The position numbers and the translations under genes were made by a program. Below are positions 1 to 64,000 of a stretch of DNA of 64,000 nt, piece after piece. This stretch comes from Styela clava (Eukaryota; Chordata; Ascidiacea; Stolidobranchia; Styelidae): contig NC_135257.1 of NCBI RefSeq assembly GCF_964204865.1, forward strand, positions 13,476,151 to 13,540,150, read 5' to 3'. Under the pieces are notes generated by a model. The model made no database searches, was not told the origin of the DNA, and saw only the letters and a program-made list of their open reading frames with translations. Every line of letters begins with the position of its first letter. The first letter of the stretch is position 1.

Positions 1-341
1 CTGAAATGGGCCACAGAGGATGATTCAGTGCATGGAAGCTGGATAATTGACAAAACAAAGAGACAAAATACAAGACAAAATACCTAATAGTGTCTAGATT
101 TGTCTTATCAAAGACTTTTATCATAGAAGGAATGAATTCGTGTAGCCAAAAATTCTATCAGTACATATACAATAAAAAAGATCTAAAAGCTGTCTTGGCT
201 TAGCACAATGAAACATTTTCTAATGGAAATCGGCGAAGGGAGAAAGTATATGTCAGTCAGTATGGAAATATTATTAGTATTTTAAAAACGCTGTACACAT
301 TACCAAACCTTAGATCCATAGTCAATATTTAATGCACTTAC

Positions 342-2711
342 ATTAATTTGCTGTTGATCTAAATTGGGATCATTTCTTATAAGATAGAGAAATGTACCAC
401 CCGGAGTTCTTCTTCTCAACCCCTGCAAAAATACAGATATAATTAAAAGATGTTAACATGACTACGTAATGAAATACATGATTTCTGAATTTAATTTTGA
501 CAAATATGAAAAGGTAGCTCAAGCATGAAACGAAACTATTTTGCTTGATTGTCAATGTCAGTCCAGATAAAGTATGAGAACAGTTTGCTATTTGAACAAT
601 CAGATGATAAATATAAAATTATTTGTAATGAAGTAAATAAGTTCAATGAAACAATGCCTAATTACAAAATTCTAAAACATCCACTTTGCCAACTAAATCA
701 CGGTAGGCCTATGCATGTAATACAAACCGTCATAGTTAAAAGTCCCCCACTCTTCTCAATATCTTGGGTCTTGTTGCAAAAATCAATAGCTTTTTTAACA
801 CCTAGAGTTTCTGTCAAAGATCGAATTAAATCTTTTTTGCGTTCCCACAACCTATGAAAACAAAGCAATAATACTTTGAATATGTTGAAATGTATAGAAG
901 TAATGATGATACTAGGTAAAGATAAAAAACTTGCAGAAAAAAGAATCAGAAAATTAATTTGAATACTACCCAATTGTTATGTGCATAGTGCTATATATAT
1001 AACCAGTTTCGAGTTATGTCTGTGCAGAACTGGGAGGTTTATAGAGCATTATATCCATGCTGAGGATACAAAAATATTTTGCCCCAAGAATCGTCCGCTA
1101 TTAAAATAACATCACATTTTTGCGGAATATTGAACAATCATGGCAAATGATTTTACAGCACAATCTTAATCAATGGAATTATGTTTCACTCTCATAGTCC
1201 AACTTTTCGGTAGTGCTATTAGTTACAGTACCTTTACACAACTGGATGTAAAATGAGCGAACAAAATTAGTTACATCCATATTGGTACACATACTTCTGG
1301 AGCGCCAGGGTTCAATAAGCAAAAGCATATCTTTATAAAACAAAATCTAGCATTCTTTTTTATCAAGTTAGATGCTATCTGTTTTAAAAAACTGAAATAT
1401 ACCTGAACGCTATTTCTTCTGCTACTTTGTCGACAGGATCTGTATCTGCCAGTTCACATCTTCTATTAAGATTAACCTCCTGGCCCGGCTTGAATGTCGG
1501 GACATTTTTTTTCTTTTTACTCGCTTTTCTTTTTCTTCGCCGTCCTTGAGACCCTAAACAACAAAGGAAGTATTTTGTAATGAAGATTAAAAAAGTTGAG
1601 ACCTTAACTAAGTTTGATTAGGTATATATTTTATCTTTGTTACATATGGTCTGAATAGCCTGTCTTGAAGGTGCGCTCACTCAAAGTATATGAGACTAGT
1701 TTTATTAATAATAATTCTCTCTTTCGAAATGGGCATATATTATATTACATTAATAGAATTCAAATGTTCTCTAATCTCTACCATTTTTTTCTGCTTCATT
1801 TGTTTTATGTTGTTGCATTTCTGTGTCATAACATTGATTATGTTGTTCCTCTGATTCGTCATTAGAAGATTCATTGGAATCAGATTCAACATCTCTTTTT
1901 TTGTGTCCAAAATGTGAAGGAAGATCAAATGATTCTGGACCTCTATTGAAAAATTTTTGAATCATAAAATGTACAATAGGCTCTATGAACGGGATATTCA
2001 AAAACAGCAATAAATTTTTTGGAAACTTTTGTGAATCCCATAAAGTGAATTACTATGAAACAGAAATAGGTCTGATACTTAAGAAATTAATATGTTTATT
2101 ACACTATTAAGGTCAGATGACAGTGTAACAAAAATATCAATAACTAAATGCAATGACAAATTCCAAGGCAATTGAGAGAGAATACGAGCTTTCAAACGCT
2201 TGGCTGAATTCGAAGCAGAAATGCTGCTTGTGCTAGTGTGCAGCAAGGCTACTGAATAACCTGGATAAGTCATCTTAACTCTTGCTAGTTCCTACAGTTC
2301 ACATAGATTATACTAATTCAGAGAAAAAAAACAGCAAAATAGAAAGTTGGGTCCATGGTTATGCATACACCCAATTGATAGAACATTATTAAAAAAAAGA
2401 TTCAAAATTATTAACCTGGATATTAGATGTTGCATGCCAACAGCCCCCAAATTTGTTGATATATCCTGAGAACTTTGTTCAGTCAGAACTGATCCCCATA
2501 TATTTGCATTTTTACTTCTTTTGGGTTTAGTAAAATTGTTTTGTACAGCAGGCTTATTTGTCTCTGAATAATTGTTTGCATTGGTCTTTGCCCGCTTCTC
2601 CATATATGATATATCATCATCGTCACTATTTGAGTCACTACTATTTACTTCACCTTCATCAGATGAAATTTGTATTTTTGATGCAACTACAGTTCGATAA
2701 CTAGATGCCAT
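342..2711 (-). CDS. PHAX: PHAX, phosphorylated adaptor for RNA export (5' five exons, 3' end off window)
   Basis: PHAX bridges capped U snRNAs, the cap-binding complex and the exportin CRM1, and moves them out of the nucleus. I assemble five coding exons: 2416-2711, 1782-1942, 1403-1553, 728-851 and 342-422. All have GT donors and AG acceptors, and the phases join without a stop to give 271 residues. The acidic N-terminus contains the NIWGSVLTEQ / LGAVGM block typical of the family. Exon 3 is very basic (RRRKRK, KKKK). Exons 3-5 carry the RNA-binding domain: DKVAEEIAFR, LWERKKDLI, KKAIDFC, GGLLTM, then GLRRRTPGGTFLYLI. The start at 2711 has a good context (A at -3, G at +4). The human protein is about 394 residues, so the C-terminus is missing; bases 1-10 read as a 3' splice acceptor on the minus strand, so the next exon should begin just outside the window. 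Confidence 0.93.
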
Positions 2712-3343
2712 GTTTTTTGCTTTCTAAATACTTCCTTACAAGAAAAATTCACAAGAGGAAAACATTAAATTTACAATTGACTACCACAGTTAATAGTATA
2801 ATATAAATTAGCAACAAATACAGGCGACATTAAAACATTCCAAATTTGAAACTCATGGAAAAAGATTGAATAATCAGAAGTATGCTAAAATGCTTCCCAT
2901 TAAAATCATGACATTGAATCACAGTTCTGTCAATGTCATCTTAAAACATATTGTTTATGATCAACTGCAAGACAAGAGCTATGAAATTAAGAACTATTCA
3001 GTAATGAATACACCCCTTACAAGCTCATTACTCTCAATGGACTATGATGACATACATTAAACAATTCTCCTGATATTCACTGACAGTTGTGTTATATACT
3101 TCGTGGGAATGAGCTAAAATGCAAAATAGATAATCAAATATCTAAACAGTGATATGCAAAAATTTAAAATGATGCATAAAATTAAAAAATACCGTCACCA
3201 ATCAGAATAACTAAAAATATACTACAACATGAAGAACTCAGTAGATCAGGATAAGTACAATCAACATTAAATAAATTACTCACAATAATAATACTGCACA
3301 TTGAAGTTACAAATGATTACATTAAAAGTCATATACAACATCA
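2712..3343. other. PHAX-HINT3 intergenic region
   Basis: AT-rich DNA holding the PHAX 5' leader and the HINT3 3' UTR. A 64-codon plus-strand open frame (2866-3060) has no recognisable motif. I see no RNA gene or repeat. Confidence 0.5.
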
Positions 3344-3796
3344 TCAAAGTTGAGATTCGATTTTAGATTCAATCCTATCAATCACATATTCTGGATCAAC
3401 CATATACGAATTATTAAACATTGCACGATGCAACAAACTCATCGATGATGCAGGACATATAATATGGAGGTGAAGATGTTCAATAGATATAAATGGAGGC
3501 CAGTGAAAACCAATCTTTGTGTCTTTTTCTTCTACATCATTTTGCTTCTGAAGATAGTCCTTTCCGAATGAAACCATTTCTTTGATTATCTCCATATGCT
3601 CTTTAGTGTTAAGAGTCTTCGGATTATTTATATGTTGTTTCGGTACAACAAGATAATGATGTTTTGCTGCAGGGTTTATATCACTAAATATAGCCAGTTT
3701 CTCATTTTCAGCCAAAATATTTTTAGAATCAGGATGCTCTTTTCGGCATATCTTACAAAATATGCACTTATCTTCAGAACTTCTTGTATTTCCCAT
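3344..3796 (-). CDS. HINT3: HINT3-like histidine triad nucleotide-binding protein
   Basis: HIT-family hydrolase. HINT3 proteins hydrolyse adenosine phosphoramidates and acyl-adenylates in cytosol and nucleus. The 150-residue protein is encoded in one exon. It has the N-terminal CIFCKIC segment, the core block NPAAKHHYLVVPKQHI (about residues 41-56), GFHWPPF (97-102) and the HIT signature HLHLHII at 107-113, with His109 the expected nucleophile. The HH-YLVVPK-HI and GFH-PPF-SI-HLHLH spacing resembles HINT3 more than HINT1/2. Human HINT3 is 182 residues; the difference is mostly a shorter N-terminus. The start at 3796 has G at -3 and +4. It lies 633 b from PHAX on the same strand and looks intact. 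Confidence 0.92.
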   Translation of the reverse strand: MGNTRSSEDKCIFCKICRKEHPDSKNILAENEKLAIFSDINPAAKHHYLVVPKQHINNPKTLNTKEHMEIIKEMVSFGKDYLQKQNDVEEKDTKIGFHWPPFISIEHLHLHIICPASSMSLLHRAMFNNSYMVDPEYVIDRIESKIESQL

Positions 3797-4870
3797 ATCA
3801 CTTATTAAATAAATTAACTAGTGTAAAAACAAACATGAAAAATAAGTAAGACAATAAATACTCAGGCTTGGTGAGCAGCAAGCTGAATAGAACAGGCTAA
3901 ACAAATAGGCAATTGTGCTGTTACTTGTTAAAAAAAGTTTGATAGTATAGCTTAGCATTATCCCTAGTTTTGTTATAAATGAACAGAAAACTACATTATA
4001 TAAAAGAAATAAATATTTCAGCCATAGTCAAATTTTACTTTTGAATGAAAATATTTCAATGTACCACATCCCTCTCAGCAACGAACAAAAAAGCCTCAAA
4101 ATTTCATTAAATGAATGATCACAAGCGTGTAACATTTATGATGGGATTAAATATTATGTTTAAATTAGGTATATTCAAGTTCACAAAAACAATTTGAAAC
4201 ATACTTCTGAGTCGTTGATATCAGACTAGTGCTGGCTTCGGCAAAAATGTTACTAACAGTTCATCTTCATTGCAATCAAAACATGGTAGTACTATGAAAT
4301 ATGATACAAAAGCAAATAAAACCACATGAGTAAGAATACCAAGTTATGTATACATGTGGTTTTTTGCATTCATTTCATAAAAACTGTAAGATAGAAAAAA
4401 GAAATACATGGAGAGTCACTGTATTTACACAGATAACATATGATTTTTATTAACATACATACGACATGATACTTGATGCCCCAAAATAGGGCTGTTGAGT
4501 TTTTCTGATATGAAAGTAGAGGCCAGAATTGTACTTCAGGCTGAAGAATAAACTTCCAATTTAAATAGTTTAAAATCAGTTCAAATAGTCAAAATTTTAT
4601 TATTCCTCAGTTATCATATGAAATATGGGACAATTCACAGCCAAACTTGCAATTCATGAGGAGTTATTGCCAAATCTTTTTAAACCTGGAGTGATGAGCT
4701 TCAATTGAGAGTGGAAAACTTGTAGTCGCTAAAAGTAGATTTTAAAAATAAACACATGGAGCAACCCTGCTAAAACTATGCTAAAAGCAATCAATGCGTA
4801 CAATCAGAACACAGCTACTAGTGATGTGCAAACAGGTCAAATGATTAACTTTTAACTAGATGGATAAATT
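3797..4870. other. HINT3-RBM18 intergenic region
   Basis: About 1.07 kb of AT-rich sequence containing the HINT3 leader and the RBM18 3' UTR. I see no convincing coding, RNA or transposon signal. Confidence 0.5.
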
Positions 4871-5497
4871 TTATCTCCGCCTACGTTTTCTTCTATAATA
4901 AGGGTGAGATGCTTCTTTTGCAGCTGCAGCGTTTTGTTTAGAAAGAGCCAAAGCTGGATGCAATTGACTACCAGAAGCTGATTGCATGGAAGAAGGGCAG
5001 GAAGAACTTTTCACTCTTTCCATTTGATTCAGTTTTGCTTCGATAGCTCGAATCATTGCCTCTGAGGAATTGGGATTCAGTTTTTTGGTTTGCGGTTGTG
5101 TTGCATCATCTGTATCAGATGGTAGTTTGAGGGTGTCCTTGGGACCTGGTTTTTCTTGTGGTTGATTATGAGCCCATCGTACTTGAATACGCCTTGACAG
5201 GACCTTCATGTTATTAAGCTTTAAAATTGCCCTGGCAGCATCCACTTCTTTCTCAAAGCTCACAAAACAGAACCCACGTGGCTGGCCTTGTAGCGGACCA
5301 GTTTTATGTATCAGATAATCGAATTGTTTAATAGATCCGAACTTTTTCAAAATCTGTACCATAGTGTATTCTGTCACCTTCAAGTCAACATTACCAATCC
5401 ATATTCTCTGTGCGAGTGAGGTACCTTGAAATTCTTCTTCAAGTGGAAGTGGTTCTGATGTTTTGTCATGTTGAGCAGTCGTAAAGCGATCGGTCAT
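4871..5497 (-). CDS. RBM18: RBM18, single-RRM RNA-binding protein
   Basis: Predicted RNA-binding protein of 208 residues in one coding exon (human about 190). One RRM covers roughly residues 30-112: RNP2 is IWIGNV (32-37) and RNP1 is RGFCFVSF (74-81), followed by RRIQVRWAH, the WAH ending being characteristic of RBM18. A Ser/Pro/Gln-rich linker leads to an IRAIEAKLNQME helix, also matching the RBM18 C-terminal region, and the protein ends in a basic YYRRKRRRR tail. The family's molecular role is poorly known. The ATG at 5497 follows an in-frame-open but non-conserved leader. NRDE2 ends upstream 406 b away in the same orientation, so the two may share a regulatory region. Confidence 0.92.
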   Translation of the reverse strand: MTDRFTTAQHDKTSEPLPLEEEFQGTSLAQRIWIGNVDLKVTEYTMVQILKKFGSIKQFDYLIHKTGPLQGQPRGFCFVSFEKEVDAARAILKLNNMKVLSRRIQVRWAHNQPQEKPGPKDTLKLPSDTDDATQPQTKKLNPNSSEAMIRAIEAKLNQMERVKSSSCPSSMQSASGSQLHPALALSKQNAAAAKEASHPYYRRKRRRR

Positions 5498-5903
5498 ATC
5501 AGAATTAAACCAAATTCGTTATAAATATGCCAACGAGGCACCTAACCTGTAATTTATTCTGAAATAAAATGTTCAAAAATAAATCATAAAAATGTATAAA
5601 TTAGCACTAAGGGATAAAGAATTGCAGGAAATATTTATAACTGGAAATAAGCAGATGTTTTCGCAGGGATCGCATAATAATTTAGAGTACTAGGTCAGGT
5701 CCTGGTTAGCAAATTGTTCAACCAAAGTCTACCCATTTCGCCCAGAGAAGTCAGGGGAAGAAAAATATTAAGTTCCCAACGGCTCTCTATGTCTAAGTGG
5801 CATAGAATATAGATCATCTCATAAAAAATGCAAATATTTTTTCATGTAAGGTGAATAAATCAAGTTAGAAAAAACTTAATTAAAGGAGGGTGATCCAAAC
5901 ATA
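5498..5903. other. RBM18-NRDE2 gap
   Basis: This 406-base spacer holds the RBM18 promoter or leader and the NRDE2 3' UTR. Nothing else is recognised. Confidence 0.5.
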
Positions 5904-8900
5904 TTAAATTGTCATAAGCAATTGAATTTCTTCTATAGGGGTCCTAACTCTCAAACCCTTTTTCGTCATATGAGAAACAACGTCAACAAGCAAATCAGGA
6001 TTCACAGTTAAAATTGCTAAATGTAGTTCTTTCGACCAAGAACAAGAATTTATAGCTCTGGTGTACACTGACTGAACCCTATCAGAGCCAAATTCTATTT
6101 CAGCTGCCAAATAAGCCTGCCAGAGTACTAGCGAGCCCATGTTGGTTCCAACAGAAAGTGCATGTTCAAATAAATTACGAATTCGAGTATCAATATGAGT
6201 TTTTGACTCTACAGTTTCAGATGATGACATACAAGCATTCAAAAGTTTATTTCTGCGATGTAGTTCAAATTTTATTGCACAAAGCCAAGGTATCACGGAA
6301 TCTGTCTCATTGCAAATTTTTCTGTAATGTTTTCTAACATTTCCACATAAATAGGATGGCATATAGATTTCTCCAAACTTCTCAGCAAAATAAGTGTTAA
6401 ACGGGAAATCTGTGGCAGCATCTGATACAACTTTTGTATGGATACTTCGCGATTGTGGTGAAAAAACTTGTAAAATATTTATATTATAGTGATATAAATG
6501 TTCGAGATCAATCTTGACTTGTTTGCTGCAACTGATTTGTTTTGTGTGTAAAAATTCAAAAGCATTTTCAAAGTTAACAAGTATCTGTGATTTGGAATGA
6601 ATTGAAAAAATATACTGACAAATGGAAAGATTAAAGTAATCACTCGAATTTGCATCTGAATTTAGATCATTTTTTTTTTCAAATGCAAATTGTTCATATA
6701 ATGATTGCGATTCTTCTATAAGTCGAGTAAATCCTGCAGATGCTTTTATTATACTAACAGAATGCAAATTAGAATCAGTTTTACTAAAATATTCAGCAAA
6801 TTTATAGTTATCTCCTAAAGCACACAGTGAACGTATAACTGCAAGTTTGAAATCACAAGTTTTTGAGTCTGTGTGATTTGATGACGGAAAACAAGTCTCA
6901 CACATGGTTAAATGAAGAATTGCAAATGTTTTACAGATGTAATGAATATCTGCCAACAACTTTCTCTTTTGAGTCCTATCTGCTGTCTGTAATGATTTTA
7001 CCGACATTGATAATGTAGTTTGAAAAATTTTACAAGCCTCATTTCTTTTACCACATATCCATTCAATTATTGCAAGACTGCACCATATATGTAACAGATT
7101 GGGTTTGTCACTTAAAATCTGTTTGGCAGCCTTTCTCGCTTCTTTACCAGTTTTACGAAGTTGGGATGTTTTGCCTTCAATAAAAACACATATAACTCGG
7201 TGTTCGTGATATGTCATGTATTCACCGCAAAGCATAGTCTTTAGCTCATCATCACAGGTGGAGGTAATGAGCTGGCAAAATACTTCACACAGAAAAGTAT
7301 GTTTCGATGCAACAATGGAACCAAATGATCGGAAAAGTAATGGCTTCATTCCATATAAACGTTCATCTTGTTTTAAAACCTGATCTGGATGACTAAATGA
7401 AAATATATTCTGAGATGACAAGGGTTTGGATGTGGTTGAACTATAATGTTGAGCAGATCCCATGATACGAACAAAGTTTTTCAAAATCACAATTTTTAAC
7501 ACTTTGCTATCAACGACAAACAATAAATCTTTTATACTAGAAAATGACACAATCCTCTCAGAATCATGACATTCATCACCTTCAAAAGATGGCTGCCATC
7601 GTAACCATTGTTTATCACAACGAGATTTTTCAATATTCAACCAATTTTGGGTTAGATTTAAAGAGGGATCGACGTCATCTTCAATATCATCTTCTGTCAT
7701 GCTTGTATTGTCAGAAGTTGAGACCCATCCACCAGTTTGATTTTTCATAATCCAAGCATTGAAACCTTTTGAATCTTTCTCACCAACTTTTGGTTCGCTA
7801 CTCACAAAATATTGTCTGATAGCGTCAATGTGTTCTGCCCATGTATCTATGTCATCTTGACTTCGAAAATTTAGCTCAATCATACACTGATAAAGGCTTG
7901 TCAATTGTTCCATGTGTCCAGTGGCAGATAAAAAGTCTGTGTATTCTAGAAACACCTCAACCAATCTATCTTCAGCAGATATCTCAGAAGATGTATCTTG
8001 TTTATATAATCCATTTTTAATTGATCTTAAAATCTCCACGCAATGAGAAAATGCTCTTCTTGTTCGGTTAAGACTGAAAGTTGAAACACTGTTACAATTA
8101 ATGTAGAATATATAGCCTCTCCATACTTCTATATTATCTGGAAATCGAAATAATAAATTTTCCCATTCATTATCAAGTGTAGCATGATCAGATGCTATTT
8201 CCGACTTCAAACGTAATTTCATCAAGTGTAATTTTGCATCTCTGGGATTGGCTTTGATAGCTTGATTCAAAATTTCAATTTTTTTTTCAGAGATAATACG
8301 GGATCTTCCGTGTACCAAACTGCCTTTTAAAACTTCATCCTGCCAAGATAGTAGTTCCATCCATCCATCTATATCTTGCGGGTTTTCTCTCACCCTTCGA
8401 TTGAGTTTTTCTGTTATAGATCTCTGTAGTGTTTCATTAGAATCTATCTCATCATTTTCATTTGTTTGGTCTTCTGAATTACCAGTTATTGCAATATAAT
8501 TGTCAGTGAGAAACTGTAGTTTTCTTCCTTGCTTATGAATTCCAGAAAAAGTATCAGCAACTGGCAATTTTGTACCAAAATAGCGATGATTTGTTTCATC
8601 ATTTGCGCGCTTTCTTCTTCTCTTTTTCTTAGATTCTTTGATTTTTATATACTGCCATATTGGAGTCCCAACACAGCATGCAAGGTCTCGATAATACTTC
8701 GATGTATAAACTTTATAAAGTCTGCCAAAATGTACATTATCCATATCTGGAATTTTATCCGCTTGAAATATTGGCATGTCAGAATGTAACTGATCAACTA
8801 TGACTGATAATTTTTCATTTTTAACACTGTCAGCAGTCTTCAATTGTTTTTTATATTTTGGGGAGAGTGACCTATGCTTCTCTTTCTTTTTCCTCTTCTT

Positions 8901-9101
8901 ACTTTTTGATATTCTCACGTTAGTTTCAACCACATCACTAGAATCATCACTTGGTGTATCAGATTCATGTTTTCTGTCTTCTAACTCGGTTAGTACAGAT
9001 GCTGTTTCAGGAAGAAAACTTTCATTTTTCAACCAATCTTTGTGTCCCCTGTCTTCCTTTTTCTTAAAAGTAGTTGTGGCCGCCGCAGGAAACAGACTCA
9101 T
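5904..9101 (-). CDS. NRDE2: NRDE2, nuclear RNA surveillance / exosome-associated HAT-repeat protein
   Basis: NRDE2 binds the RNA helicase MTR4 and modulates nuclear exosome decay and splicing-linked RNA surveillance; in worms the orthologue acts in nuclear RNAi. The frame runs 1,065 codons without an intron. An upstream in-frame Met at 9131 exists, but the Met at 9101 (MSLFPAAAT) matches the conserved NRDE2 start, and the segment before it follows an acceptor-like TTTTTCTTAG ending at 9150, so it is probably leader. The conserved DWL motif is at residues 22-24, followed by acidic/Ser and Lys/Arg-rich stretches (SKKRKKKEK, KKKRRRKRA). From about residue 230 helical HAT/TPR-like repeats begin (NPQDIDGWMELLSWQDE, ANPRDAKLHLMKL) and continue to the C-terminus. 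Vertebrate NRDE2 is about 1,160 residues. An intronless 3.2 kb version next to multi-exon PHAX is notable. Confidence 0.92.
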   Translation of the reverse strand: MSLFPAAATTTFKKKEDRGHKDWLKNESFLPETASVLTELEDRKHESDTPSDDSSDVVETNVRISKSKKRKKKEKHRSLSPKYKKQLKTADSVKNEKLSVIVDQLHSDMPIFQADKIPDMDNVHFGRLYKVYTSKYYRDLACCVGTPIWQYIKIKESKKKRRRKRANDETNHRYFGTKLPVADTFSGIHKQGRKLQFLTDNYIAITGNSEDQTNENDEIDSNETLQRSITEKLNRRVRENPQDIDGWMELLSWQDEVLKGSLVHGRSRIISEKKIEILNQAIKANPRDAKLHLMKLRLKSEIASDHATLDNEWENLLFRFPDNIEVWRGYIFYINCNSVSTFSLNRTRRAFSHCVEILRSIKNGLYKQDTSSEISAEDRLVEVFLEYTDFLSATGHMEQLTSLYQCMIELNFRSQDDIDTWAEHIDAIRQYFVSSEPKVGEKDSKGFNAWIMKNQTGGWVSTSDNTSMTEDDIEDDVDPSLNLTQNWLNIEKSRCDKQWLRWQPSFEGDECHDSERIVSFSSIKDLLFVVDSKVLKIVILKNFVRIMGSAQHYSSTTSKPLSSQNIFSFSHPDQVLKQDERLYGMKPLLFRSFGSIVASKHTFLCEVFCQLITSTCDDELKTMLCGEYMTYHEHRVICVFIEGKTSQLRKTGKEARKAAKQILSDKPNLLHIWCSLAIIEWICGKRNEACKIFQTTLSMSVKSLQTADRTQKRKLLADIHYICKTFAILHLTMCETCFPSSNHTDSKTCDFKLAVIRSLCALGDNYKFAEYFSKTDSNLHSVSIIKASAGFTRLIEESQSLYEQFAFEKKNDLNSDANSSDYFNLSICQYIFSIHSKSQILVNFENAFEFLHTKQISCSKQVKIDLEHLYHYNINILQVFSPQSRSIHTKVVSDAATDFPFNTYFAEKFGEIYMPSYLCGNVRKHYRKICNETDSVIPWLCAIKFELHRRNKLLNACMSSSETVESKTHIDTRIRNLFEHALSVGTNMGSLVLWQAYLAAEIEFGSDRVQSVYTRAINSCSWSKELHLAILTVNPDLLVDVVSHMTKKGLRVRTPIEEIQLLMTI

Positions 9102-9953
9102 GACAGAATGAACATACAACACTAACAACAACTGGCATAATATATGTACCTAAGAAAAACAGAAATAAATCATTTTATTAGATGAAAAAATGATAAAGCC
9201 TTCAAACATTGAATATTTTCATTAAGTCTGAGAGATGTATTAATTATCAAAACATACATTCAGCCATAAGATGAGCCCTCCTAACCTGCCAATGATATCA
9301 TTTTCAATAGGGTTTGGTATTCCTTGATAAGAAATAAGTAAATTATTGACACATCTGACAGACAAATGTCAGAAATCTAAATGACCCCCAATATTTACGG
9401 GTAGGTTAATGCCATGCAGTTTTTTTTGTACTATACCAAGTTAATGGGTTTTTGCCTCCACATTAATACACATAATTTATCATAGTAGTGATGTATGATG
9501 ATCTAATCAGATTGCAATAACAGTACGTTAATTGAATTGCTGGGAAAACCACGCTTGATAACATAACCATTGACAATATTCATTCCATTATATATTGAAA
9601 CTTTCAAAATATAAGTCAGATTTTATCTTGTTCAAACAAATATTAATTTGATCACAGAAAATAGTCTTATATATATCATAATTTTGTTATTTATGTAGAA
9701 TAGATTAGGAAGTATTATATAACAAGATAACGACTACTTTGTGGATTTTCACAAAAATATCCTCAGACACAAAACTTCCATCAGTTCAGATACTGTCCCT
9801 AGAACAGTAAGGAAGAATTTGTGACTTTAATCTCATTCCGTTTGTCCATATTTTATCGTAGAAGTGGATAATATCCATTGACAGCACCATGCCCATATTC
9901 GACTGTGAACGGAATTCTGAGACAATATCCAGACCAAGGCATCGCATCCCATT
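9102..9953. other. NRDE2-MED10 intergenic region with splice acceptor
   Basis: On the minus strand a pyrimidine tract and AG at about 9150 precede the NRDE2 start by 48 bases, so the NRDE2 leader is probably spliced, in cis or by spliced-leader trans-splicing. The rest is AT-rich and holds the MED10 3' UTR. No other feature is seen. Confidence 0.45.
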
Positions 9954-10349
9954 TCAAGTATTCTTTCTTAAAGCCTTATATTCATTCATCTGTTCTGGAT
10001 AAACAGTTGATAATTGTGAAAGAAGTTCTTGTCGAAACTTCTGATACATTTCTATTTTACCTTTAACATCCTCATTTTTTGTTAAAGCTTTTTCAATACA
10101 ATGTTTTGTATACAACTGAGGATTTTTTCCATCATCAATGTAGTCAAAAACTTCAAGGGGTATATTGACTCCTTGTAGACTTGATTTACATGCTTCTATA
10201 TCTTTCAGGCCTGTTATCATAGAATTTATTTTCTGGTTTAAAACTGCCTGGCCTTGAGGCTGAAAGTCACTAGCAATAATTCCAAGTTGACGAACATTCT
10301 CGATAAACTGCTCCAAGTTCTCTTCCAGCTGTTCAAATTTTTCCGCCAT
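9954..10349 (-). CDS. MED10: MED10, Mediator middle-module subunit 10
   Basis: Subunit of the Mediator complex, which links enhancer-bound factors to RNA polymerase II. The 131-residue protein, in one exon, is close to the usual 135. Conserved MED10 segments are FEQLEENLEQFIENVRQLGI near the N-terminus, VLNQKINSMITGLKDIE, IPLEVFDYIDDGKNPQLYTK and the C-terminal KFRQELLSQLSTVYPEQMNEY. The start at 10349 has A at -3 and G at +4. It sits on the minus strand like its neighbours and appears intact. Confidence 0.95.
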   Translation of the reverse strand: MAEKFEQLEENLEQFIENVRQLGIIASDFQPQGQAVLNQKINSMITGLKDIEACKSSLQGVNIPLEVFDYIDDGKNPQLYTKHCIEKALTKNEDVKGKIEMYQKFRQELLSQLSTVYPEQMNEYKALRKNT

Positions 10350-11522
10350 TATATATACTTGATTAAGTGAATAAATCTATTTGAAAGCAAACAACAAGTT
10401 TGGCTTGCGAGCACGATTAAGTACATATCAATGAGTAGGCCTATTACATTTGGGATAGAAAAACATCTGAAATAATGTTGTTGTTATGAGTAATATATTT
10501 TACTTGAGCGCCATTGTACAAAAACGTAAAATTTTTTTCCGTGATATTTTTTAAACAAATACAATCGAGTTAATACGCAAAAAACTATACACTTATTCAG
10601 AAAAATGATCTGTACTCTTGCCATAACATCTGTACATTATACGCACACAGATCTCCATTAAAGAAGAAGCATAGAACAAGTAGTCGAACAGAACACAAAT
10701 TGACAGCTGACATTTTCATAATTAGATTTATGAAAGGCAAAGTCACAAACATTTTTCATAAATATACAATTACGATATTTCACATACTGCCGTATGGATT
10801 CAACCATTTTCAGCCCGATCAATTTTCGTGAGATGTTCTGTACAAACATAATAGCAAATATTTCATTTACCGGTACATACGACTGAGCAAGATAGGTAAA
10901 ATGAGAAGTGCCCTCTTTCCCAATTCGACAGCATTTTATTGTTACAATATCAGTTTTAAAACCAAGAATTTGATATTTAGAAATTCTGAACGAAGAAATG
11001 TGCCCAAAATGAATTTAATTGAGTAGGCCGGATACAACAGCCAAAAAAAAATGTACAAGACTATTGTAATTAGGTCGACTTAACAGTGGTGGGAATAGGT
11101 TTTATTAACAAGACATATTATTTCAAGTCCAGAATGTCTCTATCTGAAACAAATTATTTTGTTGCAAAAGTTCACTGATAAATAGTAATTCAGATATATA
11201 TGACATATTAAAAAACCCTTCACACAAACACATTACATATTATGTGAACCTGGGGGCATGCAAATTAATGAATAACAATGCAACATGTTAGGCAGTAATT
11301 TGAAGTTATTATACAATGACTGTTACCAGGGGTCATCGTATACAGTCTATCCATGCAACATTTTGCATCTTGTAAAAATAAATCACTATGAAGTATGTCA
11401 CTAAACTTAAACGAATATTGGGCTTTTATGTCATCGCGGAATATTTTACAAGTCTTGTGTAAACCTTATTTCTCAACAAAGGCGCATTAGTGACTCATGA
11501 CGAATAAGCGATTATAAGTTTG
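10350..11522. other. MED10-GLRX5 intergenic region
   Basis: About 1.2 kb, AT-rich. Short open frames such as 10658-10849 lack homology cues. It should contain the MED10 promoter and the GLRX5 3' UTR. Confidence 0.5.
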
Positions 11523-12056
11523 TCATTTTACAAGAGCAGACTTTATTCCCAGCTTCTCTAGTTCATCTACTAAATCCCCACTTTGATGCATTTGAAGCAA
11601 AATATCACAACCACCAATGAAATCTCCTTCAAAATAGACTTGCGGAATTGTTGGCCAATCAGAAAAGTCTTTGATGCCTTGACGCAATTCTTCATCTTCC
11701 AAGACATTATGTGAGTCATAATCTTCAACTCCGTGCATTCGCAACACTTGTACAACTGCGTTACTAAATCCACACATAGGTTGATCAGGAACTCCTTTCA
11801 TAAAAATCACGATTTTTTTATTTTTGACCATTTTTTCAATTCTTTCACTTATAGGCATCGAGTTTGTTTGCTCATTTTGTGAAAATAGGGGAGTATAAAC
11901 AGATAAGAGTCGATAGCAATTTTTCCTGGGAAAATAGCTCTGATTTTCAATTTTGAGTGATTCGAGATTCCGAGTGGTTAATCGTCTTGCTAAAATCCTA
12001 TATGATTGTTGATAGAGTGGATTGAGTCGAAATACGATAAGCCTGCTGGAATTCAT
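11523..12056 (-). CDS. GLRX5: GLRX5, mitochondrial monothiol glutaredoxin
   Basis: Monothiol glutaredoxin of mitochondrial iron-sulfur cluster assembly; it binds a glutathione-ligated 2Fe-2S cluster and passes it to target proteins. The 177-residue protein (human 157) starts with about 65 residues rich in Arg, Ser and hydrophobics and poor in acids, consistent with a mitochondrial targeting sequence ([19 protein letters not shown]). The domain follows from about residue 70: [10 protein letters not shown], active-site CGFS at 95-98, [10 protein letters not shown] and GGCDIL, the residues that bind glutathione. Start at 12056 (A at -3). One coding exon, intact. Confidence 0.95.
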
Positions 12057-12742
12057 TTTTTGCTGTCAAAAATCACTATCTGGTTCTTGATTTTTAATCT
12101 AAGGTTACAACAGTACAATATTCACCATCTAAATGCAGAAATGAACAGATTGCAACAAAAATTAAACTCAATACATAAAAAATAATTGCTTATGCCAGTA
12201 TGCTGCTGAAAATTTGTATTAATTTGAATTAAATATACAATATGCAAATTGCAACAAGTAAAGCCAATGATAATATTCAAAACGTAGTATTATAAGAATT
12301 TTTCAAAGTGTCTAAATAAGTGCCTAGCATGCATATGTTGTGATCGAGCAGCGCGTGCACCTCCTTATAAAACTACGTTTTAAATATTATCAATGGGTTT
12401 ACTTGTTGCAATTTGTATGGCAATATTTAATTTTTTATTCTCAAATAACATTACTAGACTCAAGTATATTCGTTAGATATTTACCGGGACTAAGATGGTT
12501 AATTCCCATTTTCTATAATTTTTGAAGTGCTTGGCATATGTGGTGATCGAGCGTGTGCGCTTCCTTATAATACTACGTTTTAAATATTACCAATTGGTTT
12601 ACTTGTTGCAATTTGCATGACTAATATTTAATTCTAATCTTAATATTTTTAATTAATTCATTATGTTTTTAAAAGTTATTACGCCTATTTTACCCCCTTT
12701 TTTCGAAGTGCCTAATTTTCAAGTGTCTACTTTTAGTCCGTC
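12057..12742. repeat. GLRX5 upstream region with diverged direct repeats
   Basis: Two diverged direct copies of about 110 b lie at roughly 12319-12430 and 12527-12640. Both contain 'gatcgagc', 'ctccttataa' or similar, 'ctacgttttaaatatta' and 'tttacttgttgcaattt'. A shorter inverted relative is at about 12225-12300. They lie in the GLRX5 upstream region. No coding function is seen. Confidence 0.55.
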
Positions 12743-13740
12743 CCCTATAGCAGGGTTGCCAGATCCCAGTGATCAAAAAAAGCCAAATCAAGACATAAAA
12801 AAGCCAGAAAAAGTCAACAATTTTACTAAGTACAAAAGCCCCATGATTTGATGCTCATGGCACAATAATGGGTTTGCAATATGGTGATGTAGATCCATCA
12901 GTTCATTTAGTGAGCCACACAAATGTCTTTTCCCATTGAAAATTGTAATTTCGGTTGCTATCATGACAATTTCCACTTCAGCGGGATGAAGGGTCCAAAA
13001 GTAAAAATGATTAATTGAATGACAGCACCAGAATCTACATTCGACATAATACAGTTAAGCTGACATCTATATGAAAAAGTTGAGAAAAAAATAAATAAAT
13101 AAAAACATCAATAGAACAGCATTAATCCACAATTCAATATATACACAGGGTGCCGCTTCAGTACCGGTATGTGATATACCTGTATACCTTAAAACATTTT
13201 TCCTGAACATTTTGAATCCATCATTTTTATTTAAAAAAAATATCTAACCACTTCCAGGTGTCACTTACAGGTGGACTACTGATAGCTAATTTTAGCGCGG
13301 TTAATCACATCCAGACATCGTTCGTGAGGCTAAGTTTTGATTACTGCAACTAAACTAAAGCTCCTGCCCTGAGAAGGTGACAATTAAGTTACATACTGTA
13401 TACAACTATTTTGGGGAAATAGAACTAAAAACTGACAAATAACAGCAAAAATAAAAACGAGGCAATGTTTACAAACCTGCTTGAACATCTGTCTGAGCGG
13501 CTGCAGAGACTGCAATTATATCTGATTGGTTATGGTTAAGGGGTCTCCCTAAAACCAGGCACTTGCGAATTCAGGCACCATTTCAGGCACTTTGATATTT
13601 TTTTATTTTTACCGTACGTCATTGGGATTTCCAATTTACCTGACAAGATAATTAGACTTTAAATAATTTTTTGCATCCCTATATTGCAATAAAACAATAT
13701 TATTTCCAATTTATTAGGGTATAAATAATTTTTCAATAGT

Positions 13741-15290
13741 AAAATGTGGCAACATTGATTACAAAATATAGAAATCAGGCACTTGTGAAATTTCAGGCAC
13801 TTGGTCAAAACCTATTTTACAATGTATCTGATTACTCTAAAACAGAAAATTAAATATATACACTTTGTATGGTTGAATTTACAACATTTTGGTAAAATAC
13901 AATAGGTACCGTTTGTGACTGATGGAGACGTGTCATATTTCGCAAGTGCCTGATTTTTCATTTTTCTCGGTGACAGTTGCCATATTTTTTCGCAATTATT
14001 TTCTTGAATTATTTGCGTCAGCACTTACTATTCTTTGCTTTCTAACGCAAATTCATTGTTCCACAACAATTTGAGCGTTTTTAATATTGCAATGAGCAAT
14101 ACCATTTGACAACATATGGTCAACCATCGTACTTTCTGGATTTATTTGAAATTGAATATGAATAATAAAATCTGGCAACCTCAAGCACAAAATACTAAAA
14201 CCAGGCACTTGTGAAATTTCAGGCACTTCGTAAAAACCTATTTCTCGATGTTTTTACTTACTTTGAAGCAGAAAACTAAAATATACACTCTTTTGTATGA
14301 TTGTAATGACGTCTTTTTGGTAAAAAACAAGAACGATTGGGACTGGTGATGAGGGGTCAAATTTCGCAAGTGCCTGATTTTTCATTTTTTTCGATTACAG
14401 TTGCCATATATTTTTGCAATACTTTTCATAAAATCTTTTTCGTCAGAACTTACTAATCATTGCTTTTTAAAGGAAATACCTAGTTCTACAACGATTTCAG
14501 CGTTTTTAATAATATTATTAGCAATATCATTTGATAACATATAGATAACCATCGTACTTTTTGGATTTATTTGAAATTGAATATGAATAATAAAATCTGG
14601 CAACCTCAAGCACAAAATACTAAAACCAGGCACTTGTGAAATTTCAGGCACTTCGTAAAAACCTATTTGTCGATGTTTTTACTTACTTTGAAGCAGAAAA
14701 CTAAAATATACACTCTTTTGTATGATTGTAATGACGTCTTTTTGGTAAAAAACAAGAACGATTGGGACTGGTGATGAGGGGTCAAATTTCGCAAGTGCCT
14801 GATTTTTCATTTTTTTCGATTACAGTTGCCATATATTTTTGCAATACTTTTCATAAAATCTTTTTCGTCAGAACTTACTAATCATTGCTTTTTAAAGGAA
14901 ATACCTAGTTCTACAACGATTTCAGCGTTTTTAATAATATTATTAGCAATATCATTTGATAACATATAGATAACCATCGTACTTTTTGGATTTATTTGAA
15001 ATTGAATAGGAATGATAAAATCTGGCAACCGCAAGCACAAAATACTAAAATCAGGCACTTGTAAAATTTCAGGCACTTTGTAAAAAACCATTTCCCGATG
15101 TTTTTGATTACTTTAAAGCCGAAAATCCAAATATACATATTTTGTATGACTGAATTTGGTATTTTTATTGTTCAAAACAAGAAGAACTGTCACTGGTAGG
15201 AATGTGGCAAATTTAGCAAGTGCCTGATTGTTTGGTTTTGTCAATGGTAGTTGCCATATCTCTATAATTTTTGTCTTTTTTTTATATGTT
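13741..15290. repeat. Left arm: tandem array of about 425-base units
   Basis: Equivalent points of the unit ('ggcaac') recur near 13747, 14172, 14597 and 15022, so the period is 425. The two middle units are almost identical; the outer ones are diverged. Each unit has paired CAGGCACTT boxes about 20 b apart and a GCAAGTGCCTGA box. Confidence 0.8.
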
Positions 15291-16750
15291 GTTTCCCTAT
15301 TGCATTATTTTATAAAAGTCAATGTTTGTATGAGAGCTCCACTTAGCATAAATGGAATTAAACTTTTAACATCAGTATGTACATCCGGAAATCGGTATTT
15401 ATTTAAACCAATCACGCTTTTGCAAAACTATTTGAATATTGTAAAGTTTGAATGACATTGTGTTGTTTATTTTTATTAATTTAAAAGTATGACATATGTA
15501 TTATTTAAATACGGGTTTAAATTTGACAGATCTGTAAAGAATATTAGTTATTCAGACGACATCTTTATAGTAATGTTCGGAACCCTTGAAATTGGTTTAA
15601 AACTTCTTCTAATTTGTTATAAACATTTCGAAGTAATATATTACCCAGGTAGCAACAATCGCATTGTTATAAAGAACCTAATTTGTCTTCTGGCAATATT
15701 AGTTCGAAATTCCAGTTTTAATTGTTATCGGACGACGATTTTAATAATGTAATTTGGCCTATGACTTCATATAAACTACATAAGAGAAACAATTAACTTA
15801 TGTCGTATAGAATTTTTTATAATACGTATCCAAGTCACATTATCCCTTAATAGAACATAATTTACCGTTCACAAAATGTATAAAAGCCTGTGCAAAATCT
15901 ATATTGACAACCAGCGGTGTTCAACCACGGCTACAATAAAGATATTCAATCACTTGCTGTTGCTGTTGTATAATATTCTTTACAACCTGAAGATCTGACT
16001 GTAATATCTTTTCATGGATAGTTTATGGAATGGATTTCATGGATAGTTTACGTAGAATTATTTGTACATTATTTCATGCTGTAACAGCTAACTGTAAAAC
16101 ACGTAGTTCCCAAATAAGAAGAATGGCTACAGGATGGTAAATGCGAGATGGCAATGTCACCTAAACAAAATTCGCTCGGCGAATGACATCAGGTAGCTGA
16201 TATGCCCAAAGTTAGGCTTAAAAGCATCGTTAAACGAATGTTACAATAAAAATCCTTCAATATTCAACACGCCAGTAGTCAGTCAACAATTTTTTTTTGC
16301 GTTATTCAAAACGTTACAAATATATAAAAACGTAAAACAGTAATTGTTTTTAATGTCACAGAAGCCGTATTAAACTCTCGATTATAGATCTTTCTTCACC
16401 AGTAATTGGGGATATAAATTTGAATTTAAATTTATTAAGGAGATAAAACATTAAAAACACAACTTCACAAAGGAAGTGTATGAGTGAACACTAATCGAAG
16501 CTTTCAGTTTGAAAATTATTAGAAATATTGAGTATCCAATGAAACTCCTTACTATTTGTTCTATTTTGACATGATATGATTTACGTATCTTGCAATTAGG
16601 TAAAACCACAGATCTAAGAATTGAAATTTTTAAAGGTCAGTTCTGAAATTAAACATGAAAAGGTTTTGTGTATATTTTGCTACTTTTATATGTCGGGCGT
16701 ATAGTTTCTTCATGTCGCGAATGAGCATCAGAATAGGTTGTGCAGAAAAT

Positions 16751-16867
16751 GGTGCTCCCGTAGTATGTGCACAAAGTTGGCACACAACCCGAACAAAGTA
16801 TGTGTACCAAGATAGAGGTAATAGGTTGTGCGCCATCTTGGAGCACATAGGCTACTACGGGAGCGCC
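16751..16867. repeat. Short inverted repeat of about 40-base arms
   Basis: The left arm GGTGCTCCCGTAGTATGTGC...ACACAACC is matched by an inverted right arm ending ACTACGGGAGCGCC, with a spacer of about 35 b. It looks like a small independent MITE or structured repeat inside the larger element. Confidence 0.55.
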
Positions 16868-17334
16868 CTGAAAATGCCCACATTTGCAACACCGACTTAC
16901 CGAATACAAATTTTACACTTCCACAATTTCGCTTTCGATACTTTCTCACATGTATCATGATACCAACGCTTGCAAACGAAGCATTGATATTGTACTTGCT
17001 CCCGTATACATTTCGCACTTTAACAGACACTCCAATTATTATTTTCCAGAAAGCAAAATTCATGCATCGGAATTTCAGAGTATATGAGTGGCGACGATGC
17101 AGTGCGACAACGTTCCAAATGTGATTGAATTTTTGTTGACTCCGACTTGTTCAATCTTCCATCTGGGCGTTTTGAAGAGGTATGTACTCACTTCAAATAT
17201 AAATACTTGCACCACCTTCGGGCAGACGTCGAATTGAAATTAGCGATAAGAATAGCACTCAATATACATCGGATTGTCTTAAAAAACATTTTACCGGGAA
17301 AGCAAAGTATAGTAAGTACTAAGTTTTGACGAAA

Positions 17335-18470
17335 ATGATTTTATGAAATATATTGCAAAAATATATGGCAACTGTAATCGAAAAAAAAATGAAAAATCAG
17401 GCACTTGCGAAATTTGACCCCTCATCACAAGTCCCAATCGTTTTTCTTTTTTACCAAAAAAGACGTCATTTCAATCATACAAAAGAGTGTATATTTTAGT
17501 TTTCTGCTTCAAAGTAAGTATAAACATCGAGAAATAGGTTTTTACAAAGTGCCTGAAATTTCACAAGTGCCTGGTTTTAGTATTTTGTGCTCACTGTTGC
17601 CAGATTTTATCATTCCTATTCAATTTCAAAAAATCCAAAAAGTACGATGTTTATCTATATGTTGTCAAATAATATTGCTCATTGTAAAAACGCTGAAATT
17701 GTTGTAGAACTAGGAATTTATTTTAAAAGCAATGATTAGTAAGTTCTAACTCAAATAATTTAGAAAAGTTGTTGCGAAAATATGTGGCAACTGTAATCGA
17801 AAAAAATGAAAAATCAGGCACTTGCGAAATTTGACCCCCCATCACCAGTCCCAATCGTTCTTGTTTTTTACCAAAAAGACGTCATTCCAATCATACAAAA
17901 GAGTGTATATTTTAGTTTTCTGCTTCAAAGTAAGTAAAAACATCGAGAAATAGGTTTTTACGAAGTGCCTGAAATTTCACAAGTGCCTGGTTTTAGTATT
18001 TTGTGCTTGAGGTTGCCAGATTTTATTATTCATATTCAATTTCAAATAAATCCAGAAAGTACGATGGTTGACCATATGTTGTCAAATGGTATTGCTCATT
18101 GCAGTATTAAAAACGCTCAAATTGTTGTGGAACAATGAATTTGCGTTAGAAAGCAAAGAATAGTAAGTGCTGATGCAAATAATTTAAGAAAATAATTGCG
18201 AAAAAATATGGCAACTGTCACCGAGAAAAATGAAAAATCAGGCACTTGCGAAATATGACACGCCTCCATCAGTCATAAACGGTATTGTATTTTACCAAAA
18301 AGTTGTAAATTCAACCATACAAAGTGTATATATTTAATTTTCTGCTTTAGAGTAATCAGATACATTGTAAAATAGGTTTTTACCAAGTGCCTGAAATTTC
18401 ACAAGTGCCTGATTTCTATATTTTGTAATCAATGTTGCCACATTTTACTATTGAAAAATTATTTATACCC
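17335..18470. repeat. Right arm: inverted tandem array of about 420-base units
   Basis: About three units in inverse orientation to the left arm; the 'gttgcca' landmark recurs near 17595, 18012 and 18432. Sequences match the left-arm units closely, with GCACTTGCGAAATTTGAC and AGTGCCTGAAATTTCACAAG boxes. Confidence 0.75.
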
Positions 18471-18883
18471 TAATAAATTGGAAATAATATTGTTTTATTG
18501 CAATATAGGGATGCAAAAAATTAGTCAAAGTCTAATTATCTTGTCAGGTAAATTGGAAATCCCAATGACGTACGGTAAAAATAAAAAAATATCAAAGTGC
18601 CTGAAATGGTGCCTGAAAAAGTGCCTGAATTCGCGAGTGCCTGGTTTTAGGGAGACCCATGGTTAAGGCAGTACCGTACCTAAGGTAATAAACAAGGATG
18701 CTAGGGGAATTTCAAATGTTATGTAGCTAAGCAATAGACTATTGTTAAACAAAAATATTGTATTTCATATGATTTTAATAACAGACACTAAAAGAGGCCA
18801 AAGAAAAGCCAAACGTGTTCGAAAAAAGCCAAAAATGGCAAATTTGGCATTAAAAAAGCCAATATGGCAACCCTGCCCTATAG

Positions 18884-19355
18884 TCCAGTAGTCACTTTGA
18901 TAACAACAAGATGACATTACGCAGAGTGACTATAACACTTTATTGTCATTACGGTATTATAGTCACTTTGCTTTTTTGCAAAGCCCATATTACCTGCTTT
19001 TACGCATATATATGGGTATGGGCTTTGCTTTTTCTTCGTCACCTACATCATCTAGTGGTAGTTTACTACTTTGGACTTTTCACGGAGAGCGCTAGCGTTG
19101 TCGCCGCGCTTTTCATACTGTATCTGGCAGTAGTCTAATATAGTTCACATGATATCTACAAAGCAAAATACCTAAAAAACGTGACCTTTCTAACCTGTAA
19201 GAAATCTAATATGAAGTCATTTCTCTGTGTGGTTTTAATGATTTATGACATTATTATAATTATTTTTTAACATATTAACATATTCTTTTCAAATTTGGAA
19301 ACCTTGGAGAGGAGATGAATAAAAAACTCCTATGCATCGATATATATATATATAT
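18884..19355. other. Spacer between hAT nest and LINE, with hairpin
   Basis: No gene is seen. A hairpin formed by GCAAAGCCCAT and ATGGGTATGGGCTTTGC lies at 18978-19028. A (TA)n tract at about 19341-19355 abuts the LINE poly(A) tail. Confidence 0.5.
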
Positions 19356-19366
19356 TTTTTTTTTTC

Positions 19367-19910
19367 TAACGGATCAGAGTTTTTCCAGTCTCGGATCAGT
19401 GTCTTGAAGACACGTCATATCCGAGTCATATCGGTATTACGCTTCATAAGCATGCCACTGCGTAAGCAGCGGTCATACACATAAGGCGGCTTCCGTATCC
19501 GCTATGTATTGCAAGGCAAAGACTTCGGCCCCGAGCATCAGTACATGCTATGTGCCAAATAGCAGGACGTCTGCCCAGGGCTTCCGTCAATGCCATGCTT
19601 AGTACAGCTCAACTTCCGCCACCCCCGGCTTTTTTTATTTTTTTATAATTTACGGATCAGAGTTTTTCCAGTCTCGGATCGGTGTCTGAAAGACACGTCA
19701 TATCCGAGTCATACCGGTATTTCGCCTCATAAGCATGCCACTGCGTAAGCAGCAGTCATACACTTAAGGAGGCTTCCGTATCGCTACGCATTACAAAGCA
19801 AAGATTTTAACCCCGAGCTTTGGTACATGCTATGTGCCAAATAGCATGACGTCTGCTCGGGGTTTCCGTCAATACCATGCGTAGCATAGCTCAACTTCCG
19901 CCGCCCCGGC
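19367..19910. repeat. Duplicated 3' UTR unit of the LINE
   Basis: Two direct copies of about 260 b begin ACGGATCAGAGTTTTTCCAG at 19367 and 19652 (period 285). Each is preceded on the plus strand by a T-rich run, that is, followed by A-rich DNA in the LINE sense direction. They lie downstream of ORF2 and include a GTGTCT..AGACAC hairpin. This suggests tail duplication or a read-through template switch. Confidence 0.75.
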
Positions 19911-20051
19911 TTCTGTACATACTGTGTAACGACCTTTAAACACGCACCCAGCATGACATCCACCGCGAAGCTTTTGGTTCATCATTTCCGTATGGGCTGG
20001 GGATGGTATTTCATTTTATTATGCTCCCATTTATGGGAGTTGAAGAAAGCG

Positions 20052-23000
20052 CTATTGAAGATGTTGTTTCCAGTTTTCCTGGAGTTTGAGTTTATCTGTA
20101 GCGTCAAATTTAGCTAAAAGCGTGTCTATCTTCATTATAAATTCTTTGGAAATCAGTTTCCGTGTGTCGCAGATATCATCTGGAACTGCGTACCTGTTGG
20201 CGCGGTCGAGTCGGGACTTTAGTCGAATTGTAACGTCTTTTAAAACGGAGTAGAATTTAAGGACTATAACTTGATTTATTTGGTTGTAAGAGTTGTTCAT
20301 GATACTTTCCCTGGTGATGGAGATTGTGTCACCAGTTATGCGGGCGAGTTTATTTTCAACGAAGCTGTGTAGTTCGTAATATATTGGACACGATAGAAAG
20401 ATATGATGGGTATTATCCCTACCCCGCGCACACAATTTGCAATTGTGTTTTTGATTTTTGTTTGACCCCGAGCTTCCTAGTAGACCGTATCGCCATTTAC
20501 GGTGTCCGTATAAGAAAGCGTCCTGGTTTATTCTGTACGACGTGATGCGTTCGTTATTTGAGAAGAAATGTTTTATATCGGCGTCAAGGAGATTTATTTG
20601 GGTCCAGTTTTTTGTATCATGATGTGATCTTTCATAAGTCTTTTCTTTTAAACTTCTGTAGATGGTTTTCAGATTCATTGTTTCCCATTCTTTTGGTTGG
20701 GGGTCCAAGACATAGCTTATGTTCATGATGTGACTCCAATGTGCGTCTAATTTTGATGAGTGAGGAGTCGAGTTGGTATAGAGGCAATTTTTGATCAATT
20801 TTATTTTTGTGCCGAGGGTAAAAAGGGCTTCATGGTGCCAAAATTCTGACGGATGGTCCATATTATATAAGTTGCTTATCTGTTCTAACAAGCACGCATG
20901 GGATCTTAGTTTGACATCGACCATGTCAATTCCACCTTTCCCGACTGGTTGTAAGAGCGTTTTTCGCGACAGGGGCTCTATTCGTTCTGGGTGCCATAGG
21001 TACCTGAAACATTGAGCCTGAATGATATTAAGGATCCGGATTGGTGCGGGCCGTACTTTGGCTCCCATCGTGATATGAGGAAGCACCAAAGTTTGTATGA
21101 CAGTTTTCTTCCCTAGCCATGACAGTTCACGTGTTTTCGCTGATTGCAAGACATTATTTATTTTGCTAACTTTCTTTTCCCAGAACATCTTTGATGCGCC
21201 TTTTCCGTAATTCAGTCCGAGTATTTTTATGTTTTCCCTATGGTATTTTTGGTGCTCAGTGGTTTCCAAATTTCGTCTGGCGGTACTGTTTAGGCATAGG
21301 ATTTCGGTTTTATCGATGTTTATTTTCTGGCCCGTGGCGCGTCTAAATAAGTCTAGTTCGTGGAATATGATGTTTATGGAGTGGGGGGATCTGATCGTAA
21401 AACTGGTGACGTCAGCATATTGCTCCATTATTTGGATTTTCTTTCCCAGAATAATACCCTTTATGTCCGTGTTGGACAAGATTGCCCTGGCCAGGGGCTC
21501 AACATTGAGGGTGTAGAGCAACATGCTCATCGGGCATCCTTGTCTGATCCCTCTTTTTATTTGGATTTTTGGGGTGAAGGCCCCGTTTACTTCTATTGTG
21601 CTGGATATGTTAGAGTAAATTTCTTTTATTATGTCTAGGTTTTTTTTACCAATACCTATGTTCTCTAACAGCGAAAGTATGAAACTGTGGTCGACGAGGT
21701 CAAAGGCCTTCATCTGGTCAATCGTGAGGATGTATCCTGGGATTGATTTCATATGGGCATATCGAATGATACTATCTATGTTTCTGTGAGTATCTGTCAT
21801 TTTACGGCCAGGGATCGTGCATTTTTGGGATGGGTTTATAATTTTACCAAATTTCAATTTTAGTCGGTTTGCCAAGAGTTTCGTTAAAATCTTATAATCA
21901 ACGTTTAGATTGGATATGGGTCTCCAGTTTTTTAGGCATGTTGGGTCCGCTTTTTTGTAAATGAGTATAACTCTGGCAATTTTCCAGCTATCTGGCATGG
22001 TTGCGAATAATATGGAGTTGTTTATGATCTGCGTGAATTTGTTTTTAATTTGGGGCCAAAATGTTATATAAAACTCTTTTTCGAGTCCGTCCAGACCAGG
22101 TGATTTGTTATTGTCCATACTCTTGATGGTGGTTAGTATTTCGGCCTCGGAGGCGGCCATTTCTAGATCCGTAATGTCGCTTTGGGATAGAGTGGGCTCC
22201 GACATTAAGTGTTTGTAGTGAGTTTGGATTCTTTTGTCTGTGGTTGAAGTATCGCCCCATAGGTTTTTGTAGAAAGAAAGAATACTCGCCATGATTTGAG
22301 GTTGGTCACTGGATGTCGCTGTTTGGCCCGTTTTTATCTCTGTCAAGGAAGAATTCTTCTCTCTCTGGGCAATTTTATCGTAGAAGAATTTAGTTGGTTT
22401 CTCGTCTTCCTCAGCTTCCTTTTGATTCGCTACATACTTTGCGAAAGCTTTTCTTTCGTGAATGATATTGGATAAATGTAGTTTTTTGCTGTCGAGGTCT
22501 GAATTTTTTAGTACGTCTGTTCGCTGTTGGTGTTTAAGAATTTCTTTTTCTATGCTTTTTTGTTCTAACATTTGTTTATGCTTCTGGCCAATGCCAAAAG
22601 CTATTGCTTCTTTTTTGATCTGATTTTTAACGTGGTCCCACCAAATATGAAGGTGATCGTACATTTCCAATTCAGCCAGGAGGTAGTTATATTTATTTTT
22701 GATTAATTCACGGAAGACTGGGTTGTTATAATGCTTGGTGTTGTTTCTCCAGCTGCCCTTACCCCAATTCGGCTTAAGAGTGGCGCCGAGTTCAATTGAG
22801 GGGAAGAGAGTGTGATCAGAGACTATGTTCGTATGATACTCGCATGATTTCATGAAATTTTTAAGCTCCTCTGAGATGTATATCCTATCTATTCGCCTGG
22901 CTTGAAGTTTGCGGTGAATGGTATATAAGGTCTTGTTTGGGTTCTTTTCGCGGTAGGGGTCACTTAGATTCGTGCTCTGAATGAGTGTTTTAAGAAATTT

Positions 23001-23534
23001 TTCGCCTTTTTTTAGTCCGGATTTTGTTTTATGTAAGGCGTCTATATGGTCTGTGATGGCATTAAAGTCTCCTGCTAATATGAGGTTGGCGTGGTGGGGA
23101 AAATCTTGAAATAATATAGTTGTCAGCGATTCGAAGAAACTTGTTTGTGCAAGACTACCTTTATGTGGGGGTCCATACACATTTACAATTTTTAAGGTGT
23201 CGTTCTGAAATTTTAGTTCTAGTAGTGAGACTCTATACCTTATTAGGGCTTTGAATTGGATAACTGCTCCTACTAGGACGTTAGACACTAGAAAAGCAGT
23301 TCCTGCAGAGAAGAAGCGTTCGTCGGTTCTTGTGTGGTCAATGGAGTCTAGAAAAATTTTGTAGCCCAGTTTGGAGGACCATGCGTAAATTCCTGTTTTG
23401 TGGAATTTGTGTACTTCCTGAAGAAGGACAATAGCAGGTTTGTATTTTTTTATTGTAAATTCCAATTTTTGGAGGTGGGGCATGATACCGTCTACGTTTA
23501 AAGAAATTATCCTCATTTTGGTTTGACAAGTCAT
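20052..23534 (-). CDS. LINE ORF2: endonuclease-reverse transcriptase (L1/Tx1-like), catalytic site altered
   Basis: A 1,160-codon open frame. Residues 1-240 form an APE-type endonuclease (MRIISLNVDG, LLQEVH, GDFNAITDH, RIDRIYIS, SDHTLFPSI), which nicks target DNA. The reverse transcriptase follows: NNKSPGLDGLEKEFYITFW, NWRPISNLNVDYKI, MKAFDLVDH, GIRQGCPMSMLLY. The catalytic box reads YADV (21408-21419) where the family has YADD, so the second aspartate is lost; the sister element at 26851-26862 keeps YADD. A C-terminal CKLC..H..C knuckle is present. The frame is otherwise unbroken, so the insertion is probably recent but its reverse transcriptase is predicted dead. ORF1 lies 22 b upstream. 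The domain order and RT motifs suggest the L1/Tx1 group. Confidence 0.93.
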   Translation of the reverse strand: MTCQTKMRIISLNVDGIMPHLQKLEFTIKKYKPAIVLLQEVHKFHKTGIYAWSSKLGYKIFLDSIDHTRTDERFFSAGTAFLVSNVLVGAVIQFKALIRYRVSLLELKFQNDTLKIVNVYGPPHKGSLAQTSFFESLTTILFQDFPHHANLILAGDFNAITDHIDALHKTKSGLKKGEKFLKTLIQSTNLSDPYREKNPNKTLYTIHRKLQARRIDRIYISEELKNFMKSCEYHTNIVSDHTLFPSIELGATLKPNWGKGSWRNNTKHYNNPVFRELIKNKYNYLLAELEMYDHLHIWWDHVKNQIKKEAIAFGIGQKHKQMLEQKSIEKEILKHQQRTDVLKNSDLDSKKLHLSNIIHERKAFAKYVANQKEAEEDEKPTKFFYDKIAQREKNSSLTEIKTGQTATSSDQPQIMASILSFYKNLWGDTSTTDKRIQTHYKHLMSEPTLSQSDITDLEMAASEAEILTTIKSMDNNKSPGLDGLEKEFYITFWPQIKNKFTQIINNSILFATMPDSWKIARVILIYKKADPTCLKNWRPISNLNVDYKILTKLLANRLKLKFGKIINPSQKCTIPGRKMTDTHRNIDSIIRYAHMKSIPGYILTIDQMKAFDLVDHSFILSLLENIGIGKKNLDIIKEIYSNISSTIEVNGAFTPKIQIKRGIRQGCPMSMLLYTLNVEPLARAILSNTDIKGIILGKKIQIMEQYADVTSFTIRSPHSINIIFHELDLFRRATGQKINIDKTEILCLNSTARRNLETTEHQKYHRENIKILGLNYGKGASKMFWEKKVSKINNVLQSAKTRELSWLGKKTVIQTLVLPHITMGAKVRPAPIRILNIIQAQCFRYLWHPERIEPLSRKTLLQPVGKGGIDMVDVKLRSHACLLEQISNLYNMDHPSEFWHHEALFTLGTKIKLIKNCLYTNSTPHSSKLDAHWSHIMNISYVLDPQPKEWETMNLKTIYRSLKEKTYERSHHDTKNWTQINLLDADIKHFFSNNERITSYRINQDAFLYGHRKWRYGLLGSSGSNKNQKHNCKLCARGRDNTHHIFLSCPIYYELHSFVENKLARITGDTISITRESIMNNSYNQINQVIVLKFYSVLKDVTIRLKSRLDRANRYAVPDDICDTRKLISKEFIMKIDTLLAKFDATDKLKLQENWKQHLQ

Positions 23535-23556
23535 CGAGGTGTGTAAGGTTTTTTTT

Positions 23557-24873
23557 TTAGTCTGATTTGAGAATTACTTCCCTTTTTTTGGCTGACGGTT
23601 GTTGTGTCAGAGAGGTAGAAGACGAGGCAGAGACAGAAGAATTTGTCTGGCTCCTGTCCCTCTTATTTTCATGGGTCGTTAGGTGGCGCGGCTGAGTTTT
23701 TTCGAGGTCCGTGGTGTTGTCTGACTGCTCCGTGCCCAAGCAGGCTGGAGCGGACGAGATCTGAGGTGTTTCCGGGAAGACCGGGTCGTACGAGGCCGCC
23801 TGGTGGTCATACTCAGGAAACCTTTTCGAGTAGTGACCTCCCACCTTAGGGGGTTGGAATGGCGTATTGCCTATAGTGGAGGTCATCTTTAGTTTCGGTC
23901 TACGTGGTGCAATCGGAGGTAGCGGGTTCAGGTGGAATGATTCCTCGCTGATGTCGGGGCTGAGAGACCAATCTTTGGTCTCGTTGCTTTCAACGTCAAT
24001 CTCCCCCGACTCACTGCTGCCCTGTGATGTGGTTTTTTCTTCTTCATCTCCTGTGTCTTTTTTGACTGGCGAAGTTTCCTTCGCCGATGTTCTATGAGAA
24101 GTTTCTTTCCCTGTTAGTTGGTGGATTTTGTTTTTCGCTGGTAGTTTATTCACTACAGTGTCTTTAAACCATGACCTAAGAGACTGTTGGGTGCCAATTA
24201 CCTTATCTGGGCAGTTTGAGCTTATGTGTCCCTCCTTAGAGCAAGTTCGGCACCGTTTGGTATTTTTACAGCCGCGCGCCGTATGTCCCGTTTCGAGGCA
24301 GTTTATACATTTTGGCACGTAAAGTTCCGTCGGCAGAAATGTTTTGTAGCGCGCCCCGTCTATGTCAAGGAAAGGTGGAAATTTGACATGGTCGAAGTCG
24401 GTGAACCATGCCGCTACGTAGCCATTGAATAACGTCGTACCTCGGTGGTAGAGTTTGTTTACATTTTTTAGTTTACCACACTTAGCTTTAATTAGTACGC
24501 CAATCACTGATTGTCGAGTGACTTCATCAGGTAGACCCTTAATGCTAACACGCGTCGGCGGTTTTGTCGGCGGCAGGAACTGAATGTTTACATTCCCTGT
24601 TCTTATCACGTTTGGGTTATCTCTTAAGAAATCATCTCTCTTAGACTTATTTTTATCGTCCTTTCCTATCTGCCGAAAAGACAGAATCCAGATCCTCGGT
24701 CTCAACTCATACATTGCAGTGAGATCTTCAATGTATTTCCTAGTAGTTGGCGAACTTGTTAGGATGTCTAGAAAGGTAGGCATATCTAGATCACCACTTA
24801 CCTCGGCAACCACTGAACGTGGACGCTTTCCTTGAACTTCAGCCTGGCCCGAGACTGCAGCGGAGTAATCCAT
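23557..24873 (-). CDS. LINE ORF1: gag-like RNA-binding protein with two CCHC knuckles
   Basis: 438 residues. A mid-region RRM-like fold (RVSIKGLPDEVTRQSVIGVL) precedes two zinc knuckles, CINCLETGHTARGC and CRTCSKEGHISSNC, at about residues 190-220. The C-terminal half is Ser/Glu/Pro-rich and likely disordered. Such ORF1 proteins coat LINE RNA and chaperone integration. Its start at 24873 is followed in order by ORF2, as in a complete element; the 5' UTR extends to somewhere near 24950, where it meets the 3' end of an older LINE. Confidence 0.88.
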   Translation of the reverse strand: MDYSAAVSGQAEVQGKRPRSVVAEVSGDLDMPTFLDILTSSPTTRKYIEDLTAMYELRPRIWILSFRQIGKDDKNKSKRDDFLRDNPNVIRTGNVNIQFLPPTKPPTRVSIKGLPDEVTRQSVIGVLIKAKCGKLKNVNKLYHRGTTLFNGYVAAWFTDFDHVKFPPFLDIDGARYKTFLPTELYVPKCINCLETGHTARGCKNTKRCRTCSKEGHISSNCPDKVIGTQQSLRSWFKDTVVNKLPAKNKIHQLTGKETSHRTSAKETSPVKKDTGDEEEKTTSQGSSESGEIDVESNETKDWSLSPDISEESFHLNPLPPIAPRRPKLKMTSTIGNTPFQPPKVGGHYSKRFPEYDHQAASYDPVFPETPQISSAPACLGTEQSDNTTDLEKTQPRHLTTHENKRDRSQTNSSVSASSSTSLTQQPSAKKREVILKSD

Positions 24874-25009
24874 ATTATAATCCAGAATGTGTAATCCTTT
24901 GTTGTTATTCCTTAATCAGACAGCGACTCAATATTGTACTTAATACAACAAAATACTCCACTGCCTAAACTTAATCAGCCTTTACCTCTTCCAGACATGT
25001 CTTTCGTTT

Positions 25010-27880
25010 TTTGTGCGTACGTTTTTTGTCCCCCGGCTTCCGTACATACTGTGAGGCGTGTAACACGTACACCGTGTTATGACATCCACCGAGAAGCTCC
25101 CGATTCATCATTCCGCAGAAAGTTATGGATGGTATCATCTGAATTAATCTCCCATTTATGGGAGGTGGAGGTATGGCGTCATTTATAAAATAGTCAAAGT
25201 GGATTCATCAATTTGTTCAATCATTTAGAATATGTTTCCAGTTTTTTCTGATACCAAATATTTCCAGGTTTTCGAATTTAGTCTCGAGTAGGGTGAGAAA
25301 TTCTGTCAATTTTTTTTAGAGTTTGATCTAGAATATTCTTATCAGTATACCTGTTTGAATACCTGTCTTCTCTGTCCAGTTGGATTTTTCTTTTTATTAT
25401 ATTAATCTTCATGATAGTGAAACCTTTAATGACCAGAAGTTTTTGTGGGCCGTCGTAGCTATTGTCCATGATTTCCTGTCTTGATATTGTAATATTTGTG
25501 TTACATAATCCGTTGATTGCTTCCGTGGTTTCTGCGATGTATATTGCTGTTTGGCGGCAGTGGAGGAAAAGATGCTTGGAACTATCTAGTGGCAATTTGC
25601 AGAACTTACAATTCATGATCTTAAGTTCGCCAGATGGTTTGAATCGAATGCCCATTCCTCTCATCTTATCTCCGAATATGTATCCTTCCTTATATATTCG
25701 GTAGGATACTATTCTTTCGCTGTTGGTGAAGCTGGATCGGAAGAACCTTTCGCGGAGATGGACTTTATTCCAATTTGGATCGTTTTGTTGTTCGATGTGG
25801 TTTATCTTTAATTTGTGGTATAGGTCTCTGTGGCGCGCGGTCTTCCACTCGTCTCGAGAAAGGCCAACTTCTTTGAAGATGTCCAAGATATTGGTCCAAT
25901 GTTTTGGGGTGATTAAGCTATGGGGCCTAGAATTACTATAGAGGTTTTTGTTGATAACTTTAATTTTGTATCCTAATGAAAATAAAGCCTCCATTTGCCA
26001 GAATTGATTTTTGGTGCGGTCATGTACAATTTGTTTCATTTTTTCCACTTTGCAAGCTTTAATTTTTGCGGTTAGGTCAATCATGTTGATCCCCCCTTAT
26101 TCCACGCTTTTTGTAAAGTTGATCTCCGTTTGGCTTCAATTCGTTCCGGGTACCATAGGAATTTATAGCAAGCGCTCTGAATCCTTTTGACGGTTTTCTG
26201 TGGGACGTTCTTTACTCGGGCATGGAATATAATTACAGACATTAATATTGAATTTATAATAATCTGTTTAGCATACCAAGTTAATTAACGTAGCTTGATA
26301 TAATTTAGAGTTCGAATTAATTTGTTAGCAATATCATTCCACATTTTTTCTAGCCCTATTTCTCCGAATTGTATGCCAAGGATTGTGGTGTGTTTCTTTA
26401 TGTATGTCCGATATGGTGAGTTGAAAATTAATTGGTGCGAGGCAGTGTTCCCTCTAAGGTGTGCGCGTGTGCGCGCGCACACAGCTTTCAGAGGCTGCGC
26501 ACACGCATAGATTTACTGCGCACAGACGTATTTCGATGTAATGTAACAATTTTCTCGGTTGGCAGGTTGAGAAAGTTTGTTGTTGGCCCACCCATTACCC
26601 GGTTAGAATGCCAAAATCTCTTCATTGGTTTTTGCACAAATATTAGCCATTTCCAAAAAAGTGCGCACACATCAAAATTTCTGCGCACACATACTACAAG
26701 AAATTAGAGGGAACATTGGTGCGAGGTTTTTGTAAGGTACAGTATTTCTGTCTTCTCGATGTTTGTTTTTTGGCCAGTTGCTATTTCGAAATGGTTTGAT
26801 TCTTTGAATATTTCGCTAACTGATTCATAGTCGCGAACTGCAAAGGTTACATCGTCGGCGTATTGGTCCAACTTATGTTCGAAATTTCCTAATTTTATCC
26901 CATGTATATCTCTATTGATCAATATAGATCTGGCGAAGGGCTCAGTATTTAAGGCGTACAAAAGCATGCTCATCGGGCATCCTTGCTTAATTCCCCTTCG
27001 AATTGTTATTTCATTCGATAGCTTCCCGTTCACATCCACTTTGCTGCTGATTCCTGTATAGATATTTTTTAATAAAGTAAAAGCCCTATTTCCAATTCCA
27101 ATTTGTTGCAAAATTTTAAACAGAAAACCATGGTTGACCCTGTCGAAAGCTTTTAGGTTATCGATTAAAATTATCGTCCCGGGGATATTTTTCATTTTAC
27201 AGTGTCTTATGATTGCGTCCGTATTGTAGTGCACGTCTTCGATGCTCCTTAGGGGGAGTGAACATTTTTGAGTTTTGCCTATGATCTTATCCAGAATTGG
27301 CTCAAGGCGCATAACCAAAATTCTCGAAATAATTTTATAGTCTGTATTTAAGGTGGTTATTGGTCTCCAATTTTTGAGTAATTTTTCGTCGCCTTTCTTG
27401 TATATAAGTTTAACTTTCGCAGTTTTAGCAGAGTTTGGTAGATGGCCGAAATAGAAAATATTGTTAATCAATTGAATAAAATGAGTTTTAATTAAATTCC
27501 AAAACGTGATATAAAACTCTTTACTAAGGCCATCGAGCCCTGGCGATTTATTGTTTGGCATGTACTTGATGGCATTATATACTTCTTCTTCCGTAATAGG
27601 CCTTTCCAAAGTGGTGTTTTCGTCCTCTGCTATTGTTGTCTGGCTCATTAGCGATATATAGTAGTTTTGGCTTGATTGTTGCGTCTCGCTCTCCTTCCCC
27701 CATAGGTCCGTGTAGAAGTTCTCCACAGTTGTTACAATTTCTTCTTGACCAGATACCACCAATTGATTGTCGGTCATTAGTTGGTCAATTGTCGTCTTTT
27801 TTGCTCTTTTCCTAATTCTCTCGTAGATGGTCGATGTCGGCTTTTCGCCTTCTTCTAGATCTTTCATCTTCGCCATCGAT
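25010..27880 (-). pseudogene. Older, 5'-truncated and broken LINE ORF2 related to the preceding LINE
   Basis: Reverse transcriptase and C-terminal domain fragments align with ORF2 of the neighbour (YNAIKYMPNNKSPGLDGLSK, GIKQGCPMSMLLYALNTEP, QYADDVTFAVRD). The endonuclease part is absent, so it is 5' truncated at about 27880. The frame is open from 27876 to 26727, interrupted by a MITE (26443-26718), resumes to 26285, then meets stops, and the C-terminal part is open again at 26084-25278 (CKFCKLPLDSSKHLFLHC knuckle). The 3' UTR from about 25277 to 25010 shares motifs with the neighbour (CTCCCATTTATGGGAG, ATGACATCCACCG). Confidence 0.88.
26443..26718. mobile_element. hAT MITE (276 b) inside the older LINE
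   Basis: The ends are CAGTGTTCCCTCTAA and TTAGAGGGAACATTG (one mismatch), with 8-base duplications GTGCGAGG at 26435-26442 and 26719-26726. The interior begins with an alternating GTGTGCGCGTGTGCGCGCGC stretch. It interrupts the LINE frame, so it is younger than that LINE. Confidence 0.9.
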
Positions 27881-27906
27881 ATAGCATAGCCTAGGTATGT
27901 AAATAC

Positions 27907-30900
27907 CAGTGGCGGCGCGTCAATAAGGCCAATCGCGGCAATGCCCCGGTTGTTTTTTCGGGATAATAAAAAATATTCGAAAAATACCGCAATATCGGTT
28001 GCACAGACTGTCTACACTAGCCATATTCTCCCGACATGGTTCATTTTTCGCTCGCAAAGCCTTCGCCGAACGTCGACGGGGCGACGCCGATTTTGCCCCG
28101 GTTGCTCATTGTATATCGTATTCTCTCTTTTATCTTCCACTCGCCGCGTTTGTCTCGTTTGTTTTCTGTTTCTTTTACTAAATCATCGCGGCCGATCGGG
28201 GCTAGCCCCGAAATTATGACGACACAATGCCGACGTTTCTTACAACAACGTGTTGACATATTCACGCATTCCTTCTCGTTCGTTGGTTGCTTGAAGAGTT
28301 GATAGTTTCCTCGCCTTCGTTTTTGTCGCTTGTTTCCCTATTTGAATCAGTTAGAGACCTTTAGTCCATTTGCTTTCGATTTTCCACTTTCCTTTTGAGC
28401 TCCTCACTTCTTTCCGGCTTCGCATTTCTTAGCCTTAGACCTCATAATGAATAAGGTTGATGCACTACTTCGCACTCCGTTTTCGCAGCTGCCGCTGGAA
28501 CATAAATTAGAGGTACAACGTCTTGGGCCTTATCAACCAAAAAATTGTTCACTGGAACAATCCCATGACGGAGGAAAGCGTCGGCGTACATTCTGCGCAG
28601 AAACTTGGTATAAAAAACACGAATGGTTGTGTTACAGCGAGGACAAAAATGCACTTTTTTGTTTTCATTGCCTACTTTTTGCTACCGCCCGTGACTCACG
28701 TTGGTGTAAATTTGGTTTTAGAGATCTTAAACATCTTTCCGAGCGTGCCAACTGCCAGGGATCATCAATCTTCTATGGAGCATCTGGACAATGCAGTAAA
28801 ATACCGAACATTCGGGAATGTTAATATTGCAACACAGTTGGATGAAGGACGCGCGGTTTCTATTCGTCGGCACAACCAAAACGTCCAGAAAAACCGCCAT
28901 GTTCTCGGTCGATTGATAGATGTTTTGAAGTTCATTGGTTGTCACGAGCTGTCCCTCCGTGGGCACGATGAACGGGCTGGCTCTTCTAATAGAGGGGGAT
29001 TTTTGGATATGGTGGAATACACCGCATCCCTAGATACAGTATTGAGAGATCATCTTGATGCCGCAACTGTTTCGAAAGGGACATCTAAGGATATCCAAAA
29101 TGATTTGCTCGACTCAATGTATAAAATTTATTTACAACATTTGGCTCTGGAAATTGAGAATTGCCAGTTCCTTTCGATTCAGTCTGACGAGACAACTGAC
29201 ATCACGTGCGTTTCCCAACTGGCTGTGATTTTTCGGTTTGGGAAAGATGGTAAACCTACCGAGAGATTTCACAGCTTTGTACCAATCGTTGATCGCACGG
29301 CTTGCGGGATATCGGCTGTACTGAAAGAAGTGTTACAGCCTTACAACGCGAAGTCAAAATTGATAGCTCAAACTTATGACGGCGCGGCAGTCATGAGTGG
29401 GTCGAAACATGGTGTTCAAGTTTATATAAAAGAAAATTTTCCTCATGCGCATTTTTTATATTGTTATGCACCCCAATTTAACCTCGTTATTAAAAATATG
29501 TGTCTTGATACCCCTCTCGTCCGTATATTTTTTGCAAATGTTTCGGGGTTTTCTTCATTTTTTTCCGTTTCGCCGAAGCGCTCTGACCTCCTTCGCCAGA
29601 TATGTAGCCGCCGTCTCCCAGCTTGTGCACCAACACGTTGGAACTTCCAATCACGCGTGGTGCAGGGCGTGTCCGAAATTAGGTCTGAGCTCATTGAGTG
29701 TTTCAATGGCATTCAGAGCTCTCCGGTTTGGGACGAACGCTCTGTGAGGGAGGCAGGTCTAAAGCGTCTGCTAGAAGATGGTGAGTTTTCATTTTTTCTC
29801 GCTTTTTTTCTCCACAATATTCTATCACGTGGATGTATTATACGGCGCATTGCAGTCAAGGCTAATGGATGAAGCGTCTGTGCAGTCGTGTATTTCAGAC
29901 TTCTGCGATGCTGTATCTCGTATCCGGGAAACAAAATACGACGACACATGGAGTGCTTCTTTACGCCGCGGGCAAACAACGCAGCGTTTGATTTTGTCTG
30001 CAAAGGAATGCTGTGACATTCTGGTGAATCAAATAGGCGATCGTCTGCGCACTGAACACCTTGCCGCGTTCTCTTTGATGAACCCCAACAATTTTTCAAA
30101 ATTTGCACGTCAATTTCCCATCCATTTGTTGGCTACTGTCTCCAAATTTTACCCCATGATAAACGTGGGTAAATTGGAAAATGAATTGCGATGTATATAC
30201 ACCAATCAAACTTTTTTGAACATCACATCAACTTGCGCGCTCTATGGGTTCCTCATAGATAACACTCTAGTAACTACCTTTGCGGCGTCTGCAAAATTTC
30301 TTGACATCATTTTGACGACGCCTATTTCTTCAGCCGACGCAGAGCGAACATTCAGCACGCTGAAGCGTATTAAAACGTATCTCAGAAACACAATGAAGCA
30401 AGATAGATTAAATTCCTTGGCTGTTTTATCCATTCACAGAGACGTTATTTCTGGGATGCATGACTTTAATCAGCGCGTTATTGAGCATTTTGCTTGCAAG
30501 AAACCGCGGCGTGTTGCATATATGTTCAAGCAGTAGAAGTCTAGCAGCATATATATCTATGAGTGAGCGACGCATGTCCTTATCTTTGCATTAACTTTCC
30601 TTTCTTCATAGTAACGTTTTAAACCTTATTTTAGGTTTTGTCTGCTTTCCCGAAGTTTCTGTTAATATGTCATTGTATTTATCTGGGTAAATATTGCCTT
30701 TCCTTTTGAAAGAGGTTTCAAAATAAACTATGTCTATATTTATTAATCCCTTGACTTGGACCGGTTTTAAAGACACTTTCTTATCGTTAAAAATTGTCGC
30801 TTTTGCCGATTGGTTGTTACCGATGGAATGGTTTTTATACTCATCAAATGATGGGAGAACTTACAGCGCTCATCCTGTCCCCGTAGATGGGGGTGACGTG

Positions 30901-30949
30901 GTCCCGCAGTAGCTTGCCCCGGTTGTCAAATGACCACGCGCCGCCACTG
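27907..30949 (+). mobile_element. hAT transposon with ZMYM-like transposase, copy 1
   Basis: The terminal repeats CAGTGGCGGCGCGT / ACGCGCCGCCACTG are flanked by the perfect 8-base duplication GTAAATAC (27899-27906 and 30950-30957). The 3,043-base element encodes one transposase on the plus strand, broken by frameshifts. A near-identical copy lies at 45360-48382, so the family moved recently. It inserted directly beside the 5' truncation point of the older LINE. Confidence 0.95.
28447..30536 (+). pseudogene. hAT transposase (TTF zinc finger, DUF4371, hATC), frameshifted
   Basis: Order of domains: N-terminal TTF-type zinc finger (HEWLCYSEDKNALFCFHC), DUF4371 transposase core (QSDETTDIT, YDGAAVMSG) and C-terminal hAT dimerisation domain (SADAERTFSTLKRIKTYL), as in ZMYM1/ZMYM6-like and GTF2I-repeat-like proteins. 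The reading frame changes near 28750, where seven extra bases are present relative to copy 2, and again near 29810 in a T-run with one extra base. One core histidine-rich motif also differs from copy 2 (YCYAPQFNLV here, HCYAHQFNLV there). The protein is therefore not made intact from this copy. Confidence 0.9.
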
Positions 30950-31025
30950 GTAAATACATCTTTAGAGTTATTATTTTGAAATCTTGGGCAAATAAAACAG
31001 CATAAAATTGTAAGTTGTTAATTAC

Positions 31026-31153
31026 CTGAAATCTTTTGCCATTGTATATTTCTGTTGAGCCTCTTGGTATTCATATTGACCAACATTGGCATGGCAGGAT
31101 GGTTGGTTGAGTCTATTGCCGATATACATTATCCAGTCAAGGGCTTCCAGCAT
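31026..31153 (-). CDS. Orphan first coding exon, unknown protein
   Basis: On the minus strand an ATG at 31153 opens 42 codons plus two bases, ending at a strong donor (GATTTCAG followed by GTAATT). The peptide starts MLEALDWIMYIGN and continues with EYQEAQQKYTMAKDF. The sequence looks coding (balanced composition, clear donor), but I do not recognise the protein. Downstream on this strand only transposons are found until GLRX5, so either the next exon is far off beyond a giant intron or the gene was broken by the insertions. Confidence 0.45.
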
Positions 31154-32307
31154 TTTCAACTCGCAAAAATACTATTATAGCTCGTTTTTACAGCAATTTA
31201 ATTTTATGATTTATTAATCATTCTAATAATATCGTATTATATCATCAGGCATAACATTAGAGATTTGTTTGAATTTGATAAAAAATATTTATAATAGGGA
31301 TGTTATGACTATTTGAAATACCCTATTACAACAGAACTTTATGGAAATTGAATATTCCAGTTCAAACTTGTGCATAAGATTTCATCTGACAGTTTGTCAG
31401 AATAGTAATTAGCAACTTTCAATAAAAACTGAAAATCAATTTGCCCTTGAGCATACATATATACTTACTGATTACATATTACGCACTGATAATCATTTTC
31501 AAATAAACATTGTCCTAACGCACCTGAAAATTAATGATTAAGTTTTTTTTTTGCATTAGTCCATGCTCTTTTGCAAATCTTGTTGTCAAAATATCGAAAC
31601 TGCATCATGCGAACTTCTGTCATAAATTATGGGATTACTGAAAACATATCGAAGGTCGAAGCAAACACTTCCGCATTTAGACATATGTGCATAGTTAATG
31701 TGAGTATCAATGTTGGTAAATCCATTGGAAGGCCTGGAAAAGAAAATCATATTTCAGATCCTGTATATTATTGTATAATATAGTTATTTGATGAATACCG
31801 CTACCTCTGTTGGCCGATTGTTTAGTAACCTTTGCAGACTGTGCCTAAATTTGGACATGTATTACTCAAATTGTTTATTTTTATTTCATGCATGTTTATG
31901 CATTATTCCGAAGCTTGAAATGTCCATACCAATGATAATCACTTAAAACATACTTTACACTTACAATTTGTAAGATGTCTTAATTTTTAATAAACGAATA
32001 ATTTACTTATGAAGAAATGAAAGTTTGTCTGAAACACAATCATTCGCGAGTAAAGATGTGCGCGGGTACAAATGTACGTGGGTGAAAATGTTTGCAGGTG
32101 CAGATGTACATGGGTGCAATCCAGTGCCGGATATAAACGACGTTTCACGGTTGTGTAAAATTTCTTAACTTGGACGAAATTCTTGTTACAGGCAAAATAG
32201 TACGCTAATCACGGATGAGGTTGAAATTTATTTGAAAACACTGATTTCATAAGGGTATATCGCTTGATAAATCGTCACTAGAATTCATAAATAAACAATA
32301 TAACTTG
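31154..32307. other. AT-rich gap before kinase copy A
   Basis: No gene is recognised. From about 32035 it matches the region upstream of kinase copy B (about 55300), including degenerate units such as GGGTACAAATGTACGTGGGT. Confidence 0.45.
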
Positions 32308-32899
32308 TGGGGCTGGGAATTTCAGGGAAAACACGTTAACTGTTAAACCGGGTAAAATTAACCGGTTAATCGCAGAGTGATGTTTCACGCATCGAGGTAG
32401 TTTCATAATCGCTCTTCTACAAGAGTGGTTCGGACATTTGAAAGTATTTTAGTAAAACCCGACCCCGTTATTGAATGTCATTTATGTGACGAATATTCAG
32501 TGCCTGATGTGCAGATTCTACTTTGAGATATCATAAAGAAAAACAGCATCAGCTGTACACGTGTTGGATGACATTAAATATATATACGATTTTGCAATAA
32601 AATCGTTGATAATGTGTTTCGACCTAAAACTGATTCTGAATTTATCATTGTCAAATTTTCATAATCAGCAATCCTGATACTTTAATTATTCTCACAACTA
32701 TTGGGTCATTATCGATACAGTTAGTGATATTCTTTTGAATTAAATGCCACACGAGATAAAATTTAGATGACGTAATCATTTTTGAAAGACTTGTACATTA
32801 TAAAGACGATTTGCACTTGAGATGTCAGTTAACGGTTAAAAAAATCGTAACCGTTAACCATCTAAAATCGATTAACCGGTTAACCATTCCCAGCCCTTA
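32308..32899. mobile_element. MITE-like insertion with GGGCTGGGAAT ends
   Basis: The outer sequence GGGGCTGGGAATTTC is mirrored at the right by CCATTCCCAGCCC; inside are GTTAACCGGTTAA-like motifs. The homologous site upstream of kinase copy B (about 55620) lacks these 590 b, which confirms insertion after the duplication. The target duplication is not clean, so the family is uncertain (hAT-like by its ends). Confidence 0.65.
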
Positions 32900-33529
32900 A
32901 TATAAGATGTAAAAGAAATATGCAATAAATCTTTGGTTGATTTAAATTTTAAGACATAAGTAAATAACGAATAGGTTTTGGCAAATAGCCAGAAATTATC
33001 AAATTGAAAAGAAACATTAAATTGATTAAAAAATTAATTGGAATCCATGTCGATAATGATAATACGACGAATACTGTATTTTAAAATGCGGGCGCTTTTG
33101 ACAAAGTGGCAAATAAAACCTACGAGTCCGAAAATTGGATGCTTAATATGCTTGAGGCAATTTAAACTAAAAAATTTAGCGATATTTTAGAGCGTCTTGT
33201 TATAATATTACTCTATCGGATATATTGCGTTTTGAAAGGTTTTAAAACCAAAGTAGAGTATATCGTGATCAGGATGGCAAATGAATGTTCGTTTAACAAA
33301 TTTTGTAATAGTTAGAAATAGAACTCTTTTTTTAATAGAAACTAATGGGGGGAGAACCATATGCAGATAGAATATTGAGGGATAAAATGTCAGAGTGTAA
33401 TAAGAACTACAACAGAAATATCGATGGGGTGAAATTTCGGCTTCATAACACTTTAAGTTTATTTATCATTGTGTTATTTCTGTCACTTTTATCCATCCTA
33501 ATTCTAATCAGATATTTTCTTCACAGAGA

Positions 33530-36500
33530 ATGTTCCACTTGAGGACGAAAAGAAAAATCATTTATACTATTCTAGCATGTGTTCCATTTGCCTTGTTACA
33601 CTTCATCATCAATAGCAAATTTGCTGATAAAGACAAAAAGTCCTTTTTCGTGAAAGATACAAGCAAAGAAGATTCGTACGAAGATTTAAACAACGTCAAT
33701 CGCGAAGAATTGTATTATAGAGTTATGCGTGAAGCAGAAGTGGCATTTCAGGCCCAAAAGTTGAACTTGACAGTAAAATCTTTTTATAATGATATTTTTC
33801 AATTAAGCGACAGCAGAGTTAAATTCTATAGACGCAAAAACTATGACGAAGTTGAAAATTCATTAGTAAACAAGAGCAGAGTTGAAGATTCGTTCCTAAA
33901 ATATTTCCCGATGTCTCCAGAAGGTACGGACATATTTGAACTCGCTTCTGATAATAATATATGTTCGAATTTGTCAATTTGATGTGGCTTGAATATTTAT
34001 CAGATTTTCGTAATTGCAATATGTGTACTGTAGAAAGAAAATGCATTTTAGAGCTTTGTATTCGTTTTGTAATGATCAATCAGAAATGTTATTTGTAATT
34101 GTAGTGAGTAATCCCATCATTCCGCCATGTCGCGGGATTGCAGAGGGCTATTACGCCTTCGGGTATGAAACAATGCAAACAAAAAAGAAACGATAACCGA
34201 TCTGTAACTTTCAAAGCTGTACACAAAACAGCGGTTTTACGGCATTGTTGCATAACAAATTAAAACATTTTATATTGTGGGACCCAATCAAGGACACAAC
34301 GTGGGACACCATTTGATAAATACTTCTTATTGATTACAGACGCAATCCGTAGGTTTGGGAGTAAATTACCATACTGGGAGAAATATGAAATTCTAAACTA
34401 TCCAAAAGTATATTACCTCGGATTGAATGCCAACAAAACTCAATTGAAAGAAGACGGCAAAAACAATTTTGGATTTGATTTTGATACATTGGTTGAAAAC
34501 GAATCTGAGGGAAATTATGACGTCAGTGGTCACTATAAAATGGTAAGACATAAATATATTAGTTTTGATTATTATTACATGGTGAAGAGAAAACTGCACT
34601 TTATATTTTTGCATGTTCTAATCCAGGGGTGCGCAATTACTTTCCAGAGTGGGCTAGGCTAGTTACACATAATAGACTTGGTTACTAGGCCACAGACTCA
34701 AAACTATGAATAAAAACAGTCTATTTACAATAGCAGCTAGGCTAACGTTTATATAATAGCAGGAAGCACAATGTGACAATCGGGGTCATTATGACGTTGT
34801 TTTTAGCGGGAATTTATAGTATAAAAGTATAGTCGTGATTTCAGCAGACACAAGTGGGCCGAATGGAACACTTCGGTGGGCTGGATCCAGCCCGCGGGCC
34901 GTAATTTGCCCACCCCTGTTCTAATCTAATCAATTCAATGTTTTTTGTTCTATTATTTTAAGGTCCCTGGTGATCATATCGGTTACAGATATGAAATTAT
35001 CAAATACGTTGATACTGGCTATTATTGCGATGTTGTTGTAGCAAGAGACTGGTCAAATCCAATTTTAAAAAATGTTGCCATTAAAATCATGCGTGTTAGA
35101 GGTCACAGGTAACTGAGTCCTAATTAAATACGATAAATCTTTACAGGTAAATTTCACTGATATTAATGCATCCGCCGTGGTCGATCTCATGTGCAAAGTT
35201 TGTACCCGAAATTTAGAGCAAGAGTTTTTGAAATGGTCACTTCCTTAATAACAAAACCCTGATCACCATTCCTGAATCCCGGCAATTAGCGAGAATTTAT
35301 ATATTTCATAAACGCCCATACATTTCGACCAATGAATCAGGGATAGGAAAAATTGGGTGTTCATTATCTTCGTAGTTTTCTTTCTAACAACCTTGCCCAT
35401 TGCACAAATTATTAGCCTTGGCATGCTATTTCATTCCAATTATCTATTTGAAGAACGAGTTCAACTGAGGTCACCAGGGGTCAAAAGGTCACGAAAATCT
35501 GAGTGGGGAATCGTATTATCGCTTTGATAGATAAAAAAAAAATGACAGCATGGATTAGGTCAAGGTATATATCATCTGTATTATCTTTAAAAGTGCTATG
35601 TATGGATGAAATGTCTTTTCCCTCCTTCCGTCACTCTCATATTATTTGGTTAAAAAAGAACAAAAGGCCACAACTAACATACCACACACCCATTGTTGTG
35701 CTCTTCTTAGCTGACCTTTGTAGGCTGGGCGTTTGGCTACGATCAGTAGAGATTTCCTGCGTTTATGTATAGTTCGCAGATGTTAAATATATCTGGTACA
35801 TTTACTATGGTAAGTAGCGAAAAACTGACTTTTATTGTTTATCATCATTTTAATTACCCATAGCCAACGCAAAAACATTTAAATGTGTGATATGCACATT
35901 TTCTGGCAATTGGTACTCCGTGCATGTGTCGGCGAAAGTTGTTGACCAGACCGTTCTAGTAGAATGTAGATGATTCAAAATGTATAATCTGTCCCGAGAC
36001 TTCTATTGAGAAAACGTTAGGAACCGAAAATGGACGTGGGATGGGATGGGATATGGGATGCACCATCAATTGAGGATGGCGTTGAAAGAAAGCGACTGAA
36101 AGTTGTCTGTCACAGTAAATTTTTATATCATCTGAGTAACTCGTGCTACAAAGCATACACGATAAAATCTCAACTTGAAAGAATTTTAATTTATGTCCGA
36201 TCTTTGAAAGGGATGCAGATGTTGAAAGAAGTGTTCCAGGGCTGAGGTGCGAAGCATTTTTTAAGCAAGACGAAAGGGTAGCTAAATATGAGAATGTTCT
36301 TAACACACTTTTAAAGTAAAAGTCCTCATATGAACTGAAGGTGAATAGAGCATTTAGTAAGGCAGGGACTTTATTCGAGGGAACTAGCACTCAATTTATC
36401 CTGAATGTCGCACAAAAAAACGAAAATCCTCTTGAAATGCCCCCCTAAAGAGAAAAGGCTACACAACATCCTCTCCTCAGTAACGACGTTATGCCCATCG

Positions 36501-39500
36501 ACGTCAAAGAACAACTTCTCCATGTAAAATAAAATGCTGATGAGTCATACAAGAAACTTCGAACTGAAAGATTCATAAATGAAAAAATTCGACTTTCATC
36601 GTACCAACCTGAAAACAATTACTCCGAGAAAGGTGTACAGAAATTGAGGGCGAGGCAGCAATTAAGAAAGAAGATGCCCACATGAGACGAAGCTTGCAAA
36701 TCGCCCAGGAGAAAAGGTTTTATTATGAATGAGCTACTTCAGTGTGATGTGTGTACAAAGTCCCCTCTACATCATCGACGTTATAAAAAACATTCGCAAA
36801 CTTCCAAATAAGAATTTCGAAAGATTTGGGCATTTTTCAAATGCATTTTTGAGTTTTATCGCCTCCTCAACAAAGGGTGCTGAAATAATTGACTTTGAAT
36901 TTGACTTGTACAAGGAAAGATCGTTGATTCTGAGCGTCAAAGAAGAGCGACTGTGGCACCCATAGAAATGCTTTATTGCAAGTCATTTCTACGGACTTAG
37001 TGGCGGCATTTTCATTGTTTGTAGGTCAAAGGCGTCTGATGCCACAGTGCCTTTATCCGACCACAGTGAAAGAAACTGACATGAGATGCAAAGCACGCCG
37101 CTAATTAAAGAACAAAACCAAAACATATATATCGTTGTTTTATCATCCGTTCGGACGTCTTCATCTTGTTTTTCTTACTACCGGAATAAGCTACATAGGG
37201 GCGGCCTCAATGAGCTTTGGATTAAAACTGGTGTTAGCAGTTCAACAAGAATATTCCTGTGCACATTTTTGCCAGAAAAAATTGGACCTGGTATGTATGA
37301 TGTCCTTCCTGCTATTCATGCATTAATAACCGGCTGGGAAGGTTTTCTAATAAGGGAAGTGACCCTTTTGAAAACTTGTACCCAAATTTCGGGTACAAGT
37401 TTTGCACACGAGATCGGCCACAGCTGATACACTATATGCACCTATTATATTTTGAAAACATCGCACGTGACACGATGGCACAGAAGGGCCATGTCGTGAT
37501 TATGTATTCAATAAATGTAAAGCCGACTTTCGTGCATTCACGAACGAATTTTTCAGTCGGATTCCTAATTTATCGCTAAGTGGTCACTTCACCGACGCTG
37601 AATTAATCTTCTTTTAAAGTTTTGTTTTGTGTTTTCAGCACCCTTAGACCTTTCTGGCAAGAAGTAGGTATGCTGCAGTATCTCAATACCCATGCTTCCG
37701 ATTTGGATTATTTTACACGCATGTTGGCAACCTTCGAATTTCGCAACCATCCCTGTATAGTTTTTGAATTGTTGGGGTTAGTATTAGTCTCAGAAATAAA
37801 ATACAGTGTATTTTAAAGAAGAGGTATCCTTAATTATTACATTTATTTGTATGCTCCCATAATTACATGAGGGAGACCGTGCGCTTTCGGAAAATGTTGT
37901 GAAAAAATCTAGTTTGCTACTATTGCATCAATCAATGTCAAATTTTACTACTTGAATCCGCTAAAAGGATATATATTCTTTTTTTTCAAGTACGATATTT
38001 TACTCAAAATTTTTCTGTTTCATTTAAAATTTAAATCCATTGAACTACTTTTTATGAAATTTGGCAACACATTTTTCCTAAGCAATTGTTGGCTTATGTC
38101 AGGTCGCCGTCACATTTCTCCACCGATCTTTTCAGCAAACTCAACTCAGTTAAAAAGCTGAGGCGGTACGTGTCCATCCATATATTTGAGCATTGCTCTA
38201 TTAATCTGATTTACTAAAATGCTTAATGAATAGATAACATGTTATGTATTTGCTAAACATAGCATGATATCTATTTGGATGCAGAATTATTTTACTTTTA
38301 CATGCATTTTTTACTTACCAAACTTTAATGTACTTCACAGAGGAACTATTGACTTAAAATATTTGAAACACTCCGTGCGAAACACAACATTGATACGAAG
38401 ATATGCAAGTGATGCTTTGCATGGTTTGCGTATTCTCAACAGAATCGGCGTGTTGCACGGAGATTTTAAACTGGTAAATGCAATATATTGTCACATGCTG
38501 AATAATCATTGTTAATTACAATTTTACTATAGTGTGTAATCTGCCCTGATAGTGATAATTAGCAACTTTATCTCAATGAGAAACGACACTTTGGAAATTC
38601 ACTGGTGCATAATGCATCAGTTTTGTGCTCTTGGCATTTGAGTTTTCGCTAGTAGTGGTTTTTCGTTAGTTTGCTTATATGTCTCTGTGTAGCAACAACA
38701 CTTGAAACATAAAAGAACTCCATACAAATCCATACTGTTGGTTGTAGTTGGCTTGTGTATATATGTAAAGATTCTCTGATCACTAATAACTATAGTGCCT
38801 GAATATGTATATATTTATATATATTCTCTATGATTAAGCTTGCAAGATTATTCGCTAATCCATCCAAGTTCGCGTTGCTATTAACTAATATTGTCTGCTT
38901 ATTTGGTAATATGCGCTAAAAGTTTATAAAACGGGTCGAGGCTTGAGACAAAGAGCCGCGATGACATTGGGTGCGAAACTGTCTCAAGGCCAGCTTCTTT
39001 TGATAATAGCAGAAAAAAATATACGCTGTGCTAAAACATAGCGGGAATTAAATTTTTCTATATGTTTTCAGCATAACCTGATGTATATTCATGGAAAAAA
39101 TAATGAAAGCAATGGACAATTGATAAAAATAGGGGATTTTGGAGGAAGCTGCGTTGTTGGTCAACCAAGTATGTCTTTCTGAGATTATGATATTAAAAGT
39201 TATATCATTAGATTTTTGGTGCACAAAGTTCATGAATATAACGAATTTTTAAACTATTGTTAGAATGAACTAAAAAAATGATATGAAATGCTTATGAAAC
39301 TGAATTTTTATCTTTTTATAGAATGTGGAATTCGGTATTACTTTATTACTCGAGCCTATCGTGCTCCTGAAATAATTTTCAACCTTCAACACACAACTCA
39401 GATTGACATGTTCAGTTTTGGGGTTTGGCTGGCAGAACTGTTTTTGGGTCAGCCCCCATTTTATGGTGAAGATAATGAGGAAGATCATTTAGGAGCAATG

Positions 39501-41013
39501 ATGGAAGTACTCGGGCTTCCTCCAAGTCATATGATTGCAAAGTCACCTAGGAAGCACATATACTGGGGTAACTACATTGATAAACTTTATCTAGGCCAGT
39601 GGTTCTCAACCTTTTATGGCTCGTGGCCCCCTGTTCTCCATTCCAAAAACATTAACGTGTTGGATTGTATTATGTTTTTATTACCTTTTACGGAATGCAA
39701 AAGCAAACCACGGACAAGAAAGTAAGAGTTTTCTAGTATACAATCAATGGGAATCGCTCGGGACTGTCTGACGAATAACGAATAAGTTGCAAATCGCAAC
39801 TTGCGACAAATGAACTAGCAGTGAAGAAGCTTTCTTTCTTAGTAGTGGGTAAGAATTTGATATGCCACCTCAAAGTTGCATTCAAAAGCGGGCTTTTCCT
39901 CCGGCGAAACTCGAACTTGGCCAATGTTGCCTTATTGTCAATCTAATTTGCTTGGCAGCCAAGAATATCAACGCTTTCACCCGGTGATGATTTTTGTCAC
40001 GGTGATTTTGGAGTTTAGATGGACTTAATGATTCATTGCTCATTACATTCGAGAAATGCAAGTATTGAGGACATTCTCTGTCATCTCGATTTACTTTGGT
40101 AAAACCAAAGTAAATGTCGTTCCATTTTCGTATTTTGGCCATTAGGAATTTTTACAAATGGGTTATTCCGTCTATAGTACGATAGCGAAGGTTATCTCGC
40201 AGTCTAGTGAAACTACAGGTTAGACGGCCTACCAGCGAACTATTTTGATTGGTAGATTGCAAATTCCATTATGATCAAACAATTCACACACAAGAAAGTG
40301 AATACATATTAACCTATTCAGGCACTTAAACTGCGGCGAACACCTCAACAGAGAATTTTATTATAAAAGGAAAGTGTGCAAACGAAATCGTTTTAGGATC
40401 AATTATTAGCCTTGTGTCATTCATTGGCCCATTGTGTCATTCATGGCCCCCCTTGAACTTGGGATTCAGGGATTTTCCAACCTAATTATTTCTTTTGAAT
40501 TTTCATCTTTGCTTTCTTTATATATATGTTTGTCTAGATGCCTTTCGACACAAAATTCACGATAAAGGAACGTATCGAAGGCCTTATAGTAGACCATTGT
40601 TGAAAGTTTTGGAAGGAATGGACTTCGTGTTAATTGACCTGATTTGCAGATGCCTCGAGTAAGTTTTGTTGAAAATCATTTAAAACGTTGTGTATTTTGT
40701 TTGTGATTGGGTTTCGTACGTTTGAATGTAAAAAAAAGAAAACATTTGTGTATGTCTAGTCACCTCATAGATCAGACTACATATTTTTTTTGTGCTTTTC
40801 CGTGCGTACTTATCCAGATACTATGTTATGGCGACACCATAAAATTAAGTTTAGGATCTAAGAACTTGGTGATTCATAAACCTCATGTACAGATGGGACC
40901 CTAACCTACGCATAACACCTGAAGAAGCACTTCGTCATCCTTCTATGACTGGAGTAGAGAAAGATTTGGAAGAATATCCAATAGTCATCCAACGATTTCT
41001 AGGGAAAATTTAA
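33530..41013 (+). CDS. Membrane-anchored DYRK-like protein kinase, copy A (nine exons)
   Basis: Exons: 33530-33923, 34340-34542, 34963-35108, 37639-37776, 38341-38473, 39072-39168, 39322-39567, 40538-40658, 40893-41013. All boundaries are GT/AG and the sum is 1,599 b, in frame, giving 532 residues. RTKRK then a hydrophobic segment (about 10-27) make a signal anchor. Residues 127-165 (PMSPEDAIRRFGSKL, YYLGLNANK) match the DYRK2/4-type N-terminal autophosphorylation region. Kinase domain from about 207: Lys240 (VAIK), likely alphaC Glu256, HGDFKLHN with Asp335 and Asn340, DFG at 360-362, APE at 385-387, activation-loop Tyr377. The glycine loop is reduced to DTGYYCD and HRD is HGD, so ATP binding may be altered. 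The C-terminal CLEWDPNLRITPEEALRHP block is complete. A CMGC/DYRK kinase is confident; substrate and site of action are unknown. Confidence 0.85.
34624..34918. mobile_element. hAT MITE (295 b) in intron 2 of kinase copy A
   Basis: The ends CAGGGGTGCGCAATTAC and GTAATTTGCCCACCCCTG are flanked by TTCTAATC duplications (34616-34623 and 34919-34926). The paralogous intron near 57842 has a single uninterrupted TTCTAATC, an empty site. Confidence 0.92.
35172..37426. mobile_element. 2.25 kb DNA element in intron 3 of kinase copy A
   Basis: Imperfect inverted ends of about 85 b begin GTGGTCGATCTCATGTGCAA on the left and are mirrored before 37426 (TTGCACACGAGATCGGCCAC). The matching intron of copy B (58028-58314) is only 287 b, so this DNA was inserted after the duplication. 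It contains a decayed open frame. The target duplication is not clear. Confidence 0.65.
36729..37340 (+). pseudogene. Relic of an uncharacterised transposon-associated ORF
   Basis: Two in-frame blocks survive between stops. The first, 36729-36965, has FGHFSNAFLSFI and EIIDFEFDLYKERSL. The second, about 37090-37330, has LWIKTGVSSSTR and MYDVLPAIHALITG. The pattern 'DVVFDxYxxxS' followed by 'LPAIHALTGCD' is one I know from a large family of uncharacterised metazoan repeat proteins; that assignment is from memory. Stops and shifts make it non-functional. Confidence 0.4.
39597..40462. mobile_element. SPIN-like hAT remnant in intron 7 of kinase copy A
   Basis: The left end CAGTGGTTCTCAACCTTTTA and the following GGCCCCC match the well-known SPIN/Charlie-type hAT terminus. 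The right terminus is not found; the boundary at about 40462 is set by where homology with the copy B intron (about 60805) resumes. A right-end deletion after insertion is likely. Confidence 0.6.
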
Positions 41014-41090
41014 TGTTGAAACTTGGTAAACGAAATTCGCAGCAGACGGAGGTGAATCGCCGCTCAGTGCGCTGGGATTTCAGATTCAAA

Positions 41091-41670
41091 TATTTATTTT
41101 CGTCATGCAAAAACAATGTGCGATATGAAAAAAGAATAAATAATATAATGTAACAAAATGACGAACGGATATCGGCTTGTTGCAGTTGAGACGGGGTCGC
41201 GAAAAGACTCAGAGCGTCATCTAGTCAGCTGCTTTTTAAAAGTATCGGTAAAGAGATTAAGCCTAGTTTATCACAACTATTTCCACACTAATTTTTTACA
41301 TGTTTTGTGTATGAAATATATAATTTTGCAATGAATAATAATTGCTTCCACATCGGACCAGCGGGGATTGGCAGGACAAAGTTAGATGGTGTGATAGTTG
41401 CCATACTAAGGACAGGTAATTGATTTCTGTTTAGAATGTTCAATTGATCACAAGAAGCGACATTTGATTTATTCAATGCCGCTAAGGTGGTAAACTTAGT
41501 GGAAAAGAGCGACAGTACGGCAGTATGAAAAGTGGTGGTTATGAAGGAGGTGGCCAGAATGTTAGTGGAGAAAGGATATGACGAAATAGATGTGTAAATT
41601 TTGCAGTAAAATAGAAATGTAGAAAAACAAGTATATATAAATAAGAATACTGATTTTTTCATGTTGCTTG
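41091..41670. other. Region between kinase copy A and the Myb/SANT gene
   Basis: AT-rich; the first exons of the Myb/SANT-like gene should lie here. An ATG-led plus-strand stretch ending in a donor (GGACAG followed by GTAATT, about 41427) is possible but lacks domain support. Confidence 0.35.
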
Positions 41671-42489
41671 AATAGAGTTACTGTGAAGAATAAGTGGAAG
41701 CGGCTGAAGGCCAAATATAACAGCATAAGAACCAAAACATCACAATCTGCACAAAGCTCCAGGTCAGCTTTAGCATGGCCCTATTTCAGGGCCATGCATG
41801 AGCTTCTTGGCTGTAGACCAAAAGTGCAGGTGAGGTCGCAATTAGTAAATATAATTTCAGGGTTTATCTTCCATGGTTGTTGTGGACACCAGCGAGCCAC
41901 CAATTGGTCATGGCTCCAGTTTTGAATCGACTGTAACACAATTTGTGGCTGAGATAGAAGGTCAGTACAGAATAACATACAATAAAATCGGTTGAAAAAT
42001 GGTTGATGCCAACACTGTTTTACCCGAATACATTATATTTAGTCGACGATCCCGAAAGCAGTTTGTTACAAAAGTCAGATGGCGAGTCAAAACAGGAACG
42101 GCCGCCAGGTTTGTCGAATAGTCATTCATAGTTTTTCATTTTTATCATTAGCGATCCCAAAACAAATTTCTTTTTCAAGCAATGCTTCTTTATAATATCG
42201 AAATATGCTTTGCCTTCAGTTTATGACAGTGTAAGCCACTCCACATCAGTCACTCCAACTACAAACCAGCGAAGGAGAATGAGGAAGAATAGTAGAGGAA
42301 ATTATGGTTAGTTAAACCGGGATGTATGTGAATTACTGGCGGATACCACATCTTTGCTATTACTAATGTCCAATTTGATAAATTTCAGATTCCAGGACGA
42401 AAGCTATTTTACAAATATTCCGTGAAGAATGTGGAAAAGACAGGCTGGCATTTGCGTCAGCCTTGAATTATTTGACGAATAAAATATGA
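41671..42489 (+). CDS. Myb/SANT-like (MADF-type) DNA-binding protein, 3' exons
   Basis: Exons about 41671-41829, 41861-41960, 42043-42108, 42220-42306 and 42389-42489 join in frame through GT/AG sites and end in TGA at 42489; an AATAAA lies about 40 b later. The first exon encodes VTVKNKWKRLKAKYN and WPYFRAMHELLG, the second half of a Myb/SANT-like or MADF domain (helix 3 plus the W-x-YF motif) used for DNA binding by transcription factors and by PIF/Harbinger accessory proteins. Basic RRRMRKN follows, and the end LQIFREECGKDRLAFASAL resembles a small BESS-like helix. The 5' exon(s) are not resolved; an in-phase candidate ends at about 41427. It may be a host gene or transposon-derived. Confidence 0.6.
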
Positions 42490-42896
42490 GAAAAATTGTA
42501 ATCATTTTTAATAAATTGTAACTATTAAATAAATTTCAACTATTATAACAGGTTGGAATTGAACAGAGATCAAACAGAAAAAAAATTGGTCACACATGAC
42601 CATACAGGTCGAAAAGTAGTTCGCTATGACCGCTTGAGCATTTGTAGCACCTTCGTCTCTAATCTCAATAGTCTGTGACTGTGGTGCTTCATTTTAGGAG
42701 GTTTCTCGGCACCGGCGATTGCGTCTCGTTACACTTGAGTGATGCGTCATGGTATTCTCTCAACGCGATATTACCATTGAGGTGTGGATATTATGGATCT
42801 CGCAGTCCTCAGCTATCTGGTTGTAGCCGATGTCTAAAGAGGATGTAGGTTATCTGACTGGTATGATATCGTTATATAATGTTTGAATGTCTTGTG

Positions 42897-44402
42897 TATG
42901 GTGGCCCATCGTTGTCACGCGTAAAATTTAAAAAAAAATGAAAAAATAAAATGAAAAAGCGAAAATAAAAAAATAGTTGTGAAAAAACATAAAAACAATT
43001 GAAAAAAAAGAAGTGAAAAAAAAAATTAAAAATAAAAACAAAATTAAAAATAAAAACAAAAAAAAAAAACGAAAAAAAAAAATTGGATAAAAAGAAAATA
43101 AAAAGGTTGACAACGGACCTCGTGGCCCGCGTTTTTATTTTTAGAAAATTTGATGCTGCTTGGGACCAACGTTGTCAGGCTTAATCCTACACGCACAAAT
43201 GTGTTTCCTGGGTTTCTAACTCACTACTGACTTTTATTAGCAATATCCAATAAATTCAACATGAAAATGTTCTATAAATTCTCCATGCTACAAGTTCAAC
43301 CACAAGAAATATATTTATAATAATGATAAGAGAATATAGAATTGAATATGAAAATTTGTTTTTACGTGTAGAAGGTAATTTAATTGGAAAATGCTGCTTA
43401 ACTGCCCAGTTGTCTGGACACTCGTGCGATGCCGGTACGGTACCGTCTGACCGTACCGGTACCCATGCAATCACTCATGAAAGAATGGGAGATACGGATA
43501 GTCTCGTAGAATATAGACTACTGAAACACTCTCTGCGCCTGCCCCATACCGTACAGCCGTAACGTACCGATCCAGACAAATGATGAATCGCCCGTGCTCA
43601 ACCATTTATTTCAATCCATACCTCGACTCACTATATTCTACTAGGATCGAGGTATGGATTGAAATAAATGGTTGAGCACGGGCGATTTATCATTTGTCTG
43701 GATCGGTACGTTACTGCTGTACGGTATGGGTCAGGCGCAGAGAGTGTTTCAGTAGTCTATATTCTACGAGGCTATCCGTATCTCCCATTCTTTCATGAGT
43801 GATTGCATGGCTACCGGTACGGTCAGACGCAAAGCGACTATAACCGACTACCGGTATTTGGTAAGACGGTACCGGCATCGCGAGTGTCCAGACAACTGAG
43901 TAGTTAACCAGCATTCTCCAATTAAATTACCTTCTACACGTAAAAACAAATTTTCCGAATTTTCGTATTCAATTCTATATTCTCTTATCATTTTTATAAA
44001 TTTATTACTTCTTGTTGAACTTGTAGCATGGAGAATTTATAGAACATTTTCATATTGAATATTGCTCGAGAAAATCAGTAGTGAGTTGGAAACCCAGGGA
44101 ACACATTTGTGCGCGTAGGATTATGCCTGACAACGTTGGTCCCAAGCAGAAGCAAATTTTCTAAAAATAAAAACGCGTGACAACGATGGGCCACGAGGCG
44201 GACCATCGTTGTCAACCTTTTTATTTTCTTTTTTTTCAATTTTTTTTTTTCGTTCTTATTTTTAATTTTTTTTTTTTTAATTTAAATTTTTTTTTTATTT
44301 TTTTTTTCAATTATTTTTGTGTTTTTTTCACAACTATTTTTTTATTTTCGGTTTTTTATTTTTTATTTTCAATTTTACGCGTGACAACGATGGGCCACCA
44401 TA
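42897..44402. mobile_element. Giant foldback (palindromic) element, 1.5 kb
   Basis: The ends TATGGTGGCCCATCGTTGTC and its exact inverse are flanked by 6-base duplications CTTGTG (42891-42896 and 44403-44408). The two arms of about 740 b are inverse copies along almost their whole length, including an A-rich tract (42930-43100) mirrored by a T-rich tract (44210-44375). The arms meet near 43635 with a spacer of about 20-30 b. No transposase is encoded. Internal GTTGACAACG..GGACC motifs repeat near both ends. Confidence 0.85.
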
Positions 44403-44408
44403 CTTGTG

Positions 44409-45297
44409 CCTTTGACGGAAACGATTGCTTCTGAGAGCAAAACTCATAAAATAACATCTTGAGACAAATTCATTTCTGTTACCAAATTTTAATTTCCAGT
44501 TACCATCGCAACTTTTTCAATTTATCGTGACTAAAATACCACCTGACGCTCGACCAGGCCATAGGAACGGAACGGATTCATCAGCGACTCGAAATCCAAC
44601 ATATATGTATTTTATTGGGAGCGCAAAATAAAAGTGACAAAGCGCATTGTTTTGCGTTATAACTTCGTATTTTCGGAAACCGGGTGTCGTGAAAATTAAA
44701 AGTAAAATTTGATCCAAATTAATCGCAAATAATGTTTTATCATCTAACGCCGGGTACTCATCATTTTCCGGGAGAAGTCATTTAATATAAAATAAAGAAG
44801 GTTTCACTATCCTAAAAAATCAAGATTGTTGCAATCGGAAAATCGCCTGCAAGATGGTAGTCGGCACCAATGATAATAAATAAATGGTGCAATAACGCCG
44901 TCTTCGCGTTGTGAATATTCAAGCTGGGATTACGGTGTTTGATATCGTTTGCGGGCTCTTTGCGAGAAAGCACAAGTATAATCACGTGAGACATATTTCG
45001 TCGCGAGAGAATAACGCTCGTCCCTGATTAATAAATTATAAATCCGAAGTACAAAAATTGACGCACGGCGCCGAAGAGACGGAAACCGAGTCCTAGGGAT
45101 TCAAATCCTTCGGATTCCGTATTCTACATCGCCCATACTTGGGAGTATATGAATTTTCACTTTTGTGCTATAATCCTGGTATAAACCTTTAATTACCATC
45201 CAATAAATGCTATCACAGAACAGCAGAATTACTCTGCCCCTACTCCACTTTGATAACTTATGGACGGACGCAGAGATGATTGGCAGATGCCACAACC
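44409..45297. other. Spacer between foldback and hAT nest
   Basis: Only short open frames without motifs are seen. No gene can be supported. Confidence 0.45.
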
Positions 45298-45359
45298 CCC
45301 TACGTCAGGGATGGCGAACCTTTTTCAATGAATGGGTCAAAAATCATATTATTATCGCG

Positions 45360-48300
45360 CAGTGGCGGCGCGTGGTCATTTTGACAACCGGGGCAAGCTA
45401 CTGCGGGACCAAGTCACCCCCATCTACGGGGACAGGATGAGCGCTGTAAGTTCTCCCATCATTTTATGAGTATAAAAACCATTCCATCGGTAACAACCAA
45501 GCTGCAAAAGCAACAATTTTTAACGATAAGAAAGTGTCTTTAAAACCGGTCCAAGTCAAGGGATTAATAAATATAGACATAGTTTATTTTGAAACCTCTT
45601 TCAAAAGGAAAGGCAATATTTACCCAGATAAATACAATGACATATTAACAGAAACTTCGGGAAAGCAGACAAAACCTAATATAAGGTTTAAAACGTTACT
45701 ATGGAGAAAGGAAAGTTAATGCAAAGATAAGGACATGCGTCGCTAACTCATAGATATATATGCTGCTAGACTTCTACTGCTTGAACATATATGCAACACG
45801 CCGCGGTTTCTTGGAAGCAAAATGCTCAATAACGCGCTGATTAAAGTCATGCATCCCAGAAATAACGTCTCTGTGAATGGATAAAACAGCCAAGGAATTT
45901 AATCTATCTTGCTTCATTGTGTTTCTGAGATACGTTTTAATACGCTTCAGTGTTCTGAATGTTCGCTCTGCGTCGGCGGAAGAAATAGGCGTCGTCAAAA
46001 TGATGTCCAGAAATTTTGCAGACGCCGCAAAGGTAGTTACTAGAGTGTTATCTATGAGGAACCCATAGAGCGCGCAAGTTGATGTGATGTTCAAAAAAGT
46101 TTGATTGGTGTATATACATCGCAATTCATTTTCCAGTTTACCCACGTTTATCATGGGGTAAAATTTGGAGACAGTAGCCAACAAATGGATGGGAAATTGA
46201 CGTGCAAATTTTGAAAAAATTTTGGGGTTCATCAAAGAGAACGCGGCAAGGTGTTCAGTGCGCAGACGATCGCCTATTTGATTCACCAGAATGTCACAAC
46301 TCACAGCATTCCTTTGCAGACAAAATCAAACGCTGCGTTGTTTGCCCGCGGCGTAAAGAAGCACTCCATGTGTCGTCGTATTTTATTGTTTCCCGGATAC
46401 GAGATACAGCATCGCAGAAGTCTGAAATACACGACTGCACAGACGCTCCATCCATTAGCCTTGACTGCAATGCGCCGTATAATACATCCACGTGATAGAA
46501 TATTGTGGAGGAAAAAGCGAGAAAAAATGAAAACTCACCATCTTCTAGCAGACGCTTTAGACCTGCCGCCTCCCTCACAGAGCGTTTGTCCCAAACCGGA
46601 GAGCTCTGAATGCCATTGAAACACTTAATGAGCTCAGACCTAATTTCGGACACGCCCTGCACCACGCGTGATTGGAAGTTCCAACGTGTTGGTGCACAAG
46701 CTGGGAGACGGCGGCTACATATCTGGCGAAGGAGGTCAGAGCGCTTCGGCGAAACGGAAAAAAAATGAAGAAAACCCCAAAACATTTGCAAAAAATATAC
46801 GGACGAGTGGGGTATTAAGACACATATTTTTAATAACGAGGTTAAATTGGTGTGCATAACAATGTAAAAAATGCGCATGAGGAAAATTGTCTTTTATATA
46901 AACTTGAACACCATGTTTCGACCCACTCATGACTGCCGCGCCGTCATAAGTTTGAGCTATCAATTTTGACTTCGCGTTGTAAGGCTGTAACACTTCTTTC
47001 AGTACAGCCGATATCCCGCAAGCCGTGCGATCAACGATTGGTACAAAGCTGTGAAATCTCTCGGTAGGTTTACCATCTTTCACAAACCGAAAAATCACAG
47101 CCAGTTGGGAAACGTACGTGATGTCAGTTGTCTCGTCAGACTGAATCGAAAGGAACTGGCAATTCTCAATTTCCAGAGCCAAATGTTGTAAATAAATTTT
47201 ATACATTGAGTCGAGCAAATCATTTTGGATATCCTTAGATGTCCCTTTCGAAACAGTTGCGGCATCAAGATGATCTCTCAATACTGTATCTAGGGATGCG
47301 GTGTATTCCACCATATCCAAAAATACCCCTCTATTAGAAGAGCCAGCCCGTTCATCGTGCCCACGGAGGGACAGCTCGTGACAACCAATGAACTTCAAAA
47401 CATCTATCAATCGACCGAGAACATGGAGGTTTTTCTCGACGTTTTGGTTGTGCCGACGAATAGAAACCGCGCGTCCTTCATCCGACTGTTCTGCAATATT
47501 AACATTTCCGAATGTTCGGTATTTTACTGCATTGTCCAGATGCTCCATAGAAGATTGATGATCCCTGGCACGCTCGGAAAGATGTTTAAGATCTCTAAAA
47601 CCAAATTTACACCAGCGTGAGTCACGAGCGGTAGCAAAAAGTAGGCAATAAAAACAAAAAAGTGCATTTTTGTGCTCGCTGTAACACAACCATTCGTGTT
47701 TTTTATACCAAGTTCCTGCGCAGAATGTACGCCGACGCTTTCCTCCGCCATGGGATTGTTCCAGTGAACAATTTTTTGGTTGATAAGGCCCAAGACGTTG
47801 TACCTCTAATTTTTGTTCCAGCGGCAGCTGCGAAAACGGAGTGCGAAGTAGTGCATCAACCTTATTCATTATGAGGTCTAAGGCTAAGAAATGCGAAGCC
47901 GGAAAGAAGTGAGGAGCTCAAAAGGAATGTGGAAAATCGAAAGCAAATGGACTAAAGGTCTCTAACTGATTCAAATAGCGAAACAAGCGACAAAAACGAA
48001 GGCGAGGAAACTATCAACTCTTCAAGCAACCAACGAACGAGAAGGAATGCGTGAATATGTCAACACGTTGTTGTAAGAAACGTCGGCATTGTGTCGTCAT
48101 AATTTCGGGGCTAGCCCCGATGATTTAGTAAAAGAAACAGAAAACAAACGAGACAAACGCGGCGAGTGGAAGATAAAAGAGAGAATACCGGGGCAAAATC
48201 GGCGTCGCCCCGTCGACGTTCGGCGAAGGCTTTGCGAGCGAAAAATGAACCATGTCGGGAGAATATGGCTAGTGTAGACAGTCTGTGCAACCGATATTGA

Positions 48301-48382
48301 GGTATTTTTCGAATATTTTTTATTATACCGAAAAAACAACCGGGGCATTGCCGCGATTGGCCTTATTGACGCGCCGCCACTG
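45360..48382 (-). mobile_element. hAT transposon with ZMYM-like transposase, copy 2
   Basis: Nearly identical to 27907-30949 but inverted, with the same CAGTGGCGGCGCGT ends. Flanks are TATTATCGCG on the left and TAATATCGCG on the right: a 10-base match with one difference, not the clean 8-base duplication of copy 1. It sits inside another hAT element. Confidence 0.93.
45774..47869 (-). pseudogene. hAT transposase copy 2, frameshifted
   Basis: Same domain order as copy 1. The N-terminal 377 residues are continuous from 47869, covering the zinc finger and most of DUF4371 (QSDETTDITYVSQLAV, HCYAHQFNLV). The frame shifts in an A/T-run near 46770 and again near 46290, where four extra bases occur relative to copy 1. 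The last frame (46304-45774) carries the hATC domain. The lesions differ in position from those in copy 1, so the two copies decayed independently. Confidence 0.9.
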
Positions 48383-49203
48383 TAATATCGCGGAACAGAA
48401 GAGAGTGGGTCACAGATATTTAATCAATGTTTGTATCTATAAGAAACTTCTGAAACAAATCATAATACAACGGTTCTGTTAATGTTGGTGCAGTTTAGTG
48501 CTTATTTTACAGCACTTTATCAGGAACTTTTTATGGCACTCGATTAAGGGTACGAAAACACACATATGAATTATGTTTAGGATGATGCGGCAAATTATTT
48601 TACGGTTTCAAAATGTTTGAAGGGAATTCCACTCTGATAGTGCTATATTTTTATATCAGCTTTAATCATATGAAAAGCAATTTTACACTGTCCCATTGTT
48701 ATTCCAGATTTCTAGGTTTTTATTTCAAGTCTGAAAGATTTTGTATTCTGAACGGCATTGTAGGCGAGAGACTAATAAAATGCAAAGTGGCATCTAGTTC
48801 TCGTACAACCCCTAAAACAGTCTGCAGATGCACTTCTGAAGAGACAAGACGTTGCGAGAAAAAAACATCAATTGAATTGTTATGTCATAAACTATGTCAA
48901 AGCCAATAGCTGAAGAACGGCACACAACGGTGCAGACATGCGTCCAAGATTAGGGGTTTTGAATATTATCATACCGGAAATTAACAATTTGAATATAAGC
49001 GATCGTAGCCCTGACTGCCCAACTGACGGTACATTATAATAGTTTAGGTATTGTTAGATTAATTTAAAGCCGATCTTAATATTTTTTATCACTGATATGT
49101 GAGCATTTTTCTTATTTTATTCGTGCCTTGGCGGGTCACGAATAAAACGCGGTGGGTCACTTTGTGACCCGCTGGTCAGTGGTTCGCCATCCCTGCCCTA
49201 CGT

Positions 49204-49872
49204 TATCCTAATGTGTCAGTATATCTTTTTAGTTATTTCAACCAACAAATCCATCCCAAATACGCAAATAAATTCAAACGGAAATCCTCTTCCGTAAGCT
49301 TCAAAATATCTTTAGTGTCATACTAGTTATTCTTATTTATTTCTAGGTATGTTTTACCCGCTTTTTATATTCCATTACAGGTCGATAGTTCATGACTGTG
49401 ACGTCATAGACCAATTCCGTAACTTGTGTCCCGTATGTATCTGTATGGTATTTTGTTCTGTATTTTTATTTGTTCATTGTATTTCTTAATTGGAGTGTTT
49501 GGTTGTATTAAGTTCTTACAGGTGTATAATTGATCTAATTAACTTAGTTACTCTGCTGTATTTGGAACCGCAAGGAGATTATTTTGTGATCGACATCTAT
49601 TGCAACTTCAATGTCCGAGAACTATCCACGGGAAAATTGTTCAAAACATCAACGTTCCAATATAGAGTTTCACTGTTGTAACAAAATGTCATTGGACTGT
49701 GATTGACTCCAGATTTCGAATGCTAAGAGTCAACAAGAAAGTGTTAGCAACTAATTTATCTCAAAAAGATTGTTTGATTTCTTGAATGTTAGTCATTGGT
49801 GATTTTTTGCTTAAGTAATATTTATAGGCCTCGAGACAACATTGTTAGAACATTACTGTTCATTTACAGTTT
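49204..49872. other. AT-rich spacer
   Basis: No recognised gene or element is seen. Confidence 0.4.
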
Positions 49873-50270
49873 AGCAATGGATTCCGCATAATTATGAAAT
49901 TTTGTTCCCGACGTCTCAAGTTGTATTGTGTAGAGTTTAAGAACCATATCAATATCAAATAATAAAATCTCGCGCCACTTGGGCGGGAACACATGTGACT
50001 GAGGTTTGAAAAGTGCATGTTTTTACGATTTTTCACCTATTCCCATATATATATGCAAAATGGGCTCTTTTCAGCAACGGATTCCGCATAATTATAAAAT
50101 TTTGTTCCCGACGACTCAAGTTGTATTGTGTAGAGTTTAAGAACCTTATCAATATCAAATAAAAAAATCTCGCCCCACTTGGGCGAAAAGACATGTGACT
50201 AAGGTTTGAAAAGTGGAATACCTGATGATTTTAATATACGCTGATTTGATACAACCAAACCATTTCCAGC
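49873..50270. repeat. Direct repeat of 200-base units
   Basis: Units start with AGCAATGGATTCCGCATAAT at 49873 and AGCAACGGATTCCGCATAAT at 50073 and share 'cgactcaagttgtattgtg' and 'gaggtttgaaaagtg'-like segments. A third, decayed start is at about 50271. Confidence 0.75.
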
Positions 50271-50617
50271 AATGTATTTCGGATATATGGTTTGGATATT
50301 TTGCGTTGTTCTCAAAAATTCAAGTTGTAGGAAATTTTATTTATATCGTTTTTTGTTGAAAAAGTGGGTATGCTGTTTGTGTAATGAAATGTCAATACAT
50401 TTTAGTTCAACTTGTGAAGTATTTCTGTTATCTTACTTTGGGGAATCTTCTTGAAGTGTAAAGGTATAGGAGAATCATAATAGTTGCAAACAGCTTAGAT
50501 GGGCTATTCATATGGAAATACGTTAGCACTTTTCAGCAATTGGAACTGCCCATCAAACTCATGTTGGAGACTTCATTGAGGTTTTCAATTCATTTTTTTT
50601 CTCAACTATAAAGATCT

Positions 50618-50830
50618 TTCGAGGTTAACGAGGCATTAATAAATAAAGCTGAGGAATTTGTTTGTTCACTGTATGAAGAGGATATGGAGAATGTAAATGA
50701 TACCAGGGCACGTCTATTTAACACTGGCAAACATAGAGATTATATTCTTTCACCCAACAATGATTCATTGAAGAAGCATGTGGCCCTCAAATCAGTTCTT
50801 GAGTTGGCAAACTGCAAGTATAAGAAAAAT
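50618..50830 (+). pseudogene. Fragment of a transposon-associated ORF
   Basis: The open stretch reads AEEFVCSLYEEDMENVNDTR and LSPNNDSLKKHVA. The pattern 'xxFVxxLY..........N..R..LF......LPP....L..H' occurs in the same uncharacterised metazoan repeat-protein family suggested for 36729-37340, as I remember it. It is isolated, without start or stop context, so it is a remnant. Confidence 0.35.
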
Positions 50831-50899
50831 AGTCAAAATAATTTATGCAAGTGTGCCAAAATTAACTTAAAATTGCACAGATTTTTGTTTTTGTATTGA

Positions 50900-51823
50900 C
50901 TGCAAAAATCACAGTACACTTATAGAGGAAAAGTCGATTTTCGAGATAGTGGATTTCGAAAACAATTCAGAAGTAAGTGAATTAGATATTGCAGTTGATT
51001 CAATAAGTATCATATATTTGTATGTTTTTTGGACATTTGTTAGTGTCGTAGTCCTGTTTCTAGAAATAATATTGCCTTTGTTCAAATACATAACCACATA
51101 AACTGAAAAAAGACTGTAACAGCCGTTCTTTATGACCCGGACAACACCGACTGCACACTAGATATTTATTAACAGTTCAATAACGCGGTCTTTCAAGCCC
51201 CAAGTTTGTATCCTCAATCCAGAAAATCACACAACTCGAAGTATACAGTTGACACGGTTATCTTAATACAAACGTAAAAACAAATCAATACAAAATACTT
51301 GCAATAAATAAATAATCGTACACAATTCGACTTTAGAAAGCCTACTCAAATTTATGAACACATTTATCAAACATAGTTAATTAACAAGTCTAACAAAATT
51401 ACTATTAAATAACTTGCAGCCTTCAAATCAGAAAGAGTTACAAATTATAACTACCGAATTTGTCTGCTATTCCAGGCTTAAATGATCATAAGTTGAACAT
51501 GAAATCATTCGTCAATGAAATCCGAACAAATCAATTAAATAAACTCTAACTGTAAAAACAATCACAAAGGCAATCTAATGCTGATAAAATATCCTTAAAC
51601 TAGGCCTATGTGGGGCAGTCATAATCTACATTATTTAATCGTCCTGCTGTCAAGACAGAAGTCAAGGTCGCTAAACAATTTTAACTTATTTACAAATTAC
51701 AACGAAACGAGCGCCATTCTCTGCAAAAGTAAATCGCTATCTAAAGCAAATTATCGAAACTATCCGTGTCTAAGCGAGACATGTCTGGGGCCTCTGGGCA
51801 AGCAATTGCCACGAATGGTTCCA
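50900..51823. other. AT-rich spacer
   Basis: No coding, RNA or transposon signal that I can support. Confidence 0.4.
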
Positions 51824-52012
51824 TTACATTTGAACCCACGTACATTTGAACCCATGACAATTGCACCTGCATGCCATTGCACCTATGGATTTTTTTTTGG
51901 TTTTACGGATATTTGTACCCATACTAACCTAACCCATGGGTTTTAGCACCCGCATATTGATTGAACCCGCGGATATACACATGGGTTCAAATGTACATGG
52001 GTTCAAATGTAC
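51824..52012. repeat. Inverted repeat of CATTTGAACCCA units
   Basis: The left part has TTACATTTGAACCCACG then TACATTTGAACCCATG; the right part has CATGGGTTCAAATGTAC twice. Similar degenerate units (GGGTACAAATGTACGTGGGT) lie upstream of both kinase copies near 32060 and 55340. Confidence 0.7.
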
Positions 52013-53520
52013 GGTCACCGCCACGAAGACTCTCTCAATTGTTTCGTAACAAAGTGTGTGGAAGCACACAGTCAATCAAGGGAAATTACGGCGTCAACAA
52101 TAACAAATAAATTACTACACAAGTTAAACCGACGCAATGTTTGAGTCAATACAAAAATCAAGTGAATGCAATGTAACGAAGACTAATTGTAATATTTCTG
52201 TTCACTATGTACAAGTGAGAAATAACTGATTTATTTGTGTTTTCGTGCTCACGATGTTAATTTGTGACTTCATTGCTTGAAAATAAATACGTTTGATAGC
52301 TTCTATAAAATGGATGTAGCTTTTTATGCTGTTCTTGTTATAAACTGCTTGTGGTTATTACATAAAATTTATTCGCTATTGTGAATCAGCGTTGTTGGTG
52401 TCGCTGCTTGAAGACTTTTCGAGGTCACTCGCGACTCCTGTCACACAATTAAAGTATTTTTTGTTGTTGGTTACATGTATGCCATATTTTTCGTAATCTA
52501 CCTAATAAATTATGATTGACCGAGGAAGTCTGATTTTGGTCAGGCAAAACGTTACAGGAATACATTTGTGTTAGTGTGCTGTAGGGCTCTCGAATTGCAT
52601 AGTCCTTATGTATGTGTTGTAAACGTATACTTATTGAATTTCTGGGAACCTCTTATATTCAATTTCGCATCAGGATTGTGGAACAAGCTGTAATGCGTTC
52701 AGTATGTTCATTTTCACACAAAACTGAAGAATTTATTTAGTACCAGATGTGCGCTACGAAACTCATTTTCTGGGAGTTTTCAAGGCTTCGTCTCACGGCC
52801 CATATCCGTGGTAAGGATCTACAAGTGTTTAATAACTTACTTATACCTTTTAACAACGTCTTAGCATAACTTAACCAATAATAACTAAACAGGGCTATGG
52901 AAAGACTGCCCAACTCAACGCAAGATCGAGCAGTAATAACTAAGATTCATCCGCTCGCTAACAGCTGAATCGATTCAATTGTTACGTCATGCAGAAGTCA
53001 CTGTTCATTGCCGGAAATGTAGAGAATATAGGACAGATCGTAGCACATATTTCTTGTAGTAAAAGCGTCTTTTCCGTAAAACGTGCAACTTTTGGAAGTG
53101 GGAACAAGGCAATATTTGTTACTAAATTTTTATTGAACATTTTAAAATCATTTTCAGGTAGTTACCTGATGTGCGCTACGAAACTCACTTTCTAGGCGTT
53201 TTTCAGGGCCTCGGCTCGCGGCCTACAAAGAGTATTTCTGCGTTATAACAATACATCTTGTCACGAAGGAATAAGCTCTGTGCCAAGTAATCATATATAT
53301 GTCGTCTACGAAAGCATACGAATAAGTAGTAATGAATGTGAACGCATTACAAACCCACACATAATTAATTCAAATTTCCGCTCATTAGTTTAGCCGCGAA
53401 ATCTTAAACAGATAAAAAAGGCGTGTAACTTTGGATACCATTATTATGTAAGACAAGAGAGCTATGCTCAAATATATGGACACGTAGAGTCACATAATTT
53501 TGATGACGTCATAGCGAAAA
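52013..53520. other. AT-rich spacer with a dispersed repeat pair
   Basis: No gene is recognised. A sequence containing GATGTGCGCTACGAAACTCA appears at about 52745 and 53169 followed by similar 40-base tails, so a short interspersed repeat is present twice. Confidence 0.45.
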
Positions 53521-53523
53521 AAA

Positions 53524-54715
53524 AAGTAATAGCCTTCTGGAGAAAATTTTTATCTTTAACCACTAAAAATTTCAAAGCAATTGGTCCAGTATTCGAAGAG
53601 AAAAGCGACTTTTTAAAAACGTGTCAAGCGGTACTGAGTTAGCAGTCAGGCAGCATCTTACCTGTACACTGTAGGCCATATACGGTAATTGATCACAGAA
53701 CAGTTGTTCCCTTGCAAATTTTATGTTGTTTACACTTTAGGACAGATAATTGATCCCAGAACAATTCTTCCCTTTCAAATTTTATGTTGTTTCCAGTAGA
53801 CTCTCATCAAAATAAACAAATATAGTAGGCTACAAGTGCTACAACGCTTGCATTACTGCACTGGTAGGACCGTAAAAGAATAAGTTACGGTAATTTCATT
53901 GTGGTAAGACACCGGTACCGACACCAGTACCAGTATCGTACTTACGTACTGAGCTACCAGTACCGGTTAGCAGTCAGCCAGCATCTTACCTGTACACTGT
54001 AGGCCATATACGGTAATTGATCACAGAACAGTTGTTCCCTTGAAAATTTTATGTTGTTTACACTTTAGGACAGATAATTGATCACAGAACAATTCTTCCC
54101 TTTCAAATTTTATGTTGTTTCCAGTAGACTCTCATCAAAATAAACAAATATAGTAGGCTACAAGTGCTACAACGCTTGCATTACTGCACTGGTAGGACCG
54201 TGAAAGAATAAGTTACGGTAATTTCATTGTGGTAAGACACCGGTACCGGCACCAGTACCAGTATCGTACTTACGTACTGAGCTACCAGTACCGGTACCGA
54301 ACCTGTAGGTCTGATATTCCGTTCCGCATACGATAGGCTATAAAACTTGCATTGCAGCATTAGTAATACCGCGGAAGGAATAAGTCAATTTCACTGCGTT
54401 ACGGTACCTGTATGGCAACTTACCAGTACCGACCTACAGTAGCTGTAGTACTGAGCAAGACAATCGATCGCGAAACCGCTTGAAATAAGTGTAAAACAGT
54501 GTTCCCATGAGTAAAAATAAATACCGCGAAATTTTGTATGAAATATCATATCTCATAGGATTCATATAAAATTTAAGAATAAACAAAAGTAATAGCCTTC
54601 TAGCGAAAAAATTAATCTTTAACCACTGAAAATTTCAAAGCAATTGGTCCAGTATTCGAAGAGAAAAGCGACTTTTTAAAAACGTGTCAAAGAACAAGAA
54701 CAAGAACAAGAACAA
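53524..54715. repeat. Repeat ending in (AAGAAC)n, interrupted by a tandem duplication
   Basis: A segment of about 100 b containing CAATTGGTCCAGTATTCGAA and GCGACTTTTTAAAAACGTGT occurs at 53524-53627 and 54592-54687. The second copy runs into an (AAGAAC)n tail (about 54688-54715), as in the 3' end of a SINE or non-LTR element. A block of about 0.96 kb separates the copies. Confidence 0.6.
53641..54296. repeat. Near-identical tandem duplication, 328-base period
   Basis: Units start with AGCAGTCAG at 53641 and 53969 and differ at only a few bases. Each ends in a GTACCGGT-rich stretch (ACCAGTACCAGTATCGTAC). Within a unit a shorter motif (GACAGATAATTGATC / TACGGTAATTGATC) also repeats. A third decayed partial unit follows to about 54440. 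Confidence 0.88.
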
Positions 54716-55020
54716 CAACATAATATTGAAACGATCGTTATGTCCACTACGTGTCCAATTAACAAAAATACCAAGAACAAGTCTCGTAAACATATTATCA
54801 TGCAAGCCTTAATTTCGCCGTATCAACATTGTTTATTGTTCTATTTTTTTCTGATCTACGTATAATTATTATTCTTATCGAGGCACGCTTCTAGTGTGCA
54901 ATTTGCTAACTTCGATCTTTCGAATTTATTTGTGCACAGTTTTCATACGATGTCTATCTGCCAGCGTCCCACTCCCAACAAACCGAACACCGCCTAAAAT
55001 TCGATGTATGATTATTCATG
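54716..55020. other. AT-rich spacer
   Basis: No recognised feature is seen. Confidence 0.4.
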
Positions 55021-55028
55021 GTTGTAGC

Positions 55029-55209
55029 CAGTGGTGGGATTCAAATTTCTTGTCAGCCGGTTCCTTCATAAAAGTCATATTTTTCAGTCGGTTTTGTTAC
55101 AAACAGAACATTGACAGTAACCAGTAATTCTAACCGGTTCTCTGATCTCATAAAATTTCGTGATACAGTTCTATAGAACCGGTACGAACCGGCTGAATCC
55201 CACCACTGG
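55029..55209. mobile_element. hAT MITE (181 b)
   Basis: The ends CAGTGGTGGGATTCA and TGAATCCCACCACTG are perfect inverted repeats flanked by GTTGTAGC duplications (55021-55028 and 55210-55217). The interior has AGCCGGTTC / GAACCGGT motifs typical of this widespread non-autonomous hAT type. Confidence 0.95.
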
Positions 55210-55299
55210 TTGTAGCCTACTACGTTTGTGTTATTTTGTTAGGATAGGATTTACAGATTTATCCAGGAAGAGAAGAAAACCGATAAGACGACACCCGAT

Positions 55300-58200
55300 C
55301 TGAACACAATCATTAGCGAGTAAGATGACCGTGAGTGCGTCCACGAGTGCAAATGTCCGCGGATACAAATGTATGTGAGCGTAAATGTATGCAAGTGCAC
55401 ATGTACATGAGCGCAATCCAGCGCTGAATGTATACGATGATAGGCCCGCCGCCCTACGGCATTGGCTACGTCATTTGGTAGGCCATATTAGACCCTCCGC
55501 GGTTCTTGTTACAGGCGAGATAGTACGCTAATCAAGGGTGAGGTTGAATTTATTTGAAAACACTGATCCCTCATGAATATATCGCTCGATAAATTATCAC
55601 CAAAATTCACAAATAAACAATAAAAGGTGTAAAAGGAAAATGCAAATTAATATTTGGTTGATTCAAGATATAAGTAAGTAACGAAAAGATTTTGGGAAAA
55701 TAGCGAGGAATTATCGAATTGAAAAGAAACCTCAAATTGATTATAAAATTGATTGGAATCTATGTCAATATTGATACTACAACGAATACTATATTTTAAA
55801 ATGCGGGCGCTTTTGACAAAGTGGCAAATAAAACCTTCGAGTTTAAAAATTGGATGCTTAATATGCTTGAGGCAATTTAAACTAATTAAAGTTAGCAGTA
55901 TTCTAGGGCGTCTTGTTATAATATTACTGTATCGGATATATTGCGTTTTGAAAGGTTTTAAAACAAAAGTAAAGTATATCGTTATCAGGATGGCAAATGA
56001 ATGTTCGTTTTACAAATTTTGCAATAGTTAGAAATAGAACTCCTTTTTTAATATAAACTAATGGGAGGAGAACCATATGCAGATAGAATATTGAGGGGGG
56101 AATGTCAGAGTGTAATAAGAACTAAAACAGAAATATCGATGGGGTGAAGCTTTCGGCTTCATAACACTTAAAGTTTATTTATCATTGTGTTATTTCTGTC
56201 ACTTTTATTCATCCTAATTCTAATCAGATATTTTCTTCATATAGAGAATGTTCTACTTAAAGACAAAAAGTAGAATCATATATACATTTCTAGCCTGTGT
56301 TCCATTTACCTTACTACACTTCATCATCAATAGCAAATTTGCTGATAAAGACAAAAAGTTATTCTTCGTGAAAGATTCAAGCAAAAAAAATCCGTACGAA
56401 GATTTAAACTACGCCAATCGCGAAGAAGTGTATTATAGAGTTATACGTGAAGCAGAAGTGGCATTTCAGGCCCAAAAGTTGAACTTGACAGTGAAATCTT
56501 TTTATAATGATATTTTCCAATTAAGCGACAGCAGAGTTAAATTTTATAGACGCAGAAACTATGCAGAAGTTGAAAAATCATTAGTAAACGAGAGCAGAGT
56601 TGAAGATTCGTTCCTAGACAATTTTCCGATGTCTCCAGAAGGTACGGACATATTTGAACAAGCCTCTGACAATAACATATATATGTTCGGATTTGGTGTG
56701 GCTCAAATATTTATCAGATTTTTGTAATTGCAATATGTGTACTGTAGGAAGAAAATGCCTTTTAAATCTTCGTATCCGTTTTGTAATGATCAATCAGAGT
56801 TGTTATTTGTAATTGTAGTGGCAGCATTCTGCCATGTCGCGGGATCGCAAAGGGCTGTTACGCCCTTGGGTATGGAACAATGCAAACAAAAGAGAAACGA
56901 TAAATGATCTGTAACTATCAAAGCTGTACGCATAACCAGCGGCTATACGGAGTTGTTGCATATAAATTAAAATATTTTTGTTTGTGGGACACAATCAGGG
57001 ACACAACGTGGTACACGATTTGATAAATACTTCTCATTGATTACAGAGGCAATACGGAGGTTTGGGAGTAAATTACCATACTGGGAGAAATATGAAATTC
57101 TCAACTATCCAAAAGTATATTACCTCGGATTGAATGCCAACAAATCTCAATTGAAAGAAGACGGCAAAAACAATTTTGGATTTGATTTTGATACATCGGT
57201 TGAAAAAGAATCTGAGGGAAATTATGACGTCGGAGGTCACTATAAAATGGTAATACATAACTATATTAGTTTTGGGTCTATGGAGTCGTAAAATATTTCG
57301 AATCAATTACGGGTCATTTATAAAATCAACTCCGAAACATAGGTTCATTCGTTGACTTTGGGTGTGCTGATTATCAAGTCGAAATAAACCTAATCACTAC
57401 TTATGGTTTCATCACTTTGATGAAAATGTTACCAATTACAATTCAACCAAACTTTTAAAAGATTTTCTTGGACTAACCAAAAAATACTAGACGATACTGA
57501 TAAAACGGAAACACTTCCCCAACCTCCAAGAATATAACGTATAGAAGTGTTAGGACAAAACTGAAAGAACATGCTATATTGTCTTGCCATATTTGAGATG
57601 AACTTATCTGAAGATTTCAAAACTCGGTCAGACAACATTTTATTAGCGTGCAGCAAAACTCCTGTTTCACGTAGAATAGTCATAATCCCTACAGCGTCTG
57701 TGTATTATACGCATGCGAATCCACCAGAGCAAAGGTATGCGGCAAGAATGGATCTCGTGTAACCCAAACGGATAGTTGACAGAATACTAGTTTGATTATT
57801 ATTACATGATGAAGAGAAAACTCCACTTTATATTTTTGCATGTTCTAATCAATTCAATTTTTTTTGTTCTATTATTTTAAGGTTCCTGGTGATCATATCG
57901 GTTACAGATATGAAATTATCAAATACATTGATACTGGCTATTATTGCGATGTTGTTGTAGCAAGAGACTGGTCAAATCCAATTTTAAAAAATGTTGCCAT
58001 CAAAATCATGCGTGTTAGAGGTCACGGGTGAGTAAGTTATAATTAAATGCGGTTTTATCGATAAATCGATAACAAATTCACAAAATACCATTCCACTTTA
58101 TTTTAAACTAATATGCACTCATTATATTTTGCATGTGACACGCCGGCACAGAAGGGCGTATCGTGATACGTTTCTTGATTATTTATTTAAATGTAAAGCC

Positions 58201-61200
58201 GACTTTCGTGCATTCACGAACGAATTTTTCAGACGGATTCTCAATTTATCGCTAAGTGGTCACTTCCTCGACGCTGAATTACTCCCCTTTTAAAATTTAT
58301 TTTGTATTTTCCAGCACGTCAAGATTTTACTGGAGAGAAGTAGGTATTCTGCAGTACCTCAATTCCAACGCTCCCAATTTGGATTATTTTACACGCATGT
58401 TAGCAACCTTCGAATTTCGCAACCATCTCTGCGTAGTTTTTGAATTGTTAGGGTCAGTATTTGTCTCAGAAATAAAATATAGTGTATTTTATTGAAAGAG
58501 GTAGCTTATATTATTACATTTAATTGTTCGTTTCTATAATTACATAAGGGAGATCGTGCGCTCTCGGGAGTTGATGTTGTAAAAAAAATCTAATTTGCAA
58601 CTATTGCATCAGTCAATGTTAAATTTTACTACTTGAATCCGCTAAAAGGATATATAATATATTAATCCTCTTTTTTTTCAAGTGCGATATTTCACTCAAA
58701 ATTTTGCTATTATATTTAAAATTTATATTCATTGAAACACTTTTTATGATATAGCAGCACATTTTTCCGAAGCAATTGCTGGCTTATGTCAGGTCGCCGT
58801 CACATTTCTCCACCGATCTTTTCAGCAAAAAAACTAAGTTAAAAAGCTGAGGCGGTACGTGTTCATCCAAATATATGAGCATTGCTCTATTATTCTGATT
58901 TACTAAAATGCTTAATGAATAGATAACATGTTATGTGTTTTCTATACATAGCATGCTATCTATATTTAGATGCAGCATTATTCTACTTTTACATGTATTG
59001 TTCACTTACCAAACTTTACTGTACTTCACAGGGGAACTATTGATTTAAAATATTTAAAACACTCTGTGCGAAACACAACTTCAATACGAAGATATGCAAG
59101 TGATGCTTTGCATGGTTTGCGTATTCTCAAAAAAATCGGTGTGGTGCACGGAGATTTTAAACTGGTAAATGCATTATATTGTCACATGTTGCCATGTTGC
59201 AAAATTATTGTTAATTATTTACAATTTTACCATAGTGTGTAATCTTACCTGATAGTGAGAATTAGCAATTTTAATCAACGAGAAACCGCACTTTGGGAGT
59301 ACACTAGAACTTTGCTAATCCAAGTCGCTGACAAACTAAAATTCAGTGGCACATAATGCATCAGTTTTGTGCCAGGCTCTTTTTTATTGTATTTGAGTTG
59401 AATAGTTTCTCATCAGTTTGCTTATAGGTGTGTGTTCAGCAACAACTCTTGAAACTAAAAACTAAAGAGAACTTTATACAAATCCATACTGTTGTTTGTA
59501 TATAGCTTGTGTAGTAACGATTCTCTGATCTTCAATAACTATAGTGGGTGAATATGTACAATAAAATGTTCTCTATCCTTCAGCTTTCAAGAATATTTAC
59601 TAATCCATTCCACTTCGCATTGTTATCAAATAATATTATCTGCTTATATGCGCTGAAAGATAATAAAACGGGTCGTTAAGGTTTGAGACACGAAACTGCG
59701 AGGAGTTTGTAGGCCAGCTCCTTTTATTAATCGCATGAGAAATTATCCGCTGTGCTAAGCCATAGCAATAAAGCATTAAATGTTTGTATATGTTTTCAGC
59801 ACAACCTGATGTATATTCATGGAAAAAATATTGAAAGTAATGGACAACTGATAAAAATAGGTGATTTTGGAGGAAGCTGCATTATTGGTCAGCCAAGTAT
59901 GTCTTTCTGAAAATATGATATTAAAATTATATTATTATATTTTTTGTTGCACAAAGTTCATAAATTTATCAACTTTTTAAACAATTGGTGAAATAAACTA
60001 AAACAATGATATGAAATGCCTTTGAAACTGGACTTATCTTTTCACAGAATGTGGATATATGTATTACTTTATTACTCGACCTTATCGTGCTCCTGAAATA
60101 ATTTTCCACCTGCCACACACAACCCAGATTGACATGTTCAGTTTTGGGGTTTGGCTGGCAGAACTGTTTTTGGGTCAGCCTCCATTTTTTGGCGAAGATA
60201 ATGAGGAAGATCATTTAGGAGCAATGATGGAAGTACTTGGGCTTCCTCCAAGTCATATGATTGCAAGGTCACCTAGAAAGCACATCTATTGGGGTAACTA
60301 CGTTGATAAACTTTGTCTAGGCATTGGCTGAAGTGATGTTATCTACTAAAAAATACTGTAGTTATTGTAAACAACATTTTTTGTTTTGTTTTATACTTCT
60401 ATTTGACACCACGTTTACTTATGGATCGTTTGGTTATTATAATGTCGCTGTTGCCGTTAGTATTTCTTTTTTGTTGTTGTTATGAAAAATCTTTCTTCTT
60501 TCTGATTACTCGACCAATTGCTTTAAAATGTTCAGTGGTTGTACTGTTGCTAGAAGGCTATTACTTTTATTTATTTTAAAAATTTGTGTAGGCTCTATGG
60601 AAGCTTTATGAGATTAGTTTTTTGTTTACGAGGACACCATCAAAATTACTACTTCGTTTTGGCTTTCGTGTCCATATATCTGAGCATTGCTCTCTTGTTT
60701 ATACGAAGTATATATATATGATAAAAATAAAACAGTTTCAACGATTCGATACAGGGATAAACGCTGAATGCCATTACTTTGCCCACATTCTTATTCCTTG
60801 TTGCATCAGGGATTTTGCAACCTACATTGCTAACTAATTAATTCTTTTAATTTTTCATCTTTGTTTTTTTCATATGTTTGTCTAGATGCCTTTCGTCACA
60901 AAATTCACGATAAAGGGACACATCGAAAGCCTTACAGTAGACCGTTGTTGAAAGTTTTGGAAGGAATGGACTTAGTGCTAATTGACCTGATTTGCAGATG
61001 CCTCGAGTAAGTTTTGTTGAAAATCACTTAAAACGTTGTGTGTGTTTGTCTAGTCATCTCATACATCAGACTACACCTTTCTTGGGTGTTTTTCCGTGCG
61101 TACTTATCCATGAAACCGCCACTATGTTATGGCGACATCCTAAAATCAAGTTTAGGATCTAAGCACTTGGTGATTTATAAACTTCACGTACAGATGGGAC

Positions 61201-61385
61201 CCTAACCTACGCATCACACCTGAAGAAGCACTTCGTCATCCTTTTATGACTGGAGCAGAGAAGAATTTAGAAGAATATCCAATAGTCATTCAACGATTTC
61301 TAGGGAAAATTTAGTGTGGAAACTTGGCAAACGAAATTCACAACAGACGGAGGTAAATCGCCGCCCAGTGCGCTGGGATTCCAAA
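55300..61385 (+). repeat. Segmental duplication unit B (pairs with 32035-41090)
   Basis: Direct copy of unit A with the same gene and flanks but without its four transposon insertions. Homology ends within about 75 b after each kinase stop codon. Confidence 0.85.
56248..61314 (+). CDS. Membrane-anchored DYRK-like protein kinase, copy B (nine exons)
   Basis: Exons: 56248-56641, 57047-57249, 57882-58027, 58315-58452, 59032-59164, 59800-59896, 60048-60293, 60886-61006, 61194-61314. Every exon has exactly the length of its copy A partner and the sum is again 1,599 b, so 532 residues with no gap between paralogues. The membrane anchor (KTKSRIIYTFLACVPFTLLH), DYRK-type PMSPEEAIRRFG region, VAIK lysine, HGDFKLHN, DFG and APE are retained, as is the reduced glycine loop DTGYYCD. 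The activation loop differs: KCGYMYYFITRPYRAPE here, KCGIRYYFITRAYRAPE in copy A. The loss of the Gly loop is thus older than the duplication, while both reading frames remain open. Exon 1 follows an acceptor (TTCATATAG), so a 5' noncoding exon or trans-spliced leader is expected. Confidence 0.85.
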
Positions 61386-62239
61386 TTGTCAACAATCGTC
61401 ATTGGCTACGAAGATTGTTTTCGAATAAAGTGAATGTTCAAATAACAAGAGAGACGCAAAGCACACCCTAAAATTAAGGAAAAGTGAAGAATATTAAAGA
61501 ACGTTAAAACAAAATTTTAATTGGATTGAATATACGCGTACGTGTATGTCCGTGGTTCTCAAACGCCTGAATGAGTCGTTTAATTTTCCAAGAGCGTCGT
61601 AAAACAATTTCATTAGCAGAAAATACTCAACTCAACTTAGTAAATACAATAGTAGAAAATTGCACTGCAGTGAAGCTCTTGACAAAAACTGCTAATATGA
61701 CGTCCTGTTAGCTGGGACCATGAGGTTTCATTACAGCTTAAACTCTTTGGACAATTTATAGATCGCTCGCGTACCCCCAAAAGTTTTGACCACTAACCTC
61801 AAATTGCTCTGATGCACAACTTATTTTCTACATCTAGGCAACCCATTATATTACCTTTTAATTTGTTGAATCTATGAAATTGATTATTTCAGTTCAATAT
61901 GATGATAAATTTGCGCTAAAGTTATTCATAACAATGTAATCCCAAGCTTAACAAACACTACAATCAAAGTAACAATATGTCTGATAACCGGAGGAGTGGT
62001 CGTGGTTCTCCATATGATTGAGCTGTCTTATTGGCTTCCCTCTCACCTGGGATAAATATGTAAATCATATCCTAATATGATGGGCGAGCTCATTACTAAA
62101 ATCACGTTCAGGTGCTTTGAACTGTGACATGCATTTTGAGCAGCACTAAAAATGCCGACTCACACAATCAAGTTGATGGAAACAACAACAATGCTTGAGT
62201 TTAGAATCAAAATAAAAAAATCATACTTTAAGGAATTGA
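61386..62239. other. AT-rich DNA with hAT-like left end
   Basis: CGTGGTTCTCAAACG near 61551 resembles a hAT terminus whose partner could be the GACCCCTGGTTCAG near 62478. No complete target duplication is seen. Confidence 0.35.
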
Positions 62240-62456
62240 CAATTTTTTTTCATTTGTTGAGTTGCTGAAAAAATCCCTGAAATTCTTCACGAAACTCATA
62301 TACACGTTTAGAAACATTTACCCCGGAAAACCATCGCACATTACTGTGAAATAGTAGTAGGCCTACACTGTGATCGTCGCTCAAACTGCCACGGAGAACG
62401 TTGTTCAAATATACCCATTGAAACGTCGAAAAGTACCTCTCGGGGTAGGCTACCAT
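62240..62456 (-). pseudogene. Fragment of a hAT transposase (ZBED/SCAN-like)
   Basis: The open stretch on the minus strand includes LLLFHSNVRWFSGVNVSKRV and YEFREEFQGFF, matching the 'HxxxRWLSxGxVLxRVFELRxE' region of ZBED5-like hAT transposases. The N-terminal part is terminal-repeat DNA read through. It is an internal deletion derivative. Confidence 0.5.
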
Positions 62457-62486
62457 ACGTGTACCCCAGTTTGGTGACCCCTGGTT

Positions 62487-63741
62487 CAGAGCTTATCTTT
62501 TACCAATTTCTGATTAATAATATTTATTAACATAATAATTTGAAGAATAAAGTTTTTAGAAAGGAACGCATCGTTTATTGCCTGTATTGCATGATGTTTT
62601 ACTTTTATACACGTATGGAAATAAGTATAAGTTTATTTCGACTCCATAATCAGCATAAAAGACGATAAAATAATTGATAAAAACAAAATAAATAAAACTG
62701 ATTATATAATATATGGAACACAGCAAATTACACTTTCCGTTGATTTTTGTTGGTAACGAGGGAGGGAGAGAGAGAGGGAGAGAGTTTATTTGTTTTGTTC
62801 ATTAGAAAACATATACACAACATAAACATAATTAATAAAAAGCAAAACAGTTCTCGGTACAGACTTGGTGGCAACGATACGGGTATCGGAGTCAGTTACC
62901 ACCCAATATTAATATAAATAGACATGAATAAAAAATGCTTCAGATATGATTTAACATATTTCAGGTGTGTTCAGAAACAACGTAAAGAAAAAAAAAGGTT
63001 TACATATACACAACAGGCAATTACATATAAGCGTTTAAAGCTAAATAAAATTTCGGACAAGTTACACACTTGATCAAGTGTGGTATTGGTCAAAATTGAC
63101 ATCAATATGTATTTTTGAGTAAATGGAGCATCAATTGTTTGGAATCGGGTATTTCAAGTTGAAGAATACATAATAACATTTTGTGTAAATGGTGAAAGAC
63201 TTAAGGCAGCATATATATAAAGACATTAAACTAGATCACTACAAAGTAGCAAAATAAATTTGAGCAACTGTGTATAAGCGTAGTAGCCTAGTATTTATTT
63301 ACGGTATAAGATACAAAAAAAATGCAAAATCTCAAAATTGAGCTTAAGCTGGGGCATGCAAAATAATACAGTTATAATATATATTAGTTATATATGATAA
63401 TATACAAGATAGGTTAAATTGTAAATTTCTCTAATTCAAACCCGTGGGTTTTAGCAATTTATGCACCACTTCTGATTCTAGACTAATCAGTCGTAGACTA
63501 CACTTGTCACCATAGTAACATCAACGTCACTTCACTTTAAACGCAATTCGGATTGGAAATTATCTACTTTGGATATTGTTATAATAAAGATAATTATGTC
63601 TTTTAGTGCAGTATGGCCAAAGTGATCGCAATAAATAGTTGTCAACCCCATCTTTCAGTGTATACCGTATCCGGATATTTTCAAATATGAAGGTTATGCC
63701 CTGTGGGTCTGCTGGTCTGGGCCTGGCAAACCGCGCGGCGC
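62487..63741. other. Low-complexity and AT-rich DNA
   Basis: Contains a purine microsatellite GGGAGGGAGAGAGAGAGGGA (about 62760-62790) and otherwise AT-rich sequence. No gene is recognised. Confidence 0.5.
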
Positions 63742-64000
63742 GGCGGTGTGGCTCAACGGGCTAAGCGTTAGGAATACGCTCGCCACCGCACCTCTAATTA
63801 CTCTGCGTGGGTTCGCAGGTTCGAATCCCATGCAGGGATGGTTATGTACGAGAGGATTGCTGGACTCCTCGCCGTCGTTGGGTGGTTCACGTAACCGCTG
63901 GTCGGTTACGGCTTCCTCCACCACCAAGTCCATGCTTCCGAAAACAAACAATACAGTAAAACTAATCCCATACCCGACTTTGAATGGTAACCGGACGAGA
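63742..64000 (+). repeat. tRNA-derived SINE, running to the window edge
   Basis: The head has RNA polymerase III promoter boxes: box A TGGCTCAACGG (63749-63759) and box B GGTTCGAATCC (63818-63828). The spacing is wider than in a true tRNA and the sequence does not close a cloverleaf, so it is a SINE and not a tRNA gene. A body with GCTGGACTCCTCGCC and CGGCTTCCTCCACCACCAAG follows. The 3' tail is not in the window. Confidence 0.75.

Follow-up and report, generated by a model that had tools for sequence, protein, structure and literature searches.

We identified two intact, closely related kinase genes in the 64,000-nucleotide stretch of DNA analysed here (the window), and consider them reasonably likely to represent a lineage-specific family of class-2 DYRKs that has turned into secretory-pathway proteins with a type II membrane topology. 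The direct basis for this reading is the exon structure, the coding constraint, the recurrence of an N-terminal anchor, the retention of NAPA-1, NAPA-2 and catalytic residues, and the existence of a separate DYRK2. That the family is a membrane-anchored class-2 DYRK family is very likely on these grounds; that its kinase domain is lumenal is likely, at a lower level of confidence.

Beyond the window, the same genome holds a third copy (g3), an array of eight (a–h) and a separate, ordinary DYRK2 (motifs GKGSFGQV, HCDLKPEN and YTY), in keeping with the lineage-specific branch envisaged by the initial annotation. No further copy was detected within 100 kb on either side of the window at E 0.01. 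Viral contigs contained no relatives, and 28 stretches in the genome contigs of another set fitted a pattern but yielded 0 relatives by tblastn. From their sequences, these genes probably constitute a lineage-specific family of type II class-2 DYRKs, whose kinase domains probably face the lumen.

Gene structure and coding constraint

Gene 1 (33530-41013, + strand) runs from the A of its ATG to the final base of TAA, and its reading frame encodes 532 aa in nine exons separated by eight GT..AG introns. The protein consists, in order, of a basic tail, an 18-residue hydrophobic segment, a stem, a NAPA/DH region and a kinase domain, arranged as follows.

33530..33923, + strand: exon 1, aa 1-132, basic tail, predicted signal anchor, stem
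33557..33610, + strand: codons of the hydrophobic segment IIYTILACVPFALLHFII, aa 10-27
34340..34542, + strand: exon 2, NAPA-1 and DH region
34963..35108, + strand: exon 3, NAPA-2 (DHIGY), Gly loop DTGYYCD, VAIK
37639..37776, + strand: exon 4, alpha-C Glu, FEFRNH, VFELL
38341..38473, + strand: exon 5, alpha-E, HGDFK
39072..39168, + strand: exon 6, catalytic-loop Asn, DFG
39322..39567, + strand: exon 7, activation loop (RYYFITR), APE, alpha-F
40538..40658, + strand: exon 8, C-lobe
40893..41013, + strand: exon 9, end of C-lobe, stop

An additional candidate exon at 38103-38165 is probably intron, because its counterpart in gene 2 measures 62 nt rather than 63 and would shift the frame there; nor was it needed for alignment of the gene 1 protein to DYRK2. 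Residues 1-123 of gene 1 had 0 matches in the PDB set at E 1, exon 1 gave a single Pfam match (E 0.22) that fell under the Pfam cut-off, and the AlphaFold model of exon 1 was of low confidence (mean pLDDT 52.6). Scans for tRNAs and against Rfam returned no matches.

Gene 2 is a second intact copy in the same window (56248-61314, + strand), whose protein is identical to that of gene 1 at 474 of 532 residues.

56248..56641, + strand: exon 1, predicted anchor MFYLKTKSRIIYTFLACVPFTLLHFII, stem
57047..57249, + strand: exon 2
57882..58027, + strand: exon 3
58315..58452, + strand: exon 4
59032..59164, + strand: exon 5
59800..59896, + strand: exon 6
60048..60293, + strand: exon 7
60886..61006, + strand: exon 8
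61194..61314, + strand: exon 9 and stop

Between the two genes, dN/dS is 0.26 overall (bootstrap 0.18-0.39), 0.23 in the kinase domain and 0.16 over aa 1-37, where 7 synonymous changes at 21 sites compare with 6 nonsynonymous changes at 90 sites (Fisher p 0.003). Such values indicate that both window copies are under purifying selection. Because the pattern seen in gene 1 is repeated in gene 2 with a dN/dS of 0.26 and constraint on aa 1-37, it stands above chance.

DYRK class and catalytic residues

The initial annotation had assigned gene 1 to the DYRK family, and the NAPA/DH region narrows this to class 2. Searched alone (query aa 115-209) with an E cut-off of 10, this region drew ten PDB matches; eight were DYRK2 or DYRK3 (E 3.7e-13 to 9.3e-10), and the other two were at chance level (E 0.5 and 0.7). 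The matches start at about aa 122. We place gene 1 in class 2 because, within the PDB set, the region matches significantly only DYRK2/DYRK3. NAPA has been described as diagnostic of class-2 DYRKs (excerpts of PMC3250476), and gene 1 carries both NAPA-1 and NAPA-2, the latter with its DH and Tyr retained. The DH box has its NNxG(F/Y)D and GHY parts, with roughly 13 extra residues between them.

The kinase domain alone scored highest with DYRK3 (153.7 bits) and DYRK2 (137.7), 32 and 16 bits above DYRK1A (121.9), followed by HIPK2 (109.4), CLK1 (98.9) and PRP4 (88.5). Of 958 PDB matches, the best 60 were DYRK, HIPK, CLK, PRP4, GSK3, CDK6 and two unnamed kinases. The phylogeny proposed as a check in the initial annotation was indecisive for this domain: support for the class-2 grouping was 65/80 and none of the other placements tried was rejected, so that we do not take the kinase-only tree as proof of class 2, which is decided by the NAPA/DH region. 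In a kinase tree with seven family members, the family took no firm position, and its grouping with class 2 was not rejected (p-AU 0.517).

As to activity, the Lys, Asp, Asn, DFG and APE that the initial annotation reported as retained are all found in gene 1, and Lys240, Glu256, Asp335, Asn340, Asp360 and Tyr377 are identical in gene 2; neither copy has lost the VAIK Lys, the catalytic Asp or the DFG Asp, the losses that define a pseudokinase. Of the two Tyr in the activation-loop YxY, both copies keep the second, aligned as Tyr377, and have Arg or Met at the position of the first. HGD is present as had been noted, but we reject its reading as a degraded HRD, or as a sign of decay: DYRKs normally carry Cys in place of the Arg of HRD (excerpts of PMC3677093), and the ordinary DYRK2 of this genome itself has HCD.

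The Gly loop DTGYYCD, in contrast, is degraded as the initial annotation held: gene 1, gene 2 and g3 each retain one of the three Gly. The degradation is restricted to one branch of the family: array copies a, b and f have three Gly, and h has two. It raises the possibility that the proteins are lumenal yet catalytically dead, serving as nucleotide-binding pseudokinases or scaffolds, a reading that differs from the main one in activity alone and that the altered DFG of a (DFD) and f (DFA) would also fit. We regard it as less likely than not. Against it stand the six conserved residues named above, the identity of the whole loop in both window copies under purifying selection, the fuller loops elsewhere in the array and the precedent of POMK, once called a pseudokinase but active (excerpts of PMC5142810). 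On balance, we lean slightly towards the window copies being active kinases.

Predicted N-terminal anchor and topology

The sequence RTKRK followed by a hydrophobic helix, from which a signal anchor had been proposed, does begin gene 1, and a Met, basic tail and hydrophobic segment likewise start 9 of the 11 copies examined (gene 1, gene 2, g3, a, b, d, e, f and g); it was not seen in array copies c and h. The layout is common to g3 and gene 1 even though they share just 35% identity over aa 1-154. A strict scan (frames of at least 60 aa; hydropathy cut KD18 1.7) recovered the pattern in four of the eight array regions, whereas flanking DNA gave 5 matches per 400 kb-strands, or 0.05 expected per region. 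The segments of g3, d and f fall under this cut (KD18 1.61-1.62) and were recognised via homology or by eye. In the array pair b/g, the anchor codons are constrained (dN/dS 0.28, p 0.006) and canonical splice sites join the anchor in frame to the stem; in the pair a/d, constraint was not significant (dN/dS 0.43, p 0.16).

Upstream of gene 1 lies a region shared with gene 2.

33203..33529, + strand: upstream stretch conserved with gene 2 (309 matches in 326 aligned bases), closing with a 3' splice-like site (CACAG|AGAATG)

In both copies, the ATG is preceded at 3 nt by a good 3' splice-like site. An exon may therefore exist upstream, and the protein could be an ordinary soluble DYRK with its true first exon elsewhere, in which case the hydrophobic segment would be an artefact of the gene model. 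We consider this very improbable. Splicing at that site, 5' of the anchor, would keep the anchor; the upstream sequences of the two copies differ by indels that disregard reading frame; the anchor codons are constrained; and the anchor recurs across the family. An upstream open reading frame (33339-33542) was rejected as coding since its frame is lost in gene 2.

Hydropathy, charge bias and recurrence together predict an encoded signal anchor, the hallmark, with the signal peptide, of a secretory-pathway kinase; this argues against the cytoplasmic location usual for class-2 DYRKs. With the hydrophobic segment inserted into the membrane as a signal anchor, the short basic tail would remain cytosolic; the part C-terminal to the segment (stem, NAPA/DH region, kinase domain) would be exposed to the ER/Golgi lumen or the cell exterior, where it could be glycosylated. 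A kinase domain facing the lumen or the exterior, as first suggested, is the most likely reading.

An anchor in the mitochondrial outer membrane, or N-out insertion, would instead leave the DYRK domain cytosolic and tethered to an organelle. Hydrophobicity is indeed moderate, positive charge flanks the segment on both sides in gene 1 (N/C +4/+3) and gene 2 (+3/+3), and class-2 DYRKs are mainly cytoplasmic (excerpts of PMC7658070). However, eight of the nine copies carry more positive charge on the N side than on the C side, the ninth having equal charge on both, and in g3, a and d the C-side charge is zero or below. Sequons also bear on this alternative. Stems of b and g carry 7 and 8 per 106 aa, counts reached in 1 and 0 of 5000 shuffles, which speaks for the lumen. 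In the window copies the signal is weak or absent: gene 1 has 6 sequons (weak excess, shuffle P 0.018) and gene 2 has 4 (excess not significant, P 0.14), all also in gene 1 and 2 of them kept through a substitution. The 410-aa NAPA-kinase part has 4 in gene 1 and 2 in gene 2, compared with 1-2 per 337-358 aa in seven reference kinase chains. For gene 1, g3, e, f and h, stem sequon counts did not exceed expectation significantly. Taken together, we judge a mitochondrial or N-out anchor unlikely.

Relation to known kinases

The window proteins share with DYRK2/DYRK3 the NAPA-1, NAPA-2 (DHxxY) and kinase domain, the FxFR contacts, the second activation-loop Tyr and the CMGC Arg. They differ in the N-terminal anchor, the stem, the DH-region insertion, the DTGYYCD loop, HGD for HCD, loss of the first YxY Tyr and membership of a multigene family.

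POMK (SgK196) is not a DYRK. Like the predicted window proteins, it is type II, places its kinase domain in the lumen and has potential sites for N-glycosylation; it formerly bore the pseudokinase label, but its catalytic residues occupy unconventional positions and its substrate is a glycan (excerpts of PMC5142810). VLK and the Fam20/Fj kinases are also sent into the secretory pathway (excerpts of PMC7948968) but belong to other kinase lineages, whereas the window proteins retain NAPA and a DYRK-type active site. Trypanosoma brucei TbDYRK (Tb927.10.15020) and TbDYRK2 are DYRKs that retain activity despite unusual motifs, and no membrane anchor is described for them in the excerpts of PMC7136023 and PMC3250476.

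A literature search over titles and abstract openings found no membrane-anchored DYRK. Ten kinases with predicted transmembrane parts, from several groups, are reported in T. brucei and four in Giardia (excerpts among PMC1266030, PMC3019232, PMC9941534, PMC1420674, PMC3218828 and PMC8175086). Because secretion of the kinase CK2 has been reported in Leishmania (excerpts of PMC8066228), priority is not claimed here for an extracellular CMGC kinase. Of 540 human kinases, a 2021 review lists only POMK and VLK in the secretory pathway, besides the atypical Fam20/Fj group (excerpts of PMC7948968).

A fuller scenario, to which we assign roughly even probability from the sequences, is that a class-2 DYRK gained a signal anchor in an animal lineage, entered the secretory pathway and expanded to about 10 genes, two or more of which have stems rich in sequons. 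The products would be Ser/Thr (and self-Tyr) kinases located in the lumen or outside the cell and distinct in lineage from Fam20, VLK and POMK, and the window pair and g3 would also have rebuilt the ATP-binding Gly loop. If true, extracellular protein phosphorylation would have arisen once more, through a membrane-crossing DYRK family, and such a family would test whether NAPA, the DYRK folding aid, permits kinase maturation outside the cytosol. Since one genome has copies whose Gly loops are complete, partly lost or mostly lost, the step-wise change of an ATP site is directly testable.

Structure and constraint of the gene pair

The gene that the initial annotation described as an anchored kinase (gene 1; window 33530-41013, + strand) comprises nine exons and encodes a 532-residue product (protein 1), and an intact second copy, gene 2, lies at 56248-61314 (+). 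All eight introns are GT..AG in each gene. Protein 1 is arranged as follows.

aa 1-9, basic tail
aa 10-27, hydrophobic segment
aa 28 to about 122, stem
about aa 123-207, NAPA/DH region, the N-terminal regions of class-2 DYRKs
to aa 532, kinase domain

The two proteins are identical at 474 of 532 residues, with dS of 0.20 and dN of 0.053 (ratio 0.26, bootstrap 0.18-0.39, Nei-Gojobori); the ratio is 0.23 in the kinase domain and 0.62 across aa 38-122. Exons are 85-97% identical and introns 74-90%, while the 327 bases 5' of the gene 1 ATG are 95% identical to gene 2 (309/326 aligned). Neither gene shows signs of decay. Within aa 1-37 the copies differ by 7 synonymous changes (21 sites) and 6 nonsynonymous ones (90 sites; ratio 0.16, Fisher p 0.003), and the anchor codons of the pair are under constraint in their own right. 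The two proteins differ most densely in the alpha-C region (gene 1 aa 241-280, 37639-37776; 10/40 residues changed), possibly reflecting relaxed or diversifying selection.

A 3' splice-like site lies 3 bases before the ATG in both genes and is absent in all five other window genes looked at; gene 2 also has a stop codon two codons 5' of its ATG. The site is compatible with a first exon that is non-coding or with the addition of a spliced leader, and, judged from the sequence, the anchor stays in the message despite it. We rejected 38103-38165 as a tenth exon because its length, 63 nt in gene 1 and 62 in gene 2, would shift the frame in gene 2, and because without it the protein aligns to DYRK2 from the FELL motif to the catalytic loop. 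This intron 4 segment has good splice sites, an open frame in gene 1 and 59/62 bases identical between copies, versus 89% for the intron, and might be used as an alternative exon or a poison exon.

In gene 1, intron 2 carries a hAT-type element (34624-34918; TIR CAGGGGTG, 8-bp target duplication TTCTAATC) that is absent at the matching place in gene 2, and so was either inserted after the duplication or since lost. Gene 1 is flanked by two oppositely oriented copies (28195-30930 and 45380-48121), 93-98% alike, of an element whose frames match DUF4371 (hAT transposase-like). LINE-like frames occupy 20052-28011: one encodes an endonuclease and a reverse transcriptase domain, an adjoining frame shows, by eye, Cys residues spaced in a CCHC-like way, and others are putatively reverse-transcriptase-like. 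At 3347-12065 (-) are single open frames with Pfam HIT/DcpS_C, RRM, NRDE-2 (1081 aa), Med10 and glutaredoxin.

Family members and kinase class

Searching the 376.6-Mb genome, in which the window is C9:13476151-13540150, with protein 1 returned at least 72 matches; among those listed, twelve besides DYRK2 match the NAPA exon.

NAPA-exon matches
C9, the window: gene 1, gene 2
C9, 17.35 Mb: g3
C3, 16.95-17.05 Mb: a to h, an array of eight
C13: one match

Eleven copies (gene 1, gene 2, g3 and a-h) were examined; outside this set lie the C13 match and, on C1, C6 and C9, weaker single matches. A search of the 100 kb on either side of the window gave no additional copy at E 0.01. The genome's own DYRK2, at C8:16.02 Mb, has ordinary motifs (GKGSFGQV, HCDLKPEN, YTY). 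Other kinase expansions of this genome appear as clustered, almost always uninterrupted protein kinase frames some 300 residues long (C5 2.6-4.4 Mb, C10 4.0-4.4 Mb, C18 1.8-2.0 Mb, C6 22.3-22.5 Mb, C2 7.7-7.9 Mb).

The assignment to the DYRK family held, and similarity points to class 2. NAPA/DH alone (aa 115-209) retrieved 10 entries from 177,635 PDB sequences (E up to 10), eight of them DYRK2/DYRK3 (E 3.7e-13 to 9.3e-10) and two at chance level (E 0.5 and 0.7). The kinase domain alone scored 153.7 bits against DYRK3, 137.7 DYRK2, 121.9 DYRK1A, 109.4 HIPK2, 98.9 CLK1 and 88.5 PRP4. As in DYRK2, the window proteins retain His and Tyr of NAPA-2 as well as FxFR, whose residues contact NAPA-2 in DYRK2 according to the available text of PMC3677093. 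A kinase-only tree, along the lines suggested in the initial annotation, placed the pair beside DYRK2/3, with support of just 65/80 (43 in a separate earlier run), and placements by DYRK1A, CLK1, HIPK and PRP4 were not rejected (p-AU 0.13-0.36); class-2 membership is therefore argued from NAPA and the bit scores. A family tree of seven members (c, d, e and g left out; the g3, h, a, b and f rows assembled from tblastn matches and incomplete), own DYRK2 and six human reference kinases recovered the family as one clade (100/100) and own and human DYRK2/3 as another (100/99). It singled out no sister group of the family; family and class 2 together were not rejected (p-AU 0.517).

Both window genes have Lys240, Glu256, Asp335, Asn340, Asp360-Phe-Gly, Tyr377, APE and the late CMGC Arg. 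Their HGD, initially read as a degraded HRD, is not a lost HRD, since DYRKs have Cys at the Arg position (PMC3677093, available text), own DYRK2 has HCD and g3 has HRD. The Gly loop is indeed degraded, DTGYYCD retaining one of three glycines. All three are present in a (GMGKAG), b (GNGGCG) and f (GMGAEG), one is lost in h (DAGTFG) and two in g3 and the window pair (DTGYYC), so the loss looks like a late, branch-specific change. DFG is replaced by DFD in a and by DFA in f, which makes activity seem less probable for some of the array copies than for the window pair.

Anchor, predicted topology and proposed role

An anchor (Met, basic tail and hydrophobic segment) opens nine of the 11 copies.

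Anchors; the hyphen is our own division of tail from segment
MFHLRTKRK-IIYTILACVPFALLHFII (gene 1, the RTKRK copy)
MFYLKTKSR-IIYTFLACVPFTLLHFII
MFQIRGRRKNR-YAVLICLSCILMYYLI
MHCWHARTKIR-YALIFFLFVSIPCYF
MYCWHVKTKIR-YALMFCIFVSIASYF
MICFRSKIKVR-LTVLAFSLIVFICL
MICSRAKIKVR-FAVLGFSLTVFIFL
MLSFRRSRRF-LCAIVICTILVIAL
MVRLRRRFK-LFCTIFMCASVITC

Copy c has a stop inside the NAPA exon and just a doubtful 44-residue frame upstream, and no anchor was found in the stretch fetched for h. Own DYRK2, whose first exon is uncertain, likewise shows none within the 235-residue open frame that covers its N-terminal part. A scan of the eight array regions with preset cut-offs picked out five as candidates (a, b, c, e and g); a 60-residue frame requirement, added afterwards, left a, b, e and g, against a background of 5 hits among 400 kb-strands of flanking sequence, or 0.05 per region. 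The anchors of d and f were spotted by eye in open frames, and d, f and g3 score slightly below the cut-off. Copies b and g are closely related, and in both, canonical splice sites link the anchor exon in frame to a stem exon. Over the first 35 codons of the anchor exon, dN/dS is 0.28 for b/g (p 0.006) and 0.43 for a/d (p 0.16).

By the positive-inside rule, the more positive flank of a membrane segment stays on the cytosolic side. Comparing the residues before the hydrophobic segment with the 15 after, the N-side was more positive in 8/9 copies and equal in gene 2, and the kinase domain is therefore predicted to be lumenal. The segment could instead be a mitochondrial outer-membrane anchor, a possible reading. 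Stem sequons (N-x-S/T) number seven in b and eight in g in 106 residues, reached by 1 and 0 of 5000 shuffles, and the reverse motif is absent from both stems; these counts favour a lumenal location for the family. No significant excess was found in the h, f, e, g3 or gene 1 stems or the own DYRK2 N-terminal part. After the anchor, gene 1 has six sequons (P 0.018) and gene 2 four (P 0.14), all four shared with gene 1 and two having persisted through a substitution; the 410-residue NAPA-kinase part holds 4 and 2, respectively, and seven reference chains hold 1-2 in 337-358 residues. For the window pair taken alone, sequons argue weakly for the lumen.

Searches of open-licence papers turned up no earlier description of an anchored DYRK family, and its undescribed status refers to those searches. 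Beyond these sequence features, we infer a mechanism from DYRK2 biology and by analogy with POMK, which the available text of PMC5142810 describes as a lumenal kinase of type II that was formerly called a pseudokinase. The anchor would insert the protein as type II, NAPA/DH would assist kinase folding, Tyr377 would be autophosphorylated in cis, and the kinase may phosphorylate secreted or membrane substrates in the ER/Golgi or outside the cell.
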